DNA of 64,000 nucleotides from Congeria kusceri (lineage: Eukaryota; Mollusca; Bivalvia; Myida; Dreissenidae), in contig JAPFQT010000150.1 of the NCBI GenBank assembly GCA_027627225.1, forward strand, positions 439,001 through 503,000, written 5' to 3'. Under the pieces are notes generated by a model that was given only the letters and a program-made list of their open reading frames with translations, was not told the DNA's origin and searched no databases. Below, one piece after another: positions 1 through 64,000 of the stretch (position 1 is the first letter of the stretch; each line of letters begins with the position of its first letter). The position numbers and the translations under genes were made by a program.

Positions 1-266
1 TAAAATCTGAATCATGGGACAAACGAATTGCTTTAAGGGTTGTTTGCTTTAAAAAGAATTAATAGATCCACTGCGATATTGACGCGGCATTGAAAAAAGC
101 TATAGATTGAATATTTAACGTTTACAAACCCGAGGTAAGAAAGAAACTTTATAGGACTTCTATTATCGAAAATCAATGCATTTTGCACGACTGAACGATT
201 CTTTACAACTGTACTGACAAGTGCACACAATGTATATTAACGATATATAAGCGTTTCTAAAATATG

Positions 267-512
267 TATGAGATTTGTCGTGGAAAACCAGACTTAATGC
301 ATGTGCGTAAAATATCGTCTGCACAGGCTAATCCGGGACGGCACTTTCCGCTTTTATGGTATTTTCTGTTTCAAGGAAGACTTTTCTAAACACAAATCCA
401 CTGTAGGCGGAAAGTGTCGTCCAAGATTTGCCTGTGCGGGCTGCACAGGCTGATTCGGGACGACACTTTACGCACATGCATTAAGGCCCGTTTTCCCACG
501 ACACGCCTCATA
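267..512. mobile_element. Palindromic MITE, full-length copy
   Basis: The two ends are inverted copies. The left end reads ATGAGATTTGTCGTGG, and the right end reverse-complemented begins ATGAGGCGTGTCGTGG. Both continue into a shared 'cttaatgcatgtgcgtaaa' segment. Inside, the core GCACAGGCTAATCCGGGACG is also present in inverted form around a central spacer. No coding frame is present, so this is a non-autonomous inverted-repeat element. Related copies occur at about 16190-16293 and 25751-25884. I associate this repeat with dreissenid bivalves from memory only. Confidence 0.75.
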
Positions 513-649
513 TTTAATTAATTCAATTTAGTTCCTAGTTGAATGACTTGCAGATTCGCCACGTACATGGCCCCTGGTTACTACAGATACTACATCAAAT
601 AATTGCGAGTTTCTAGAATGTTTGGCATTTTGACAGTCTTCATCCTGCC

Positions 650-2306
650 TTGATATTTCGCAAGATTGGTATTATATTTTTACGTTTTATACGTTGACTT
701 TAAGAAAGCTTACGATGGATTAGTGCATCGTGACCTATTTTCAAGACTTAACAATATTGTGTAATAGGGAACATATTTACTGTTTTAGTGTCAGTATATT
801 CCAATCTCCAGAGCCGTATTCGCGTTCAAGACCAAAATATAATTAACGCCTACAGATCGGAACGAAACAGTAATGTGTCCAATTCTCTTCAACCTCTATA
901 TCAATGAGCTACCCCGCTTTTTAAGAAACGAAGGGCACAGAGGCATATTTGTAGCTGAACACATCCCGGACTTAATATGTACATTGTTCGCGGACGATAT
1001 TGCAAATTGTGCTGAAATAGCGATTAATTTTCAAAATCAAATAAACAGCATCTTAAAATTTTGCGAAAATACGGGTATGTTGATAAATGAAAAAAAATAC
1101 AGAAATTAATGTCTTTAGAAATGGTGGCACTCTACGTTCATATGCAAATCGGAATTATAACGGTGTCCGTCTGAATGTAACATCTGTTTATAACTATATG
1201 GGGTTGTTATACACACTAAAGTTAACGTGGACAAAGACTAAGGTTAAACTAGCTGCCCGAGCAAACAAATCAATTAATGCTATCAGTGTGCGTTTGGTAA
1301 ATCCCAGCTAAAATAAAAAAAAAATATTATTTGACACCATGGTTAAACCCATTCTGATGTTCGGTGCAGATATATGGGGCTTTGAATATTCAGATTTTAT
1401 TGAAAAGGTATACATTTGCAACAGTGTAGACAATTTTTAGGTGTGAACCACTCTACGAATAATGCAATGACCTTAGGAGAGTGTGGTAGATTACCCCTGT
1501 GTATTGAATACCATACTAAATGCATTAAATAGTGGTGTAAACTTCTACCCATGCCTATTCACAGATACCCCATCAATTGTTATCTTATGCTTAAACGCCA
1601 CGATGATATAGGGATAATAAACTGGGCTACTTCTGTAAAAAAAACCTTTTATATCGCTATGGCTTTAGTTTTACTTGGCTTAGCCAAGACATTGGAGACG
1701 TTAAGGTATTTGTGAATGCGTCTAATCAGCGTTTAATTGACTGTAAACATCAAGATTGGCATAATTCAATAACACGATGTGATACATATAAATGCTTTTA
1801 ATCTCAAATCACTCCAGAAACATATTTATCTCTAGATTTACCATTTAGTTTTAAAAAATCATTTGCTAAATTTATGTGTTCAAATCGTAAATTACCAATC
1901 GAAACCGGTAGGCATATAGATACGATCGCATTTGTCAATTTTGTATTGTATTGAACATTACCACAAATGTCATTGAAAATGAATATCATGCTTTTTTCCG
2001 GTGTCCTAAATATGCCCAACAAAGAAATCATTATTTGTTAAGTTGGTTTCATGGTAATGATAATATTAAAAATTGGTATAATCTCATGAAGACAACAAAT
2101 CAACAAAATTGAGAAAAGTCGTGTTGTATGTGTACCATCTTAATATGTGTTAAATGTATATGAAATAATATTTGAAATACGTGAAGTTTTGTATTCACGT
2201 ATGTAACACAACTCTTTTTCCAAATGTGCTTGCATATAAAATATTGTGTTATGGGCCGGTGGCCTTTATTTACAATAAAAATTATCTTCTGTTCTGTTCT
2301 GTTCAG
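650..2306 (+). pseudogene. Non-LTR retrotransposon (LINE) remnant, RT to 3' end
   Basis: Reverse-transcriptase motifs appear in order across several frames. DFKKAYD (motif A) is near 700, CPILFNLYINEL near 876, and FADD near 990. A thumb-like KPILMFGADIWGFE lies near 1345 and LGECGRLPL near 1470. A conserved C-terminal segment (FFRCPKYAQQRNHYLLSW in corrected frame) lies near 1990-2045. At least two frameshifts and several stops show it is dead. The 3' end is recognisable: a GC-rich 'tatgggccggtggcc' followed by AATAAA and a short (TCTGT)n tail at 2287-2305. The 5' endonuclease half is missing, as is usual for 5'-truncated insertions. I cannot assign the clade. Confidence 0.85.
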
Positions 2307-2702
2307 ATAGCACAGAGAGACCATGAACATGTGTTACGCTGTTTCACACTGGTAAAACTAGGAAGCACCAGGAAGCTCACACCTCCACCAAGTAGCCCAT
2401 ACACTTAATGTGTTGTGAAAAAAATTGTATTGTTTATACAGTGTAATGTGGCAGTTTGTTCAATTAATTTGTAAGATTTCACATAATGATATTATCATAT
2501 CTAAACAGTACAACCAAAGGAAACATGAGTTACTGTTAAACATAAGCAATATAGATCTGGCGATGCACAGAAACTGTCAACCTTACATTAATATAAACCT
2601 ATTCTATATATATCTCATTTTACTGTTCACTGTACATTTGTTTTGAACAGAAACGAAATGAGTTACACCCGATAAATCTAAAATGTCAACAAACCATTTG
2701 TG

Positions 2703-3498
2703 TGGATGTTCTGATCGTAAAAAGGTATATAATAAATGGACTACTACACATGTTCTGATTGTAAAAAGGTATATAATAAATGGACTACTACACATGTTCT
2801 GATTGTAAAAAGGTTTATAATAAATGGACTACTACACATGTTCTGATCGTAAAAAGGTATATAATAAATTGACTACTACACATGTTCTGATTGTAAAAAG
2901 GTTTATAATAAATGGACTACTACACATGTGCTGATTGTAAAAAGGTATATAATAAATGGACTACTACACATGTTCTGATTGTAAAAAGGTATATAATAAA
3001 TGGACTACTACACATGTGCTGATTATAAAAAGGTTTATAATAAATGGACTGCTACACATATTCTGATTATAAATAGGTATATAATAAATGGACTACTACA
3101 CATGTTCTGATTGTAAAAAGGTTTATAATAAATGGACTACTACACATGTGCTGATTATAAAAAGGTTTATAATAAATGGACTACTACACATGTTCTGATC
3201 GTAAAAAGGTTTATAATAAATGGACTACTACACATGTTCTGATTGTAAAAAGGTATATAATAAATGGACTACTACACATATTCTGATCGTAAAAAGGTAT
3301 ATAATAAATGGACTACTACACATGTTCTGATTGTAAAAAGGTTTATAATAAATGGACTACTACACATGTTCTGATTGTAAAAAGGTATATAATAAATGGA
3401 CTGCTACACATGTTCTGATTGTAAAAAGGTTTATAATAAATGGACTACTACACATGTTCGGATTGTAAAAAGGTATATAATAAATGGACTACTACACG
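2703..3498. repeat. 44-bp minisatellite, about 18 copies
   Basis: The unit is 'tggactactacacatgttc' followed by 'tgattgtaaaaaggtatata' and 'ataaa', 44 bp in total. Copies differ by single substitutions (ttctgat/gtgctgat, tatataat/tttataat). The last unit runs into unrelated sequence at 3498. Short open frames overlapping it are repeat translations. Confidence 0.95.
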
Positions 3499-3784
3499 AC
3501 TGTGGTGCTCCTGTGGTTTGTTAAGTTACACAATCAACTCGAGCGATACAAACCAGAGGAACACCACAGTCATTTAGTACGTATTACCGTAAGCATTGCA
3601 TTATTTTCATTGGTAAATAATAAACGTATTACAATCAGACATTGCCTTCACAATCGATACTGCATTTACCAGCACTGTGAACGGACATTTAGGTAGTATT
3701 ATTTTATAGAAACTTTCGGTATTTAAATCAATCTAAAGTGCACTTTGGCCCTCGTAGGTTACTTATATACGTTCACGAAAACTT

Positions 3785-4298
3785 AACTGGCTATCCCTGG
3801 TTACTATACATACTCACCTAAACTTAATTGGCTATCCCGGGTTACTATACATGCTCACTTAAACTTCATTGGCTATCCCAGGTTACTATACATACCCACT
3901 TAAGCTTAATTGGCTATCCTAGATTACTATACATATTCACTTCAACTTCATTCGCCATTCTTGGTTACCGAACATTCTCACTTAAACTTCATTCGCTATC
4001 CAAGATTACTAAATAATCTCACTAAAACTTCATTTGCCATCCCAGGTTACGGTACATTCTCACTTAAACGTCATTCGCCATCCCAGTTTACTATACATTT
4101 TCTCTTAAACTTCATTCGCAACCCCAGGTTAACTATACATATTCATGTAAACTTCATTGGCTTTCCTAGGTTAAAATACATACTCACTTAAACTTCCCAG
4201 GCTATCCAATGTTACTATACATACTCACGTAAACTTCATTGGCTATCCCTGGTTACTATACATTCTCACTTAAACTTCATTCGCCATCCCAAGACTAT
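3785..4298. repeat. 41-bp minisatellite, about 12 copies
   Basis: The unit is 'ggctatcccaggttactata' plus 'catactcacttaaacttcatt', 41 bp. Copies are 80-95 percent alike by eye and drift more in the middle (3950-4150). The open frames at 3828-4016 and 3910-4191 are translations of this array. Confidence 0.93.
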
Positions 4299-4387
4299 GG
4301 GAATTGAAATGCGGACTACTCGTTGCTTGATATGAAACCTGTGTCGAGATAAGTTTAGGTAAGATTATAAGCACCAACTTCAGGTTT

Positions 4388-4514
4388 TATGTAACATAGT
4401 GTACATTATTTTAAAGTCTGGTTTCTATGTACCATCGTAAACGTCAGTTTCAAGTACAGTGCGGGATTATACGCAGTAGTTCGGGTTCTATGTAACATCG
4501 TATACACCAGTTTC
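4388..4514. repeat. 63-bp repeat, first cluster
   Basis: Two copies of a 63-bp unit containing 'cagtttcaagtaca', 'gggattatacgcag' and 'tatgtaacatcgtatac' lie here. The same unit recurs at about 4925-5040. The two clusters bracket the exon-like sequence between them. As 63 bp is a multiple of three, the unit can read open on the - strand as a 21-residue repeat. Confidence 0.8.
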
Positions 4515-4602
4515 CAATCTCCACGCAGAGATTTAACTGTGTCCCAGCATAGCTGGTTTAAATCCGTGCCGGCACGAAGTTCCATTTGAACATAGGCAAA
4601 CA
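4508..4602 (-). CDS. Putative exon of an unknown gene
   Basis: On the - strand a plausible acceptor (TTTTATTTCACCTCAAG) is followed by 95 nt of open frame. It encodes FAYVQMELRAGTDLNQLCWD and then a segment ending RGDWKL, before a possible donor (CTG/GTGTAT). The composition looks protein-like, with one Cys and two Trp, but I recognise no family. It starts with two nucleotides of a codon, which fits the phase-1 end proposed for the upstream segment at 4797-4950. The join is inference. Confidence 0.25.
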
Positions 4603-4796
4603 CTTGAGGTGAAATAAAATCGTGGACAAGCACATCATACAACTTGCACAACGTATAATCCTTGCGTATTATGTTAACTTATCTATTTAATTAACTTTTG
4701 TTTTTCATTGTAACGTGTAATATATATACCTGGACCAATAGTGCAACATGTCTGTGATATTGTTATTGAAAAAAAGACAAAAATAAAATTTTGTAC

Positions 4797-5004
4797 AAAA
4801 TAAATCTTCAATCTCCACATAATTGTCTCCCCTGAAAACTTCCAAATCTGTAAGTGTTGAACTCGTGGTGGCAGTGGTAAATGCGAAGAGTACCAATAGG
4901 GAAGTAACCACTGCGAGGAGTTTGGTCAGTTTCAAGTACACACCGGGATTATACGCAGAGGTTTGGGTTGTATGTAACATCGTATACATCAGTTTCAAGT
5001 ACAC
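4797..5004 (-). CDS. Putative signal-peptide exon of an unknown gene
   Basis: The - strand frame contains KLLAVVTSLLVLFAF followed by TTATTSSTLTDLEVFRGDNY. This has the look of a signal sequence (basic residue, hydrophobic core, small residues) and then a mature N-terminus. The part before KLTKLL is a translation of the 63-bp repeat, so the true start is unknown. A GTACAA donor could end the exon at 4797. No homologue is recognised, and chance openness cannot be excluded. Confidence 0.25.
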
Positions 5005-5040
5005 AGCGTGATTATACGCAGTAGTTCAGGTTCTAAATAA
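4925..5040. repeat. 63-bp repeat, second cluster
   Basis: Nearly two copies of the unit seen at 4388-4514 occur here in the same orientation. The shared starts of 'cagtttcaagtaca' at about 4927 and 4990 are 63 bp apart. Confidence 0.8.
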
Positions 5041-5149
5041 ATTGTTTGAAGAACGCATAAGTGACAACGAATATTGTGAGTTAAAAAAATTCACGAACAA
5101 ACACGAATATTGGACAATTTTAGAGGGGGGGGGCGTACGTTGCTTCGGC

Positions 5150-5428
5150 CCCTCTCTTCTAAATTGCCTTGGTATGCTCCATATATTTCATAACAGTTGA
5201 TGTGGTGCTAAGGCCGCTATGCCCCCCTTAACCGCCTTGGTATGCTCCATAAAGTTCGTAACGGTCGTAGTGGTGCTATGGCCGCCCCTCCCCTCTAAAC
5301 CGCCTTGGTATGCTCCATATATTTCGTAACAGTTGCAGTGGTGCTATGGCCGCCTCGCCCCACTGAACCGCCTTCTTGTGCTCCATATATTTTGTAACAG
5401 TCGAAGTGGTGCTATGGTTCCTGTCAGG
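5150..5428. repeat. 67-69-bp tandem repeat, four copies
   Basis: Four copies contain 'ccttggtatgctccatatat', 'cgtaacagt' and 'gtggtgctatggccgc'. They start near 5167, 5234, 5303 and 5371. A G-run (5125-5132) lies just before. The - strand open frame 5276-5575 is largely repeat translation. Confidence 0.88.
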
Positions 5429-5639
5429 GGCGGCCCTGAAGTTTAATCTAGGATACGCACTGAACGGTGGTATGCACCCACCTGAACTTGTTTTGTTTCT
5501 ATGATAGCGATAATGCTTTTTAAAGAGGGCATTGGGCCTTTGTTGTAAAATATGTCCGTATATAATACTGAACATGTTACAAAAAATATTGTATTCGAAA
5601 AGTAAAAATCAATTTTAAAGTCAACTAAACGATTTCCAG

Positions 5640-6475
5640 CACGCTTCCTTCCTTGATTCTGTCATATCCTTGCTTGTCTCCTTCCTTTATTTGCTTCCTA
5701 CCTTGCTTCCTTCTTTTCCTTGCTTGCTATATTCCTTGTTTCCTTCCTTTCCTTCCTTGTTTTCTTCCTTTCCTACCTTGCTTCCTTCCTTTCCTTCATT
5801 GATTCCTATCTTGCTTCCTATACTGCTTCCTCCATTTCCTTGCCTGCTTAATTCCCTGCTTGCTTCATTTCCTTCTTTCCTTCCTTCCTGCCTTACTTTC
5901 CTTCCTTCCTTGATTTCTTCCTTTCATTCCTTGCTTCCTTCCTTTCCTTGCTTGCTTCATTCCTACCTTTCCTTCTTTAATTCCTTCCTTGTTTCCTTCT
6001 TTCCTTGCTTGCTTCCTTCTGTTCCTTCATTGCTTATTTCCTGTCCTTCACTACTTACTTCCTTTCCATGCTTGCTTCCTTCCTTGCGTACTTCCTTTCC
6101 TTACTTACTTGAATCCTTTTCTTTCCTTGCTTGCTTCCCTTCCTTTTCTCCTGTCCTTGCTTTTTTACATCATTTCCTTTTCTTCCTTTCCTGGATTTCT
6201 TTCTTCCTTCCCTTCCTTCCTTTCCTTGTTTTTTTTTCTTCCTTTCCTTACATGCTTCCTTGCATGCTTCCTCCGTTGCTTCCGTCCTGTCTTCCTTCAT
6301 TCAGTTCTTCTTTCCGTTTCTTCTCTTCGTTCATGTCTACGCTGACAACTTTGCTACAGCGAAAATTACCGACTTGTCAATTCAAACTCGCACTGTTTGA
6401 CATCGAGCTACAAAACTGTGTATTGGTTGCCGAAGATTTCACGCACTTTTACTAAATTGGCAGACATATAAACCT
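5640..6475. repeat. Polypyrimidine (CTTCC)n repeat with a conserved tail
   Basis: About 670 bp of imperfect CTTCC/CTTTC/CTTG repeats (5640-6310) are followed by a unique tail of about 160 bp. The tail contains 'gtctacgctgaca', 'tactcgcac'-like, 'tgtttgacatcgagctac' and 'gatttcacgcacttttac'. The same tract-plus-tail arrangement recurs at 22430-22770. That makes it a dispersed element rather than a simple microsatellite. Read on the - strand it would be a sequence ending in a (GGAAG)n purine tail. The 261-aa open frame here is an artefact of composition. Confidence 0.75.
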
Positions 6476-6960
6476 AGACTGTTTAACTACTTTCGACAAT
6501 TTCGTATACAGACTACGATCGTTTGAACCAGGATAAAATATGATAAGATACATTTATTTCACAAAGCTCCCCGAAGATAGCCGATAAATGAAAAACGACA
6601 TCATGATCTAGATCATCATACATTCAACTTTTCGTACTCGCTGAAGTATCGGTTTGACACAAAACGTGTACAAAATCAAAGGACTATGTGGTTCTTTTTA
6701 CGGAGTTACGCTCTCTCAGAGTGTTTTCTGTGTAATTTAATGTATTAGTATGCGTGTAATTGAGTAAACAATGACTATCGCTTGGCTCTTATAATTACTG
6801 TAAAAGTTCAAGTTGTCACTTTTTGACACTAAACCAGCAATACATGATCTTTTCATAAACTGTATGTGTCTTTTGGCTCAAGTCCTAGGGCTCTGTGTGC
6901 GCAAAAGTTACATGAAATGGACCGTATGCTTTATATCCTTATCAACAAACAATGTATCAT
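6476..6960. other. No gene seen
   Basis: This is AT-rich unique sequence between two repeat blocks. I see no domain, splice-bounded frame or repeat. Confidence 0.5.
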
Positions 6961-6964
6961 TATC

Positions 6965-8850
6965 TACTTACCATGTCTCCCTGTATACGTAATATGTCCC
7001 CATGTTAACACACTAGGTCTCTTTGTCTATATGCTATGCCTGTATGTCATCTTTCCATGTCTCCTTATCTAAATAATATGTCTCCATGTCTACATACTAT
7101 GTCTCCTTGTCTACATACTATGTCTCCCTGTCTGAATCTTTGTCTCACTGTCTACATACTATATCTCCCTGTCTATAAACCATGTCTACCGGTTTACATT
7201 CCATGTCTCCTGGTCTACACTCTATGTCTCCCTGGCAACATAATATGTCCCCATGTTTATACACTATGTATCCTTTTTTACATGCTATGACTCCGTGTCA
7301 TCAATCCACATCTCCTTATCTAAATACAATGTCTCCTTGTCAACATACTATGTCTCCTTGTCTACATACTATTTCTCCCTGTCTACATTCGTTTTCTCAA
7401 TGCCAACAAACTATGTCTTCATTTCTACATATTATGTCTCATTGTCTACATACTTTGTCTCCATATCTACCTTATTTATCTCTCTGCCTACACACTAAAT
7501 CTCCCTATCTACATACCATGTCTCTCTGCTTCCGCACTTTGTCTCCATGTCTACAAACAATGTCCCTATGTTTACACACTACGTCTCATTAACTTTATAC
7601 CATGTCTTCTTGTCTACATACTATGTCTCCCTTTACACATAATATGTCTCTATGCCTACATGCTATGTCTCTCCGTCTACATACTAGTTTTCCCTGTCTG
7701 CATACTATGTCTCAATGTCAACATACTATGTCTTCATTTCTACATATTATGTCTCATTGCAATCATACTATGTTTCACTATATACATAGTATATACATTT
7801 ATATCACTCTATCTACATACTATGTCTCTCTGTCCAGATACTTAGTCTCTTTGTACACAAAATATGTATTTCTGTGTACATACTATGTCTCCTAGTCTAC
7901 GTACTATGTCTCTCTGTCCACATACTATGTCTCTCTGTCTTTATACTATGTCTCTCTGTCCATATACTATGTCTCCTGGTTTACATACTGTGTCACCTTG
8001 TCTAAATACTATGCATGTACGTATACACTATGTCTCCATGTCAACATAATTTGTCTCTCTGTCTGAATTATGTGTCTCACTGTCTACATACGGTGTCTCC
8101 TTGTCTATAGACTACGTCTACCGGTTAAATACAGTGTCTTCTGGTCTACACTATATGACTCCCTGTCTACGTACTATGTCCCCATGTTAACACACTATGT
8201 CTCCTTGTATACTTGCTATGTGTCCCTGTCTGCCTACTATGTATCCTTGTCTACATGTCATTTCTCCATGTCTACATACAATGTCTCCCTGTCTACATAC
8301 TATATCTCCCTATCTATACACTCTATCTCCCTGTATACATATTATGTGTCCATGGTTTCATACTTTGTATCCAGATCTGCATACCATGTCTCCCTGTCTA
8401 CATACTATGTTTCCGTGTCATGACACTACATATCTCTCTGTCTACATACGATGTTTTCTTGTCTACATACTGTGTGTAAAAAAGTTTTTATATACATTTT
8501 CTTCATACTATGTCACCTTATCTACATACTTTTTCTACATGTCTAAAACCATATGTTTCTCAGTCTTCATATTAAGTCTCCCTGTCTACAAATATATCTC
8601 CTTGTCTATATACTATGTCTCATTGTCTATGTTCTATGTATCGTATACACTTTTTCTTCTTGTCTATATACTATGTCTTCATGTCTACATACCAGGTCTC
8701 CTGGTTTGCATACTATGTCTCCATCTCTACATATTATGTCTTCTTGTCTACATTCTATGTCTGCCTGTCTTCCTACCGTGTCTCCTTGTATGCATTCTAT
8801 GTCTCCTTGTCTACACACTATATCTCATTGTCTACATAGTATGTCTCAGT
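6965..8850. repeat. 21-bp minisatellite, about 90 copies
   Basis: The unit is 'tgtctccttgtctacatacta' (21 bp; seven codons, MSPCLHT in one frame). Because 21 is divisible by three, all frames tend to stay open, which explains the many overlapping open frames on both strands (the - strand reads CRQGDIV). Longer blocks are duplicated: 7131-7260 resembles 8060-8190, and 7399-7450 resembles 7712-7762. I see no evidence that any of it is translated. Confidence 0.93.
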
Positions 8851-10135
8851 GTCAAATTTGTGTCATTATGGTGATTATCGATGAATGGAAATTAATCATT
8901 TAACAATAGCTGGGGGGGGGGGGGTTAAAAATGTAAATGCTAGTGGAGAAAACCTGGAAAGTTATAACCGAGTGAAACGTGGTTTGTCTCGAAATATGCA
9001 GATTGAATTAAAATTGCGGGAAACATATTAATGGTATGTAACTTTTAACAAGTTGACGAACGATTTACAAATGGGCCCTGTCAACTTAGTACTGGACAAT
9101 CATTTTATCTGGGGGTGGAAGAATTTTCGCGGTCATGTGTAGCGTCGAGATGCCCTAAACACGGACTATTTTTGGTTTGGCGTAGGTCAAGTTGCCCTAA
9201 ACACGGACTATTTTTGGTTTGGCCAAGGTCAAGTTGATATATCCTGTAAATGGTAATGTCATTTAGTTCGGTCACGTTTCTTACTTCCTGCTAAAGGTAA
9301 ACATTATATGTAATTGTCAATTTACAAAACTGACATTGGCCTAGAATATGTACACGTAGGCAACCATCAATCGTTTCTATAGGAACGTACTAACGGCTGT
9401 TTTCTCACGTGTATGTATGTCAACGTTACGTTGGTTATTCCAGTAACATAACAAACTACTGGCTCGAACTGTGACCCCATCGGTAGGCCGCGTCGGATTC
9501 CAGAGAAACCGTACTGTACCCCCCTCCCCCATTCGCTCGATTTGTTGACCTAGTATGCATAATACAGTTCCGTAAACACATTTAATTCTTTGCACAGAAC
9601 CTAATGTACATAAGTATATAATCCGTTCTTACCAAGCGTGTTCGAACATAGATCTTATAAAATGCAGTTCGTAAATAAGAACACAGTTTTAAGTCGAATT
9701 AACGTCACTAACGTTCATAAGAACTAATGCTAATTTAAATTGCATTGAATTATATTCTATGGACTGCGGCTTTAACAGAACTTGCTGCGGAATAAGCTCA
9801 CTACCACCGGACTGATGATCATGTTTGTGCGCACAAAATAGCAATTGTACTGAACTATTTACATTTACAATCGGAATAGATTTGTTTGTGTTTTGTTTTG
9901 TTTTGTCAATAATAAACGTTAATTATATAGTGTTTTTTTTTCATAAGCATATCATAACATGTAATTAATTTCTAATAGAAACGGAACATGCACAATTTTA
10001 TAAAACGAATACACATTTCCACGGTTGTATTGCAAAGCTATGTAACTATCTTCGTACATAAATATACGATGTAGATATTTGAGAGTGACTGGCATAAACA
10101 AGGCATATGTAATGCTATAACATAACAGGATATAA
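8851..10135. other. Unique sequence with a G-run and a small duplication
   Basis: No gene is seen. A run of 13 G lies at 8912-8924. A 47-bp tandem duplication containing 'ccctaaacacggactatttt' covers about 9149-9236. Elsewhere the sequence is AT-rich, with a TTTTG-repeat patch at 9890-9905. Confidence 0.6.
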
Positions 10136-11115
10136 GACAGCGACAGTAGCAATAACTTTATAAATAAATTCACGGCGACAGTAGCAATAACTTTATGAAT
10201 AAATTCACAGCGACAGTAGCAATAACTTTATGAATAAATTCACGGCGACAGTAGCAATAACTTTATGAATAAATTCACAGCGACAGTAGGAATAACTTTA
10301 TGAATAAATTCACAGCGACAGTAGCAATAACTTTATACATAAATTCACGGCGACAGTAGCAATAACTTTACGAAGAAATTCACAGCGACAGTAGCAATGA
10401 CTTTATAAATAAATTCACAGCGACAGTAGCAATAACATTATAAATAAATTCACGGCGACAGTAGCAATAACTTTATGAATAAATTCACAGCGACAGTAGC
10501 AATAACTTTATAAATAAGTTCACGGCGACAGTAGCAATAACTTTATGAATAAATTCACAGTGACAGTAGGAATAACTTTATGAATAAATTCACGCCGACA
10601 GTAGCAATGACTTTATGAATAAATACACGGCGACAGTAGCAATGACTTTATGAATAAATTCACGGCGACAGTAGCAATAACTTTATGAATAAAACACGGC
10701 GACAGTAGCAATGATTTTATGAATAAATTCACAGCGACAGTAGCAATAACTTTATAAATAAATTCACGGCGACATTAGCAATAACTTTATGAATAAATTC
10801 ACAGCGACAGTAGCAATAACTTTAAAAATAAATTCACGGCGACAGTAGCAATAACTTTATGAATAAATTCACAGCGACAGCAGCAGTAGCTTTATGTATA
10901 ATTTCACAACGACAGTAGCAATGACTTTATGAATAAATTCACAGCGACAGTAGCAATAACTTTATGAATAAATTCACAGCCACAGTAGCAATAACTTTAT
11001 GAATAAATTCACAGCGACAGTATAAATAACTTTATTAATAAATACGCAACGTCAGTAGCAATAACTTTATGAATAAATTCACAGCGACAGTAGCAATAAC
11101 CCTATCAATATATTC
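10136..11115. repeat. 35-bp minisatellite, about 28 copies
   Basis: The unit is 'cacagcgacagtagcaataa' plus 'ctttatgaataaatt', 35 bp. Copies alternate between cacagcgaca and cacggcgaca and stay very similar up to about 11100. The repeat then degrades (see the next entry). Confidence 0.95.
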
Positions 11116-12165
11116 AGTGCGACATAAGCAATAAAGTTATCAATATATTAAAAGCGACAATAACAATGTCGTCTTTAATATATTCACAGCGACAGAACCT
11201 ATACCGTTATAAATACATTCACGCAAATTGACCGAAACCATGACTTTATCAACAAAATCACAACAAGAAAAGTAAAGATATCAATTAATTCACAGCAACA
11301 ACAACAATAACAATATCAATTAATTCACAGCAACAACAACAATAACTTTCTCAATATTTTCACAGCAACAGCAACAACAACAATAGCGTTGTCAAGAAAT
11401 TCACATAGACAATAACACATAAATCATTATCAGTAAATTGACAGTAAAATATCTGTCAATACATTCACAGTGATAACAAAGAAACGTTATTTATAAATAA
11501 ATTAACAGCAATAGTAACAATAACCGTATTATTACATTCACAGCGGCAACAACAAATCATCGATATCAATAAAATCAGAGCCACAACAACACAACGATAT
11601 CAATAAATTCACAGCGACAACAGCAAACAAGATTCAAATAAATTTACAGCAAAAACAACAGAACAACAATATCAATAAATTCACAGCGACAGCTGCAATT
11701 TCGGTATTTATACGTTTACACAGCGACATAAACAAAATATAATTTATCAAGAAATTCACAGCAGAAACAACGACAATGATGTCACTAAAATTCAGAGCGA
11801 CGGTAACAATAACGTTTTCAATAAATTAACATCGACATCAGCAATACTGGTAAAAATTAATTCACAGCGCCTATAAGAACAGTATCTGTATCAAGCGATT
11901 CACAGCAACAGCGACAATAACGATATCAATATAATTTACAGCGACACCATCTTTGACATTGTCTATAAATTCACTTCGACAACAACATTAGCGTTAAAAT
12001 ATACTCACAGCAACAACAATAACCTTATATATAATTCACACCGACACCTACAACAATAACGTCTTTACCTGATGCACAGCAACAACAAGGTACCATCATA
12101 AATAAATACACAGCCAGCGTAACAATAATGGTATCAACAAGATCACAGCCAAAACGTTAAAAACT
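11116..12165. repeat. Degenerate continuation of the 35-bp array
   Basis: Recognisable units ('ttcacagc-aacaac-aacaataac-atatcaataaa') continue at variable spacing for another kilobase. They show many substitutions and indels, becoming CAA-rich. This is an old flank of the same satellite, with a clear similarity gradient away from the homogeneous core. Confidence 0.8.
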
Positions 12166-12585
12166 TTAGCTACATTACAGGTATAATGTAGTGGTCGTTT
12201 AAAGAGTTTTCATTGTGACATTGTTACATCTCATAAAAAACGACCATAGAACATGTGCATCATGTTGTTTACGAGTAAATTTGCATACAAAAAGATGAAA
12301 ATATTATTGGCATCACATTGAAACAAAACTTATGAAAACATTGAAATGATACACATCACTTACAATAATGCACCATGAGCGATTGTTTTAATCTGACTAC
12401 TTCCACCGCTTTGTGTATTTTTTACAGTAGTATATACTTGACCAAAAAAAACAACAACCCCAAAATTATAATAATTTTATGAATACAGTACATGGTTCCA
12501 AAACATGTTGCCTATACTGATTTCAACTGAGGTGAGTACTCGTTCATTTATACATGCGTGCTACACGGTTATCTCTCTAATCATT
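12166..12585. other. No feature seen
   Basis: This is AT-rich unique sequence between the decayed satellite and the 3' end of the Mab-21-like pseudogene. It may contain that gene's former 3' UTR. Confidence 0.4.
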
Positions 12586-13932
12586 TTACATCAACATTAT
12601 AAACAATATATCTTCCATATCATTCACACAACTTCCTTCCAAGTGCATCTTGTGTAGGACCTCCACAAATACCTCGATACTACGTAAATGTATTGCCTGC
12701 ATAATAATATCAGACTGATCCCACACGTTTTCAACTCTGTATTGGAGGGCTCTACTGATGGCCATCAGCTCCAGCATCTCCAGCTCCATTATTTTCGTGC
12801 TGTACCACAGTAGTGGCTCCGGGTGGGAGATAACTGCTTGTCGTATCTTCGGTAATCTCAGTACTATCATCGGACCTTCATTCATCATGTCCGTGATAGT
12901 TAATACCCAATTATGCTGCTGCTCATCCTCCAGTCCTCAGGCTGCCATTAGATTTCTCTCTTGAATCATGTAATATGGCAGTTGTTTCGTGGATATAGCG
13001 GTTCTTAGTGCTTCATGTGCTTCATATAGCCAGTGACACAAACTCCTTTCATGAAAAAATCCCTGTGGGTTGTTCTCCGCTAGCCACAGCACTATATTTC
13101 AGCCTGTACGATGTAACCTCCTTTTTACGTGGATTTAGTACATCTTCTTTCTTGACCATTTTCAAGATAACACACAATTGTACTTGAATGTCATTTAGAT
13201 GGTTCACGAGCTCAGTCTCCCCAGTATTAAACGATATCCTCCACTCAACATGTTTATATTCACTCCCTTAAAAGCCAACGGGTGTAAGAAATGTTCCCAT
13301 AGATACCACTTTCTGAACGATATTCTGGGGTAGCCAATGACGAGGTCTTTCAGCCCACCCTGGAAGATGCTGGGGGCAATGACAGTGTAGTGCGTATACT
13401 AAATCCTTATGAACGACTCCTAAATACGACGACGGCATTGACGGTCCAGCGCAGTCATGATGCTCTACACCTGGTTCAAGTTCTCGTTGATTTTCTTTAA
13501 CAAACATGTCACTACTCAGGAGAGCACCTCCAGTTCCATCTTCACACAAGGCATTGTACAGTCATGTGGGAATCCTTGTACTTCTTCACTCTAGTAACAG
13601 TCTACAGTATCCGGGATACACCATACGGGTGTTTAGTCTGAACACGGTTCTCCCTTAGTCTCCCTTGGAATAGTGCTAGAATTAACACCATCTTCTAAAC
13701 AAAGGACACCTTCAAGTGCAATCATTATGTCATGATCACTCTCCAGGTAGCACGTCAGTCCCTCGGCCTTGCTACCTGTAGTGTACACCACTGCCGTAGC
13801 TTGCGTCCCTGCAGTAAATAGCTTATCCCACTCCCAGTAGGCGTCACTCCGTGCCTGTCTGATCTGAGGCCCATATCTGAGACCGGTCATAACTCTACAT
13901 GTCTCTTCGTAGGCATGTTCGCACTGAATCTA
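12586..13932 (-). pseudogene. Mab-21 domain / cGAS-like receptor pseudogene
   Basis: This is the main exon of a Mab-21-family nucleotidyltransferase-fold protein, broken by mutations. The fold motif GSKAEGLT is followed by ESDHDIMI (the acidic metal-binding pair) near 13745-13800. Downstream come VVHKDLVYALHCHCPQHLPG, ARPRHWLP-like (ERPRHWLPQNIVQKVVS) and VEWRISFNTGETELV. Next are TAISTKQLPYYMIQERNLMA and the C-terminal EGPMIVLRLPKIRQAVISHP. In-frame stops lie at 13586-13588, 13562-13564, 13268-13270 and 12937-12939, and frameshifts near 13650 and 13100. The 5' edge has an acceptor-like ATTTTAG at about 13932. Some family members make cyclic dinucleotides in innate immunity; this copy cannot, as written. 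A candidate first exon lies at 14100-14178. Confidence 0.88.
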
Positions 13933-14094
13933 AAATGTTTTCTTAAAATGTATTTAAATTATCGCATTTAAATATTTATTTAATATAGAAAATTAATATT
14001 TACATAATGCAAGTCCATTTACGAATAAAACGATAAATATAAACATGTATGATTTAAACAACACGAACACACAAATCGTAAAAAGTAAACAGAT

Positions 14095-14178
14095 ATGTGT
14101 CAACGCATTTGAGTGTCGACTGGACCTACTGATCCCTCCAGACTCTGAACCATCACGCCCGATGCCTCCTTCCGCCAT
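14095..14178 (-). pseudogene. Candidate first exon of the Mab-21-like gene
   Basis: An ATG at 14176-14178 (- strand) opens the short frame MAEGGIGRDGSESGGISRSS, a Gly/Ser-rich start. It lies about 160 bp upstream of the acceptor-like edge of the Mab-21 exon. Short low-complexity first exons of this sort occur in bivalve Mab-21 proteins as I remember them. No clear donor was found, so the 3' edge is a guess. Confidence 0.35.
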
Positions 14179-14249
14179 CTGTAGAGTGCTGAAGTTAGAT
14201 CTTAGACACCAGTCGAGTTTGTAACAGCAACAGTGCGTCATGTAGTTTT

Positions 14250-14880
14250 AGGGGCGTATCGACGTTAGATAGACAATAACTTTTGCAACAATAACAAATA
14301 TTTAGCGGAATTTAATATTAAAGCATTGTTAACATTTGCTAGAATATATACGTTGAACAGACAGTAGTCATCGGTGAAACTTTCGCGGGGCGGTAAAATT
14401 AGTAGCAGTAGTAGCATTAAGTTGTAATAATATGCTTCTGACTAATTGCAGTATTTCTTGAACTAAGTAAGCATTAATAATTTTAATTATGAAATCAACT
14501 GAATCATAATATACGAGTATTAGTATATAATGACACCGTAGCACAACTGTGAACATTTTTGCTATTAACGAACGCATATAATAATTACATTTAATTTCAT
14601 GAAAACTGCAACGAAATGAAACTAAATATCAAGGCATGTAGCGAACATCACCCAATAGCGTGCGCCACAAATATAGAGGTATTATACATGAGGTATACAG
14701 CAGAACAATACACTATTCTGCAAACAAAATACTTCATAATAATGTATTAGTGCACACATGCAACACAACATCCTGTAACATAGTTCGCAATAGTCCATCC
14801 GGCTACATAGCACTGACCAACATACTGTATAGTTTTGTTTATCGCAAAATTAAAGGTATGTAAAATTGGCTGTAATATGC
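14250..14880. other. No gene seen
   Basis: This is AT-rich unique sequence. The short open frames show no recognisable domain. Confidence 0.4.
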
Positions 14881-15170
14881 TAGATGTTTAAAACAGAAAG
14901 TGTAATTATACCTCAGGTGTTCTCCAAATGCAGCAGGCTTTTTCAGAATCTCAAATGCGAATTTTCAGCTGTGCACATGAGTGGCGGCCTGAAGGTCAAA
15001 ACAGAAAGTACAGCCTTACACCAGGTATTTGCCAGATGTTCAAAACAGAAAGTATAACTATACCTTAGGTGTTCTAAAAATGTTCAAAGCATAATGTACT
15101 GCTATCAACCAGGTTTTCGGCATATGTTCAAGTGCAAAAGTACAGCTATGCTCCAGAAGTTCGCATTTTC
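14881..15170. repeat. Degenerate ~50-bp tandem repeat
   Basis: At least five decayed copies contain 'atgttcaaaacagaaagta', 'agctata' and 'ccaggtgttc'. They occur between 14884 and 15170, with one interruption at 14940-15000. Confidence 0.6.
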
Positions 15171-15497
15171 AAACATAATGTATATATATGCATGTGGTTC
15201 TAGCTAGAAATTGAACGACTGTAACTATATGTTTTCATTGTGGTTGACAGATGACTAAATAGAAATTAACACAAATCAATCCGTACACGTAATGCACTTA
15301 CCTTGTCTTGATTCCCTTATAATCACATTCTTACTTAAACAATAATTAGCCTTTACAGCTTAACTGCGGATAAAACAATCCAATGGCTACGGTCTTATTG
15401 CTGTTCTTATCTTGTGTGTCGCCGATATCCAGAGTTTAAGTGTGCTAAACTGTGGCAATATCTCATCCTTATAAATCGCAAGTGTCTAGCAACATTC

Positions 15498-15805
15498 ATG
15501 ACTGTTCGGCTAGTGCATCTGTTGGTATGCTCGCTCCCCGCTCGATCAAGTGAGTTGGGTTGGTCGTTACCATACCGGGCAGGTGGGGTTTCCTACGGGT
15601 AATCCGGCTTCCCCCCACTGCACAAGACCAAAGCAAAATTAAAAATATTTCAGTAAAAGATAAATTGCTGAAAATTGCAGCTATGAATCAAAATTCGCCA
15701 CCACTTTCGATGAGTCTAGACGAAGAAATTGGCAGGGGTGCTGGAACACACAACGGGTCCTCACAAAATGCAGCTTTGGTGCGGAAGGAAATATCAAATT
15801 CGAAA
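15498..15805 (+). mobile_element. tRNA-derived SINE, diverged copy
   Basis: The body matches the copy at 39265-39530 over more than 200 bp. Shared blocks are 'ccactgcacaagacca', 'aattgcagctatga', 'caaaattcgcc', 'gtgctgg-acaca' and 'gggtcctcaca'. The tRNA-like head is degraded: the A-box region at 15509-15521 reads gctagtgcatctg, and the B-box is not intact. It is probably transcriptionally dead. Confidence 0.75.
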
Positions 15806-16189
15806 ATACATACATTTAAATCAATTGTTTTATATAACGCAAATTGTTGTACGCGGCTTTAATGTTATCTCATAACAAAATGTAATTTATTATTAGGGAT
15901 ATATTTTAAACATTTCGCATATAATGGTTAGTCAATATATACAAGATACGATGCTGTTAATATTTTACACATTTCACATATAATGGTTAGTTAATATATA
16001 CTCGATACAATGCTATTACATCTAGACCTAATATAGATGAATATACGGTGACCTCTTAGATAAAATGACACACGTGCTATCTTACAATAACCACATGGAA
16101 CACTATTGCGAATATTTCTTATCACATGTTTATTGCGCGATAAAAACGCACACATGTCAATGCAGCCATCGAAGGGGATTTTTAACTCT
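15806..16189. other. No gene seen
   Basis: AT-rich sequence containing a short direct repeat: 'cacatataatggttagt' near 15915 recurs near 15975. Confidence 0.4.
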
Positions 16190-16295
16190 TCTTTGAAACA
16201 GAAAATACCATAAAAGCGGACAGTGCACAGGCTAATCCAGGAGGACACTTGACGCACATGCATTAAGCCCGGATTTCCCACGACACGCCTCACAT
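16190..16295. mobile_element. MITE fragment, right half
   Basis: From 'ttgaaacagaaaatacc' to 'acgacacgcctcac' it matches the right part of the element at 267-512, including 'gcacaggctaatccagga' and 'acgcacatgcattaa'. The left end is missing. Confidence 0.75.
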
Positions 16296-17122
16296 TTTAA
16301 TTGCATACAGCAACTATTTGTGTTACCATTGTACTTTTTTAAATCGTACTTTTCCATTGATTTGCATATATCAGTAACGGTAATAACACCTAAGAAAGCC
16401 AAAGGCTAAACTTCGTAAAATACTCTGAAATACTTCCTTTATTAATTTACCATAGTTAATCTTTGCGATCTGGGAGCAAAACAAAAACGAGTATATGAAA
16501 TATTATATTGCGGTGCTATAATAAGAAAGTAATTATGTGTCTTGCTTTGGACGCAATACTATTACAAAATCGCCAATTAAAATATGTATGAATTATTTAG
16601 ACTATACTTTAGGCTTTAATTAAAGTCTCATCGTACTATTGTTTGTAACGTAACTTATTGAACATTTGAATATATAATACTGTTGATCACATTGTAATAT
16701 ATAGTTTATTGAGTACCTTTTACATTGTTAGTGTTTCAAACAGGTATTGTTTATACATTAAAGAGTTGAAAACTTGTAACATATATTATGCATTGATTTA
16801 ATGGATAACAGTACATACGAACCATATAAATTACTAATATATACCGTGAAGCAAAATGTAACATATTGAAGGTAACATAACAACTTCAACTATTTATCTT
16901 GCTCAATGTATGGGATTCAATGACTTTTATCTTATGTGAAGATACGTGGAGTAATATCGCTCAGATATCCCGGACAGATATCGCACGTTTTGCCTCTGTC
17001 CTACATCACCCCTTTTACGTCGGTAAACCATTTTGCATATGATAAATCAAATTTCAGACATAACCTGTCGTCCGCAATTGACAGGTTGGTACATATTTTG
17101 ATTTTTTCGGCGATTTTATTCA
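16296..17122. other. No gene seen
   Basis: AT-rich unique sequence. The open frame at 16936-17133 shows no recognisable domain. Confidence 0.4.
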
Positions 17123-17130
17123 GTGTAAAT

Positions 17131-17823
17131 TAGGGATGTCAACGAATATCCGTATTACCGGTTATCCGGTTACTATGTATATATCCGGTTACCAAGTTAG
17201 TAACCGAATATTCGTATAATTGAAAATCCGATTTGTATCGTTTATTTAGGCATACCAACGCCCTTCTTGCATGTATATTATGAACACAACACACCTATAG
17301 ACCTCTACAGGAGGTCTTCACCTCGTACTGCGGAGGTGTCATAAACATACCCCTCGGTCGGAATACGATTATCATTAAACTACAGGTGGTGCTTTCACAC
17401 CACACTACCTTTGACGGGACTATTAAGCACACGATATGTCACAATCGATTATGCCAATATGGTGCGTCCCTCTTGAAACGAGATGGTTCTTTAGCAGTTA
17501 ACAATGCCAATTACAATAACATATACAATAACATTGGGGTACTTTAATTGAAGGGCATAACAACATTGCACGCTACACAAAACAAAAAAAACGCAAAATT
17601 TACGACCAGAACTCGACGTAGTTAGTTACATGTACTTGTTTCAATCATGAACTATTATTGCGTTGTCAAAATAGAAGTATCGTCTAGATGTGAACTTAAT
17701 TGTGCAACTTTAAGATGTGTCAGATTCCGGTCGCCAATGCCGATCTATACGGTTATCCGCATAGTATCCGAATATTTCATACGAATAACCGGATACCAAT
17801 TTTGGTAGCCGTTGACATCCCCA
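17131..17823. mobile_element. hAT-like non-autonomous transposon with 8-bp TSD
   Basis: The left end TAGGGATGTCAACG and the right end CGTTGACATCCCCA are inverted repeats. Their flanks, gtgtaaat (17123-17130) and gtataaat (17824-17831), form an 8-bp target-site duplication with one mismatch. An 8-bp duplication and TAGGG-type ends are typical of hAT elements. The subterminal parts are also inverted (tccggttat near 17166; ataaccgga near 17785). The 693-bp interior has no transposase frame; it holds a small palindrome, agacctctacaggaggtct. Confidence 0.82.
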
Positions 17824-17831
17824 GTATAAAT

Positions 17832-18360
17832 ACAAAATTACTGTACACATGTTTAAAGTAATGTCCAACGCCATTATGTATTAAGTGTATTGCCACAAAT
17901 CTACGTTTCTCTAAGAAGAAATATATAAATTGTCTGGAGGAACTACAAAATATTTAAAAAAATGCGAAGTATTTATTTTTATTTTTATTATCTAAATCGA
18001 CAAATTAGTGAGCTAAACCGTTACAGAATAATGATATAATCTATCTAGAAAGGCATTCAAACGTGCATTAGTTGATACCGTAGGGATTTCTGGGAATGGT
18101 AGGCTCATTTATGGATAAAGCCGAACTTTTTGAAGAAAATGTGTGAATAAAGTCCAAACTTAAACTGGATAAAGCTCAAACTGTGCGATAAAATGAGTAT
18201 TTTTTGCAAAGGAAGATTTACATATTTTAATTATATATACATAGTTTTAATATATGACAAAGAAGAAATTTTTTAAAAATGTACAATGTAGTATATACAA
18301 AACGAATAAGGCCAACATGGCCCATGATAGTCATGAATAAAAATTATACAAATAGGAAAA
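17832..18360. other. No gene seen
   Basis: AT-rich unique sequence without a recognisable frame. Confidence 0.4.
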
Positions 18361-18720
18361 AATAATATTATCATGCTTTAAGAAAGAGAAATGCAATATA
18401 TATATTGTTTGTATCTAAGTAATATACAAAAGTAATCTGTACTGTATTATCATGCTTTACAAAAATAATTTATATCTTATTAATACATAAAAGTGATCTG
18501 TAATGTATTATCAAGCTTTACACAAATAAGTGTTATCTTAATAATACATAACAGTGATCTTTATTGTATTATCATGCTTAATTTTTTTTTTTTATTTAAG
18601 TAATACAAGTAATACGTGAAGTTATTGGTACTGTATTCTCATGCTTTTCAAAAATAATAATATCTAAGTTAAACCAAAGTAATATGCACTGTATTCATAA
18701 AAGTGATCTGTACTGCAAGT
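18361..18720. repeat. Degenerate ~60-75-bp AT-rich tandem repeat
   Basis: About five copies of 'gtgatctgtactgtattatc' followed by 'atgcttta' occur near 18370, 18449, 18508, 18570 and 18639, with variable spacing. Confidence 0.65.
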
Positions 18721-18744
18721 AACTTAATACAATAGCATTAATCA

Positions 18745-19215
18745 TCATATACTGACACTATTTGTCATTTCAGAAGCTCTACATGCATAAACAGCTAGTA
18801 ACGTGATAGTATTTGGATTCCGTGAGGAAAATAACTCTGTGTTTTGTAACATGTTTTGGTGACGTCTATAATATACTGATATATGTATTGTAGTGTTGTC
18901 TTGTTTGTGAGTTGATGTTACATTCAAAAATAAAATGATATTCATCTTCGAAAATAGGGCAAACTGGGCAAACACTATATTACTAATATCGGTGTTATTC
19001 CACCTTCCCTTCTCGATGTTAACAAATTTAAGGTTAAAATGAAGTTCAAAACAGAAGATTTTTTTTTAAATGCCCTTGAATAGGTATTTATGCCTTGGAC
19101 AAACGTGTCAGGAAGTATTTGCTTAAACACAGAAAATAAACCACTGAGATCACCAACACATTGTGCCAAGCAGACATAATAAAATCCAAATGAACTTAGA
19201 ATACATTTCACTTGA
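18745..19215 (-). pseudogene. LINE ORF2 C-terminal fragment
   Basis: The - strand reads a typical LINE C-terminus. A GDLSGLFSVFKQ segment is followed by HFNLKFVNIEKGRW. Next comes a zinc-knuckle-like CPVCPIFEDEYHFIFEC, and after a frameshift YYRRHQNMLQNTELFSSRN. Stops and shifts show decay. The order and motifs match the 3' part of a non-LTR reverse transcriptase of the same broad type as the 650-2306 remnant but are not the same copy. Orientation is opposite to the neighbouring LINE. Confidence 0.7.
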
Positions 19216-19454
19216 CTTGCCGAGTTGGTTTACTTTCAATATCGTCCAGCATAATTTCATATAACATTTTAATGAATTTATGTACTGGAGAACAGATCAT
19301 CTTAAACTAGTACTTTATTATATTTGTTTTACTCAAAGTTAAACAGTCAAGTATCCCTGTCTCCGATAATTAAAGTCATTTTGTGTGCTGATTTTCGCAC
19401 CAATTTTTCCTTCACCATTTAATAACATATTTTTAATTAAAATAAGCAATTTTA

Positions 19455-19530
19455 TAGTTGTTTTATTGACATTACAAAGGCATTTGATTACATTGGTTAC
19501 CAGATGTTCCATGGCATACCACTTATCTGA
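19455..19530 (+). pseudogene. Small RT motif-A fragment
   Basis: A short frame reads IDITKAFDYIGYQMFHG, which resembles motif A of a reverse transcriptase (D-x-x-K-A-F-D). It is followed by stops. It does not fit the order of the downstream LINE, which starts with its RT linker, so it is probably a separate fragment. Confidence 0.4.
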
Positions 19531-19559
19531 GATATCTCAAACAATTTAAGAGAAGTATA

Positions 19560-21480
19560 GAAGAAATCTACAAAACTAGTTTGACTGAACAAGTTTACCA
19601 AAAAGTCAAAAACTGCTACACAACTGAGCTGACTGTCGCTAAAAATGAATTATATCAAGGCATGATTGAGCAAACGGAGGGCAACCCCAAAGCCCTGTAC
19701 AAAGTAACATTTAAACTACTTCGGATGCAGAAAGACAATCCTCTACCATCAGTTGCAAGTGATGTAACCCTGACTAATGACTTCTTGTGTTATTTTACGG
19801 TCAAAATTGCAAATACAATATTGATCATGAACCAGCACCTCAATCTGTTGAAACTCTGTTTGATGACAACAACAGGCCATCTTTTTAACAGTTTAGGCCA
19901 ATGACTGAATCTGATGTAGCTAAGCTCATCAAGAAATCAAAATCAAATATTTGTTAACTAGATTTTATTCAGATCACTTGCATCCGGTACATTTCCACAA
20001 GAATGGAAGACTGCTACGATAAGACATTTATTGAAGATAAAAGGTCTTCTCCTGGAGCTACATAATTAAAGACCTGTCTCAAACTTGTTATTTCTGTCCT
20101 AGATACTTGAGAAAGCTTCTCTTCAGCAAATTGTTGAACACATAGAATCAAATAATCTTCTTCCGTCCTATCAAAGTGCGTATCAAAAAAAACACGGCGT
20201 TGAGACTGCAATGATAAAAATGTATCTGTTAGGTAGGGCCGATATCAAGTGACCATCGGTGTTATGATTGACCTCAGTGCTGCTTTCTATATAATGGACA
20301 TTCCTATTGTGCTGCAGACATTGACTAGTAATTTTGGTTTTAGTGGAACTCCTATAAAATGGGTATAATCATATTTATCAAATAAAACAATGAAAGTAGT
20401 AATCAACAACACCTCCTCTAACATGGGAAAACTGAAATATGGTGTTCCTCAAGGCTCGTGCGCTGGACCAGTGATCTTCACCCTCTATATTGCTGCATAG
20501 CGCAGAGTTGTTTCAAAATATCCAGTTGTGTAACATGGGTATGCAGATGACCACAAGGTTGCGTTCAGTTTTCAAGCTTGCAGTCATGTGAATGAAACAT
20601 CCGTTCTTGAAAGCCTAAATGCTTGTATTGACGACATCATTGGATGGATGACATAGCACAGATTAAAGATCAACACTTTTAAGACAGAAATTATTATATA
20701 CGGAACACCTCATCAGTAAATATCAGTAAACATCTCCAGTATTGTCGTAGGTGGCTGTGAAGTAGCATCTGTTGATACAGTAAGAGACCTAGGTGTGTTG
20801 ATAGATAGTACTCTTGGATTTGATAGCCACATCAGAAAGAAATGTCAAAGAGCAAACATACACATCAGAAATTTGAAAGGCATTCGGAAGTATCTTTCCA
20901 AAAAATCAATATAGACACTGGTTCATGGTCTTGTTCATTCACATATTGATCTTTTTAATGGGGCTGTTCACAGAGATACCAGCATATCAAATTAAAAGAC
21001 AGCAAAATTGAAAAATCATGCAGCGCGGGTTGCTATGAATGTTGGGATGGACAAAAGTAGCTCTGACTTACTGAAAGCATTGCATTGGTTGTCAATACTA
21101 GCAAGAATTATGTTTAAAATTATCGTTCTAGTATTTAGAAGTCTTCATAGAAGTGCTCCTTCATATCTGGAAACTATGATGAAACAAACTAGTGGCAAAT
21201 ACAAACTACGATCTACAGACATTGCGCAACTCTGTGTTCCAAGAACTAAGACAAAACTAGCAGATAGATATTTCTCTGTTGTTGGACCTAAATGGTGGAA
21301 TACTCTTATTATGAACATAAGGTGCATCTCAGATGAAGGCCAATTCAGGCGAAGTTTGAAAACACACCTCTTCAGCATTTTTCGCAAGTGTTAAATCTAT
21401 GTGAATGTAAAAAGTTTTACAATGCATGACAGTGGAGCGCAACAGAATATGCACAATAAATGTTTGCGCTTTACATGTGC
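19560..21480 (+). pseudogene. CR1/L2-like LINE remnant with RT domain
   Basis: A long decayed ORF2 runs from the endonuclease-RT linker (NPKALYKVTFKLL near 19690, RPMTESDVAKLIKKSK near 19897) through the RT core. MIDLSAAFYIMDI-like motif A is near 20270, YGVPQGSCAGPVIFTLYIA near 20438 and YADD at 20540-20551. RDLGVLIDSTLGFDSHI follows near 20790. The C-terminal part is still open over 128 codons (21008-21394), including FRRSLKTHLFSIF. Many in-frame stops and shifts precede it. The 3' end runs directly into (TTGA)n. The GVPQGSCAGPVLF and YADDH style fits the CR1/L2 group, but I cannot place it finely. Confidence 0.85.
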
Positions 21481-21483
21481 ACC

Positions 21484-22429
<946 letters not shown>

Positions 22430-22772
22430 ACATGACCCTCCTTTTCCCCCTTTCATGCTTGTTTCTATCCTTTCCTTTCTTCATTTCCTTTCTTGCTTCC
22501 TTCCTTTTGTTCCTTCGTATCTTTGTTTGCTCTTTTCCTTTTCTTGTATGCTTCCTTGCATGCTTCCTTCATTTATTCCGTCTTTCCTTCCTTTATTCCG
22601 TTTTCGTTCTTTTTTCTCTTCTTTTCGTTCGCGTCTACGCTGACATCTTAGTTACAGCGACAACTACCGACGTATCATTTCATACTCGCACGGTTTGACA
22701 TCGAGCTACTCAACTAAATAACCTATTTGTATTGGTTTCCGACGATTTCACGCACTTTTACAAAATTACCTT
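22430..22772. repeat. Second polypyrimidine element with conserved tail
   Basis: About 180 bp of CTTTC-rich sequence (22436-22620) precedes a tail that matches 6310-6460. Shared blocks are 'gtctacgctgacat', 'gttacagcga', 'ttgacatcgagctac' and 'gatttcacgcacttttac'. It lies just upstream of the zinc-finger exon. Confidence 0.75.
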
Positions 22773-22800
22773 TTCTTAACTAGATCGTTTCCTATTACAG

Positions 22801-22873
22801 GTGCAGTGTCTGTGACCGCGTCTTCAACGATGACTTCTACCTGGAGATGCATATGAAGTCGCATTCCGCATAG
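22801..22873 (+). CDS. C2H2 zinc-finger exon
   Basis: A good acceptor (TCGTTTCCTATTACAG, AG at 22799-22800) is followed by one base completing a codon and then 23 codons. They encode a perfect C2H2 finger: CSVC, twelve residues, H, three residues, H (residues C1, C4, H17, H21 of the exon). A TAG follows at 22871-22873. The finger is probably the last of a multi-finger DNA- or RNA-binding protein. I found no upstream fingers in the window, so earlier exons are outside it, unrecognised, or lost. The frame remains open for 52 more codons after the TAG (to a TAA at 23030-23032). The stop could therefore be a recent nonsense change. Confidence 0.65.
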
Positions 22874-22999
22874 ACTGGGAGAACCACGAGTGAAATCTTC
22901 GGTGAGATCGTGGACAGCAAAAACATCTGGAGTCATACAAATGAACATTTCCAAGTGATCGCTGGATATCCAACCTACAAACAGATCGGGGATAGAGCT

Positions 23000-23228
23000 A
23001 GTGAGATATTAAATGGGCAGTGTTGCGTCTAAGCAGGGGAATGAGATATTAAAGGGGCAGTGTGGCGTCTAAGCAGGGGGAATGAGATATTAAAGGGGCT
23101 ATGTTGCGTCTAAGCAGGGGGAATTAGATATTAAATTGGCAGTGCGGAGGTTTAACAGGGGATGTGGTGTTTAAACAGGCGGAACAAGGTATTAAAATGG
23201 CAGTGTGGCATCTAAGATGGCAGATTAT
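23000..23228. repeat. ~41-bp tandem repeat, about 5 copies
   Basis: Copies of 'gagatattaaaggggcagtg' plus 'tggcgtctaagcagggggaat' are seen. The last two are shortened and diverged. Confidence 0.8.
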
Positions 23229-25750
23229 GCAAAATTTAAAAAAAAAAGACGTTATATATCTGTGAACTGAGCAAAATATTTTAATAGATAAAATGATTAC
23301 TTTGTATATTTTTGCAATCTATGTGAAGTATATATTTTAAAAAGCAAAAGAACTGATTCTATCTTTAGGTATCTTAAGGTTTATTCATATAAATGAAACA
23401 AACATATTTTTGTACTTTTTCATTGATTTGTTCGGTTACTAATATTGTAAACATTATGCAACTTATTAAGTACCAGGCGCAATTATTAAACTTCATTTTG
23501 ACCCTTTGTTTTATTAATTGTACAATCCTTGTCTATTCTAGGATAACTTCGTATAAGAAGCTTCTAGGTTTCATATCCTATATTGTCCATCAATTTAGTA
23601 CATTTCCTGATGTAGCAATTGCTGCTATTATTCTAATTTTTTTACCTGTATTATGAATAGTAGGAAACAAAGTTAATGTTAATAATATCAATAATTTTTA
23701 ACAATTAAAACACAATAACATTTAAAGAGTTAAAGTTCAAAGGATCCTGCCAGGGCTTCCATTAAGGGAAGTTTGGGAGTAATTTACTCCGAATTTTCGT
23801 CACAGGATTTCCATAATTGCAGACATGGAAGTTGCAGAACTTCAAAAATTTCAGCCATGGAAGTTCGATCATGTAATGAACAAGTTCGAAGAAAAAATAA
23901 GTAATTTATCTAAATGTTAACCTCTTTCACTGAATAAATTGGTATATAAACACTTTATGAAAAAGATCTGGCCTTAAAACACCTTGAATTGTAAACATTA
24001 CTAAATTTCATTTCTGAAATGCTCAGGACTTGTGTAGCGCAATACTGTCAAAACTTCCAAATATTATGAGCAAAACTTTCAAAATCAGAAGCCATGAAGT
24101 TCAAACTTCAGTTTTCAAAAGTTAATGAAAGCCATGTCCTGTCATTGACTGTAATGGATTAGTATTCAAGAACGAACGGTACTATAATCAATAATAACTT
24201 CAATAATTATGTAGTTTTACAGTTATTTGGTGCATTGTGTTTTAAGGCCTTTAACCAAAAATTGTTTCTTCACATTAGTTATCTGACTTACATATACAGC
24301 TGTACATTGTTAGTTGTTTTGTTGTGATGCAAGTTGCCTATATGTACCGGTATAAGTAACATTAATCCGTCTTTCATAGTGCTTTTGTCTTTTATGTTTA
24401 TTTATGACTAACATGTTCAGTATAAAAGATTTTTAATTTTTGCATTCAATCACATGTATTTACAGTTCGTAAAAATGCAAGTGCTTACAGTTATAAACAT
24501 GGACTAATCGATATATGTAAATTAATCGATTTATAAAGACAGACGATCGCAGCTTGTTCATAATCAGAAAATCACCATTCTCTCTATTTTCACTCAATGG
24601 TTTATTCCCTCGTTATCAACAAAATTTAAACCGACTAGTTTTCCATCATTATTACATCAACATTAATGTACACTATATCCAAACTACTTACTAATATGTA
24701 CAACACCTGATCATAAATTAATTAACTATTTTATGATTGTTAAACAGGCACTGCATGATTTTGTACGAACATCATAATATAATGTAAAAATATACATAGA
24801 TTCTAGTGCTGACAGTATATTTTAAAATTATATGATTCATGTTGAAAATAACCCATCTTCAGAAATGCGTATTGAGAGAGGAATTTAAAACTAAAATAAT
24901 ACATCGCTGCACAGCGAACTATTATGTACGTGTATATACAGAATCTAGACTAGTCTACTCGACTTTTAGCGCATGTGCAGTTTTTACTTTCTCATTCCAA
25001 ACCGAATGTTATTGAAGCCGTTGCAGTAGGAAATACTTAGGATTTATTTTGCATGCTTCGATAAGAAATGTAGTTTTGTCGAATTTGTGGGTAACGAAAG
25101 AGACCTGAAATATATCTATGAAAATCAGACAGTCCCTCTTTAAGTGAAATTATGAAATGTTTTCCATTGCAGCACGACTACTCTAAACATACGCATAATT
25201 AATCATGTTCATTTCATACACATGTTTTAATTATCATTTCAGTGAATTAATGTTTTTACCTTTCCGTATGTTTCATATGCATAATGTAACTTAATGTTCC
25301 ATAATTAAACATTGTCATGTAAACTCACGTGTATAGTTATTTTTACTGTAAAGTTACACTTTGCCATTTTATACCATTAACAATTTCACCTTATAAATGA
25401 GATAAACATGGTAGCAACTACAAAGTAGTTTATACATACGGATAATATGCCAGACTTTGCCCATTTCATGTAAAATCGCATGGTTTAATTATCATTACAG
25501 ACAAATTAAATTGTGTGAAACATTGATTGTCAGCGTTCTGTGAAATGTCAGTGTACATGATTGCCATAACACATTCCCTTCTACAGTCTGTCTGTATTCT
25601 GAAGACTAAAATCAGTGTACGACAAATCCGTACCCGGAGCTACCAATAATTTCCATTGGGCTACTAAAATGTCAAACCGCAAGCCCACATGGCTACTTAA
25701 GCTGTTTTAATTGTCTGCATTAATTATTGTTTAATATGTATAGAAGTATT
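23229..25750. other. AT-rich region, no gene seen
   Basis: About 2.5 kb without a recognisable frame. A patch at 23745-24140 contains scattered 'catggaagttc' and 'aacttcca' segments in both orientations, which could be an old foldback element. Confidence 0.4.
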
Positions 25751-25884
25751 ATATATCAGGCGTGTTGTGGGAAAACCGGGATTACTGCATAGGCGTAAAG
25801 TGTCGTCCCGGAACAGCCTGTGCAGTCCCCACAGGCTGATCCGGGACAACAGTTTATGCTTTTCCCACAATACGCATCATATAA
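25751..25884. mobile_element. Compact MITE copy of the 267-512 family
   Basis: The left end ATCAGGCGTGTTGTGGG and the right end CCCACAATACGCATCAT are inverted. Between them lie 'gcgtaaagtgtcgtcccgga' and 'cacaggctgatccgggac'. At about 134 bp it is an internally deleted version of the family. It sits between segments sharing 'attgggctac' (about 25660 and 26020), which suggests insertion into an older repeat. Confidence 0.78.
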
Positions 25885-26130
25885 AATATAATGTAAAATA
25901 TATTTCTTAAATAATTAATAAAGATTATTCTAATCATCCTGAACACGTTGGAAAAGATTATTCATATTTCTGAAATAATTTTAGAACTATATTGTTTACT
26001 GTGTGATTCATGTAAAACGTATTGGGCTAGTAGGGCTACTGTTGAAACATTCTGGTAGCCCAGTGGGCTACCTGCAAATTTTAAAATTTGTTGGACACTG
26101 TAAATGTATGTTGTCATGATGTTTAATCAA
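25885..26130. other. Flank with 'gggctac' segments
   Basis: Contains 'gtagcccagtgggctacctg' near 26063, a short palindrome. No gene is seen. Confidence 0.4.
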
Positions 26131-26380
26131 ATGCCATTGCCTCATGTTACATTACCATTTCATTAGATTACCTTCGCATTTTGTCATTTTGTGACTTTAA
26201 CCCTGCATGATGTTTTATTACCTTGCAATGTTTTACGTTTTGTTACATTACCATTTCTTTGCATGGTACATTACGATCGCATTGCCTGATATTAATTATG
26301 CATAAGTTAAAATACTATTTGATTTAGTAAAATTACCATAGCATTATGTTTACTGGTAGTTCCATTGTATTTTGTAACAT
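26131..26380. repeat. Degenerate edge of the 23-bp array
   Basis: Irregular 'acattaccattgc' and 'gttttattaccttgc' copies at variable spacing lead into the homogeneous array, as in the 35-bp array at 11.1-12.2 kb. Confidence 0.65.
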
Positions 26381-28578
26381 TACCATTGCTTTATGGCACA
26401 TTACCATTGTGATTTTTTGCACATTACCATTGTGCTTTATGGCAAATTACCATAGTTCGTTATGGCACATTACCATTGTGCATTATGGCACATTACCATT
26501 ATGCTTTAAGGCACATTACCATTGCTTTATGGCACATTACCATTGCTCTATGGCAAATTACCATTGTGCTTTATGGCACATTACCATTGTGCTTTATGGC
26601 ACACTACTATTGTGCTTTATGGCAAATTACCATTGTGCTTTATGGCAAATTACCATTGTGTATTATGGCACATTACCATTGTGCTTTACGGCCTATTACC
26701 ATTGTGCTTTATGGCACATTACCATTGTGCTTTATGGCACATTACCATTGCGCTTTATGGCACATTACCATTGTGCTTTATGGCACATTACCATTGTGCT
26801 TTATGGCACATTACCATTGTGCTTTATGGCACATTACCATTGTGAATTATGACACATTACCATTGTGCTTTATGGCAAATTACCATCGTGCTTTATGGCA
26901 AATTACCATTGATTTATGGCACATTACCATTGCTCTATGGCAAATTACCATTGTGCTTTATGGCACATTACCATTGTGCTTTATGGCACATTACTATTGT
27001 GCATTATGGCACATTACCATTGTGCTTTACGGCCTATTACCATTGTGCTTTATGGCACATCACCATTGTGTTTTATGGCACATTAATATTGTGCTTTATA
27101 GCACATTACCATTGCTTTATGGCACATTACCATTGCTTTATGGCACATTACCATTGTGCTGTATGGCACATTACCATTGTGCTTTATAGCACATTACCAT
27201 TGCTTTATGGCACATTTCCATTGTGCTTTATGGCACATTGCCATTGTGCTTTATGGCACATTAATATTGTGCTTTATGGCACATTACCATTGTGCTTTAT
27301 GGCACATTAATATTGTGCTTTATGGCACATTACCATTGTGCTTTAAGGCACACTACCATTGCTTTATCGCACATTAACATTGTGCTTTATGGCACATTAC
27401 CATTGTGCTTTATGGCACATTACCATTGTGCTTTAAGGCACATTACCATTGTGCTTTATGGCACATTACCATTGTGCATTATGGCACATTACCATTGTGC
27501 TTTATGGCACATTACCATTGTACATTATGGCACATTACCATTGTGCTTTATGGCACATTACCATTGTGCTTTTTTGCACATTACCATTGTGCTTTATGGC
27601 ACATTAATATTGTGCTTTATGGCACATTACCATTGCTTTATGGCACATTACCATTGCTTTATGGCACATTACCATTGTTCGTTATGGCACATTACCATTG
27701 TGCTTTATGGCACATTACCATTGCTTTATGGCACATTACCATTGCGCTTTATGGCACATTACCATTGTTCGTTATGGCACATTACCGTTGTGCTTTATGG
27801 CACATTACCATTGTGCTTTAAGGCACATTACCATTGTGCTTTATGGCAAATTACCATTGTGCTTTATGGCAAATTACCATTGCTTTATGGCACATTACCA
27901 TTGCTCTATGGCAAATTACCATTGTGCTTTATGGCACATTACCATTGTGATTTATGGCACATTACTATTGTGCATTATGGCACATTACGATTGTGCTTTA
28001 CGGCCTATTACCATTGTGCTTTATGGCACATCACCATTGTGCTTTATGGCACATTAATATTGTGCTTTATGGCACATTACCATTGCTTTATGGCACATTA
28101 CCATTGCTTTATGGCACATTAACATTGTGCTTTTTGGCACATTACCATTGTGCTTTATGGCACATTACCATTGCTTTATGGCACATTACCATTGTGCTTT
28201 ATGGCAAATTACCATTGTGCTTTATGGCACATTAATATTGTGCTTTATGGCACATTACCATTGTGCTTTATGGCACATTACCATTGCTTTATGGCACATT
28301 ACCATTGTGCTTTATGGCACATTACCATTGTGCTATATGACACATTACCATTGTGCTTTATGGCACATTACCATTGTGCTTTGTGGCACATTAATATTGT
28401 GCTTTATGGCACATTACCATTGTGCTTTATGGCACATTTCCATTGCTTTATGGCACATTACCATTGTGCTTTATGGCACATTACCATTGTGCTTTATGGC
28501 ACATTACCATTGCTTTATGGCACATTACCATTATATTTTGTAACATTACCATTGCTTTATGGCACATTACCATTGTAT
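26381..28578. repeat. 23/21-bp minisatellite, about 95 copies
   Basis: The unit is 'tttatggcacattaccattgtgc' (23 bp), with a shorter form lacking TG (21 bp) interspersed. Variants (ggcaaatt, ggcctatt, attaatatt, gcattatgg) recur in the same order in separate blocks, so it has higher-order structure. The long frames here (up to 276 codons) are repeat translations. Confidence 0.95.
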
Positions 28579-29107
28579 TTGGTTAAATAATTATATGCAT
28601 TACATTTTGTTAACTGTATTATTTTAAAATGCCATTGGCTTTTTTAAAATTACCATTGGCTTTTGATGGTAATCACCTTCTTGTAAATAAGTAAAATTGA
28701 CATTGTTCGACATACTGTCTGTATATAGGTGCATCTCTGTAGATAATAGTTGTTTTTGTGTGCCATATGAAATACATGTACGCTGTATACAAAGGTTACA
28801 TAGAAAATCCAGTGTTCAAGTTGTTTGGTGATCCGTTTTGTTTTGCCTTGTACGTTTTATTCTGAATCAAAATTTAGATTTGCTGCTTATATGTACATGT
28901 CAACCAAAAAAATCTTACTGACATCTAAACATTGTAGCAGTTAAAAGAACAATGTATAGACTATGAGCAGTCTGTAGCAATGTATGAATCAACAATCGAT
29001 TTAAAGAAATAATTAAATTATTTCCTTCAAGACAATCATTCGTTGTCCCCCCATTCTTGGTGATACTTCTTTGTACGTTCAACATGCTGAGCTCAGTTTT
29101 TTTGTTG
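28579..29107. other. No gene seen
   Basis: Decayed repeat units to about 28680 are followed by AT-rich unique sequence. Confidence 0.4.
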
Positions 29108-29535
29108 ATATGAATACAGATGCCACTGCTGGTGTCATAGTTTATGTCAATATTAATGTCATCGTAGATGTAATCGCAGATGTCATAGTGTATGTCATTG
29201 TTGATGTGACTGCTGATGTCATAATTTATGTCATTGTTGATGTCATAATTTATGTCAGTGTTGATGTCATTGCTGATGTCATATTTAATGTCATCGCCGA
29301 TGACACAGTGTATGTCAAAGTTGATGTCATCGCTGATGTCACAATTTATGCCAATGTTGATGTCATAGTTTATCTCAATGTTGATAAATCGCTGATGCCA
29401 TAATTTATGTCAATGTTGACATCATTGTTGATGTCATACTTTATGTCAATAAATGATGTCATCGCTCATATTTTATGTCAGTGTTGATGTTATTTTTTGA
29501 TGTCATCGCTGATACCATACTTTACAATGTCCATG
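29108..29535. repeat. 12-bp-based minisatellite
   Basis: Alternating 'gttgatgtcatt' and 'gttgatgtcataatttatgtc' units with a basic 12-bp period. The 110-codon open frame at 29071-29403 reads as VDVIADVIVYV repeats and is probably not a gene. Confidence 0.85.
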
Positions 29536-30124
29536 TTACTTCAATGTTGCCAGTATATTCTTATTCTGTTGCCAGTGTAGTGTGTACATTGTAGGACCGT
29601 TAGCCAAATGCTAGTTTAGTTTTAATGTACATGGTATAAATTTTGGCCTTCTGCTTTTACTGTTAAATTGTTTAGCGGAACGTACATATGCTAAAATCAA
29701 AAGTAATATATTTTAATTATTTCAGTTAGTTTTTAAAAAAATAAAACTTGGGGCTTTTGTCGCTCATGTTTTTTTCGTGATATTTCAAGCTAGTGTACCT
29801 ATTTAGGAAACTTAAATATAAATATAATGTTCATCCTTATTTATTTTTTTTGTTCGTTTTGAGTTATATGGGCACGTCTGTATATACAAACAAAAACTAG
29901 TCGATGTTGTGATTACAAATGATTTGGTTATACACTGAAAACTAATATAAAAAAAACAGCAACTATAAAACTGTTGTTTGTTATGTCGTGTACTTGTCTG
30001 TTATTTGGTTATGCAGTTATCTTGTTTTCTGAGTTTGCGCTAGCGGTACTAATAGAACTGAATCTCTTGCGCTTATTTCCTGTGTAGAATAAGTAATGTT
30101 TCAGTTTGAAACCTTTGAAGTTAA
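29536..30124. other. No gene seen
   Basis: AT-rich unique sequence. Confidence 0.4.
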
Positions 30125-31228
30125 CCAACCGTGGTGTCTTAAGAACAGAACCAAAACTGTGGTGTCTTAAAAAGTCCACGAACCAGTATCATGACGTCTT
30201 AAATGTTAAATTACCAGTACTGTGGTGTCTTAATAGTTAACGAACCATACCATGGCGTCCTAAAAGTTAAATAACCAGTACCATGACGTCGTAAAAGTTA
30301 TTAAAAAAAACAGTACCATGACGTCGTAAAAGTTAAGTAACCAGTACCGTGACGTGGTAAAAGTTAAATTACCAGTACCATGACGTCGTTGAAGTTAAAT
30401 AACCAGTACTGTGGTGTACTCAAGCCAACGAACCAGTACCATGACGTCTTAATAGTAACAAAAAACAGTACTGTGGTGTACTCAAAGTTAAATAACCAGT
30501 ACTGTGGTGTACTCAAAGTTAAATAACCAGTACTGTGGTGTACTCAAAGCCAACGAACCAGTATCATGACGTCTTAAAAGTAAAAAAAAAACAGTACTGT
30601 GGTGTACTCAAAGTTAAATAACCAGTACTGTGGTGTACTCAAAGTTAAATAACCAGTACTGTGGTGTACTCAAAGCCAACGAACCACTACCATGACGTCT
30701 TAAAAGTAAAAAAAAACAACAGTACTGTGGTGTACTCAAAGTTAAATAACCAGTACTGTGGCGTCTTAAACGTTTACAAACCAGTATCATGACGTCTTAA
30801 CAGTTAAAGAACCAGTAATGGGTTATCTTAAAAGTTAAATAACTAGTACCATAACGACTTAAAAGTTAAAGAACCAGAACTGTGGCGTCTTAAACGGTAA
30901 AAAACACAGTACTGGGGCGTCTTAAAAGTAAAATAACAAGTACCATGGCGTCGTAGAAGTTAAAGAACCAGTACTGTGTAGTCTTGAAAGTTAAATAACC
31001 AGTACCATAACGACTTTAAAGTTAAACAACCAGTACTGTGCCGTCCTAAAGGTAAAAGAAGCAGTACAGTTGCGTCTTCAAGTTAAATAACCAGTACCAT
31101 GACGTCTTAGAAAGTTAAAGAACTAGTACTGTGGCGTCTTAAAAGTTAAATAACCAGTACGATGGTGTCTTAAAAGTTAAATAACCATGCAGTACCATGG
31201 CGTCCTAAAAATTATATAGCCAGTTTCA
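30125..31228. repeat. 31-bp minisatellite with a ~125-bp higher-order period
   Basis: The basic unit is 'aaataaccagtactgtggtg' plus 'tactcaaagtt' (31 bp). Two subtypes alternate, tactgtggtgt and taccatgacgtct. In the middle a four-unit block repeats at about 125 bp ('ccaacgaaccagta' at about 30424, 30550 and 30675). At least nine copies contain TGACGTC, the half-site core of a CRE-type bZIP motif. Confidence 0.9.
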
Positions 31229-31544
31229 TGGCGTTTTCAAACTTTTAAGAAACAGCACTGCAATCCACATTGTTGTATATATTGATCATATTGCACAGGC
31301 TTATGTCTATAAACATAATGAATAAACCATGCAGTAGTTTTATTTTCAAAGTATTCACTGTACAATTATATGTAATTAAGAATAGTAATATTTAGCTAAT
31401 TAATATTTTAGTCACCGGTGTGCGTGAATGCGGAACCTCGGGAACGCATTTAGTCTAAATAAAAACAAAACCAACATTGTTTGGCTTGAGGCTATTGTAA
31501 ACCGTATTTCGACATTTAATTATTGAAAATGTAATATAGATTTA

Positions 31545-32110
31545 CGCCGCGTTTACATGATTCCGTATCCGTATAAAAATCGAACACATTGAAAATCGTT
31601 GGACCGGTTCCATGTCTCCCTATCCGTATCCGCATGTGCTTGTCCGTATAGTGCCTCCATATAGAATCGCTCGCTGAGCGATTTTATGCGGATACGGACA
31701 GCATACGGACGCCATGGAGCAAGACGAAAGGGCAATGTGCGTGCTGTGTAAACTATTTTAAAATATAGATATTTACTTATATATTATAAATAGTACGCAA
31801 TTTGTTAAATGCTAACAAATTAAAAGGAATTTGCTGAATTTGAAAAATAAACATGCTGTAAAATGTAGAGACTTCGTTGGCATTGGTTAAATAATCATTA
31901 ATTGTAGAGAATTTGTTTTTATTTCACTGCAATATCTAGCACTAAAAATGAAAATGCTCGTCTAATATTGACATTTTGATAGTCTCAGAATCAAACAGGA
32001 AGACATTAATAAACACACGGATACGGCTGCATGGAAACGGTATTCCGATGTGAAATTTTGCGGATACGTATGCTGATTCGGATCCGTATAAGGATATGAA
32101 CACATGCATT
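31545..32110. mobile_element. Possible MITE remnant with inverted CGGATACG blocks
   Basis: Sequences such as 'ttccgtatccgtat' (31560) and 'gcggatacggacagcatacg' (31690) occur in opposite orientation. Further 'ggatacgg' copies lie at 32020-32100. A second 'tgtaaac' end is near 31747. The overall structure suggests one or two nested inverted-repeat elements whose edges I cannot fix. Confidence 0.4.
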
Positions 32111-32212
32111 TCGTTCGAAAAATTATTTATTCGTTGAATTTCCACGTTTGTTTAATATGCTATGAAATAAATTTTTCGAGGATTGTGTTACACTGAGTAT
32201 TATTTAGACAAC

Positions 32213-32330
32213 AATATACGGCAGAGCTGGGCCGGGCATCTATAATCGGCCCGCTGCCGATATAACGGCCAGAGGGCCGTTACACGGCTAGGGCCGATTA
32301 TAGACGCCCGGCCCAGCTCTACCGTATATT
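32213..32330. mobile_element. GC-rich foldback element (~118 bp)
   Basis: Arms of about 50 bp are inverted: 'aatatacggcagagctgggc' at the left and 'gcccagctctaccgtatatt' at the right, with 'tataatcggccc' repeated inside. The GC content contrasts sharply with the AT-rich flanks. It would form a long hairpin. Confidence 0.8.
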
Positions 32331-34163
32331 ATCGTTTATAATACATATTATCCTGTCACACGAAAAGAATCATGTTACTTTCTTTATTACACAAAATGTT
32401 AACAAAAAACAAACTTTCCGTACTTTTATTCAACTAATTACGCAATACGTGACGCAATTCTAACGAATGACGTAATTTATAAACAGAAAAACAATGACGA
32501 AACAAACCAGTTTTAGCTGGACTCTCAGTTTTTTTGTGACAACGATTATGTCGTGTTTGGTTTTATTTTTTAGTAAAATACACTACATTTAGTTTAATAA
32601 ATCGTGCATGGACGAATTCTGAATGATGAATGTGTCAAATGGATAAATAATATATTTTGAGACTTTGAATCGGAATGAAATCTAACGTTCTGACCAGTAA
32701 TTGCACTTTCGTAAATCGTGTTTCTGGTCAGAATGGTTCATATGCAATTAATATCATGATTGTTAAAAATTAAGGCTTATGGATACAAGAAAACGGAATT
32801 GAAGTGCTGACATTATTGTTGGAAGCAATGGATTGAAATTGAGGTACAGTAAAAGTTTCCGATCTGTTCAAGTTTGTTCAGTGAATCTTTTTCTCAAACT
32901 CAAAGATGCATTGGCTATATAGATCCTCTATATATTTAATCAATTTAACTACAAATTCCGTTAATATTCTGTATTTGCATTTTCGGATTTAACCGTTTGA
33001 TTTTGACTAAATACGCCGTTCGTTGTCGGTGACGTCGCGATCGGATTCTCTTCGATTATCGAAAAATCGGCCGCGGCCAATTATATTATATCGGCTCAGC
33101 GGACCCGCGTAACGGTCCGTAATCGACGTCAAATTGCTACTATTTTTAGTAACAATATGTATTATTAGTCGTTAAAACTATTATTTAAAGGAATCAAACA
33201 AGTCTTTAGCTAAACAATTTTACCAGCTTTTTTAGCAATATTTACAGTTCAAACTTTCGAAAATGTAAACGAAGCAAACTTAAAACATGCCATTATTATA
33301 ATCTTCTGACCTGGCAAGTAGAAACGTCCTTAAAAAGTGCTCGATTTTTGTTATAGAATATTTGTACGAATCCAATGATAATCGGCAATCATCTCAATAT
33401 ATTGTCTTTCTAGAAACGAGACCCCGTATCCAGTTGCTTAATTATACAATTTTGTAACGACCGTTAACATTTGCAAAGTGTTCTATGTTTGTATGTATTT
33501 AAGTTTATTTGAAGGAATTATCTTTTTTTTCATCAATTTTATTACGACAGAAATGTTTCACATCAAAAGTTTGAAAACTAATATACATATGTATAATATT
33601 GGTACTGTTTATAAGACGTTATCGCGATTCGACATTCCCGTTACATTTAGTGCTTAGAGAGGTAGAAAAAAAGCAACAAATACTTATTGGGAATATGTGT
33701 TAATACTATTTCTACAATAAAAAGATAAAAAACATTCTTTATTCGATCACAGTTCATAAGACAGCTGATCTATAAGATTGAAAAAGTTCTATCACAGCGA
33801 GATAATTACCAATAATATTTACTGGGTTGCCTTACTGTGACAATCAACGTGTTCAACAATTTCAAATACATCCTCTTTCAATGTAACGATGGTTATTCGG
33901 GAATTTTGAGAAATTATTAATTATTTTTGTTCATAGTGGACCAAAACTGGTATAATTTTAAAAGTGTAAGCTCGAGAATAATAGAAACTAAAGTTCAAAA
34001 ATTAATAACGACCAGTCATATCACGCGTCGAAACGCGGTAACCATAGCAAAAAACATCCAACAAACCTTATTCGTTTACTCGCATGAGTACAAAATGCAA
34101 ATATATACAACTGTCTTAATATAACCGTGAGGTCATCTTATAAAGGTGATGCATTCACACAGT
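32331..34163. other. No gene seen
   Basis: AT-rich sequence. A GC-rich patch at 33020-33125 contains 'atcggccgcggccaatta', reminiscent of the foldback at 32213. No supported exon is seen. Confidence 0.4.
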
Positions 34164-34819
34164 TTAAAATCGCATCAGCAGTACCAACGCAGTGATCATA
34201 ACAAAGCCGCTCGAGGCTTTGCTAAAACCGGCGTTGTCCTGGGAGCCACTTCCTGTTCGGCCGCTCGATGCTCCACTGCCGCTACTTCCGCCTCCAGAAA
34301 TTCCACCGCCATAACTTCCGTTTGACTGGGAACCGCTTCCATTAGATCCACTGCCAGATGTACCGTTTCTATTAGATCCACTGCCAGATGTACCGTTGCC
34401 ATTAGATCCACTGCCAGATGTACCGCTACCATTAGATTCAGTGCCAGATGTACCGCTTCCACTAAATCCACTGCCAGATGTACCGCTACCATTAGATCCA
34501 CTGCTAGATGTCCCGCTGCCATTAGATCCACTGCTAGATGTACCGTTTCCATAAGATCCACTTCCAGATGTCCCGCTTCCATTAGATCCACTGCCAGATC
34601 TACCGCATCCATAAGATCCACTGCCTGATGTACCGCTTCCATTAGATCCACTGCCGCATGTCCCGCTTCCATTAAATCCACTGCCATTCGTTCCATTACC
34701 AGATATTCCGTTACCAATATTTCCACTTCCGGTAGTTAGACCCCCATTACTTCCACCTCCCGCGTTCAAGTTGCCGTTACTTCCACCTCCAGTGTTCGCT
34801 TGCGCCAAAGTTGTAGGAG
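34164..34819 (-). CDS. WxxW mucin-like gene, last exon: Gly/Ser/Asn repeats and GPI signal
   Basis: The - strand exon begins after an acceptor (TTTCATTTTAAG, AG at 34820-34821). Its first two bases complete the Ala codon started by the exon at 35731-35877. It encodes 217 residues: a short TTLAQANTGGGSNG linker, about 14 copies of a ten-residue repeat (GSGTSGSGSN type; 30-bp DNA period), then SSGFVMITALVLLMRF and a TAA at 34164-34166. The hydrophobic end with no cytoplasmic tail fits a GPI-anchor signal, so the protein is probably tethered to the outer cell surface or shed. Such Ser/Thr-rich repeats are usually heavily O-glycosylated. The frame is intact. Confidence 0.75.
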
Positions 34820-35730
34820 CTTAAAATGAAAGATGATACAATTAAAGACGATGCACATTCTCGTTCGTGATATTTAAATAAATTTACTTTAGCGAATTGC
34901 GTTTTACTGATATTCTAATCTTTATATTACATAACTGCACGTCAGAATCTACAGTTGTTTGTATTTGTGGCATTTTAAGTTTTTTTATGGGAACATTATG
35001 AATATGACCCATGTCCAACATTGTGACCGTTAACAAAACATACGATTGGTCTACAGTGATACCCTCTTAATGAAGAAATGAACAAGGAAATTCGATAGTA
35101 GCCATACTTCACAGAAAGGTTTCCAGTAAATAATCAGTTAAACGACTCTACGATCCAGACGGTGATCCGGATCACCATAAAAATCTTTCCGTTTTGTTTA
35201 TTAGCATTTTGCAACCTTTAAAGAACGACGGCCGAAAGACGGACAGGCGGGCCGGTGGATGAGCTGGTTTCGGATGGACGGACAAGCGGACGGACGGGAG
35301 GACAGACAGAAAATAAGACAGTACGACAGACATACAGATACACATAGACAGATGAACGGACAGACAGACAGATAGAGACGGACGGTCAGACAGACAGACA
35401 GTCGGACGGACGGATGGACAGACGGTAACAAAAATATAACCTTTTTTTACAGTAACAGTAAAAATGGCCTACTTTTAAATCATTTATTTTGCGGTGTCTA
35501 AATTTTGTGCATTATTTAACAACAAATAAATCGCACGGTTTTATAATCGTAAATTTTCATTTTTATAAATATGTTTTAAGAATAATTATGCAAAACAAAT
35601 ATCTTCGCTGGTCTTACATTCGCGCAATTTTGGGACCTCAAAATATGCGAAATTTAGACCACCGCGAAGTAAAACGACTTTAAGTTACCCTCCTTGGTGG
35701 GAGTAGTATGATCAGCCTATCAGTTCTTAC
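34820..35730. other. Intron with (GGACAGAC)n microsatellite
   Basis: Intron between the two last WxxW exons (- strand GT at 35729-35730, AG at 34820-34821). It holds a GGAC/AGAC-rich simple repeat at 35235-35425 and otherwise AT-rich sequence. The open frame in the repeat is an artefact. Confidence 0.65.
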
Positions 35731-35877
35731 CCGTTGTTGTGGTTGTCCTCAGGTTGCAACCAAACTGGATGGAGAAGTCAGGACACGACACATTGTGCCC
35801 GGGCATGGGTCTGCAATGGAGGCCTCTGATTGGGTCACACGTGGCCATGAACGTGCGTATCGCGTCGTTCAGTTGAC
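35731..35877 (-). CDS. WxxW mucin-like gene, Cys-rich exon 2
   Basis: Bounded by an acceptor (GCATGTTTCAG, AG at 35878-35879) and a strong donor (GG/GTAAGAACTG, GT at 35729-35730). It carries two bases, 48 codons and one base, so both phases fit the neighbours. It encodes the second half of a Cys domain: FMATCDPIRGLHCRP, then PGHNVSC, then PDFSIQFGC. The spacing C-x7-C-x9-C-x8-C and the terminal C-x-D-F-x-I-x-F-x-C match the end of the mucin WxxW (Mucin2_WxxW) domain, which ends C-x-DYEVRF-x-C. A TTTTT linker leads into the repeat exon. Confidence 0.78.
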
Positions 35878-35884
35878 CTGAAAC

Positions 35885-36490
35885 ATGCTGTAGCTAGTGA
35901 TTGTAGTAGTGGTTGTAGTAGTGGTTGTAGTGGTAGTGGTAGTGAAGTTGTTGTTGTTGGTGGTGGTAGGGAGTGTGGAGGTAGTGGTGGGTTAGTTGTG
36001 GTTTTAGTTGATGATGAGTTGTACTGAACGAATGTAGTAGCTAGTGGTAGTGAGTATAGTGTTTGGGATGGAGGGGATGTCGATTGTAGTAGTGCTTGTA
36101 GCGGTGGTGGTGTTGGTGGTCATAGTAGTGAAAGTTCAAGTAGTAGTTGTGATAGTGGTGTGGGTTGGGTTGATAGTGGTGGTAGTAGTAGGGAGTTTGT
36201 GGTGTGGTTGTGGTAGTGGGGTGGTATTCAGATGGTGGTGATAGTGGTGGTAGTGGGTTTGGTTATGTTGGTGGTGATGTTGGTAGTGATAGTGGTAATT
36301 TGATAGTGTGATTGTTGTGATTGTGGTGGTAGTGATGGTTTTGAGGGTGGCGGAGGTGGTGGTAGGGCTGGTTGTGTAGGAAGCGGCTGTTTTGATGGTG
36401 TTGGTAGTAGTGGTGGTGTTGGAAGTTGCGGTAGTGGCAGTGGCGAAAGTGGTGGTGACAGTGATGGCGGTGAGGTGATGATGATGATAT
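35885..36490. repeat. (GGTAGT)n-rich intronic repeat
   Basis: Imperfect GGT/AGT/GTGGTA repeats fill most of the intron between the two WxxW-domain exons. The open frames on either strand (MVVSIV..., ITTTT...) are artefacts. Confidence 0.85.
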
Positions 36491-36669
36491 AACGACGATG
36501 ATATAGTCATTGCTGCTGATGGCAATTATGTTGGTGATGATTGATTTTGTTTGACAATGAGGATGATAATAATACTTATGATCATGCTGATGTATTAATA
36601 ATGAGTATGCTGCTTTTGATGCTGCTTATGATAAATGATGATGATGACGATGCTGACGTCACTTCCTAC

Positions 36670-36782
36670 CGTAGAAGGGTTCCCCCTTCTCATCCTTGCA
36701 GTGCGCGGTCAGGTTGGAGCCGTCACTGGTATCACACACCGCGTCCAGGACGCCGCTCACCGGGAGAGGTTCCGTGTCCGTG
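36670..36782 (-). CDS. WxxW mucin-like gene, upstream Cys-rich exon
   Basis: Acceptor with a good pyrimidine tract (CGTTTGCTCCTCTCCCCAG; AG at 36783-36784) and donor TACG/GTAGGAAGT (GT at 36668-36669). It holds one base, 37 codons and one base. The encoded TDTEPLPVSGVLDAVCDTSD followed by NLTAHCKDEKGEPFY supplies the first two cysteines of the WxxW domain and the '-D-x-E-P-L-' region that normally follows W-x-x-W. The tryptophan-bearing exon and signal-peptide exon should lie further upstream (coordinates above 36800). I could not find them, so the gene is 5'-incomplete here. NLT is a possible N-glycosylation site. Confidence 0.72.
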
Positions 36783-36889
36783 CTGGGGAGAGGAGCAAAC
36801 GTTGGACCATTTGTTCTAAACCTATTTATTGAAACTTGTGAGAGAGGAGTGGGGACAAGATACAGGAATCTGCTGGAACTCCCTGTATC

Positions 36890-37076
36890 TACTACTACTG
36901 CTACTAACACTTCTGTTTTTGCTTGTGGTGCTGGTGCTACTGCTGTTACTACTATTACTGCTACTAATGCAAAAACAACATCAAAAACAACAACAACTAC
37001 TACTAATACTATCACTACTACTACTACTACTGCTACTACTTTTACTATTACTACTACTATTACTACCACTACCACA

Positions 37077-37117
<41 letters not shown>

Positions 37118-37542
37118 CACTACTACTACTGCTACTACTACCACTACCACTACTACAACTACTACTACTACTACTACCACTATTACTATTGCTACTACTA
37201 CTACCACTACCACAACTACTACTACTACTGCTACTACTACTACCACTACCACAACTACTGCTGCTACTACTACTAACAACACTACCACTATTGTTACTAC
37301 TACCACTACTACTATTACTACTACTACTAGTACTAATACTACTACTACTACTACTACTGCTGATGCTGCTGCTGCTGCAACTACTACCACTACTACTATT
37401 ACTACTGCTGCTACCACTTCCACTACTACCACTACCACTACACTTATTACCACCACCATTACTACTAATACTACCACTACTACTTCTACTTGGACCACCA
37501 CCACTACTACCACTACCACCACTTCTACCACCACTACTGCTA
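36890..37542. repeat. (CTA/ACT)n trinucleotide array, left part
   Basis: About 650 bp of CTA/CTG/CCA-type triplets. The long open frames on both strands (poly-T, poly-L, poly-V, poly-S) are artefacts. The array continues in register at 38662 after an inserted element. Confidence 0.95.
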
Positions 37543-38661
37543 CAGTGTATTCCCTTTATACCGAACACTGACCGGACCGGACCAAATGTTCGGTTTTCGG
37601 AGAGTTCAGGTTTACTGACGGTTTGAGGCAAAATACAATTATGCATATAGATTATATTAATTTATTCGTTTCTTTCAGATTTATTTAAATATGGCGTTTT
37701 ATGACAGTACTTATTTAAAACGTAGCGCATTATTATAACATACAACACATTTTGAAATGAAACCATATCGTTAAGTTTGTCAAACTTACATGCATCCGAA
37801 ACGACATTTCTCCCGCGCAGCATTTTTCTCCCACTGTTCACTCTAAGTAGATTTTCGCAGAATAATGTCACTAACTGTAGACCTGCATACTGCATACTTT
37901 TCACTCAGAACCTTACGCTAGGGTTTCGGGATAGGTTCAGCATTACTGATCAATTTGATTGTGTTTTCGAGAGTTAATTCAACGTTTAGAAGGTGGCTCA
38001 GCCATTGTAACACTGTAATAACTTTGCAGAAAAATGACAGTTCATAAGTAACGTGGAGCATAAATACTCTATCATTTCTTTCAAGAAAGGCGGTTCTGCT
38101 CAACATTGCTTTGATTGCTTTGATAGGCTGTTAATTCGACCAACACCATTCAAATTATGTTTCAATTAAAGTAATCATTTACAATTATTACATCATTAAT
38201 AGTTATTACCTGAGTCATATAAATTGTTTGTAAAATGTTTAAAAAATTTTGCTAAACAAATGAAAACTGTCTAATTAACATACTGTTTGTTGTTCACAAT
38301 TTAAAGGCAATACCCATTTATTTCGCGACTAAACATCCTTATCTGGAGTCCTAATATGATGTCGAACTGTTGCTACTAATTATCGGATTAAGCGCGCAAT
38401 TACCCTGCAGCAAGACAATTGCGCGCTTAAGATAATCCATAACATCTGATTGTCACACATGTTCGGTTTACAGAGGTCAATTTGTAATCCGAAGCAAAGT
38501 GATGTACCGCTCCTGCTGTTTGATATTCGGAATACAGAGGTTCCGGTGTACCGAGGGTTTTCGAACATTAAACATATAGGCAAAACAACGGGACCGGAGC
38601 GTCTGTTCGGTTTTCAGAGAGTTCCGGTTTATAGATAATTCGGTTTTAAGAGAGTACACTG
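37543..38661. mobile_element. pogo/Tigger-like non-autonomous element (TA target)
   Basis: The left end CAGTGTATTCCCTTTATACC matches the inverted right end CAGTGTACTCTCTTAAAACC (19 of 23 over the first 23 bases). TA dinucleotides flank both ends (37541-37542, 38662-38663). Removing the element and one TA restores an unbroken CTA register. CAGT...-type ends and TA targets fit the pogo/Tigger branch of the Tc1/mariner superfamily. The 1.1-kb interior has no transposase frame. It has direct copies of 'tgttcggttttc-gagagttc' near both ends and a hairpin at 38386-38434. Confidence 0.72.
38386..38436. repeat. Hairpin within the pogo-like element
   Basis: Left arm 'ttaagcgcgcaatt' and right arm 'aattgcgcgcttaa' around a 15-base loop. 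The outer bases (ggat / atcc) extend the pairing imperfectly. Confidence 0.75.
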
Positions 38662-38716
<55 letters not shown>

Positions 38717-38745
38717 ACTACTACTACTACTACTACTACTACTAT

Positions 38746-38778
<33 letters not shown>

Positions 38779-38835
38779 TACTACTACTACTACTTCTACT
38801 ACTACTACTACTACTAATAATAATAATAATAATGC
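38662..38835. repeat. (CTA)n array, right part
   Basis: CTA repeats with a CTG block near 38690-38715 and a (TAA)n end near 38815-38832. It continues the array left of the inserted element. Confidence 0.93.
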
Positions 38836-39264
38836 TACTATAGACGTACACTACTACTGAGAGGGATGGATCGAGCAAAGTGACAAACAAGAGAAAGATT
38901 TAATATGGGAATGATCAAAGAGCAATCCTCCAAACAAAAAAAATATGAAAAAAAAAACACAACAATGTAAGACATGTATATAAATGTTAATTGTATATGC
39001 CAAATGTCGGCAACGACACTCTAGCCAACAACCGATCATGTTTAACACAACGTGCAACATTTTAAATAGGGTGTCTTTTAAAAAATGGCATTGTATAACT
39101 ATGATAATCGTATGATAATTTTCAAAGACTTTAAAACTAATACTTAAAATCGAAAATTTATCTCGACTTGCTTTGTGAACACGGGGTGTGATATAAACTG
39201 GTACATTCGCTTTCCACTGTAACGGACAGTTCGTTGACACGCCCGTCGCGGGTGGCTTATGCAC

Positions 39265-39530
39265 GATGGCTGTCCGGCTAGCGCAGTGGTTGATACACTC
39301 GCTTCTCGCCTTGGCGTCGCGGGTTCGCTCCGGGTACTCCGGTTTCCGCCCACAGCACAAGACCACACCAAAATTAAAATATCTTTCAGTAAAAAGTAAA
39401 TAGCTGGAAATTGCAGCTATGATTCAAAATTCGCCCCAACTTTCGCGGGTCTCTAGTAAGTTAATTAGGTAGGAGTGCTGGGACACACTCCGGGTCCTCA
39501 CATTATGCAGCCTGAGGCGCGAAAGTACCA
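39265..39530 (+). mobile_element. tRNA-derived SINE with intact A and B boxes
   Basis: A box TAGCGCAGTGG (39279-39289) and B box GGTTCGCTCC (39322-39331) have tRNA-like spacing. A shared SINE body follows ('agcacaagaccacacca', 'ggaaattgcagctatgat', 'gggtcctcaca'). It lacks an acceptor-stem complement, so it is a SINE head rather than a tRNA gene. It ends shortly before a (CA)n tract at 39545-39590. A diverged copy lies at 15498-15805. Confidence 0.85.
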
Positions 39531-39544
39531 CATAAACTTCGCAA

Positions 39545-39592
39545 TACACACACACACACACACACGCACAGGCACACGCACCCACACACACA
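39545..39592. repeat. (CA)n microsatellite
   Basis: Imperfect ACAC repeat directly after the SINE body. Confidence 0.9.
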
Positions 39593-39624
39593 CCACATAC
39601 GGCTTACGCATGATTACTAGTATG

Positions 39625-39920
39625 CAATTGTCATATCTGGAATGTTCCAGTAGTATTATAAAATTGCAAAAAACTGGAATGGTCCACTAGTATTATGAAT
39701 TTGTCGACCATGGAATGGTCCATTAGTATTCGGAAATTGTAAAAATTAGAATGGTCTACTAGTATTAAAAAAATATTTCAAAACTGGAATGGTATATAAT
39801 AAAAGTATCATAACTGGAAAGGTTCCTTTATAAAATTTAAATTTTAAGCTGGAATATTATATAAAGATTGTGAAACGGTTACTGTCTCGTATACATTTCC
39901 AAAACTGGAATACTAGTTGT
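39625..39920. repeat. Degenerate ~44-bp tandem repeat
   Basis: About six copies of 'aactggaatggtccactagt' plus 'attatgaaattgcaaa', decaying to the right. Confidence 0.7.
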
Positions 39921-40841
39921 ACATCTTTGGTAATATTCACAGATAAATAGCTTGAAGGCCATTTAAATGTTAAATAGACAAGTGATAATGATAATTAATG
40001 CATTTTGTATGTTGTAGTGTTTTGTACAATTGTACTAGTCCTAGATCGAAGTCAATTAAATCAATAACTAACACAAGCGTACTGTTTCTAGGGCGTTTAT
40101 TCTACTACTTATAAGCATGTGGCTAGTGCCGGGTAATGGTCATCTACGCATGCACAATGAGATAGTCATACGAATACTACATATTCTATCATGTACGTCT
40201 TTATATAACAATTTGTTATTAAACACAACTTGTTCCATAAACATGTAAATAAATTAAATTTATTATGGTATTAGCGCGCACGTAAAGTTTTGCTTCTACA
40301 TCACATATTTTACCTTTAAAAGGACAGTTTTACAGTTTGGGGTTGGACACACATATCTCCTAAAATGGAATTTAAAAACTGGAAAGTGTAGAATGTATCG
40401 AAACTGAGTTGTTGTATCATCAAATTTCGTTGTCGCACAGCAATGACTTTCTATCTGTATTGCTTACTCTGTTAACGTCACGTAATATTTATTGCTGTTG
40501 CAGTTAATATTCCAGAACTGCAAAGCCATGTTCACGTATCTAAAACTGCAATAGAAAAGACTCGCAACATCTGAAACAACGAGACGTTGAAAACGAGCAA
40601 AAATCTCAAAATAAGAACTGCGCATGCGCCAACAGTCGATTTGGCTCGGCAAAACACTGTATAGACATGTGCATAATCGTTTGCGGCGTAGCAAAGTGTT
40701 ACTTTGTTTTTATTTCTTTTATTCACGCATTTCTGAACATAAGTTATTATCAATATTTATTATACTATTATTTTATCAATTTATTGACATCATTAGAATA
40801 AATAAAAGGGTTTACGATATAATTTTCGTACAAAATCTTGC
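39921..40841. other. Left flank of the large transposon, no gene seen
   Basis: AT-rich unique sequence up to the target-site duplication. The open frame at 40624-41025 crosses the transposon boundary and is not a gene. Confidence 0.45.
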
Positions 40842-40847
40842 AGTCCC
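40842..40847. other. Target-site duplication, left copy (AGTCCC)
   Basis: AGTCCC immediately precedes the left terminal inverted repeat and is repeated exactly after the right one at 56970-56975. Confidence 0.88.
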
Positions 40848-40876
40848 TATGGAACGCCATCACTGCCTTAACATGA
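40848..40876 (+). repeat. Left terminal inverted repeat
   Basis: 29 bp starting TATGGAACGCCATCACTGCC; one mismatch (C/A at position 14) to the right end. Confidence 0.88.
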
Positions 40877-40899
40877 CAATTATTTTTATGAGCTGTGGA

Positions 40900-41620
40900 T
40901 ATATCGTAAAAAGATGTACACATATATTATATGGTGTTCAATTTTCGTTATATGGTGCCCTTTTTCCATTATATTTTGCTCATGCGTCATTCTATTATGC
41001 TTGTTGTTGTCAATATTATGTCTAATTGCTATGTTCTGATGCTAGTTAATCGTTATAGGCTGCTCATTTTCTATTATATGATGCTTGTTTGACTTTATAC
41101 GAGGTGCTGCCTATTTGTAGATCATTATATGATGCTCATTTTTCACTATATGATGTCAGTTTGCATCTATACGAGGTGCTGTATGATAATCGTTATATGA
41201 TGCTCATTTCTCATTATATGATGCTAGTTTAACATTATACGCTGCTTATTTTTAATAACATGATGCTGATTTTCCATTATATGATGTCATTTTGCATCTT
41301 TATGAGGTGTTGTATTTTTATCGTTATATGATGCTCATTTTTCATTATATGATGCTAGTTTAAAATTATAAGATGCTTATATTTAATTACATGATGCTAA
41401 TTTTCCATTATATGATGTCATTTTGCATCTTTATGAGGTGTTGTATTTTTATCGTTATATGATGCTAATTTTCCATTATATGATGCTAGTTTGACATTAT
41501 ACGCAGTCATTTTTAATTACATGATGCTCATTTTCCATTATATGATGTCATTTTGCCTCTATGCGAGGTTCTGCTTGTCCATGGTGCTCATTTTGTATCA
41601 TATGATGTCAGTTTTCCTTT
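40900..41620 (+). repeat. Left subterminal minisatellite of the transposon
   Basis: Units built from 'attatatgatgctagtttga', 'cattatacgctgcttatttt' and 'aataacatgatgctcatttt', with an 18-20-bp sub-period. The same family appears reverse-complemented at 56145-56940. It probably holds transposase-binding sites and promoter sequence for the integrase gene that begins at its inner edge. Confidence 0.88.
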
Positions 41621-41630
41621 ATAAACGGTT

Positions 41631-43079
41631 TTGTCATTTAATAATATGCAATTTTCATTAACATGCGATATATTATGCATGATGATATTGTATTGCTCCT
41701 GCATCGTTTGCACATGCCTTTGCAAAGAAAAAAAAAAGAATGGAATTCTCGAAAAATTGGGTTTAAATAGTGCTATTGAGACGTTCAAACATCAGAATAT
41801 TACGTCAGACATCGTAAGCAAAATATCAGCATATGAAATGGAAATGCTTGGTATTTCAAATAGATCTGTCATGATGCAGTTGAGAATTGAATGCAACAAA
41901 TATGGTGGCATTAAACCAAACAAAGACAGATCTAAAAGCGGCGCACCACAATTTGACATTCCTAAGAGCGTTCTGCAATATTTTCTAGAAAATGGTTTTA
42001 AAATAAGTGAGATTGCGAAGCTGGTGGCTGTATCTGAACGCACGATTTATCGAAGAATGGTAAGATATGGTCTTAGTCGACATGCATTTTCATTACTTAC
42101 TGATGACAACCTCGACGGGCATGTCAAAAAAGTAATAAACGAGTTCCCATTTTGTGGAGAGAACATGATAATGCAAATACTTCACCAAACAGACATTAAT
42201 GTCCAGCGGTATCGTTTAAGGGACAGCATTCATAGAGTCGACTCAAAAGGGGTTTCAGAGAGAAAACTTGGTCGTCTTCACAGGCGTGTGTACGAGGTAA
42301 TGGGTCCAAATCATCTGTGGCACATAGATACTAACCACAAGCTCGTTCGATGGAGATTTGTGATTATAGGGGGAATAGATGGCTTCAGCAGGATGGTCAC
42401 GTTTCTCTCGTGTGCAGACAACAATCGCGCAGGCACAGTGTTAAAAAGTTTCAAATCAGGTGTACACACGAATGGGATTCCAAAAAGGGTAAGATCTGAC
42501 AAAGGATTAGAAAACGTGGCTGTTGCAGACTTCATGTTGGCGAAACGAGGGACTGGCAGTATGATTACTGGACGCAGTACACATAACCAAAGAATTGAGA
42601 GACTGTGGCGGGATGTTTTTGAAGGAGTTTTGTGTTTCTTCTATAATTTGTTTTATTTTATGGAGGACAACGGGATACTGGACTGCTTAAACATGGTGCA
42701 TTTAATTGCTCTTCACTACATATACATGGATGAAATAAATAGAAGACTTAGTCTTTGGGCTCAAGCATGGTCGACACATAGAATTAGAACAGTGAATTCG
42801 TCTCCGCAAGCGCTTTGGTTATCGGGTCAGCTGCAGTCACCCATTGGCTTTGACTTACCTTCAGCAGATGTAAACGACGATAGTGCCGAAGAGTCCGGCG
42901 ATGAACAAACTGTTGGGAATGGAGAGAGACCAATATTTACACCTCTGGAAAAGATTATCAGTGACCATTGCATGGAGATGGTACAAAGACAGATCGCTTC
43001 CCCAAGACTTGATGTCAATCATGAGATTGATGATTACCTTACATGTGTTGATATCATTAACAGACATAATCAAAATTAA
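41631..43079 (+). CDS. DDE integrase-type transposase with SAM-like and HTH domains
   Basis: The 482-codon frame is intact. Residues about 38-92 look SAM-like ([33 protein letters not shown]). Residues about 108-150 form a helix-turn-helix ([20 protein letters not shown]). The integrase core follows: HLWHID with D233, [19 protein letters not shown] with D290, and [11 protein letters not shown] with E323. This gives a D-D-E triad with 32 residues between the last two. Related proteins are common in fish and invertebrate genomes. It should cut and join the ends of the 16-kb element. The first ~30 residues come from the subterminal array and are Cys-rich and hydrophobic. The real start may be spliced in (acceptor-like TTTGCAAAG near 41720). 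AATAAA lies at 43268-43273. Confidence 0.85.
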
Positions 43080-43141
43080 TGTATCTCGATTTGAAATGAA
43101 ACACCAATTAAAGAGTATCACCTTTACTTTATTTTTTATAA

Positions 43142-43260
43142 TTAGGGCTGCAACGATTCATTCGATGCCTCGGTCAATCGACTTAGACTCACCGATTCGA
43201 TTGTCGATATTTATTCAGTCATTTTCGATTCGATTATTTTACATGTTTACAGAAAAAATC
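43142..43260. mobile_element. Solo hAT-like end or remnant
   Basis: TAGGGCTGCAACGATTCATTCGA has the look of a hAT terminal repeat, followed by inverted 'cgattcgattgtcgata' / 'tcgattcgatta' pieces. No matching second end was seen nearby, so it is a truncated insertion inside the large transposon. Confidence 0.45.
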
Positions 43261-43274
43261 ATAAATCAATAAAT

Positions 43275-44130
43275 AAAAAGTATACTTTTGCATCTTTGTC
43301 ATGTAAACGGATGCCCCATCATGTTTGCTGTTATACTGTATTAAATTTTCTATTGAATCTGTATAATCATTTTCCTTTGTTTCTTATTTAGTTAATCATG
43401 TATAAGGTACAGACGTTTACATTAACTGATACAATGACATCAATAATAATTAATATATATAATGTATATGTTCCTCTATTTCAAATATTGACTCGCTAAA
43501 ATTTAGCTTATATAAATGAATAGTTGAGCTAAAACTGAATAAAACTGGGGTCACCGCTTTGGGACGGTCCATGCAAAGCATTGGCGGTTTAAACCGGTTT
43601 TATTGAGCTCCGAACCTCACACTTGGCCCAGATTTATTCATGTCAAATTAATGACTCTAGGTCAAATGCTTTAAGTTCTACACAAGAGACAAACTTCTCA
43701 AAGACGACAGAAAAAAAGCTAATCTACTTTAAGCCCCCACTGGAAAATGATATATATATATATATATAATATCATTTAGAAGCTTCTTATAGATTTGTCC
43801 ACATACAGCTTAATTTAATTTAGTGATCTTTATATTTGTCAAGCATTTTAACAAGTCACGTTAGATATAAATTGTAATCTATAGATACAATGTAATCACA
43901 TTTAGCACACCACACCGTAACAAAAGCTCACCACGTGCACTTCGTCACGTGACTACTATTATGAAAACTGACAATACAAATAAGGGAAGTAAAGAGCATT
44001 TATTTAAAAATATGCATAAGGTATAGCAGAACATTTTGAATAGTTGAACTGAGAAGAAAAAACAATATTGAACAAACAGACAAACAATTGATGAAAGTCT
44101 ACACTATATGAAAATTACATATACACAAAA
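43275..44130. other. AT-rich spacer in the transposon
   Basis: No gene seen. Includes a short (AT)n at 43751-43770. Confidence 0.45.
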
Positions 44131-44144
44131 TGCCCTTATAAAGG

Positions 44145-44640
44145 ACGGCAGAAATGACTAGAAATGTGAACACACCTATTATGCCACCATTCTGACGAAA
44201 AGTAAAATAATGCCACCATTCTGACAAAAATTAAAATAATCTATGTTTAATAAAAGATTAAACGAAGTTGAAAAACGCAAAGGGCAATAACTCGACAAAA
44301 AATAACTAGATACAAAAAGTGTGTGAATATGCCGTACATCACATGATATAAATCATTTTGTGAAAGTTTTGTGAAAATAACATAAGAAATGTAGGAGGAG
44401 TGCAGCCGATAAACTTTATAAGGTAAATTTAAACAAATGGCAATAACTCTTGCAAAAATGACCAAATACAAAAAGCATGATAATATGCGCTATATCACTT
44501 GATAATAATCATTTTGTGAAAGTTTGGTGCAAATTGCATAAGAAATGAAGGAGGTGACAGACAAGCTTTACAAGGTAAATTTAAACCAAGGGCAATAACT
44601 CTGATAAAAATGAAAATCCCATAAGAAATGTAGGAGTTAA
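44145..44640. repeat. ~165-bp tandem repeat, about 2.5 copies
   Basis: Copies contain 'gggcaataactc', 'atacaaaaag', 'atcattttgtgaaagttt' and 'cataagaaatgtaggagg'. The first lies at about 44278-44430, the second at about 44440-44585, and a partial one follows. Just before, 'tgccaccattctgac' is itself duplicated (44180, 44211). Confidence 0.75.
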
Positions 44641-45049
44641 CTGGAAAAGTAAGTTGGACTGACGTACGTTCTAACAGGAGAGTAATTAAGTGGCTACCTT
44701 ACGTAATACAGATACTTATGTATCTTAAAATAGCCACATAAAAAAAAGTTTTACCCACACAAAAGCAAAACTAACCCTAACTCTAATGATAATCAACTAA
44801 ACTGTCCAAAATAATAGCCACTTAAATACTCTCCTGTAAGTGCATAAAGAGACAGACAGTGTGCCACCATTCATGGGCATAAAAACTAAAAATATAAAAC
44901 TGGTATCTGTGAATAGTTAAACACATTCTGTAATTGTAAGATTAATAAAACATTTGACCGTATTTGCTAAAAACAATTACATGCCTTTTTATAAAACGCA
45001 ATAAAGAAGAATGCATCTTTTGACTCTAAAAAAAAAAAAAACTTTCAAG

Positions 45050-45310
45050 ATAAAAAGAGCTGTCATAAATGTTACATATTCCCCCCAACGGCTGGCCCAA
45101 AAATTGACCTTTGACATCTAAGTGTGACATTGACCTTAATGATACAGACTTCGGTTTTGTTCACGTCACGGTGACAAAAACTTGTGCCATGTCATTCAAA
45201 AATCCATCAATGAGTGCCTAAGTTATAGAGCTGACATGGTCTCCGATAGACAGACTGACTGACAAATCACAGTTTGACTACTGTAAGGCCACGTTTGGGC
45301 CATAATAAAA
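45050..45310. repeat. Interspersed repeat fragment ('gacctttgacatctaagtgtg')
   Basis: Contains 'ttgacctttgacatctaagt', 'gacattgacctt' and 'aatccatcaatgagtgc', then 'gacagactgactgacaaatc'. Gene-free sequence of this style, with tgacctt and gacagac segments, recurs in several introns here and is common in molluscs as I remember it. Confidence 0.55.
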
Positions 45311-45559
45311 GATAACGATATAACAATTAAACAATTGTAACCTCCTCAAACAGTTACAGAATTTTTTTAATTATAGCAATAGGTAAAACTGACTCAAATT
45401 GAGAAATGGCTTGAATTTTATAACATAGCAATATTATAAATCATTTAATTTTTCTATATACAGGAATAACAAGAGCTGTCAGAAGACGGCACGTTTGACT
45501 ATTTGAAATATATCAATTGGTACATATTTTTGACAGTGTACGGGATATATAACAGTTAA

Positions 45560-46640
45560 AAACAGATCTGAATTAAGGCAAATCGTTCATCAAATTATTC
45601 CAAGTTTTAAGTTTTTAAGTTCAAGACTTTAGAACAAAAACTTAATCAAAGTTTATGCATAAGTGGACATACCTATGTAAATTTTTAGTGGAAAGAAGAA
45701 TATAATTCTTTTCAAAATATAAAACAGAGTTATTTGGATTGTTGCTCCTGAAACTGGAGTTAATAACAACAGTATATTCTAAGTTTCGAGTAAATAACAT
45801 CTATTGTTTTGAAGTAACAACATTTTTGAAAATAAATTTGAACCAGAAAATCTTAGTGAAAAGGTGTATAGCTGTCACAATACAAAACAGATTTATGGGG
45901 AAAATTGCCCTTTATACATGTACTGAAGACAAACGTGTATATCAATGTTCAGGAAAATAACAAAACTTTTGAATTTAAACTTTTACCAGAAAATCTATTT
46001 AAAAGGGGGCATAACTCTTGTCACAATACAAAACAGAGTTGCGGACAATGTTGCCCCTGATACTGAAGTTCATAAAAAAGGTGGATGTCAAATTTCAAAA
46101 AAAATAACTTCTATAGTATTGAAGTAACAAACTTCAAAACTACATAACTCTGCCAAAATACAAAACATTGTTTAATGTGGGGAATGTTGCCACTGATACT
46201 GGATTTAATGACAAAAGTCAAAAGTGAATGCAAAGTTTTAAGTAAAAAACTTCTTAGTTTTGAAGTAACAAAACTTCTGAGTATAAACTTTAACCAGAAA
46301 ACTAAGTAAAACAGGAGGCATAACTCTGCCAAGATATAAAACCAGAGTTATGACAAATGTTTCCCCTGATACTGGAGTGGACGACAAACGTGAATGCCAA
46401 GTTTCAAGCAATAAATTCTAATGTTTTGAAATGACAATACTTTTGAATATAAACTTTAACTAGCAAATCTAAGTGAAATGAGGCATAACTCTGCCAAAAT
46501 ACAAAACAGAGTTATGGAAAGTGTTGCTGCTGATACTGAAGTTGATGATAAATCATGTAAATCAAGTTTCAAGTGAATAACTTGTGTAAGTTGCAAGACT
46601 TTTGAAGGCAAACTTTTAACAAAAGTTCAGACAGACACAT
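45560..46640. repeat. ~150-bp tandem repeat, about 6 copies
   Basis: Each copy includes 'cataactctgccaaaataca', 'aaacagagttatg', 'ttgcccctgatactg' and a 'caagtttcaag-aataa' segment. Spacing is about 150-160 bp, with gradual divergence. The small open frames within (45739-46332) are repeat translations. Confidence 0.82.
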
Positions 46641-46855
46641 TTATATTAAGTATTTTATATTCCCTCTCAATTTTCATCAACAAATTCAAATGTAAAGTAA
46701 TAAAACTAATTTTTTAGCAACATAAAAGTTTCTATAATCCAGTTTCCTAAACATTGGATTAACATATAACTATAAACAAGCTGTAAGTGAGTAAGTCTTT
46801 AAACATTTGAAATAGCACTTATTGTGCAGACATGCATTCGTTGGCTGGAGTACAG

Positions 46856-47115
46856 TTACACCATACCAAAAAATGTGTTTGAGAAAGCCAAGTCATAACA
46901 ATAAAACAAAGTCTGGTCTGGTGGTAAAGGCCTGTCCGTAGTTGGTCTTGGGAGATTCAAAGTGTTGGCACATGTGTTAGCTGTAGGAAGAAAGCTATTT
47001 GCCACCTCTGGAAACCTGATTTTTGGGTGCATTCTGAAGCCAAGCAAGGGTTCTTCTTCTGCGCCAGTGGCAAATTTGAGGATCTTGTTTAAGGTGACCG
47101 TCTCTCTCCTACCAC
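46856..47115 (-). CDS. SAM-HECT ligase gene, exon 6: HECT C-lobe
   Basis: Acceptor TTTTTACTCAG (AG at 47116-47117). Two bases, then 85 codons and a TAA at 46856-46858. It encodes the HECT C-lobe: TVTLNKILKFATG, EEEPLLGF, and NSFLPTANTCANTLNLPRP with the catalytic cysteine (C637 in my joined numbering). The end FSNTFFGMV* is a slightly extended C-terminus. The Cys that forms the ubiquitin thioester is present, so the enzyme could be active. The phase joins exactly to exon 5 (G + GT = Gly). Confidence 0.85.
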
Positions 47116-47189
47116 CTGAGTAAAAAAAGATGGTCGATAAAGCATAGTCTGCATCATACAAATAATAAAGTGAGATGTGTCTGCAGAAA

Positions 47190-47640
47190 AATTAAACAAG
47201 ACAGCCCTAGGTGGCTCACCTGATTACAGAGCAAACTAAAGCACCACTGGCAGCTATCTTTTTTACTTCTAGAGTTTCATTTTTTTAATATAAATTACGT
47301 ATTGACCTTGTTTTTGACCCGATATGACCCACTTTCAACATACCCACATATCGTCCCATATATCAATTTCAGGGGTGTAGAAATCCTATGCCCAACTCGT
47401 CCAACATGGGTAATTTGAATGTGAAGACTTTAATGTAAAATTTTCCTGTAAACTTCTCTGCGGACAAGAACAATTTTGATGCTATCCACATACCAAGTTT
47501 CATCAACGTAGCTTAAGTATTTTTTGAGTTATCGCATGATCCAGATTCGGACGAACAGACGGACTGACACACAGACGGACGGACCGGGGGTAACCTATAG
47601 TCCGCTCCAGTTACACCGGTAGGGGACTAAAAATCTCAAT
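47190..47640. repeat. Interspersed repeat in intron 5
   Basis: Begins 'aagacagccctaggtggctc' and 'aaagcaccactggcagc', and ends 'gacggacggaccgggggtaa' and 'ccggtaggggactaa'. A related copy starts near 51720 ('aaactaaagccccacttgcagc'). No frame. Its edges look like those of a SINE-like or LINE-3'-derived repeat, class unknown. Confidence 0.55.
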
Positions 47641-48425
47641 CATGTCCTTTATAAACGTTGCTAGTATACATCAAGTGCTGCATTTAGGTGTTCATACAGT
47701 TTTAAGTTTATTTCCAAATACTTTAGGTAGAGATGTCCATGAGTAAACATGTATTTGAAATAGTACACAATGTACATATTAGACGTATATCAAGGTCACT
47801 GGTACAGTTTTGATCACTTAAGAGTTTTAAGACATAAAGTATGTACGATTATATTCTGTACAATAATAAACATTACCAAATTTCACAGTGAATTATTTAT
47901 GCAGCTAACATTAATTAATGGTCGAATAGGGCGTATTTAGAATTGAACAAAAAGCAAATCTGATTGTGATATGTCAAGATTTCCCTGTTTTTAAAAACAT
48001 TATTATTTCTTACAAGAAAAAGAATTATATTTAATTTTAATACTTAATGCATTAATAGGAATTTGCAAATTACAAATTTTTTTCCATAGCTTGAGAGCCA
48101 TTTTTTTACTTTACAATTGACCTTGGCTGGCGGACAAGAAAAATTTTACAATGTACTTGTCCTTGGAGAAGTGAATAATTTTTATATATCCAGACCTCTG
48201 TCAATAAATAAGGTAATGTTTCTGCAAGTCTACCAGGTAATGCAGATTGGGTCACAAGGGTAAACAAGCCTTTTTCTGATTTGTCCTAATTTTTGACCTG
48301 AGGCAACACATTAAAGGAGCATGATTCCTCAGAAGGAATAAATGAAAGTAAAGAATTATATTTTAAAGAAGGTATAGCAGTTTTTGTTCATTTTCTTTGT
48401 TTTGAAAATGTAATGTTTTATTTAC

Positions 48426-48600
48426 CAGCTGCTTCCCGCATGTATCTTGTAAATGCTGCATAAACTTTGCTTTCACCGCCTCTACTATTAGACCCCATTT
48501 CGGAAAAGAACGGGCGCAGCAAGTGCGTCAGGAGTCTCACCGTCATGGTAGTACTTGTTGGTCTTAGTAAATACCTAAATGACGGGAGAGTGAGTCCAAC
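48426..48600 (-). CDS. SAM-HECT ligase gene, exon 5
   Basis: Acceptor TTTTCTGATACAG (AG at 48601-48602) and donor CTG/GTAAATAA (GT at 48424-48425). 58 codons plus one base. It encodes VGLTLPSFRYLLRPTSTTMT, then LLRPFFSEMGSNSRGGESKV and AAFTRYMREAA. This is the part of the HECT domain that precedes the C-lobe in G2E3-like proteins. Confidence 0.85.
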
Positions 48601-48914
48601 CTGTATCAGAAAATTAAAACATAACATTATACCTAAAACCATTGGTTATTTGGCAGTAATTACAACTGTCATGTTATAGGGTGTGGACAGTAAATATAGC
48701 AAGCAATGACTCCAGAAACTCTATCAGGAGAGAAATTCTTGTTATCATCCACAAATCGCATTACAAAACACCAACCATAAACATAGGTGATCAAATCATT
48801 GTGAAGCATTGTTTTGTGTTTTGGCCTGTTCTTTGAGCAAGAAGACAGTGTCAACCTATGGTAAGGAGCAAAAACTGAATATGATTTTTGTGTGATTCAC
48901 TGTTTAATACTTAC

Positions 48915-49051
48915 TGTATATAGACCTAGCCAGTCTAAGCCAATCCGTAGATTCATAATGCACTCTGATCTTGTCTCTGCCAAGCTAAAGATCTGCTCTT
49001 CATAGTCATGAATGAAAAATGGAATCTTTCCATTCTGTAAGATGCTCATGC
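48915..49051 (-). CDS. SAM-HECT ligase gene, exon 4
   Basis: Acceptor TATCCTCAG (AG at 49052-49053) and donor ACA/GTAAGTATT (GT at 48913-48914). Two bases plus 45 codons, ending in phase 0. It encodes SMSILQNGKIPFFIHDYEEQ and ECIMNLRIGLDWLGLYT. The LSILQNGKIP block is a hallmark of the G2E3-like HECT N-lobe. Confidence 0.84.
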
Positions 49052-49299
49052 CTGAGGATAACAAAGTTTATAGCTAACCTTTTACTCAGATTTGAAATTA
49101 ATATTAATTTTGTAGATAACTTTACATTTCTGTATCACAAAAAGTAAAACATTCTGCAGGTATATTAAACTGAATATCAGATATGCTTATGAAAAGACAA
49201 ATAAATATTTTACACAATTTCAGATTATTTTAAACTATGAGGAACAACAATATTGTATCCATTTGAACAAGGCAGTCCAAGAGACAGCTATATCCCCAG

Positions 49300-49640
49300 C
49301 CGAGATTTTTTTAACCTTGAAGTGGTGACCTTGATTTTGAGCCAGCGTGACTGACTCGTGCCTTGTGCACATCGTCCCAATGACCTAAACATTGTGGCCA
49401 TGTTTGATGAAAATCCTTCAATGGGAAAAGGAGATATGGACCATGCACGATAAAAGGCTCAAACTTTTGACCTTAAAGTATGACCTTGGCCTTGAGCCGG
49501 CGTCACTGACTCGTGCCTTCTGCACATCGTCTCAATGACCTAAAAATTTTGCAAAGTGTCATGAAAATCCTTCAAAGGGTATAGGAGATATGGAGCGGAC
49601 ACGAAAATGGTGGCTCAAACCATTGACCATTTACCCCGTC
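49300..49640. repeat. 163-bp tandem duplication in intron 3
   Basis: Two copies of a segment with 'gtgaccttgattttgagcc', 'gactgactcgtgcctt', 'tgcacatcgtc-caatgacct' and 'gaaaatccttcaa'. They start at about 49315 and 49477. It is the same style of repeat as at 45050. Confidence 0.75.
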
Positions 49641-49854
49641 CACGAACTTTACGGATGACCCTCGTACATTGTTGTATAAATTAATATTTAAAAAGTATCT
49701 TTTTGACAACATTGGTATTAGTTAACATAATGAACACCTACTGAATTTCGGCTTTTAGGTTCATCAGAAAAAATCGCTTGATTCAATAATGAGGAAATTT
49801 TTGTATACCATTAATATTTTTTCCCCAAAGTGATTGACACCTAAAGCCACTTAC

Positions 49855-49987
49855 TGAAGAGCCTTCCAATTGTTATATAGTCCTCTAGCATATGTTCACG
49901 GAGTCCATTATCAAAGTACTTTTCCTTTATTGCTCCGAGTACAAGCTGGAAAAATTCTTTTCTCGGACCGCCAAGGTCATGGGCCAT
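49855..49987 (-). CDS. SAM-HECT ligase gene, exon 3: start of HECT N-lobe
   Basis: Acceptor CCTCTTTCAG (AG at 49988-49989) and donor CTTCA/GTAAGTGG (GT at 49853-49854). 44 codons plus one base. It encodes MAHDLGGPRKEFFQLVLGAI and EKYFDNGLREHMLEDY. GGPRKEFF is the conserved HECT N-lobe motif. The Met is internal and not the gene's start. Confidence 0.85.
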
Positions 49988-50484
49988 CTGAAAGAGGGTA
50001 ATACTTATAAGTTTGTATTAAATAAATTGAATCTTTTTTTTTCCTACCATGGGCATATTTTCGTCAATTTTTTGGGCCGAATTTTGCCCCCCCCCCACCC
50101 CCTATGAAAGAAGAAAAAAGAAATTTGAATTCTGCATAACATTACAAAATTGTGTCTACAAGTATTTTATGCTGTTAAACATTACCTGGGGTTATTTTCA
50201 ATTTTTAATAAGAATATCTAATTAAAGTGATTAGATATTCATTATTTTAAATAAATTAAAAAAATATTCCTAAATTCCCCCCGGTAAGGTATTTTGCGTA
50301 AACGTTCCCCTGGAAGGGCCCAGGCCTGATATCCGCAGGAGTGAGAATATGCCCTGCTGCAACATTTTACATCCAATTTCTTTACCAAATTAACAATGGC
50401 TGATAAGATGTTGATTTTTTACGAAATCAAACATTTAAGCCAAATCTGTAATTGAGTAGCTATAATAAATCATCTTCAAATTAC

Positions 50485-51544
50485 CTCATCGTAAAACTGT
50501 ACCTCCAATACCAGTCTTGGGTTTTGAATAGCCTTGATTTCATCAAAGGAAGTTTCAAGGATGTTTAGCCTATCAACATTTATGAAATTGGTTTCCCCTG
50601 CATCCATGGTGTTTTCATTAGAGTCAATGTCAAGCTGTCTTCCAGTCACTATAACTGATTGCAGATATCTTAGCATTTCAACAGGATCTTCTATTTTATG
50701 ACTAACCATGTGTTCTATGGCCTTCTCAACCACAGTATGTACATTATCTGAATGTGGATCAAAAGCTGAATTGTTGCTGTCATTTGACTGTTCTACAGCA
50801 GTATCAACATAAGCAGATTGCGCATCAGATTCCATATTCAAAAGAAGTTGACTGTTGTGGTCATTAGCTTCGATCACTTGATTGACATGTTCACTTGAGA
50901 CAAAGACAAAACTGTCAGTTTCAAGGGTTATTGCAGTTGCTGCTTGGTCGGTTTCCAAATTTGTCTCGATCTGGATCTGCGACTCTTGACATTCCTCTTG
51001 GTAGTGAGATCTCAGATTTTGAACTTCAATCTTTTGACCACATTGTCTACATTTTTCTTTTAGGTCAGCATCAGACGTCTCTATTACAACCGGTTCGGTA
51101 GATAAATTTTGTTGGATTGGTCGAACATAAATTTTTGCCTGAGTACCGAGGAATTTTTTCAACTCTTTAATGGTCCATGGGCAGTCAATAACTTTCAAAC
51201 TCCGGCTATTTGCTTGACATCGAAGCAATTCAAATCCTCCGCAATTTTTCAGCTGGGGAAATCCTATGTATTCGTTGCTATCATTCTTTTCTTCCAAACA
51301 TATCTTTTCCATGATGTTGTCTTGACAACTGAACTGTATTTTGTTAGTACCCAGTCCTGCCTTCATCAGCCTTTCTTTAATATCAGCTGTTGGGACTTTA
51401 TTACTGTTTTTGGTACTTAAACACACTATTGTCACAGTCCATGGTCGATGAGGCTCTTTTGAGATTGGTCTTTGTCTTGAATTTCTCCCAGTACGAGAGA
51501 ATAGCAAATGTCGCTCCCGTCCAGCTCCAAAGTCTCCCACACGA
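50485..51544 (-). CDS. SAM-HECT ligase gene, exon 2: linker and C2HC motif
   Basis: Acceptor TTTATTTCCAG (AG at 51545-51546), donor GATGAG/GTAATT (GT at 50483-50484). One base plus 353 codons. It begins SRVGDFGAGRERHLLF, continues with FSRTGRNSRQRP, GGFELLRCQ and AKIYVRPIQQNLSTEP, then a zinc-binding-like C-x2-C-x11-H-x4-C (C252, C255, H267, C272 in joined numbering). After an acidic, low-complexity stretch the HECT start follows: FINVDRLNILETSFDEI and LVLEVQFYDE. The layout matches proteins annotated as 'G2/M phase-specific E3 ubiquitin-protein ligase-like' in fish and invertebrates. The frame is clean over 1.06 kb. Confidence 0.87.
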
Positions 51545-51719
51545 CTGGAAATAAATAAACAGTTGCAAACTATGAAACAAGTTACATTATTTAAAGTATC
51601 ATAGAAAAGTTGCAAACTACTGCCATAACTGAATACACAGGTGGTAATAACATGCTCATGGTTATATAAAAATACTTTTATATATACGTTTGGTCGTCTA
51701 TGTCAAAGATGCTTTAAAA

Positions 51720-52140
51720 GACAGCAATGAGTTGCTCATCTGAGTATAAATCAAACTAAAGCCCCACTTGCAGCCTTATTATTTACCTCGAGCATTAACA
51801 AGATTTTTCTTTTATTTGACCTGTTGACCGAGTTTATGTCCCAAAAAGACCCACTTTGAACTCAGTCATCTTAGCATGTCCTGAACAATTTTCATAACGA
51901 TTCGGGCAAATAATACAGCCTCTAGAGTGTTCACAGAGCTTTTTCATTTTATTTGATACAGTGATCTAGTTTTTGACCCACGATGACCCAGTTTCCACAC
52001 CGTATAAGATATCCAACAGATAATTGTTATGAGCAAGTTACATGATGATGATTGCACAAAAAAGTTGCTTCAAGAGTGAAAACAAGCTTTTTCTTAAAGT
52101 TGACCTGGTGATCAATTAAACACCTTACCAGTATATAAGG
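51720..52140. repeat. Interspersed repeat in intron 1
   Basis: Shares 'aaactaaagc-ccact-gcagc' and the gacccactttgaac-like segment with the repeat at 47190-47640, in the same orientation, then adds a duplicated 'tttttatttgac' portion. Confidence 0.55.
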
Positions 52141-52584
52141 TAATGCAGGAACTACATCTTCACTGCATTCCTTATTTAAAATGAATAGTGTGTTTTTATC
52201 TTTAGCTTTATTTTAATTGATTAATTGTTAATTCTAAGTTTAAAATGTACAACATTACTGTTTTAATGCACTTAGTTGAATTACTTTGAATGTATATCAT
52301 TTTAATAATTATGTTGATTAAACTAAGTTATGAAATGAAAATTTTTTTATTTCAAATAAATGTAAAACAATATTCATTTCAAAAATGAGTGGCTCTAAAT
52401 AAGACTAAATGTTGTTCAAGTATTATTTGTTGTTGTGTATTAATGAATTTGAATGTTTGATTTATGTATGTGTGATTTTATGACTACACTCCTTACTTGC
52501 AATAAATGGTGTTTATTCATTTTGGCTTGCAGTACGGCTTCCTCCTCCTAAAGAACCCCTCACAAGACAATGTAGTCGTTAAAG

Positions 52585-52737
52585 AGAAATTACTACAAAA
52601 TCTTCCATCACATTAAATTCAAGAAATTGCTACAAAATCTTCCATCACATTAAATTCAAGAAATTACTACAAAATCTTCCATCACATTAAATTCAAGAAA
52701 TTACTACAAAATCTTCAATCACATTAAATTCAAGCAA
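52585..52737. repeat. 37-bp tandem repeat, four copies
   Basis: Unit 'aagaaattactacaaaatct' plus 'tccatcacattaaattc'; copies nearly identical, so recent. Confidence 0.93.
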
Positions 52738-52839
52738 AATAGACATTGGGACAAAATTCAGAGACAACAATCACACTGTGCCCACAATAATAACAACTAC
52801 AACAACAACAATCTCTGTCAAAATATAAATATAATTTTT

Positions 52840-53665
52840 TAAGTAATGGTGGCCTTGACCCCCACCCGTCAGATGCAATTCCAAGTGAGGTCTAAATATA
52901 AGGTACCCATGTGTGAAGTTTTATCACAAAAGCTGAATCAGCTCTCGGGACATTGAATGGAAAACTTGCCATATCTAGAAATGGTGACCTTGACCTGGAC
53001 CCAACCCATCCTAAAGGCAATCCCAAGCTAGGTCTCCATATAAGGTATTTATAAATTAAGTTTCATTGCAATACTTCAATTAGTTTGCAAGATATTGCTT
53101 GGGAAACAGTTTTTCTATGTTTGGTAAGGGAGACATTGACGCCACCTATCCCAGATGCAATCCCTAAGAAATGTCTTGATATAAGGTACATGTGTGTGAA
53201 GTTTCATGGCAGTAACTTAACGTGTTCTCGAGTTATTGAGCGAAAACTGTTTTGCTATTTATAGTAATGTTGACCTTGATTCCATCTACACCAGTTGCAA
53301 TTCAAAGCAAGGTCTCATTTCAGGAATATATAATTATGAAGTTTCATCACAAATAAAGCTTAAGTTTTTTCCAAGTTATTGAGTGGCAACCGTTTTGCTA
53401 TTAAAAGTAATGTTCACCTTGACCCCACCTACCCTAGATGCAATCAAAAGCGAGGTCTCTCTTAAAGTATCCATTATGAAGTTTTATCACAATAAGTCAA
53501 ATCATTCTCAAATTATTGAGTGAAAACCATTTTGCTATTTTCAGTTATGGTGACCTTGACCCTGCCTACCCCAAATACAATCACAAGTGAGGTATTGATA
53601 TAAAAAATGAATCTAAGCATGAAGTTTCATTAAGATAACGAAATGGGTTCTCAAGTTATTATCAA
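52840..53665. repeat. ~140-bp tandem repeat, about 6 copies
   Basis: Each copy has 'gaccttgacccc-cctaccc', 'agatgcaat', 'gaggtct', 'tgaagtttcatcac' and 'ttattgagtg-aaac'. The copies have diverged. The unit belongs to the tgaccttgacc-rich family common in these introns. Confidence 0.82.
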
Positions 53666-54244
53666 CACCAAAATAAACAATTTTGAAAAATTTAAGCAAT
53701 TGTTTTTATACATTTTTGTCGTAATGACAAAAAATAGAAAAAATGAGGTTTCGTTTTGTTCTTGTTTTCTTCATTTTAGGCACAAAATTTCATACTTATT
53801 CAGTTGCAGCTGCAGAAGTTTGAATGATATTTAATGGAACACATTAAGCAATTTAGCACATTGTTTTAAACAGAAAACAAAGTAGCAGAATCACAATAAA
53901 ACTTTACTACAGACAGCTTAAGTTTCATCTTCAATAACAGTGACCCAGATGTATGTTTTTTAAAGGTTAAACATTATGTTCTAAATTTAAATAAAACATA
54001 ATTACACATAATAATAATACAACATGAGTACTTGCAAGTGTTAACATACCTAAACAGTAGATGTCCTTATTTCAATTAACCACATGCATACCAAGTAGAT
54101 GATAATTGTTGAAAATCAGCAGTGCCACATTAATGTTAATTAGCACAAGTTACTGTTAGCTTGTTTTAGCCATATTTATTTTATTCACTTGATATGAGTT
54201 GTAAGAGATTAGTAGTTTGATTCAAGAAGTAGAGACCAGGGCCC

Positions 54245-54478
54245 TGTTTTACTAAGCTACTTACGCAATTCTTAGACTTGCGCGCACAATTTAAATTCGT
54301 TATAGGATCTTCACTGTATTACTATTAGCTTACCGGTAAAAGAACTCATGTTTCTATTATAACATGACATTTTAAATTTCAAGAAATGATTAATTTACCT
54401 CAATCTGTTATTACAAAATTCCAAGAATTTAAAATATATACGTACAAATAAGAATTGCGTAAGTAGCTTAGTAAAACA
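54245..54478. mobile_element. MITE with ~30-bp inverted ends
   Basis: 'tgttttactaagctacttac' followed by gcaattctta at the left is mirrored by 'taagaattgc' and 'gtaagtagcttagtaaaaca' at the right. The 234-bp element has no frame. It lies in intron 1 of the ligase gene. Confidence 0.82.
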
Positions 54479-54969
54479 TTCTGCATTATTCTTTATAAAA
54501 CGTATTATTGTAATCTCCTGTAGAAATATTTTCAACTTGTTAATATTTGCTTCTCATATGAAACCTTATACAAAAGTACCTTTGCATAACTAGCTTGCAC
54601 ACACTTTCAGTGTTGCTAGCAGGCCTGTTATCAGCAGTTCTATTTAACACATTTGTCTCGCTCGAAACTCTCCTATTTGATTCCTATATTTCAGAAATAA
54701 ATATCTTGTCTTTCCTAAAAACCAATTTGTCTCCATAGGAAATTGATCTGCTATACAAATGGAGTGACCCTGTGTCTTTTTTTCTAATAAAGCCAGATTA
54801 AAAACATGTGGTTTAAATTACTGCATGGATGGTAATTTTACTTCTTATTAATAAATCTGCTGTAAAACAAATGGGGTGGAATAGATTTTAGCTAGTAGAA
54901 TTGTGTGATAAATAATATGTTTGGCTGTATTTGCTTTAATTGAAAATTGTGAACTCATCAATAATAAAC

Positions 54970-55145
54970 TGATTAGTAACGCCAAAAAAAAATTATTAAT
55001 AATAATTATTATTATTAATTAAAATAATAGCATTAGAAGTAAAATTAATAATAATTAATTTATGTTGCATCATCATCATCATCATCATCATCTTCTTCTT
55101 CTTTTATCAGCATCATTATCACTACAACCACCACCACCACCACTG
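54970..55145. repeat. AT-rich and CAT/CTT/CAC microsatellites
   Basis: (AAT/ATT)n at 54985-55055, (CAT)n at 55067-55091, (CTT)n to 55105, then (ACC)n near 55125-55145. The MLHHHHHHHHLLLL frame is an artefact. Confidence 0.9.
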
Positions 55146-55817
55146 CCGATTTTCAATGATTTTCATCAACAATTTAAGGAGAAAGGAGATTATGACACAG
55201 ACATACAGGCACAGACAATTTTCCACACAGTCATCTTATGCAATAAAATGACTTACCATCACCAATATTTTTTACATTAGTAAAATCTCATAAAAATGGG
55301 TTGATTTAGCTTTATTTATTGTATTATTGCTGTAGCACTACAAACCTCTAAAAAATGTCTTGCTAACAAAAGGTAAGACTGTGTTAAATAGAATGAATAG
55401 CTTTATGTCATTAGCGAAAGCATTATGTGTCCAAATGTTTGAACAACATAAAAGGCGTCAAAATAGGACAGCGTCAATTTAGGTCACTTGAGGATATGTT
55501 AATCCCTCAGTCCCCACCTGCAAATATTAATATTTTAAAGTAGGGTTTAAAAATAGTCAGTCAGTAAAAAATTAACCCATGGAATTTGTTCAAATTTTAC
55601 ATAGTTTGCTGAACCAGAAGGGTGCATCAATAAATACTATACACTTACTGACCATGATCATAGGAACATATTTCTTACGCGTGTCCGCAGTATGGCGAAT
55701 ATTGAACATTGCAAAATCGTTGTTTTACCCTAGTATTGGGCGGTTGGTGGACTGAGTGAAACATGGAATTACGTGAATCAAGGCATTAACACTGAGTTGT
55801 TAAGTTTTTTTCCTAAC

Positions 55818-56077
55818 CTGATGACAGTGGAGCCTTGGTCATTGCCAATGACACTGGTTTCGCTGGGACTTGGAGTGACGTCACGTTGTTGGATTTCCCG
55901 TACCTTCTCCCTCAGCCTTACCCTGTCACCGATTGTTGTCACGCCAAGTCGGCATAGTTCATTGTCTGACAGAGTCAGCAAATTTAAAAACTCTATTCGT
56001 TGGCTAACGAAGTTGTTTAACAGGCCATGTAGCCCTATTTCTTGCAAAACACTTTCGATTGTTTGGCGGCCCGCCAT
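55818..56077 (-). CDS. SAM-HECT ligase gene, exon 1: start and SAM domain
   Basis: ATG at 56075-56077, donor CATCAG/GTTAGG (GT at 55816-55817). 86 codons plus two bases; AG + T makes Ser at the junction to exon 2. It begins MAGRQTIESVLQEIGLHGLL and continues with a SAM fold to about residue 65 (FLNLLTLSDNELCRLGV, DRVRLREKVREIQQ). SAM domains mediate protein-protein or RNA contacts, and here could pair with the SAM-like domain of the integrase. Intron 1 is about 4.3 kb. The joined protein is 674 residues. The start lies about 70 bp inside the right subterminal array, which probably supplies the promoter. Confidence 0.86.
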
Positions 56078-56144
56078 AACGATTTTTCAAATGGCAAGAT
56101 AGCAACTAAGGGAGTTGACTGCGTGTATTCTAAAAATAGCCGGT

Positions 56145-56940
56145 TCGCCCATCGTATAATGAAAAATGCACATCATAATATGGTGTTTTGACACCATGGT
56201 AAAAAATAGCATTTTATCAACGCAAATTACCATCGTGTATTGACGATTAAGCATCATATACTGTCAAACTATCAACATATAGTGGACAATTAGCATCATG
56301 TAATGATAAACATGCAACATATAATGTAAAACTAGCATCATATAGTGGAAAATGAGCATCATGTTATGATAAATAAGCATCATTTAATGTCAACCTAGCA
56401 TCTTATTATGGAAAATGAACATCACTTTATGGTTATAAGCAGCGCATAATGTCAAACTAGCATCATATAATAGAAAATGAGCATCACGTAGTATTAAACA
56501 AGCAGCGTATAATGTTAAACTAGCATCATACAATGTAAAACTAAAATCATATAATTGAAAAAGACATATTGTGATGATAAATAAGCAGCGACTAATGTCA
56601 AACTAGCATCATATTATGGACATTGAACAGTATGTTATGATAAATAAGCAGTCCATAATGTCAAACTACCATCATATAATGGAAAATGAGCATCATATAA
56701 CGGACAATGAGCATCATATAATGGACAATAAGCATCATATAATGGATAATGAGCATCATATAATAGAAAATTATCATCATGTTATTATAAATAAGCAGCG
56801 TATAATGTCAAAGTAACATCATATTATGGAAAATGAGCATCATGTTTTAATAAATAGCAGCGTATAATGTCAAATTAACATCGTCTAATGGAAAATAAAC
56901 ACCATATAATGAAAAATAAAGCAGCGTATAAAAGTTTTTC
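56145..56940 (-). repeat. Right subterminal minisatellite of the transposon
   Basis: Reverse-complement of the family at 40900-41620: 'catcatataatggaaaatga', 'gcatcatgttatgataaata' and 'agcagcgtataatgtcaaac'. About 800 bp, slightly longer than the left array. Confidence 0.88.
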
Positions 56941-56969
56941 TCATGTTAAGGCAGTTATGGCGTTCCATA
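56941..56969 (-). repeat. Right terminal inverted repeat
   Basis: Reverse-complement begins TATGGAACGCCATAACTGCC; 28 of 29 matches to the left end. Confidence 0.88.
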
Positions 56970-56975
56970 AGTCCC
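56970..56975. other. Target-site duplication, right copy (AGTCCC)
   Basis: Identical to 40842-40847; begins directly after the right terminal repeat. Confidence 0.88.
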
Positions 56976-57239
56976 TCTTTAAGCCATGCATTTATATAAA
57001 ACCTCCTTTATGTGCTGATACTACCAATTCAGAAAGCAATTCATTCATTTTACGACTACAATATGCTGCGGCCATAAAGGTAACCGGTCACAAGTACACA
57101 CTTTTCGTTGATTCAATCGTCAGGGGAGACCACTTAGACGAGTTTGAAATTTGAAAACCATCACTGCCGCGGCTTATGAGTGTGTATGGTACCGGACGAC
57201 ACACCGAACGTTAACAATGTGTTGCTGAACAATGGAGCG

Positions 57240-58690
57240 GAAGCTTTAGTAAGGTACAGAGTGATCTCCACTGCTGAACAGTTGAGCGAAGCTATTGTAA
57301 GCTATACAGTGATCTCCACGGCTGAACAATGAAGCGAAGGTAAAGTAAGCTATAGAGCGATCTCCGCTGCCGAACAATGGGGCGAAGCTTTTGTAAGCAA
57401 TAGATTGATGTCCACTGCTGAACAATGGAGCGAAGCTATTGTAAGCTTTAGAGTAATCACTACTGCTGAACAATGGAGAGAAGCTTTAGTAAGCTATATA
57501 TTGATTTCCACTGCTAAACAATGGAGCGAAGCTATAGTAAGCTATAGAGCGATCTCCACTGCTGAACAATGGAGCGAGTTATAGTAAGCTATATAGTGAC
57601 CTTTGCCGCTGAAAAATGGAGCGAAGCTATAGTAAGCTAAAGAGTTTTTTTTCTCATTTATTATTACATCATATACAACCAATATTCTAGCACTTAATTA
57701 ATATTCAAACAAAAAGTATGCTGAAGAGTAATATCCGATGCTTAACAATGGACAAAGGCTATATTAAGCTATAGAGTGATCACCACTGCTGAACAATGGA
57801 CAACATATATTGTAAGCTATAGAATAATGTCTACTGCTGAACAATAGAGCGAAACTAGAGTAAGGTATAGAGTTTTATCCACTGCTGAGCAATAGAGCGA
57901 AGCTATAGTAAGCTTTAGAGCGATATCGCCTGTTAGAATGGATCTAAACTGCAGTAAGTTAAAGAGTGAGCTCCACTGCTGAACAATAGAGCGAAGCTAT
58001 TGAAGCTATACAATGAACTCCACTACTGAACAATGGAGCGAAGCTACAGTAAGCTATAGAGTGAACTCCGATGCTGAAAAATGGAACGAAATTATAGAAA
58101 GCTATAAAGTGATCTCCAATGCTGAACAATGGAGCCAAGCTATAGTAGACTATAGAGTGTTCTCCAATGCTTAACAATGGCACGGAGCTATATGAAGCTA
58201 TAGAATGATCTCCGCTGCTGAACAATGAAGTTATGCTATACTATGCTATAGAGAAATCTCTATTGCTGAACGATGGAGCGAAGCTACAGTAAGCTATAGA
58301 GTGATCTCCACTGATGAACGATGGAGCGAAGCTATTGTAATCTATTGAGTGATCTCCAATGCTGAACAATGGAGCTAAGGTATAGTAAGCTATAGAGTGA
58401 TCTCTAATGCTGAACTATTGAAAGGAGCTATATTGAGTTATAGAATGATCTCCGCTGCTGAACAATGAAGTAAAGCTATATTAAGCTATAGAGTAATTTG
58501 TACTGCTGAACGATGGAGCGAAGCTATAGTAAGCTATAGAGTGATCTCCAGTGCTGGACAATGGAGCGAAGCTATTGTAAGCTATAGAGTGATCTTCACT
58601 GCTGAACAATGAGGCGAAACTATAGTAAGCTATAGAGTGATCTCGACAGCTGGACAATGGAGCGAAGCTATAGCAAGTTATCGAGTGAAA
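57240..58690. repeat. 48-bp minisatellite, about 29 copies
   Basis: Unit 'gctatagagtgatctccact' plus 'gctgaacaatggagcgaagc' plus 'tatagtaa' (48 bp). A non-repeat insertion of about 100 bp sits near 57640-57725. As 48 is divisible by three, the - strand reads as a 16-residue repeat (YYSFAPLFSSGDHSIA), giving several false frames. Confidence 0.93.
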
Positions 58691-58729
58691 CTTCTGTGAG
58701 GAATTTGGAACGTGAAAAGCGTCACTTAC

Positions 58730-58809
58730 AAGTTGTTGTGTCGCACTGGGGGAGTTCGTATTGTACCAGGTCCCGTCCCATTGCGTACTGCAGAGTACAC
58801 CGGGCAGTC
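58730..58809 (-). CDS. Putative 80-bp exon with Cys/Trp motif
   Basis: - strand acceptor TTTCTTGACCCCAG (AG at 58810-58811) and strong donor CTT/GTAAGTGAC (GT at 58728-58729). One frame encodes LPGVLCSTQWDGTWYNTNSP. The C-x-x-x-W-x-G-x-WY pattern resembles the short 'C..P..l.G.WY' modules found in large secreted metazoan proteins (DUF7042-7044 type, from memory). It is isolated: no partner exon is identified, and its 5' side is open to sequence above 58811. Confidence 0.45.
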
Positions 58810-58810
58810 C

Positions 58811-59033
58811 TGGGGTCAAGAAATAATATGTAATAGAACAGGGTCCGTATTTATGAAGCTCCTAAGGAAAGTCTTAACATAAGATGCACACCAATAAATA
58901 TTCACATGAAATATTCTACGTTAGTCTCTATGTTTATATGATTTATATAAACAAAACCATGAAATAAAAAAGACGATATGTATATATAATTATCAACACT
59001 ATAGTAAACATATATGGGAAAGACATATATACT
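58811..59033. other. Possible MITE end
   Basis: 'agggtccgtatttatgaagc' near 58843 resembles 'agtggccgtattcataaaca' near 59320. These may be ends of one old element. No gene seen. Confidence 0.4.
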
Positions 59034-59121
59034 AATCAAAATTTGAATCATCGCCTATTTTATAGCATTATATATATATATATATAATGCTATAAAATTG
59101 GCGATGATTCAAATTTTGATT
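59034..59121. mobile_element. AT-rich near-perfect palindrome (88 bp)
   Basis: 'aatcaaaatttgaatcatcg' is mirrored by 'cgatgattcaaattttgatt', with 'tatagcattatatatatata' at the centre. Arms are about 40 bp with one mismatch (cctatttt / aaaattgg). It sits among TA repeats, so TA-target MITE origin is likely. Confidence 0.85.
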
Positions 59122-59625
59122 AATATATATATATATTTAAACATCTGTGCGTCCTGATTGTCATTATTATGTGTATTACTTATTATATCTTAACTTAAAT
59201 CATATACTCCAAACATTGTCTTAATACTTTTGAACTTCGTTTTCCCCTAGCAAAGTCAGACAATGTTTGCAAAGGTGACCCATATCAAAATTTGCCTCGT
59301 ATAGTTGACAAATGAACAGTGGCCGTATTCATAAACATCCCAAAGACAACCTATATTAAGATGCACTTACGTGCAACATTTCCAGCTTTAATGTTCTCTG
59401 TGAATTTCATTATTCGTTCACCACAAGGTAAATTAACAGCAGTCGTTTATCATTGACTACAATAGTTTCAGTTAATGTAACACGAATTTCAAACGAAATA
59501 TGTTGCTTTAAGAAATTAACTGTCAAGAGTGTTTAAGAAATAATCCAGAAAATGTATTAGTACGATTTGAACGTTATTTTAACAATAAATAAATAAACTC
59601 AGAAGTAATATATAGCAAATATATA

Positions 59626-59775
59626 GGATCTGACACGAGTTGTCATTTCATACCATATTTTATTAAACGAGTTCAGGAATTTTGTTAGTAAGCGAGCCTT
59701 TGGCGAGCGTACTAACGAATGCCCTGGACGAATTTAATAAAATATGGTGTTAAATGACAACGAGTGTCCGATCTT
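59626..59775. mobile_element. Palindromic MITE (~150 bp)
   Basis: 'ggatctgacacgagttgtca' and 'tgacaacgagtgtccgatct' are inverted ends. 'accatattttatta' and 'taataaaatatggt' extend the arms, and a loop contains 'agcgagcctttggcgagcg'. Confidence 0.82.
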
Positions 59776-60846
59776 TTTTATCATATGCTTTTCAAGGAAA
59801 CAAAACTTCTTATTTTACCAAAACATGTTGATTAATCCAAAAAGTCGTGTAATGAAGTGTCGTCATTTCATGTTGGCGACGTCATGTCATTAAAATAACG
59901 TCATCCGATTGGTCAGTCAAAGAATATGTAGCCAATTAAAACTCCTTAAATGTTATCTTAAACATGTGTACTTAATAATGTACGAAATATTCGTAACTGT
60001 TGTATTACACTGGAAACAAGGTATAGCATGTGATAAAATTGTATAAACAATCCTTTGTTAACTTATATCGAATAAATAAAACAAAATAATTAACCTTTTT
60101 ATACTAGGTAAAACACATTTTACCATATAATTCACTGCAGTATATGCACAAACAAACAATCAAATACCAATTTATGCATGATAACAAACGAGTGTTAAAA
60201 TGACTTTATGAACGAATTTTTGTTCCAAGCTCTGAAATCAACCGTTTTATTTCTGAAGACTTCATTAAAATATATTAAGGAGACCAAATCAATGTTAGTT
60301 TGTCTGAGCTGTAAAATAGGACGATCCACTGAATTCAAAAATTCTATTTTTGTCTCCAACCTCTTTAGTAACAGATTAAAACACACAACAATACCAATAA
60401 ATTAAAAAATGATAAATAATTTACCGCAAAGTAACCAAACGCAAACCGATATCCGAAACACTTTAGTTTGTTTTATTTTTGTCCGTACTAGAGCCCTTGT
60501 GTTAACAGAATGACGTTCATTTATTAAGATTATTAATTTTGTACTAAGCACTTACAAACGAAAGACTTTAATTAACTGTTCAATGAAATTCTGATCTCTT
60601 TATTAAATATGATTGAACACGTGACATTAATAAATAAATTAATCCGATTGACAAATAACGCGTGGTGGCCTTCTTTTTAAATGTAATCTACCAATTGCAA
60701 ACTTTGCGAATTTAATTGACTTACTCAAACGTTTCTCTAAACATCCTTTATTTATTGAATACATCAAGATTTATGTTTCATCTTTAATAACAGGGATTTA
60801 CCAGATGCAGATTCTTCGTTTTTAGTTAATACATAACACAACGATA
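59776..60846. other. No gene seen
   Basis: AT-rich unique sequence. The complementary open frames at 60195-60405 mirror each other and show no domain. Confidence 0.4.
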
Positions 60847-61117
60847 AGGGGCCATTTTCCAGAAACATCTTAAGTAGTGTGCGATCCTTTACCTTAAAAT
60901 CAACATTGTATTTGTTTATTATTCGTTTATATAATCAAACTTGTATTATGCTAAGTGTTTATTAATTATCTCATATAGTAGTAACTCTTTTTTAATATAT
61001 AACTATAAAAATGACTCACTAACTTAGGTAGTTTGTTCAAAATAACTTTTAGAAATGTTTAACTTAAACAAACTTATTTTAAAATACACTTAATATGTTT
61101 CTGGAATACGGTCCAAG
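60847..61117. mobile_element. MITE with ~25-bp inverted ends
   Basis: 'ggggccattttccagaaaca' plus 'tcttaagt' at the left; 'acttaatatgtttctggaat' plus 'acggtcc' at the right, inverted with a few mismatches. Flanking 'aagg' on both sides may be a short target duplication. Confidence 0.65.
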
Positions 61118-61351
61118 GAACGAAATAAATACAAAGCGATAAATATTCGGATTAGAACAATACTCATAACTCGGTATGAGTTCAATAAGATACACGAATA
61201 TAGGTTACGGTGTTTGTACATGATAACTGTTAGTTGAAAACTGTTCTTTTATATCCATAATGCATACGACATGAGATAAAATGATGTTGAATTAATGTGT
61301 TGGTTTAATATTGCCATAATATTGCAACTGTAGATGTCTTTCTCTTGTTCT

Positions 61352-61480
61352 GGATAATCCAAGATCAGCTAGCCTATATCACGATTGCCACACAGCTCCC
61401 CTTGAGTCATGTGACCTTCCAAGTCGAACTGACCATCGTCATGTAGCTGATGAAGACTGTGAGATACAGTCGAAATATAC
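61352..61480 (+). CDS. Putative exon with strong donor
   Basis: An acceptor-like GCAACTGTAG (61331-61351 region) precedes an open stretch encoding LVLDNPRSASLYHDC, PLESCDLPSRTDHRHVADED and CEIQSKYT. It ends at a good donor, TACAA/GTAAGTAAA. Several Cys and His residues are spaced like an extracellular module, but I recognise no family. Only the donor is strong evidence. Confidence 0.3.
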
Positions 61481-61489
61481 AAGTAAGTA

Positions 61490-62204
61490 AATAGCTTTTT
61501 TATGTGTCGATGGATTTCAAGAATCATGTCATACTATTGTTTTTGTACCATATATATATATAAAACATCGAGTCGGCATATCCGAGAAACTAAAAAAAAA
61601 ATCAAAAACAAAAAACAACTCTGGCCTGGACGAGCTTCAACAGTCCTGAATTGTATCTGACCATCAAGCCTACATTGACGAAATAACACCAAGTGGGATA
61701 ACGTAACGGTTGAATGGCTAGACGGTCTGTTATACGCTACCCTTTGTACATGTTCCAAGCCCTCATCGCACAATACTCATGGCAGCGGTTACTGCTCCCT
61801 TAAGTGAAGAGCAATGTACGGATGTTACTGTGACTTCGTTAACACGTTGTTTACTTCTGCGTAAATCTACTATTTTAATTTAGACCATGTGATCTGACAA
61901 TGGTCACGTGGAACTTCGTACCGGCAGGGATATGCTGAGCAAGGCTCGGAACCAGTCAAATCTCTGCGCGGAGGTTTTCATTGCACACATAGAGAATACG
62001 AGGGAAGATCCAGAATTACTCGGAATTTAGTCACACATTCAATAATATTTATTATACGTCCATAAAAAATACTCCAAAACGATGAGGAATCCATCTACTA
62101 TACAGGATAAGAAAATATATTGGAATCAAACAATACATCACCGGTATATACGTCTACAAACAAACATTATAATGCGCGTACGGCGCGCAGTCTGCACAAC
62201 GTCA
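61490..62204. other. No gene seen
   Basis: Unique sequence; short (TA)n at 61551-61563. No supported frame. Confidence 0.4.
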
Positions 62205-63060
62205 TTACGTCATTTACTTCGACGTCTTAAACCCACTCAGGGTTTTTCAAAGTATTCCCCGCCGCACTCGATACACCGTCGGTGCCTATGTCCCACTGCG
62301 TGCATATGTTCTCATACCATGATGAGTCGTACTGTTGGACAATTTCAGTTGTTGATTCCCGTAATTGTGATAGCGACTCAAACCGGCGACCCTTCAACTG
62401 CCGTTTAATTGTAGGGACAATCGAGAAATGGAACGGGCCCAAATCTGGGGAATATGGCGGGGGTGTGACCGTCCCAAAGCCTATGACACGGATTTCCAAC
62501 TGAGTTCCCGCTGATGTAAAAATGCTCCATGAAGACACTGGGTCGCTTTTCCGCAAAGCATTGGACAGTTCACGTCGGAGAACCTAAATTGTTAAGTTAT
62601 TGTTATGTTACAAATTGCAGTGCATGCGTATTTTTAATTTGTTTATTTTAATTATTGACGCAATTTTAAATTAAATGTACCACAGAAAACAAATATTGAA
62701 GTTTACTAAATTTACTGTAATATTCTGCGTTTACAGTCGCTCCATTGGGTACCGTATGCATGAGGATCATACCCATGATGTCGGCAAACATTATGAACAT
62801 TGTCTTGCCACTGCTTTTGGACACCCGGGCATTTTTGGGAGATGGGGAACCATTGCGCTTCCAGACTGCATACTGCGCCTTCGTCTCGGTGTTATGGCAC
62901 CAAAGCCAGTCTCATCGGTGGTAATGATGCGCTGCAGGAATAAATAGCCCTCTCGCCCAGATCGCATGCTGAAGTCACGGGTATCCCGCACGCGACGTTC
63001 CTGTTCGTCCTGCTTTAGAAGGCTCGGTACCATTAAAATAATATAATGCTGCATATGTTT
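62205..63060 (-). pseudogene. mariner-family transposase pseudogene
   Basis: - strand segments match mariner transposase in order. YLFLQRIITTDETGF (near 62930, first catalytic D) is followed by RRRRSMQSGSAMVPHLP and MFADIMGMILMHTVPNGATV (near 62780). PPPYSPDLGPFHF (near 62455, with the later catalytic D region) and LKGRRFESLSQLRES come next. The C-terminal CIECGGEYFEKP is in another frame near 62260. Frameshifts and a missing segment (62590-62680, where the HHDNARPH-like block should be) show it is dead. The usual TDETW is TDETG. The terminal repeats were not found. Confidence 0.82.
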
Positions 63061-64000
63061 ACCAAAAGGAAATATAATTTTTTTTTGGAAACCTTAAATT
63101 TCATGTACATGTAACTTAAATGCTATTAGTTACATAGTTCTTCTTACTGACCCCGTACGGTGTGATACAGATTGGGCTATTGCATTGCTTATGTATTAAT
63201 TATTTTATGTTTGCTTTTAAAGAATGATTTTACTGACTGGATATTTACTGGTGCTGACATAGTTTGTAATACTACACGGTCTGCACATGACCCGGCTGAA
63301 CCGAAGAAAGCGAATATTCTGCACGAGATATGATAAAAATCAATTACTTCATATAGATCTAGTATTATTTGGACGTATTTAATTTGTGTTAATGCTGCAT
63401 AAATAAACATTTATTTGGCGAGGCTTAGAAAAACCGCGAGACTTGCACAGTACAATAGCCGGGTTGGAGCTTACAATAATGGAGTCAAAGGGATGTTACC
63501 GCTGCGAGGTGTATAGCGTTTCCTTTTCCAGAAATGATTACAACTTAAGTGCAATTCCAGTTTATGTAGTTAAAGCAACATTATAGAAAACAAAACACAC
63601 AAAAAACACTTTCAAAAAGCTCGTTTTCTGTTTAGTAAATACATACTCAGGCAAATGACAATCTAATTAAGTTTTAGCATTCGACATTTTCAAGATCGTG
63701 ACAATATTGACTATAACGTGTTAAATTTTTGGTAATAACGTACCACTACCAATTTTCGGGTTTATGTGAATATTAAAAAATTAACGTTTTTGTGATTTAT
63801 GAAGATTACAAATAATAAAATATACACGTTCTTGGTATCAAATTGTTTATTTTGTTGAATCTGATTCATTTGTACTGAAACTGTTGACTTTATAGTTTAT
63901 TCAGAGTAATATGACGTACGTCCAAACATTGACTGATGTAAAAGTTACTGACCTGATATAAAAAATATATATATCAGGTACCTCTGTATCAGGCCGATAT
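63061..64000. other. No supported gene
   Basis: AT-rich. A short frame from an ATG at 63480 (MESKGCYRCE...) has a CxxC but no support. A palindrome 'cctgatataaaaaatatata-tatcagg' lies at about 63951-63979. Confidence 0.4.

Follow-up and report, generated by a model that had tools for sequence, protein, structure and literature searches.

The window, a 64,000-nucleotide stretch of Congeria kusceri DNA, contains a DNA transposon that spans positions 40848-56969 (16,122 bp) and carries two convergent genes. Its 29-bp terminal inverted repeats, TATGGAACGCCATCACTGCCTTAACATGA on the left (40848..40876, plus strand, beginning TATGG) and its counterpart on the right (56941..56969, minus strand), are identical at 28 of 29 positions and are flanked by perfect AGTCCC target site duplications (40842..40847 and 56970..56975). 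With up to three mismatches allowed, this end pattern occurs twice in the window and not once in 100 shuffles. Inside the repeats lie subterminal arrays with a period of approximately 21 bp, one on the left (40926..41560, plus strand, with rows at 40926-40974 and 41049-41560) and one on the right (56250..56917, minus strand). The rows of the two arrays are mutually inverted copies, and those on the left likely represent putative transposase-binding sites. Ends, duplications and inverted arrays are all as described in the original prediction for this locus.

The transposase frame extends for 484 aa from stop to stop (41625..43079, plus strand) and comprises a SAM-like N-terminus, an HTH and an rva_4 integrase core (Pfam E = 4.5e-74). 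The core contains D235, D292 and E325 (numbered along the 484-aa frame), and these DDE residues are invariant across 47 aligned transposases. In a structure model, the SAM-like N-terminus forms five helices at residues 35-92. A Pfam search of the window transposase returned no SAM match; among the 47 aligned transposases, SAM_2 matched 12 and SAM_1 matched 11 (E<=0.01), the window protein not being one of them. A zinc domain or HHCC family was also sought in the transposase with Pfam, and none was found. With respect to coding capacity, the gene had been predicted to be an open DDE integrase gene, and the frame is indeed open over 41625-43079, but its usual start codon is missing. Specifically, the start Met of close relatives (MN..LDKLGL) corresponds to AAG in the window transposase, and the other distinct insertions examined have ATG in five cases and TTG in one. 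Because the start Met reads AAG but in-frame ATGs are present farther upstream, "open" is the right description of this frame and "intact" an uncertain one.

The second gene consists of six exons separated by GT-AG introns, and its spliced 674-aa product contains SAM, C2HC-like and HECT regions together with a catalytic Cys, which confirms the open six-exon SAM-C2HC-HECT gene of the original prediction. All exons are on the minus strand. Exon 1 (55818..56077) provides the start codon and the N-terminal SAM domain, and exon 2 (50485..51544) a conserved region, the C2HC-like finger and a linker. The HECT N-lobe starts in exon 3 (49855..49987) with GGPRKEFF, exons 4 (48915..49051) and 5 (48426..48600) follow, and exon 6 (46854..47115) holds the C-lobe, the catalytic Cys in TANTCANTLNLP and the stop. 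The window protein matches Pfam HECT with an E of 1.3e-7; among 32 aligned relatives 31 match HECT, and the catalytic Cys is invariant in all 32. N-lobe, C-lobe and catalytic Cys are all present, and ubiquitin transfer is predicted. A structure model of one relative (P0121) matches HECT structures at E 4.1e-10 with low TM-scores. The structure-library matches cover folds that were already expected. In the allele of the same insertion on contig C3, exon 6 carries a 1-nt insertion.

In terms of classification, the rva_4 family (PF24764) is one that we take to mark the IS3EU/GingerRoot group, and the ends and 6-bp duplications fit this group. The TATGG...CCATA ends of the window element, and of the copies with both ends mapped, have the TA..TA termini given as a criterion for the group in the passages cited (PMC10045372); the duplications are 6 bp long, and the DDE transposase has its first D (D235) 100-300 residues from the N-terminus and no HHCC domain. 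Ginger1 was rejected on the basis of 6-bp rather than 4-bp duplications and the absence of a zinc domain from the transposase. Polinton/Maverick elements have 6-bp duplications along with DNA polymerase B, ATPase, protease and capsid genes; this candidate was also rejected, as transposase and HECT were the only recognised genes in the element and ten further ORFs that were chosen gave no Pfam family above the cut-off.

Copies, empty sites and diverged relatives

In the 1.55-Gb C. kusceri genome, near-identical left ends numbered 33 among the matches listed, so that a check set beforehand, the existence of other copies with these ends, had a positive outcome. Exon 2, used as the HECT probe, has DNA-level matches at 19 places, each of which adjoins a near-identical left end and has a convergent transposase between that end and HECT. 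A second check, whether copies with these ends contain HECT, was thus also positive. Viewed from the transposase, the HECT match is missing at 6 of 25 own-family loci. Eleven of 17 distinct HECT-bearing insertions are bounded by their own perfect 6-bp duplication, one shows 0/6 and five count neither way. The target without the insert, subject of the third check, is seen at seven paralogous empty sites, which run uninterrupted through the junction of copy C8a. A search for an allelic empty site returned none; the insert is present on both haplotypes of the window locus, the second being C3. The element is best explained as an IS3EU/GingerRoot-type DNA transposon that is mobile and has amplified recently, and the earlier view of the ligase as its genuine cargo is supported by copies with shared ends that contain HECT and by the paralogous empty sites.

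The pairing of the two genes was also observed in diverged relatives. At 33 of 62 diverged HECT loci a transposase in convergent orientation lies within 25 kb, at 9.8-21.3 kb downstream, against a chance expectation of 0.05; the other 29 lack one under the rule used. Many of the 33 are same-family copies, and independent cases are fewer. Starting from the transposase, pairing was found at 37 of 67 diverged loci, and these diverged counts are lower bounds, with 94 of 828 transposase candidates scored. In Exaiptasia, relatives of the transposase and of the SAM-HECT protein (P0238, P0163) lie on contigs of equal size (219,823), and in four further genomes they likewise occur on equal-sized contigs, the smallest being 30,226. 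The one diverged family probed had no clear transposase SAM or HTH part within 2.5 kb of the core, and when its ends were sought in three copies, homology extended beyond the 2.5 kb examined. A scan of viral contigs for both proteins yielded no relative, and in bacterial and archaeal genomes the hits were pieces of transposase on three short contigs from a sponge-symbiont MAG, which are probably host DNA. Because a convergent transposase is present at 33 of 62 diverged loci, HECT has been the second gene of elements of this kind for a long time, and we regard its status as a conserved second gene as close to certain. Since the two genes also occur together in related transposons, it is probably a working part of the element and not accidental luggage.

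A SAM domain in both proteins

When family profiles of the transposase and HECT proteins were compared, the sole match was the N-terminal SAM domain (E 1.9e-8), and the SAM pieces alone match at E 5.5e-15. The HECT-SAM profile detects 116 of 137 listed transposases (E<=1e-3), and the five-helix SAM also appears in the structure model of a HECT relative; SAM was detected in 53 of 103 HECT relatives, some of which are partial. Weighing against a special link between the two proteins, SAM domains are common. Likewise, in a SAM tree the two groups of domains fall into clades of their own (22 and 47 sequences), and the HECT-SAM profile gives human BICC1 43.8 bits versus 43.9 for the best transposase SAM. 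The solved SAM domains closest to that of HECT are from BICC1 (E 1.5e-10), ANKS6 and tankyrase, all of which are polymer-forming. A co-divergence test gave an r of 0.90 (16/720 permutations), a value obtained from 6 pairs only and driven by one close pair, which makes it a weak test.

Taken together, our preferred reading, to which we assign a probability of roughly 0.45, is that of an old, recurrent two-gene IS3EU/GingerRoot-type element whose ligase would be directed to its own transposase or transpososome by SAM. The transposase HTH would bind the inverted subterminal arrays, and the SAM domains of transposase and ligase would associate, bringing the ligase to the transposase or transpososome. 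There it could ubiquitinate the transposase, so that less of it is available or the post-integration complex comes apart; nearby host chromatin or repair proteins would be alternative targets at that site. Docking of the ligase on the transposase is proposed because related SAM domains stand at the N-terminus of both, and we advance it tentatively. The more specific notion of a built-in ubiquitin switch, in which matched SAMs would bring HECT to the DDE transposase for dose control or post-integration release in bivalve and cnidarian families, is speculative, and it is rather doubtful that the transposase or its complex is the ligase's main substrate.

Alternatively, the ligase may be directed at the host: its SAM would mimic or join assemblies of host SAM proteins (RNA regulators of the BICC1-ANKS type, tankyrase, or SAM proteins of chromatin), and the ligase would remove host repressors of the element. 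The solved SAMs nearest to the HECT SAM agree with this unlikely reading, as does the proposal, in the passages cited, that the TET/JBP gene of fungal IS3EU counters silencing (PMC12730594). Pure host targeting, however, leaves the related SAM on the same element's transposase unexplained, and no result points to a host substrate. It is improbable that the ligase serves a step after insertion, in which it would ubiquitinate repair or chromatin factors where the element has integrated, a role like that proposed for Ginger1 OTU/Ulp1. Ginger1 and several other transposons carry ubiquitin/SUMO proteases with a proposed role in post-transposition repair (PMC2836005), and transposon-encoded deubiquitinases are active enzymes (PMC9741609), but all these enzymes remove ubiquitin or SUMO whereas a HECT ligase would add ubiquitin, and no result bears on repair.

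A further reading is that of a host HECT gene captured long ago and simply carried along. Values of pN/pS between copies range from 0.28 to 4.15 for HECT (15 pairs) and from 0.26 to 3.16 for the transposase (28 pairs), a spread such as mostly neutral decay after insertion would give. Most HECT comparisons are near or above 1, which suits a passenger, as do the six family transposase loci that lack HECT. Nonetheless, many HECT frames remain open at 33-46% identity to this family, and the recurrent convergent transposase, the invariant catalytic Cys and the element end beside every exon 2 match also make passive carriage quite improbable. An assembly or annotation artefact, in which a host HECT gene lies by chance between two unrelated ends, is refuted by the same gene in eleven distinct insertions with their own duplications and by the paralogous empty sites.

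Comparison with known systems

Our literature search found no report of HECT in IS3EU. The premise that integrase-type transposons usually carry just recombinase genes is contradicted by fungal IS3EU, which carry alpha-kinase and TET/JBP genes (PMC12730594), and by Ginger1, which carries OTU or Ulp1 (PMC2836005). The fungal elements resemble the present one in their ends (TAYGG..CCRTA, versus TATGG..CCATA here), their 6-bp duplications, an integrase-like DDE transposase without an HHCC domain and a second gene opposite in orientation to the transposase. They differ in that their second gene is an alpha-kinase or TET/JBP gene instead of a SAM-C2HC-HECT ligase, and the cited passages make no mention of an N-terminal SAM-like domain in their transposase (PMC12730594). 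Ginger1 likewise combines an integrase-like transposase with an element-borne enzyme of the ubiquitin/SUMO pathway, but has 4-bp duplications and an HHCC zinc domain, and its OTU or Ulp1 is fused to the transposase and removes modifiers, where a ligase would add one (PMC2836005). Helitrons with VTD or OTU deubiquitinase domains are a further case of transposon-borne ubiquitin enzymes, which possibly protect or regulate element proteins, although these are rolling-circle elements with deubiquitinases instead of ligases (PMC9741609).

A survey of the HECT gene family in a bivalve also found multi-copy HECT genes, which it treats as host genes, the word "transposon" not occurring in the passages cited (PMC11353290). 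In bivalve and cnidarian genomes, our results suggest, some of the HECT genes that annotation assigns to the host are part of transposons. RAG1 and the RAG transposons represent a DDE transposase lineage with E3 ubiquitin ligase activity, which is RING-type and resides in the same protein, whereas the HECT ligase described here is a separate gene, perhaps linked by SAM-SAM contact. Transposon-borne ubiquitin/SUMO proteases were already a hint that the ubiquitin pathway plays a part in transposition. In the present case the enzyme is a predicted ligase, of opposite activity, that is found repeatedly in diverged elements and has a protein-interaction domain in common with the transposase, so that two proteins are enough for a direct test of the idea.

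Structure and copies of the element

The element itself, its mobility and its recurrent pairing with a HECT gene are all well supported. The 29-bp inverted ends (28/29 identical), the AGTCCC target site duplications and the inverted subterminal arrays of the original prediction were all recovered, the duplications being seen directly on both sides of a 16,122-bp transposon (window 40848-56969) and the arrays, with a 21-bp unit, lying directly inside both ends. The end pattern matched twice in the window versus never in 100 shuffles. Within these boundaries lie two convergent genes. The HECT gene, on the minus strand, splices as proposed, its six exons joining via GT-AG introns to encode 674 aa with a SAM domain, a C2HC-like finger and a HECT domain with its catalytic Cys. 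The transposase frame (41625-43079, plus strand) combines a SAM-like N-terminus with an HTH and an rva_4 integrase core (E 4.5e-74); its closest named relative among the best 120 of 2,553 from a protein search is from Dreissena (71%). Elsewhere in the window we observed a long minisatellite-like array open in more than one frame (26331-28122; repeats such as HCALWHITIVLYGTLPLCFMAHY) and a long, triplet-rich, low-complexity tract with both strands open (36659-37661).

With respect to copy number, the first 301 bases of the element gave at least 33 matches at 98-100% identity, window included, in the 1.549-Gb assembly (1,071 contigs; a lower bound, with 40 of 72 candidates scored), so that other copies with these ends do exist. 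HECT exon 2 (window 50485-51544), searched as DNA, gave 19 matches at 96-100%; in each case one of the 33 ends lies upstream, and a convergent transposase sits between that end and the HECT match. Merging haplotypes (C150, the window's contig, with C3; C45 with C50) reduces these 19 places to 17 distinct HECT-bearing insertions. A perfect 6-bp duplication of its own flanks 11 of the 17 (the window element and copies C8a, C15, C17, C8b, C13a, C13b, C14, C11d, C9 and C2, named by contig), which range from 16.1 to 23.8 kb; the right end of C2 is degenerate, yet its duplication is perfect. The expectation that each copy would carry its own duplication and both genes thus held for these 11, but not for C11c, where both ends are present without a duplication (0/6), nor for 6 of 25 own-family transposase loci, where HECT exon 2 found no match. 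For C45/C50 no right end turned up in the 20 kb examined, nor did one in the 0.5 kb inspected for C16, C173 and C4; the 17 also include a partial copy at C9:32238012, the duplication check covering the other 16. Two deletion derivatives were also identified: C11b (6,613 bp), with the transposase, just a piece of HECT exon 1 and a perfect duplication, and C275 (2,214 bp), with pieces of both genes only and a 5/6 duplication. Separately, five 91-base matches (97%) to the left end only (C9:30925, 206596, 220770, 396485 and 410659) recur at spacings of ~14.2 kb and ~175.7 kb, and are perhaps a segmental array carrying a short end of a relative.

Intactness, alleles and empty sites

The integrase gene predicted to be open does have an open frame with the rva_4 core, but AAG replaces the Met codon of the start motif (MN..LDKLGL) of close relatives. 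Further in-frame ATGs lie upstream of this altered start, so the window transposase may still be expressed. The start is ATG in C8a, C15, C17, C11c, C45 and C50 (five distinct insertions, C45 and C50 being alleles), TTG in C11b and AAG in allele C3. Stops, indels or changed splice sites occur in several of the remaining copies, and at least one of nine copies examined has both frames open. Because its flanks are identical to those of the window (120 nt of 5′ flank) and its duplication is the same, the C3 locus (C3:93397496-93417495) represents the other haplotype of the window insertion; this allele is 16,267 bp long, a difference of 145 bp, and has a 1-nt insertion in HECT exon 6.

The search for empty sites returned none allelic to the window insertion, but paralogous ones were found for C8a, which sits within a dispersed repeat (C8:22994519-22994668 and 22978076-22978231). 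When its two flanks were fused with a single CATCAG, seven other insert-free places aligned across the junction. Six of these alignments cover bases 1-221 at 91-95% identity, and the seventh covers 1-217 at 88%. Of two more places, one matched more weakly (75%) and one reached merely 12 bases beyond the junction.

Recurrence of the HECT pairing

Searched as protein, HECT exon 2 gave 129 matching stretches at 81 loci, 19 own-family and 62 diverged at 33-46% identity; the transposase gave at least 94 matches (828 candidates in all). By a nearest-hit rule, a convergent transposase lies downstream within 25 kb at 19/19 own-family and at least 33/62 diverged HECT loci, whereas random placement would yield a count of only ~0.05 for the diverged loci. 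The diverged pairs, judged by distance and orientation rather than by element ends, are 9.8-21.3 kb apart, and 29 of the 62 loci have no partner under this rule. Starting instead from the 67 diverged transposase loci, a convergent HECT was found within 30 kb of 37. Both counts are lower bounds, as most transposase candidates were unscored, and they disagree partly because contigs C459 and C741 hold a diverged pair repeated in tandem and inverted orientation, where the nearest hit may belong to a neighbouring unit. The C459 units are regularly spaced at ~20.8 kb (HECT 47268, 68071, 88873; transposase 59461, 80263, 101065). Many diverged loci show equal identities and are copies of one another, so independent families are fewer than loci.

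In other genomes, protein searches returned 2,553 transposase relatives (989 with a second query; best 120 inspected of each) and 103 HECT relatives, the named ones among matches listed coming from bivalves and cnidarians and, for HECT, also the hemichordate Ptychodera. Relatives of both genes occur on contigs of matching size (219,823, 30,226, 468,268, 1,048,430 and 1,466,850), the first being Exaiptasia (AIPGENE17508 and AIPGENE17520); the matching sizes suggest that both genes share a contig, which would place them together at contig level. The HECT proteins of the four non-Exaiptasia contigs have SAM at the N-terminus. Three of these four, P0205, P0209 and P0210, stop shortly past the window's exon 2/3 boundary, and the fourth, P0222, stops earlier. 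Size matches in Pinctada and Argopecten were chromosome-sized coincidences and given no weight. Contigs of a Cycloclasticus sponge-symbiont MAG (L001-L003) also encode pieces of this transposase group; these contigs are probably sponge sequence binned with the symbiont.

Possible role and known systems

The HECT protein likely serves the element, since its pairing with the transposase, the gene order and the catalytic Cys are all retained in relatives that are 33-46% identical. In profile-profile comparison, the transposase and HECT families match each other in one place, at the N-terminal SAM (95.4% probability, E 1.9e-8); for the SAM pieces alone, where 3 of 18 HECT rows are without a clear SAM, the probability rises to 98.4% (E 5.5e-15). 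The HECT-SAM profile detects 116 of 137 listed transposases (E<=1e-3); the top one scores 43.9 bits, compared with 43.8 for BICC1, the highest-scoring solved SAM. In the reverse search, the transposase-SAM profile detects 38 of 103 HECT relatives, with a top score of 44.1 bits compared with 33.6 for tankyrase, here the highest-scoring solved SAM. The two SAM groups form separate clades, and thus no recent swap is seen. A model of the transposase structure (mean confidence 80 overall) places five helices at residues 35-92. The closest solved SAMs are those of BICC1, ANKS6, tankyrase and CNKSR2, which polymerise or pair. That the HECT protein targets its own transposase via SAM is a guess.

At the level of search listings, the literature yielded no description of a HECT gene in elements of this kind, although Repbase entries and most subscription journals lie outside this scope and may hold a record; a word search of the main text of PMC12062965, on host domains co-occurring with transposon domains, did not return 'HECT'. 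TA..TA ends, usually with 6-bp duplications, characterise IS3EU families (PMC10045372); the TET-bearing fungal ones end in TAYGG..CCRTA, and their alpha-kinase gene runs in the opposite orientation to that of the transposase (PMC12730594). OTU or Ulp1 is found in Ginger1 elements, for which the authors suggested ubiquitin involvement (PMC2836005), and deubiquitinases encoded by transposons are active (PMC9741609).
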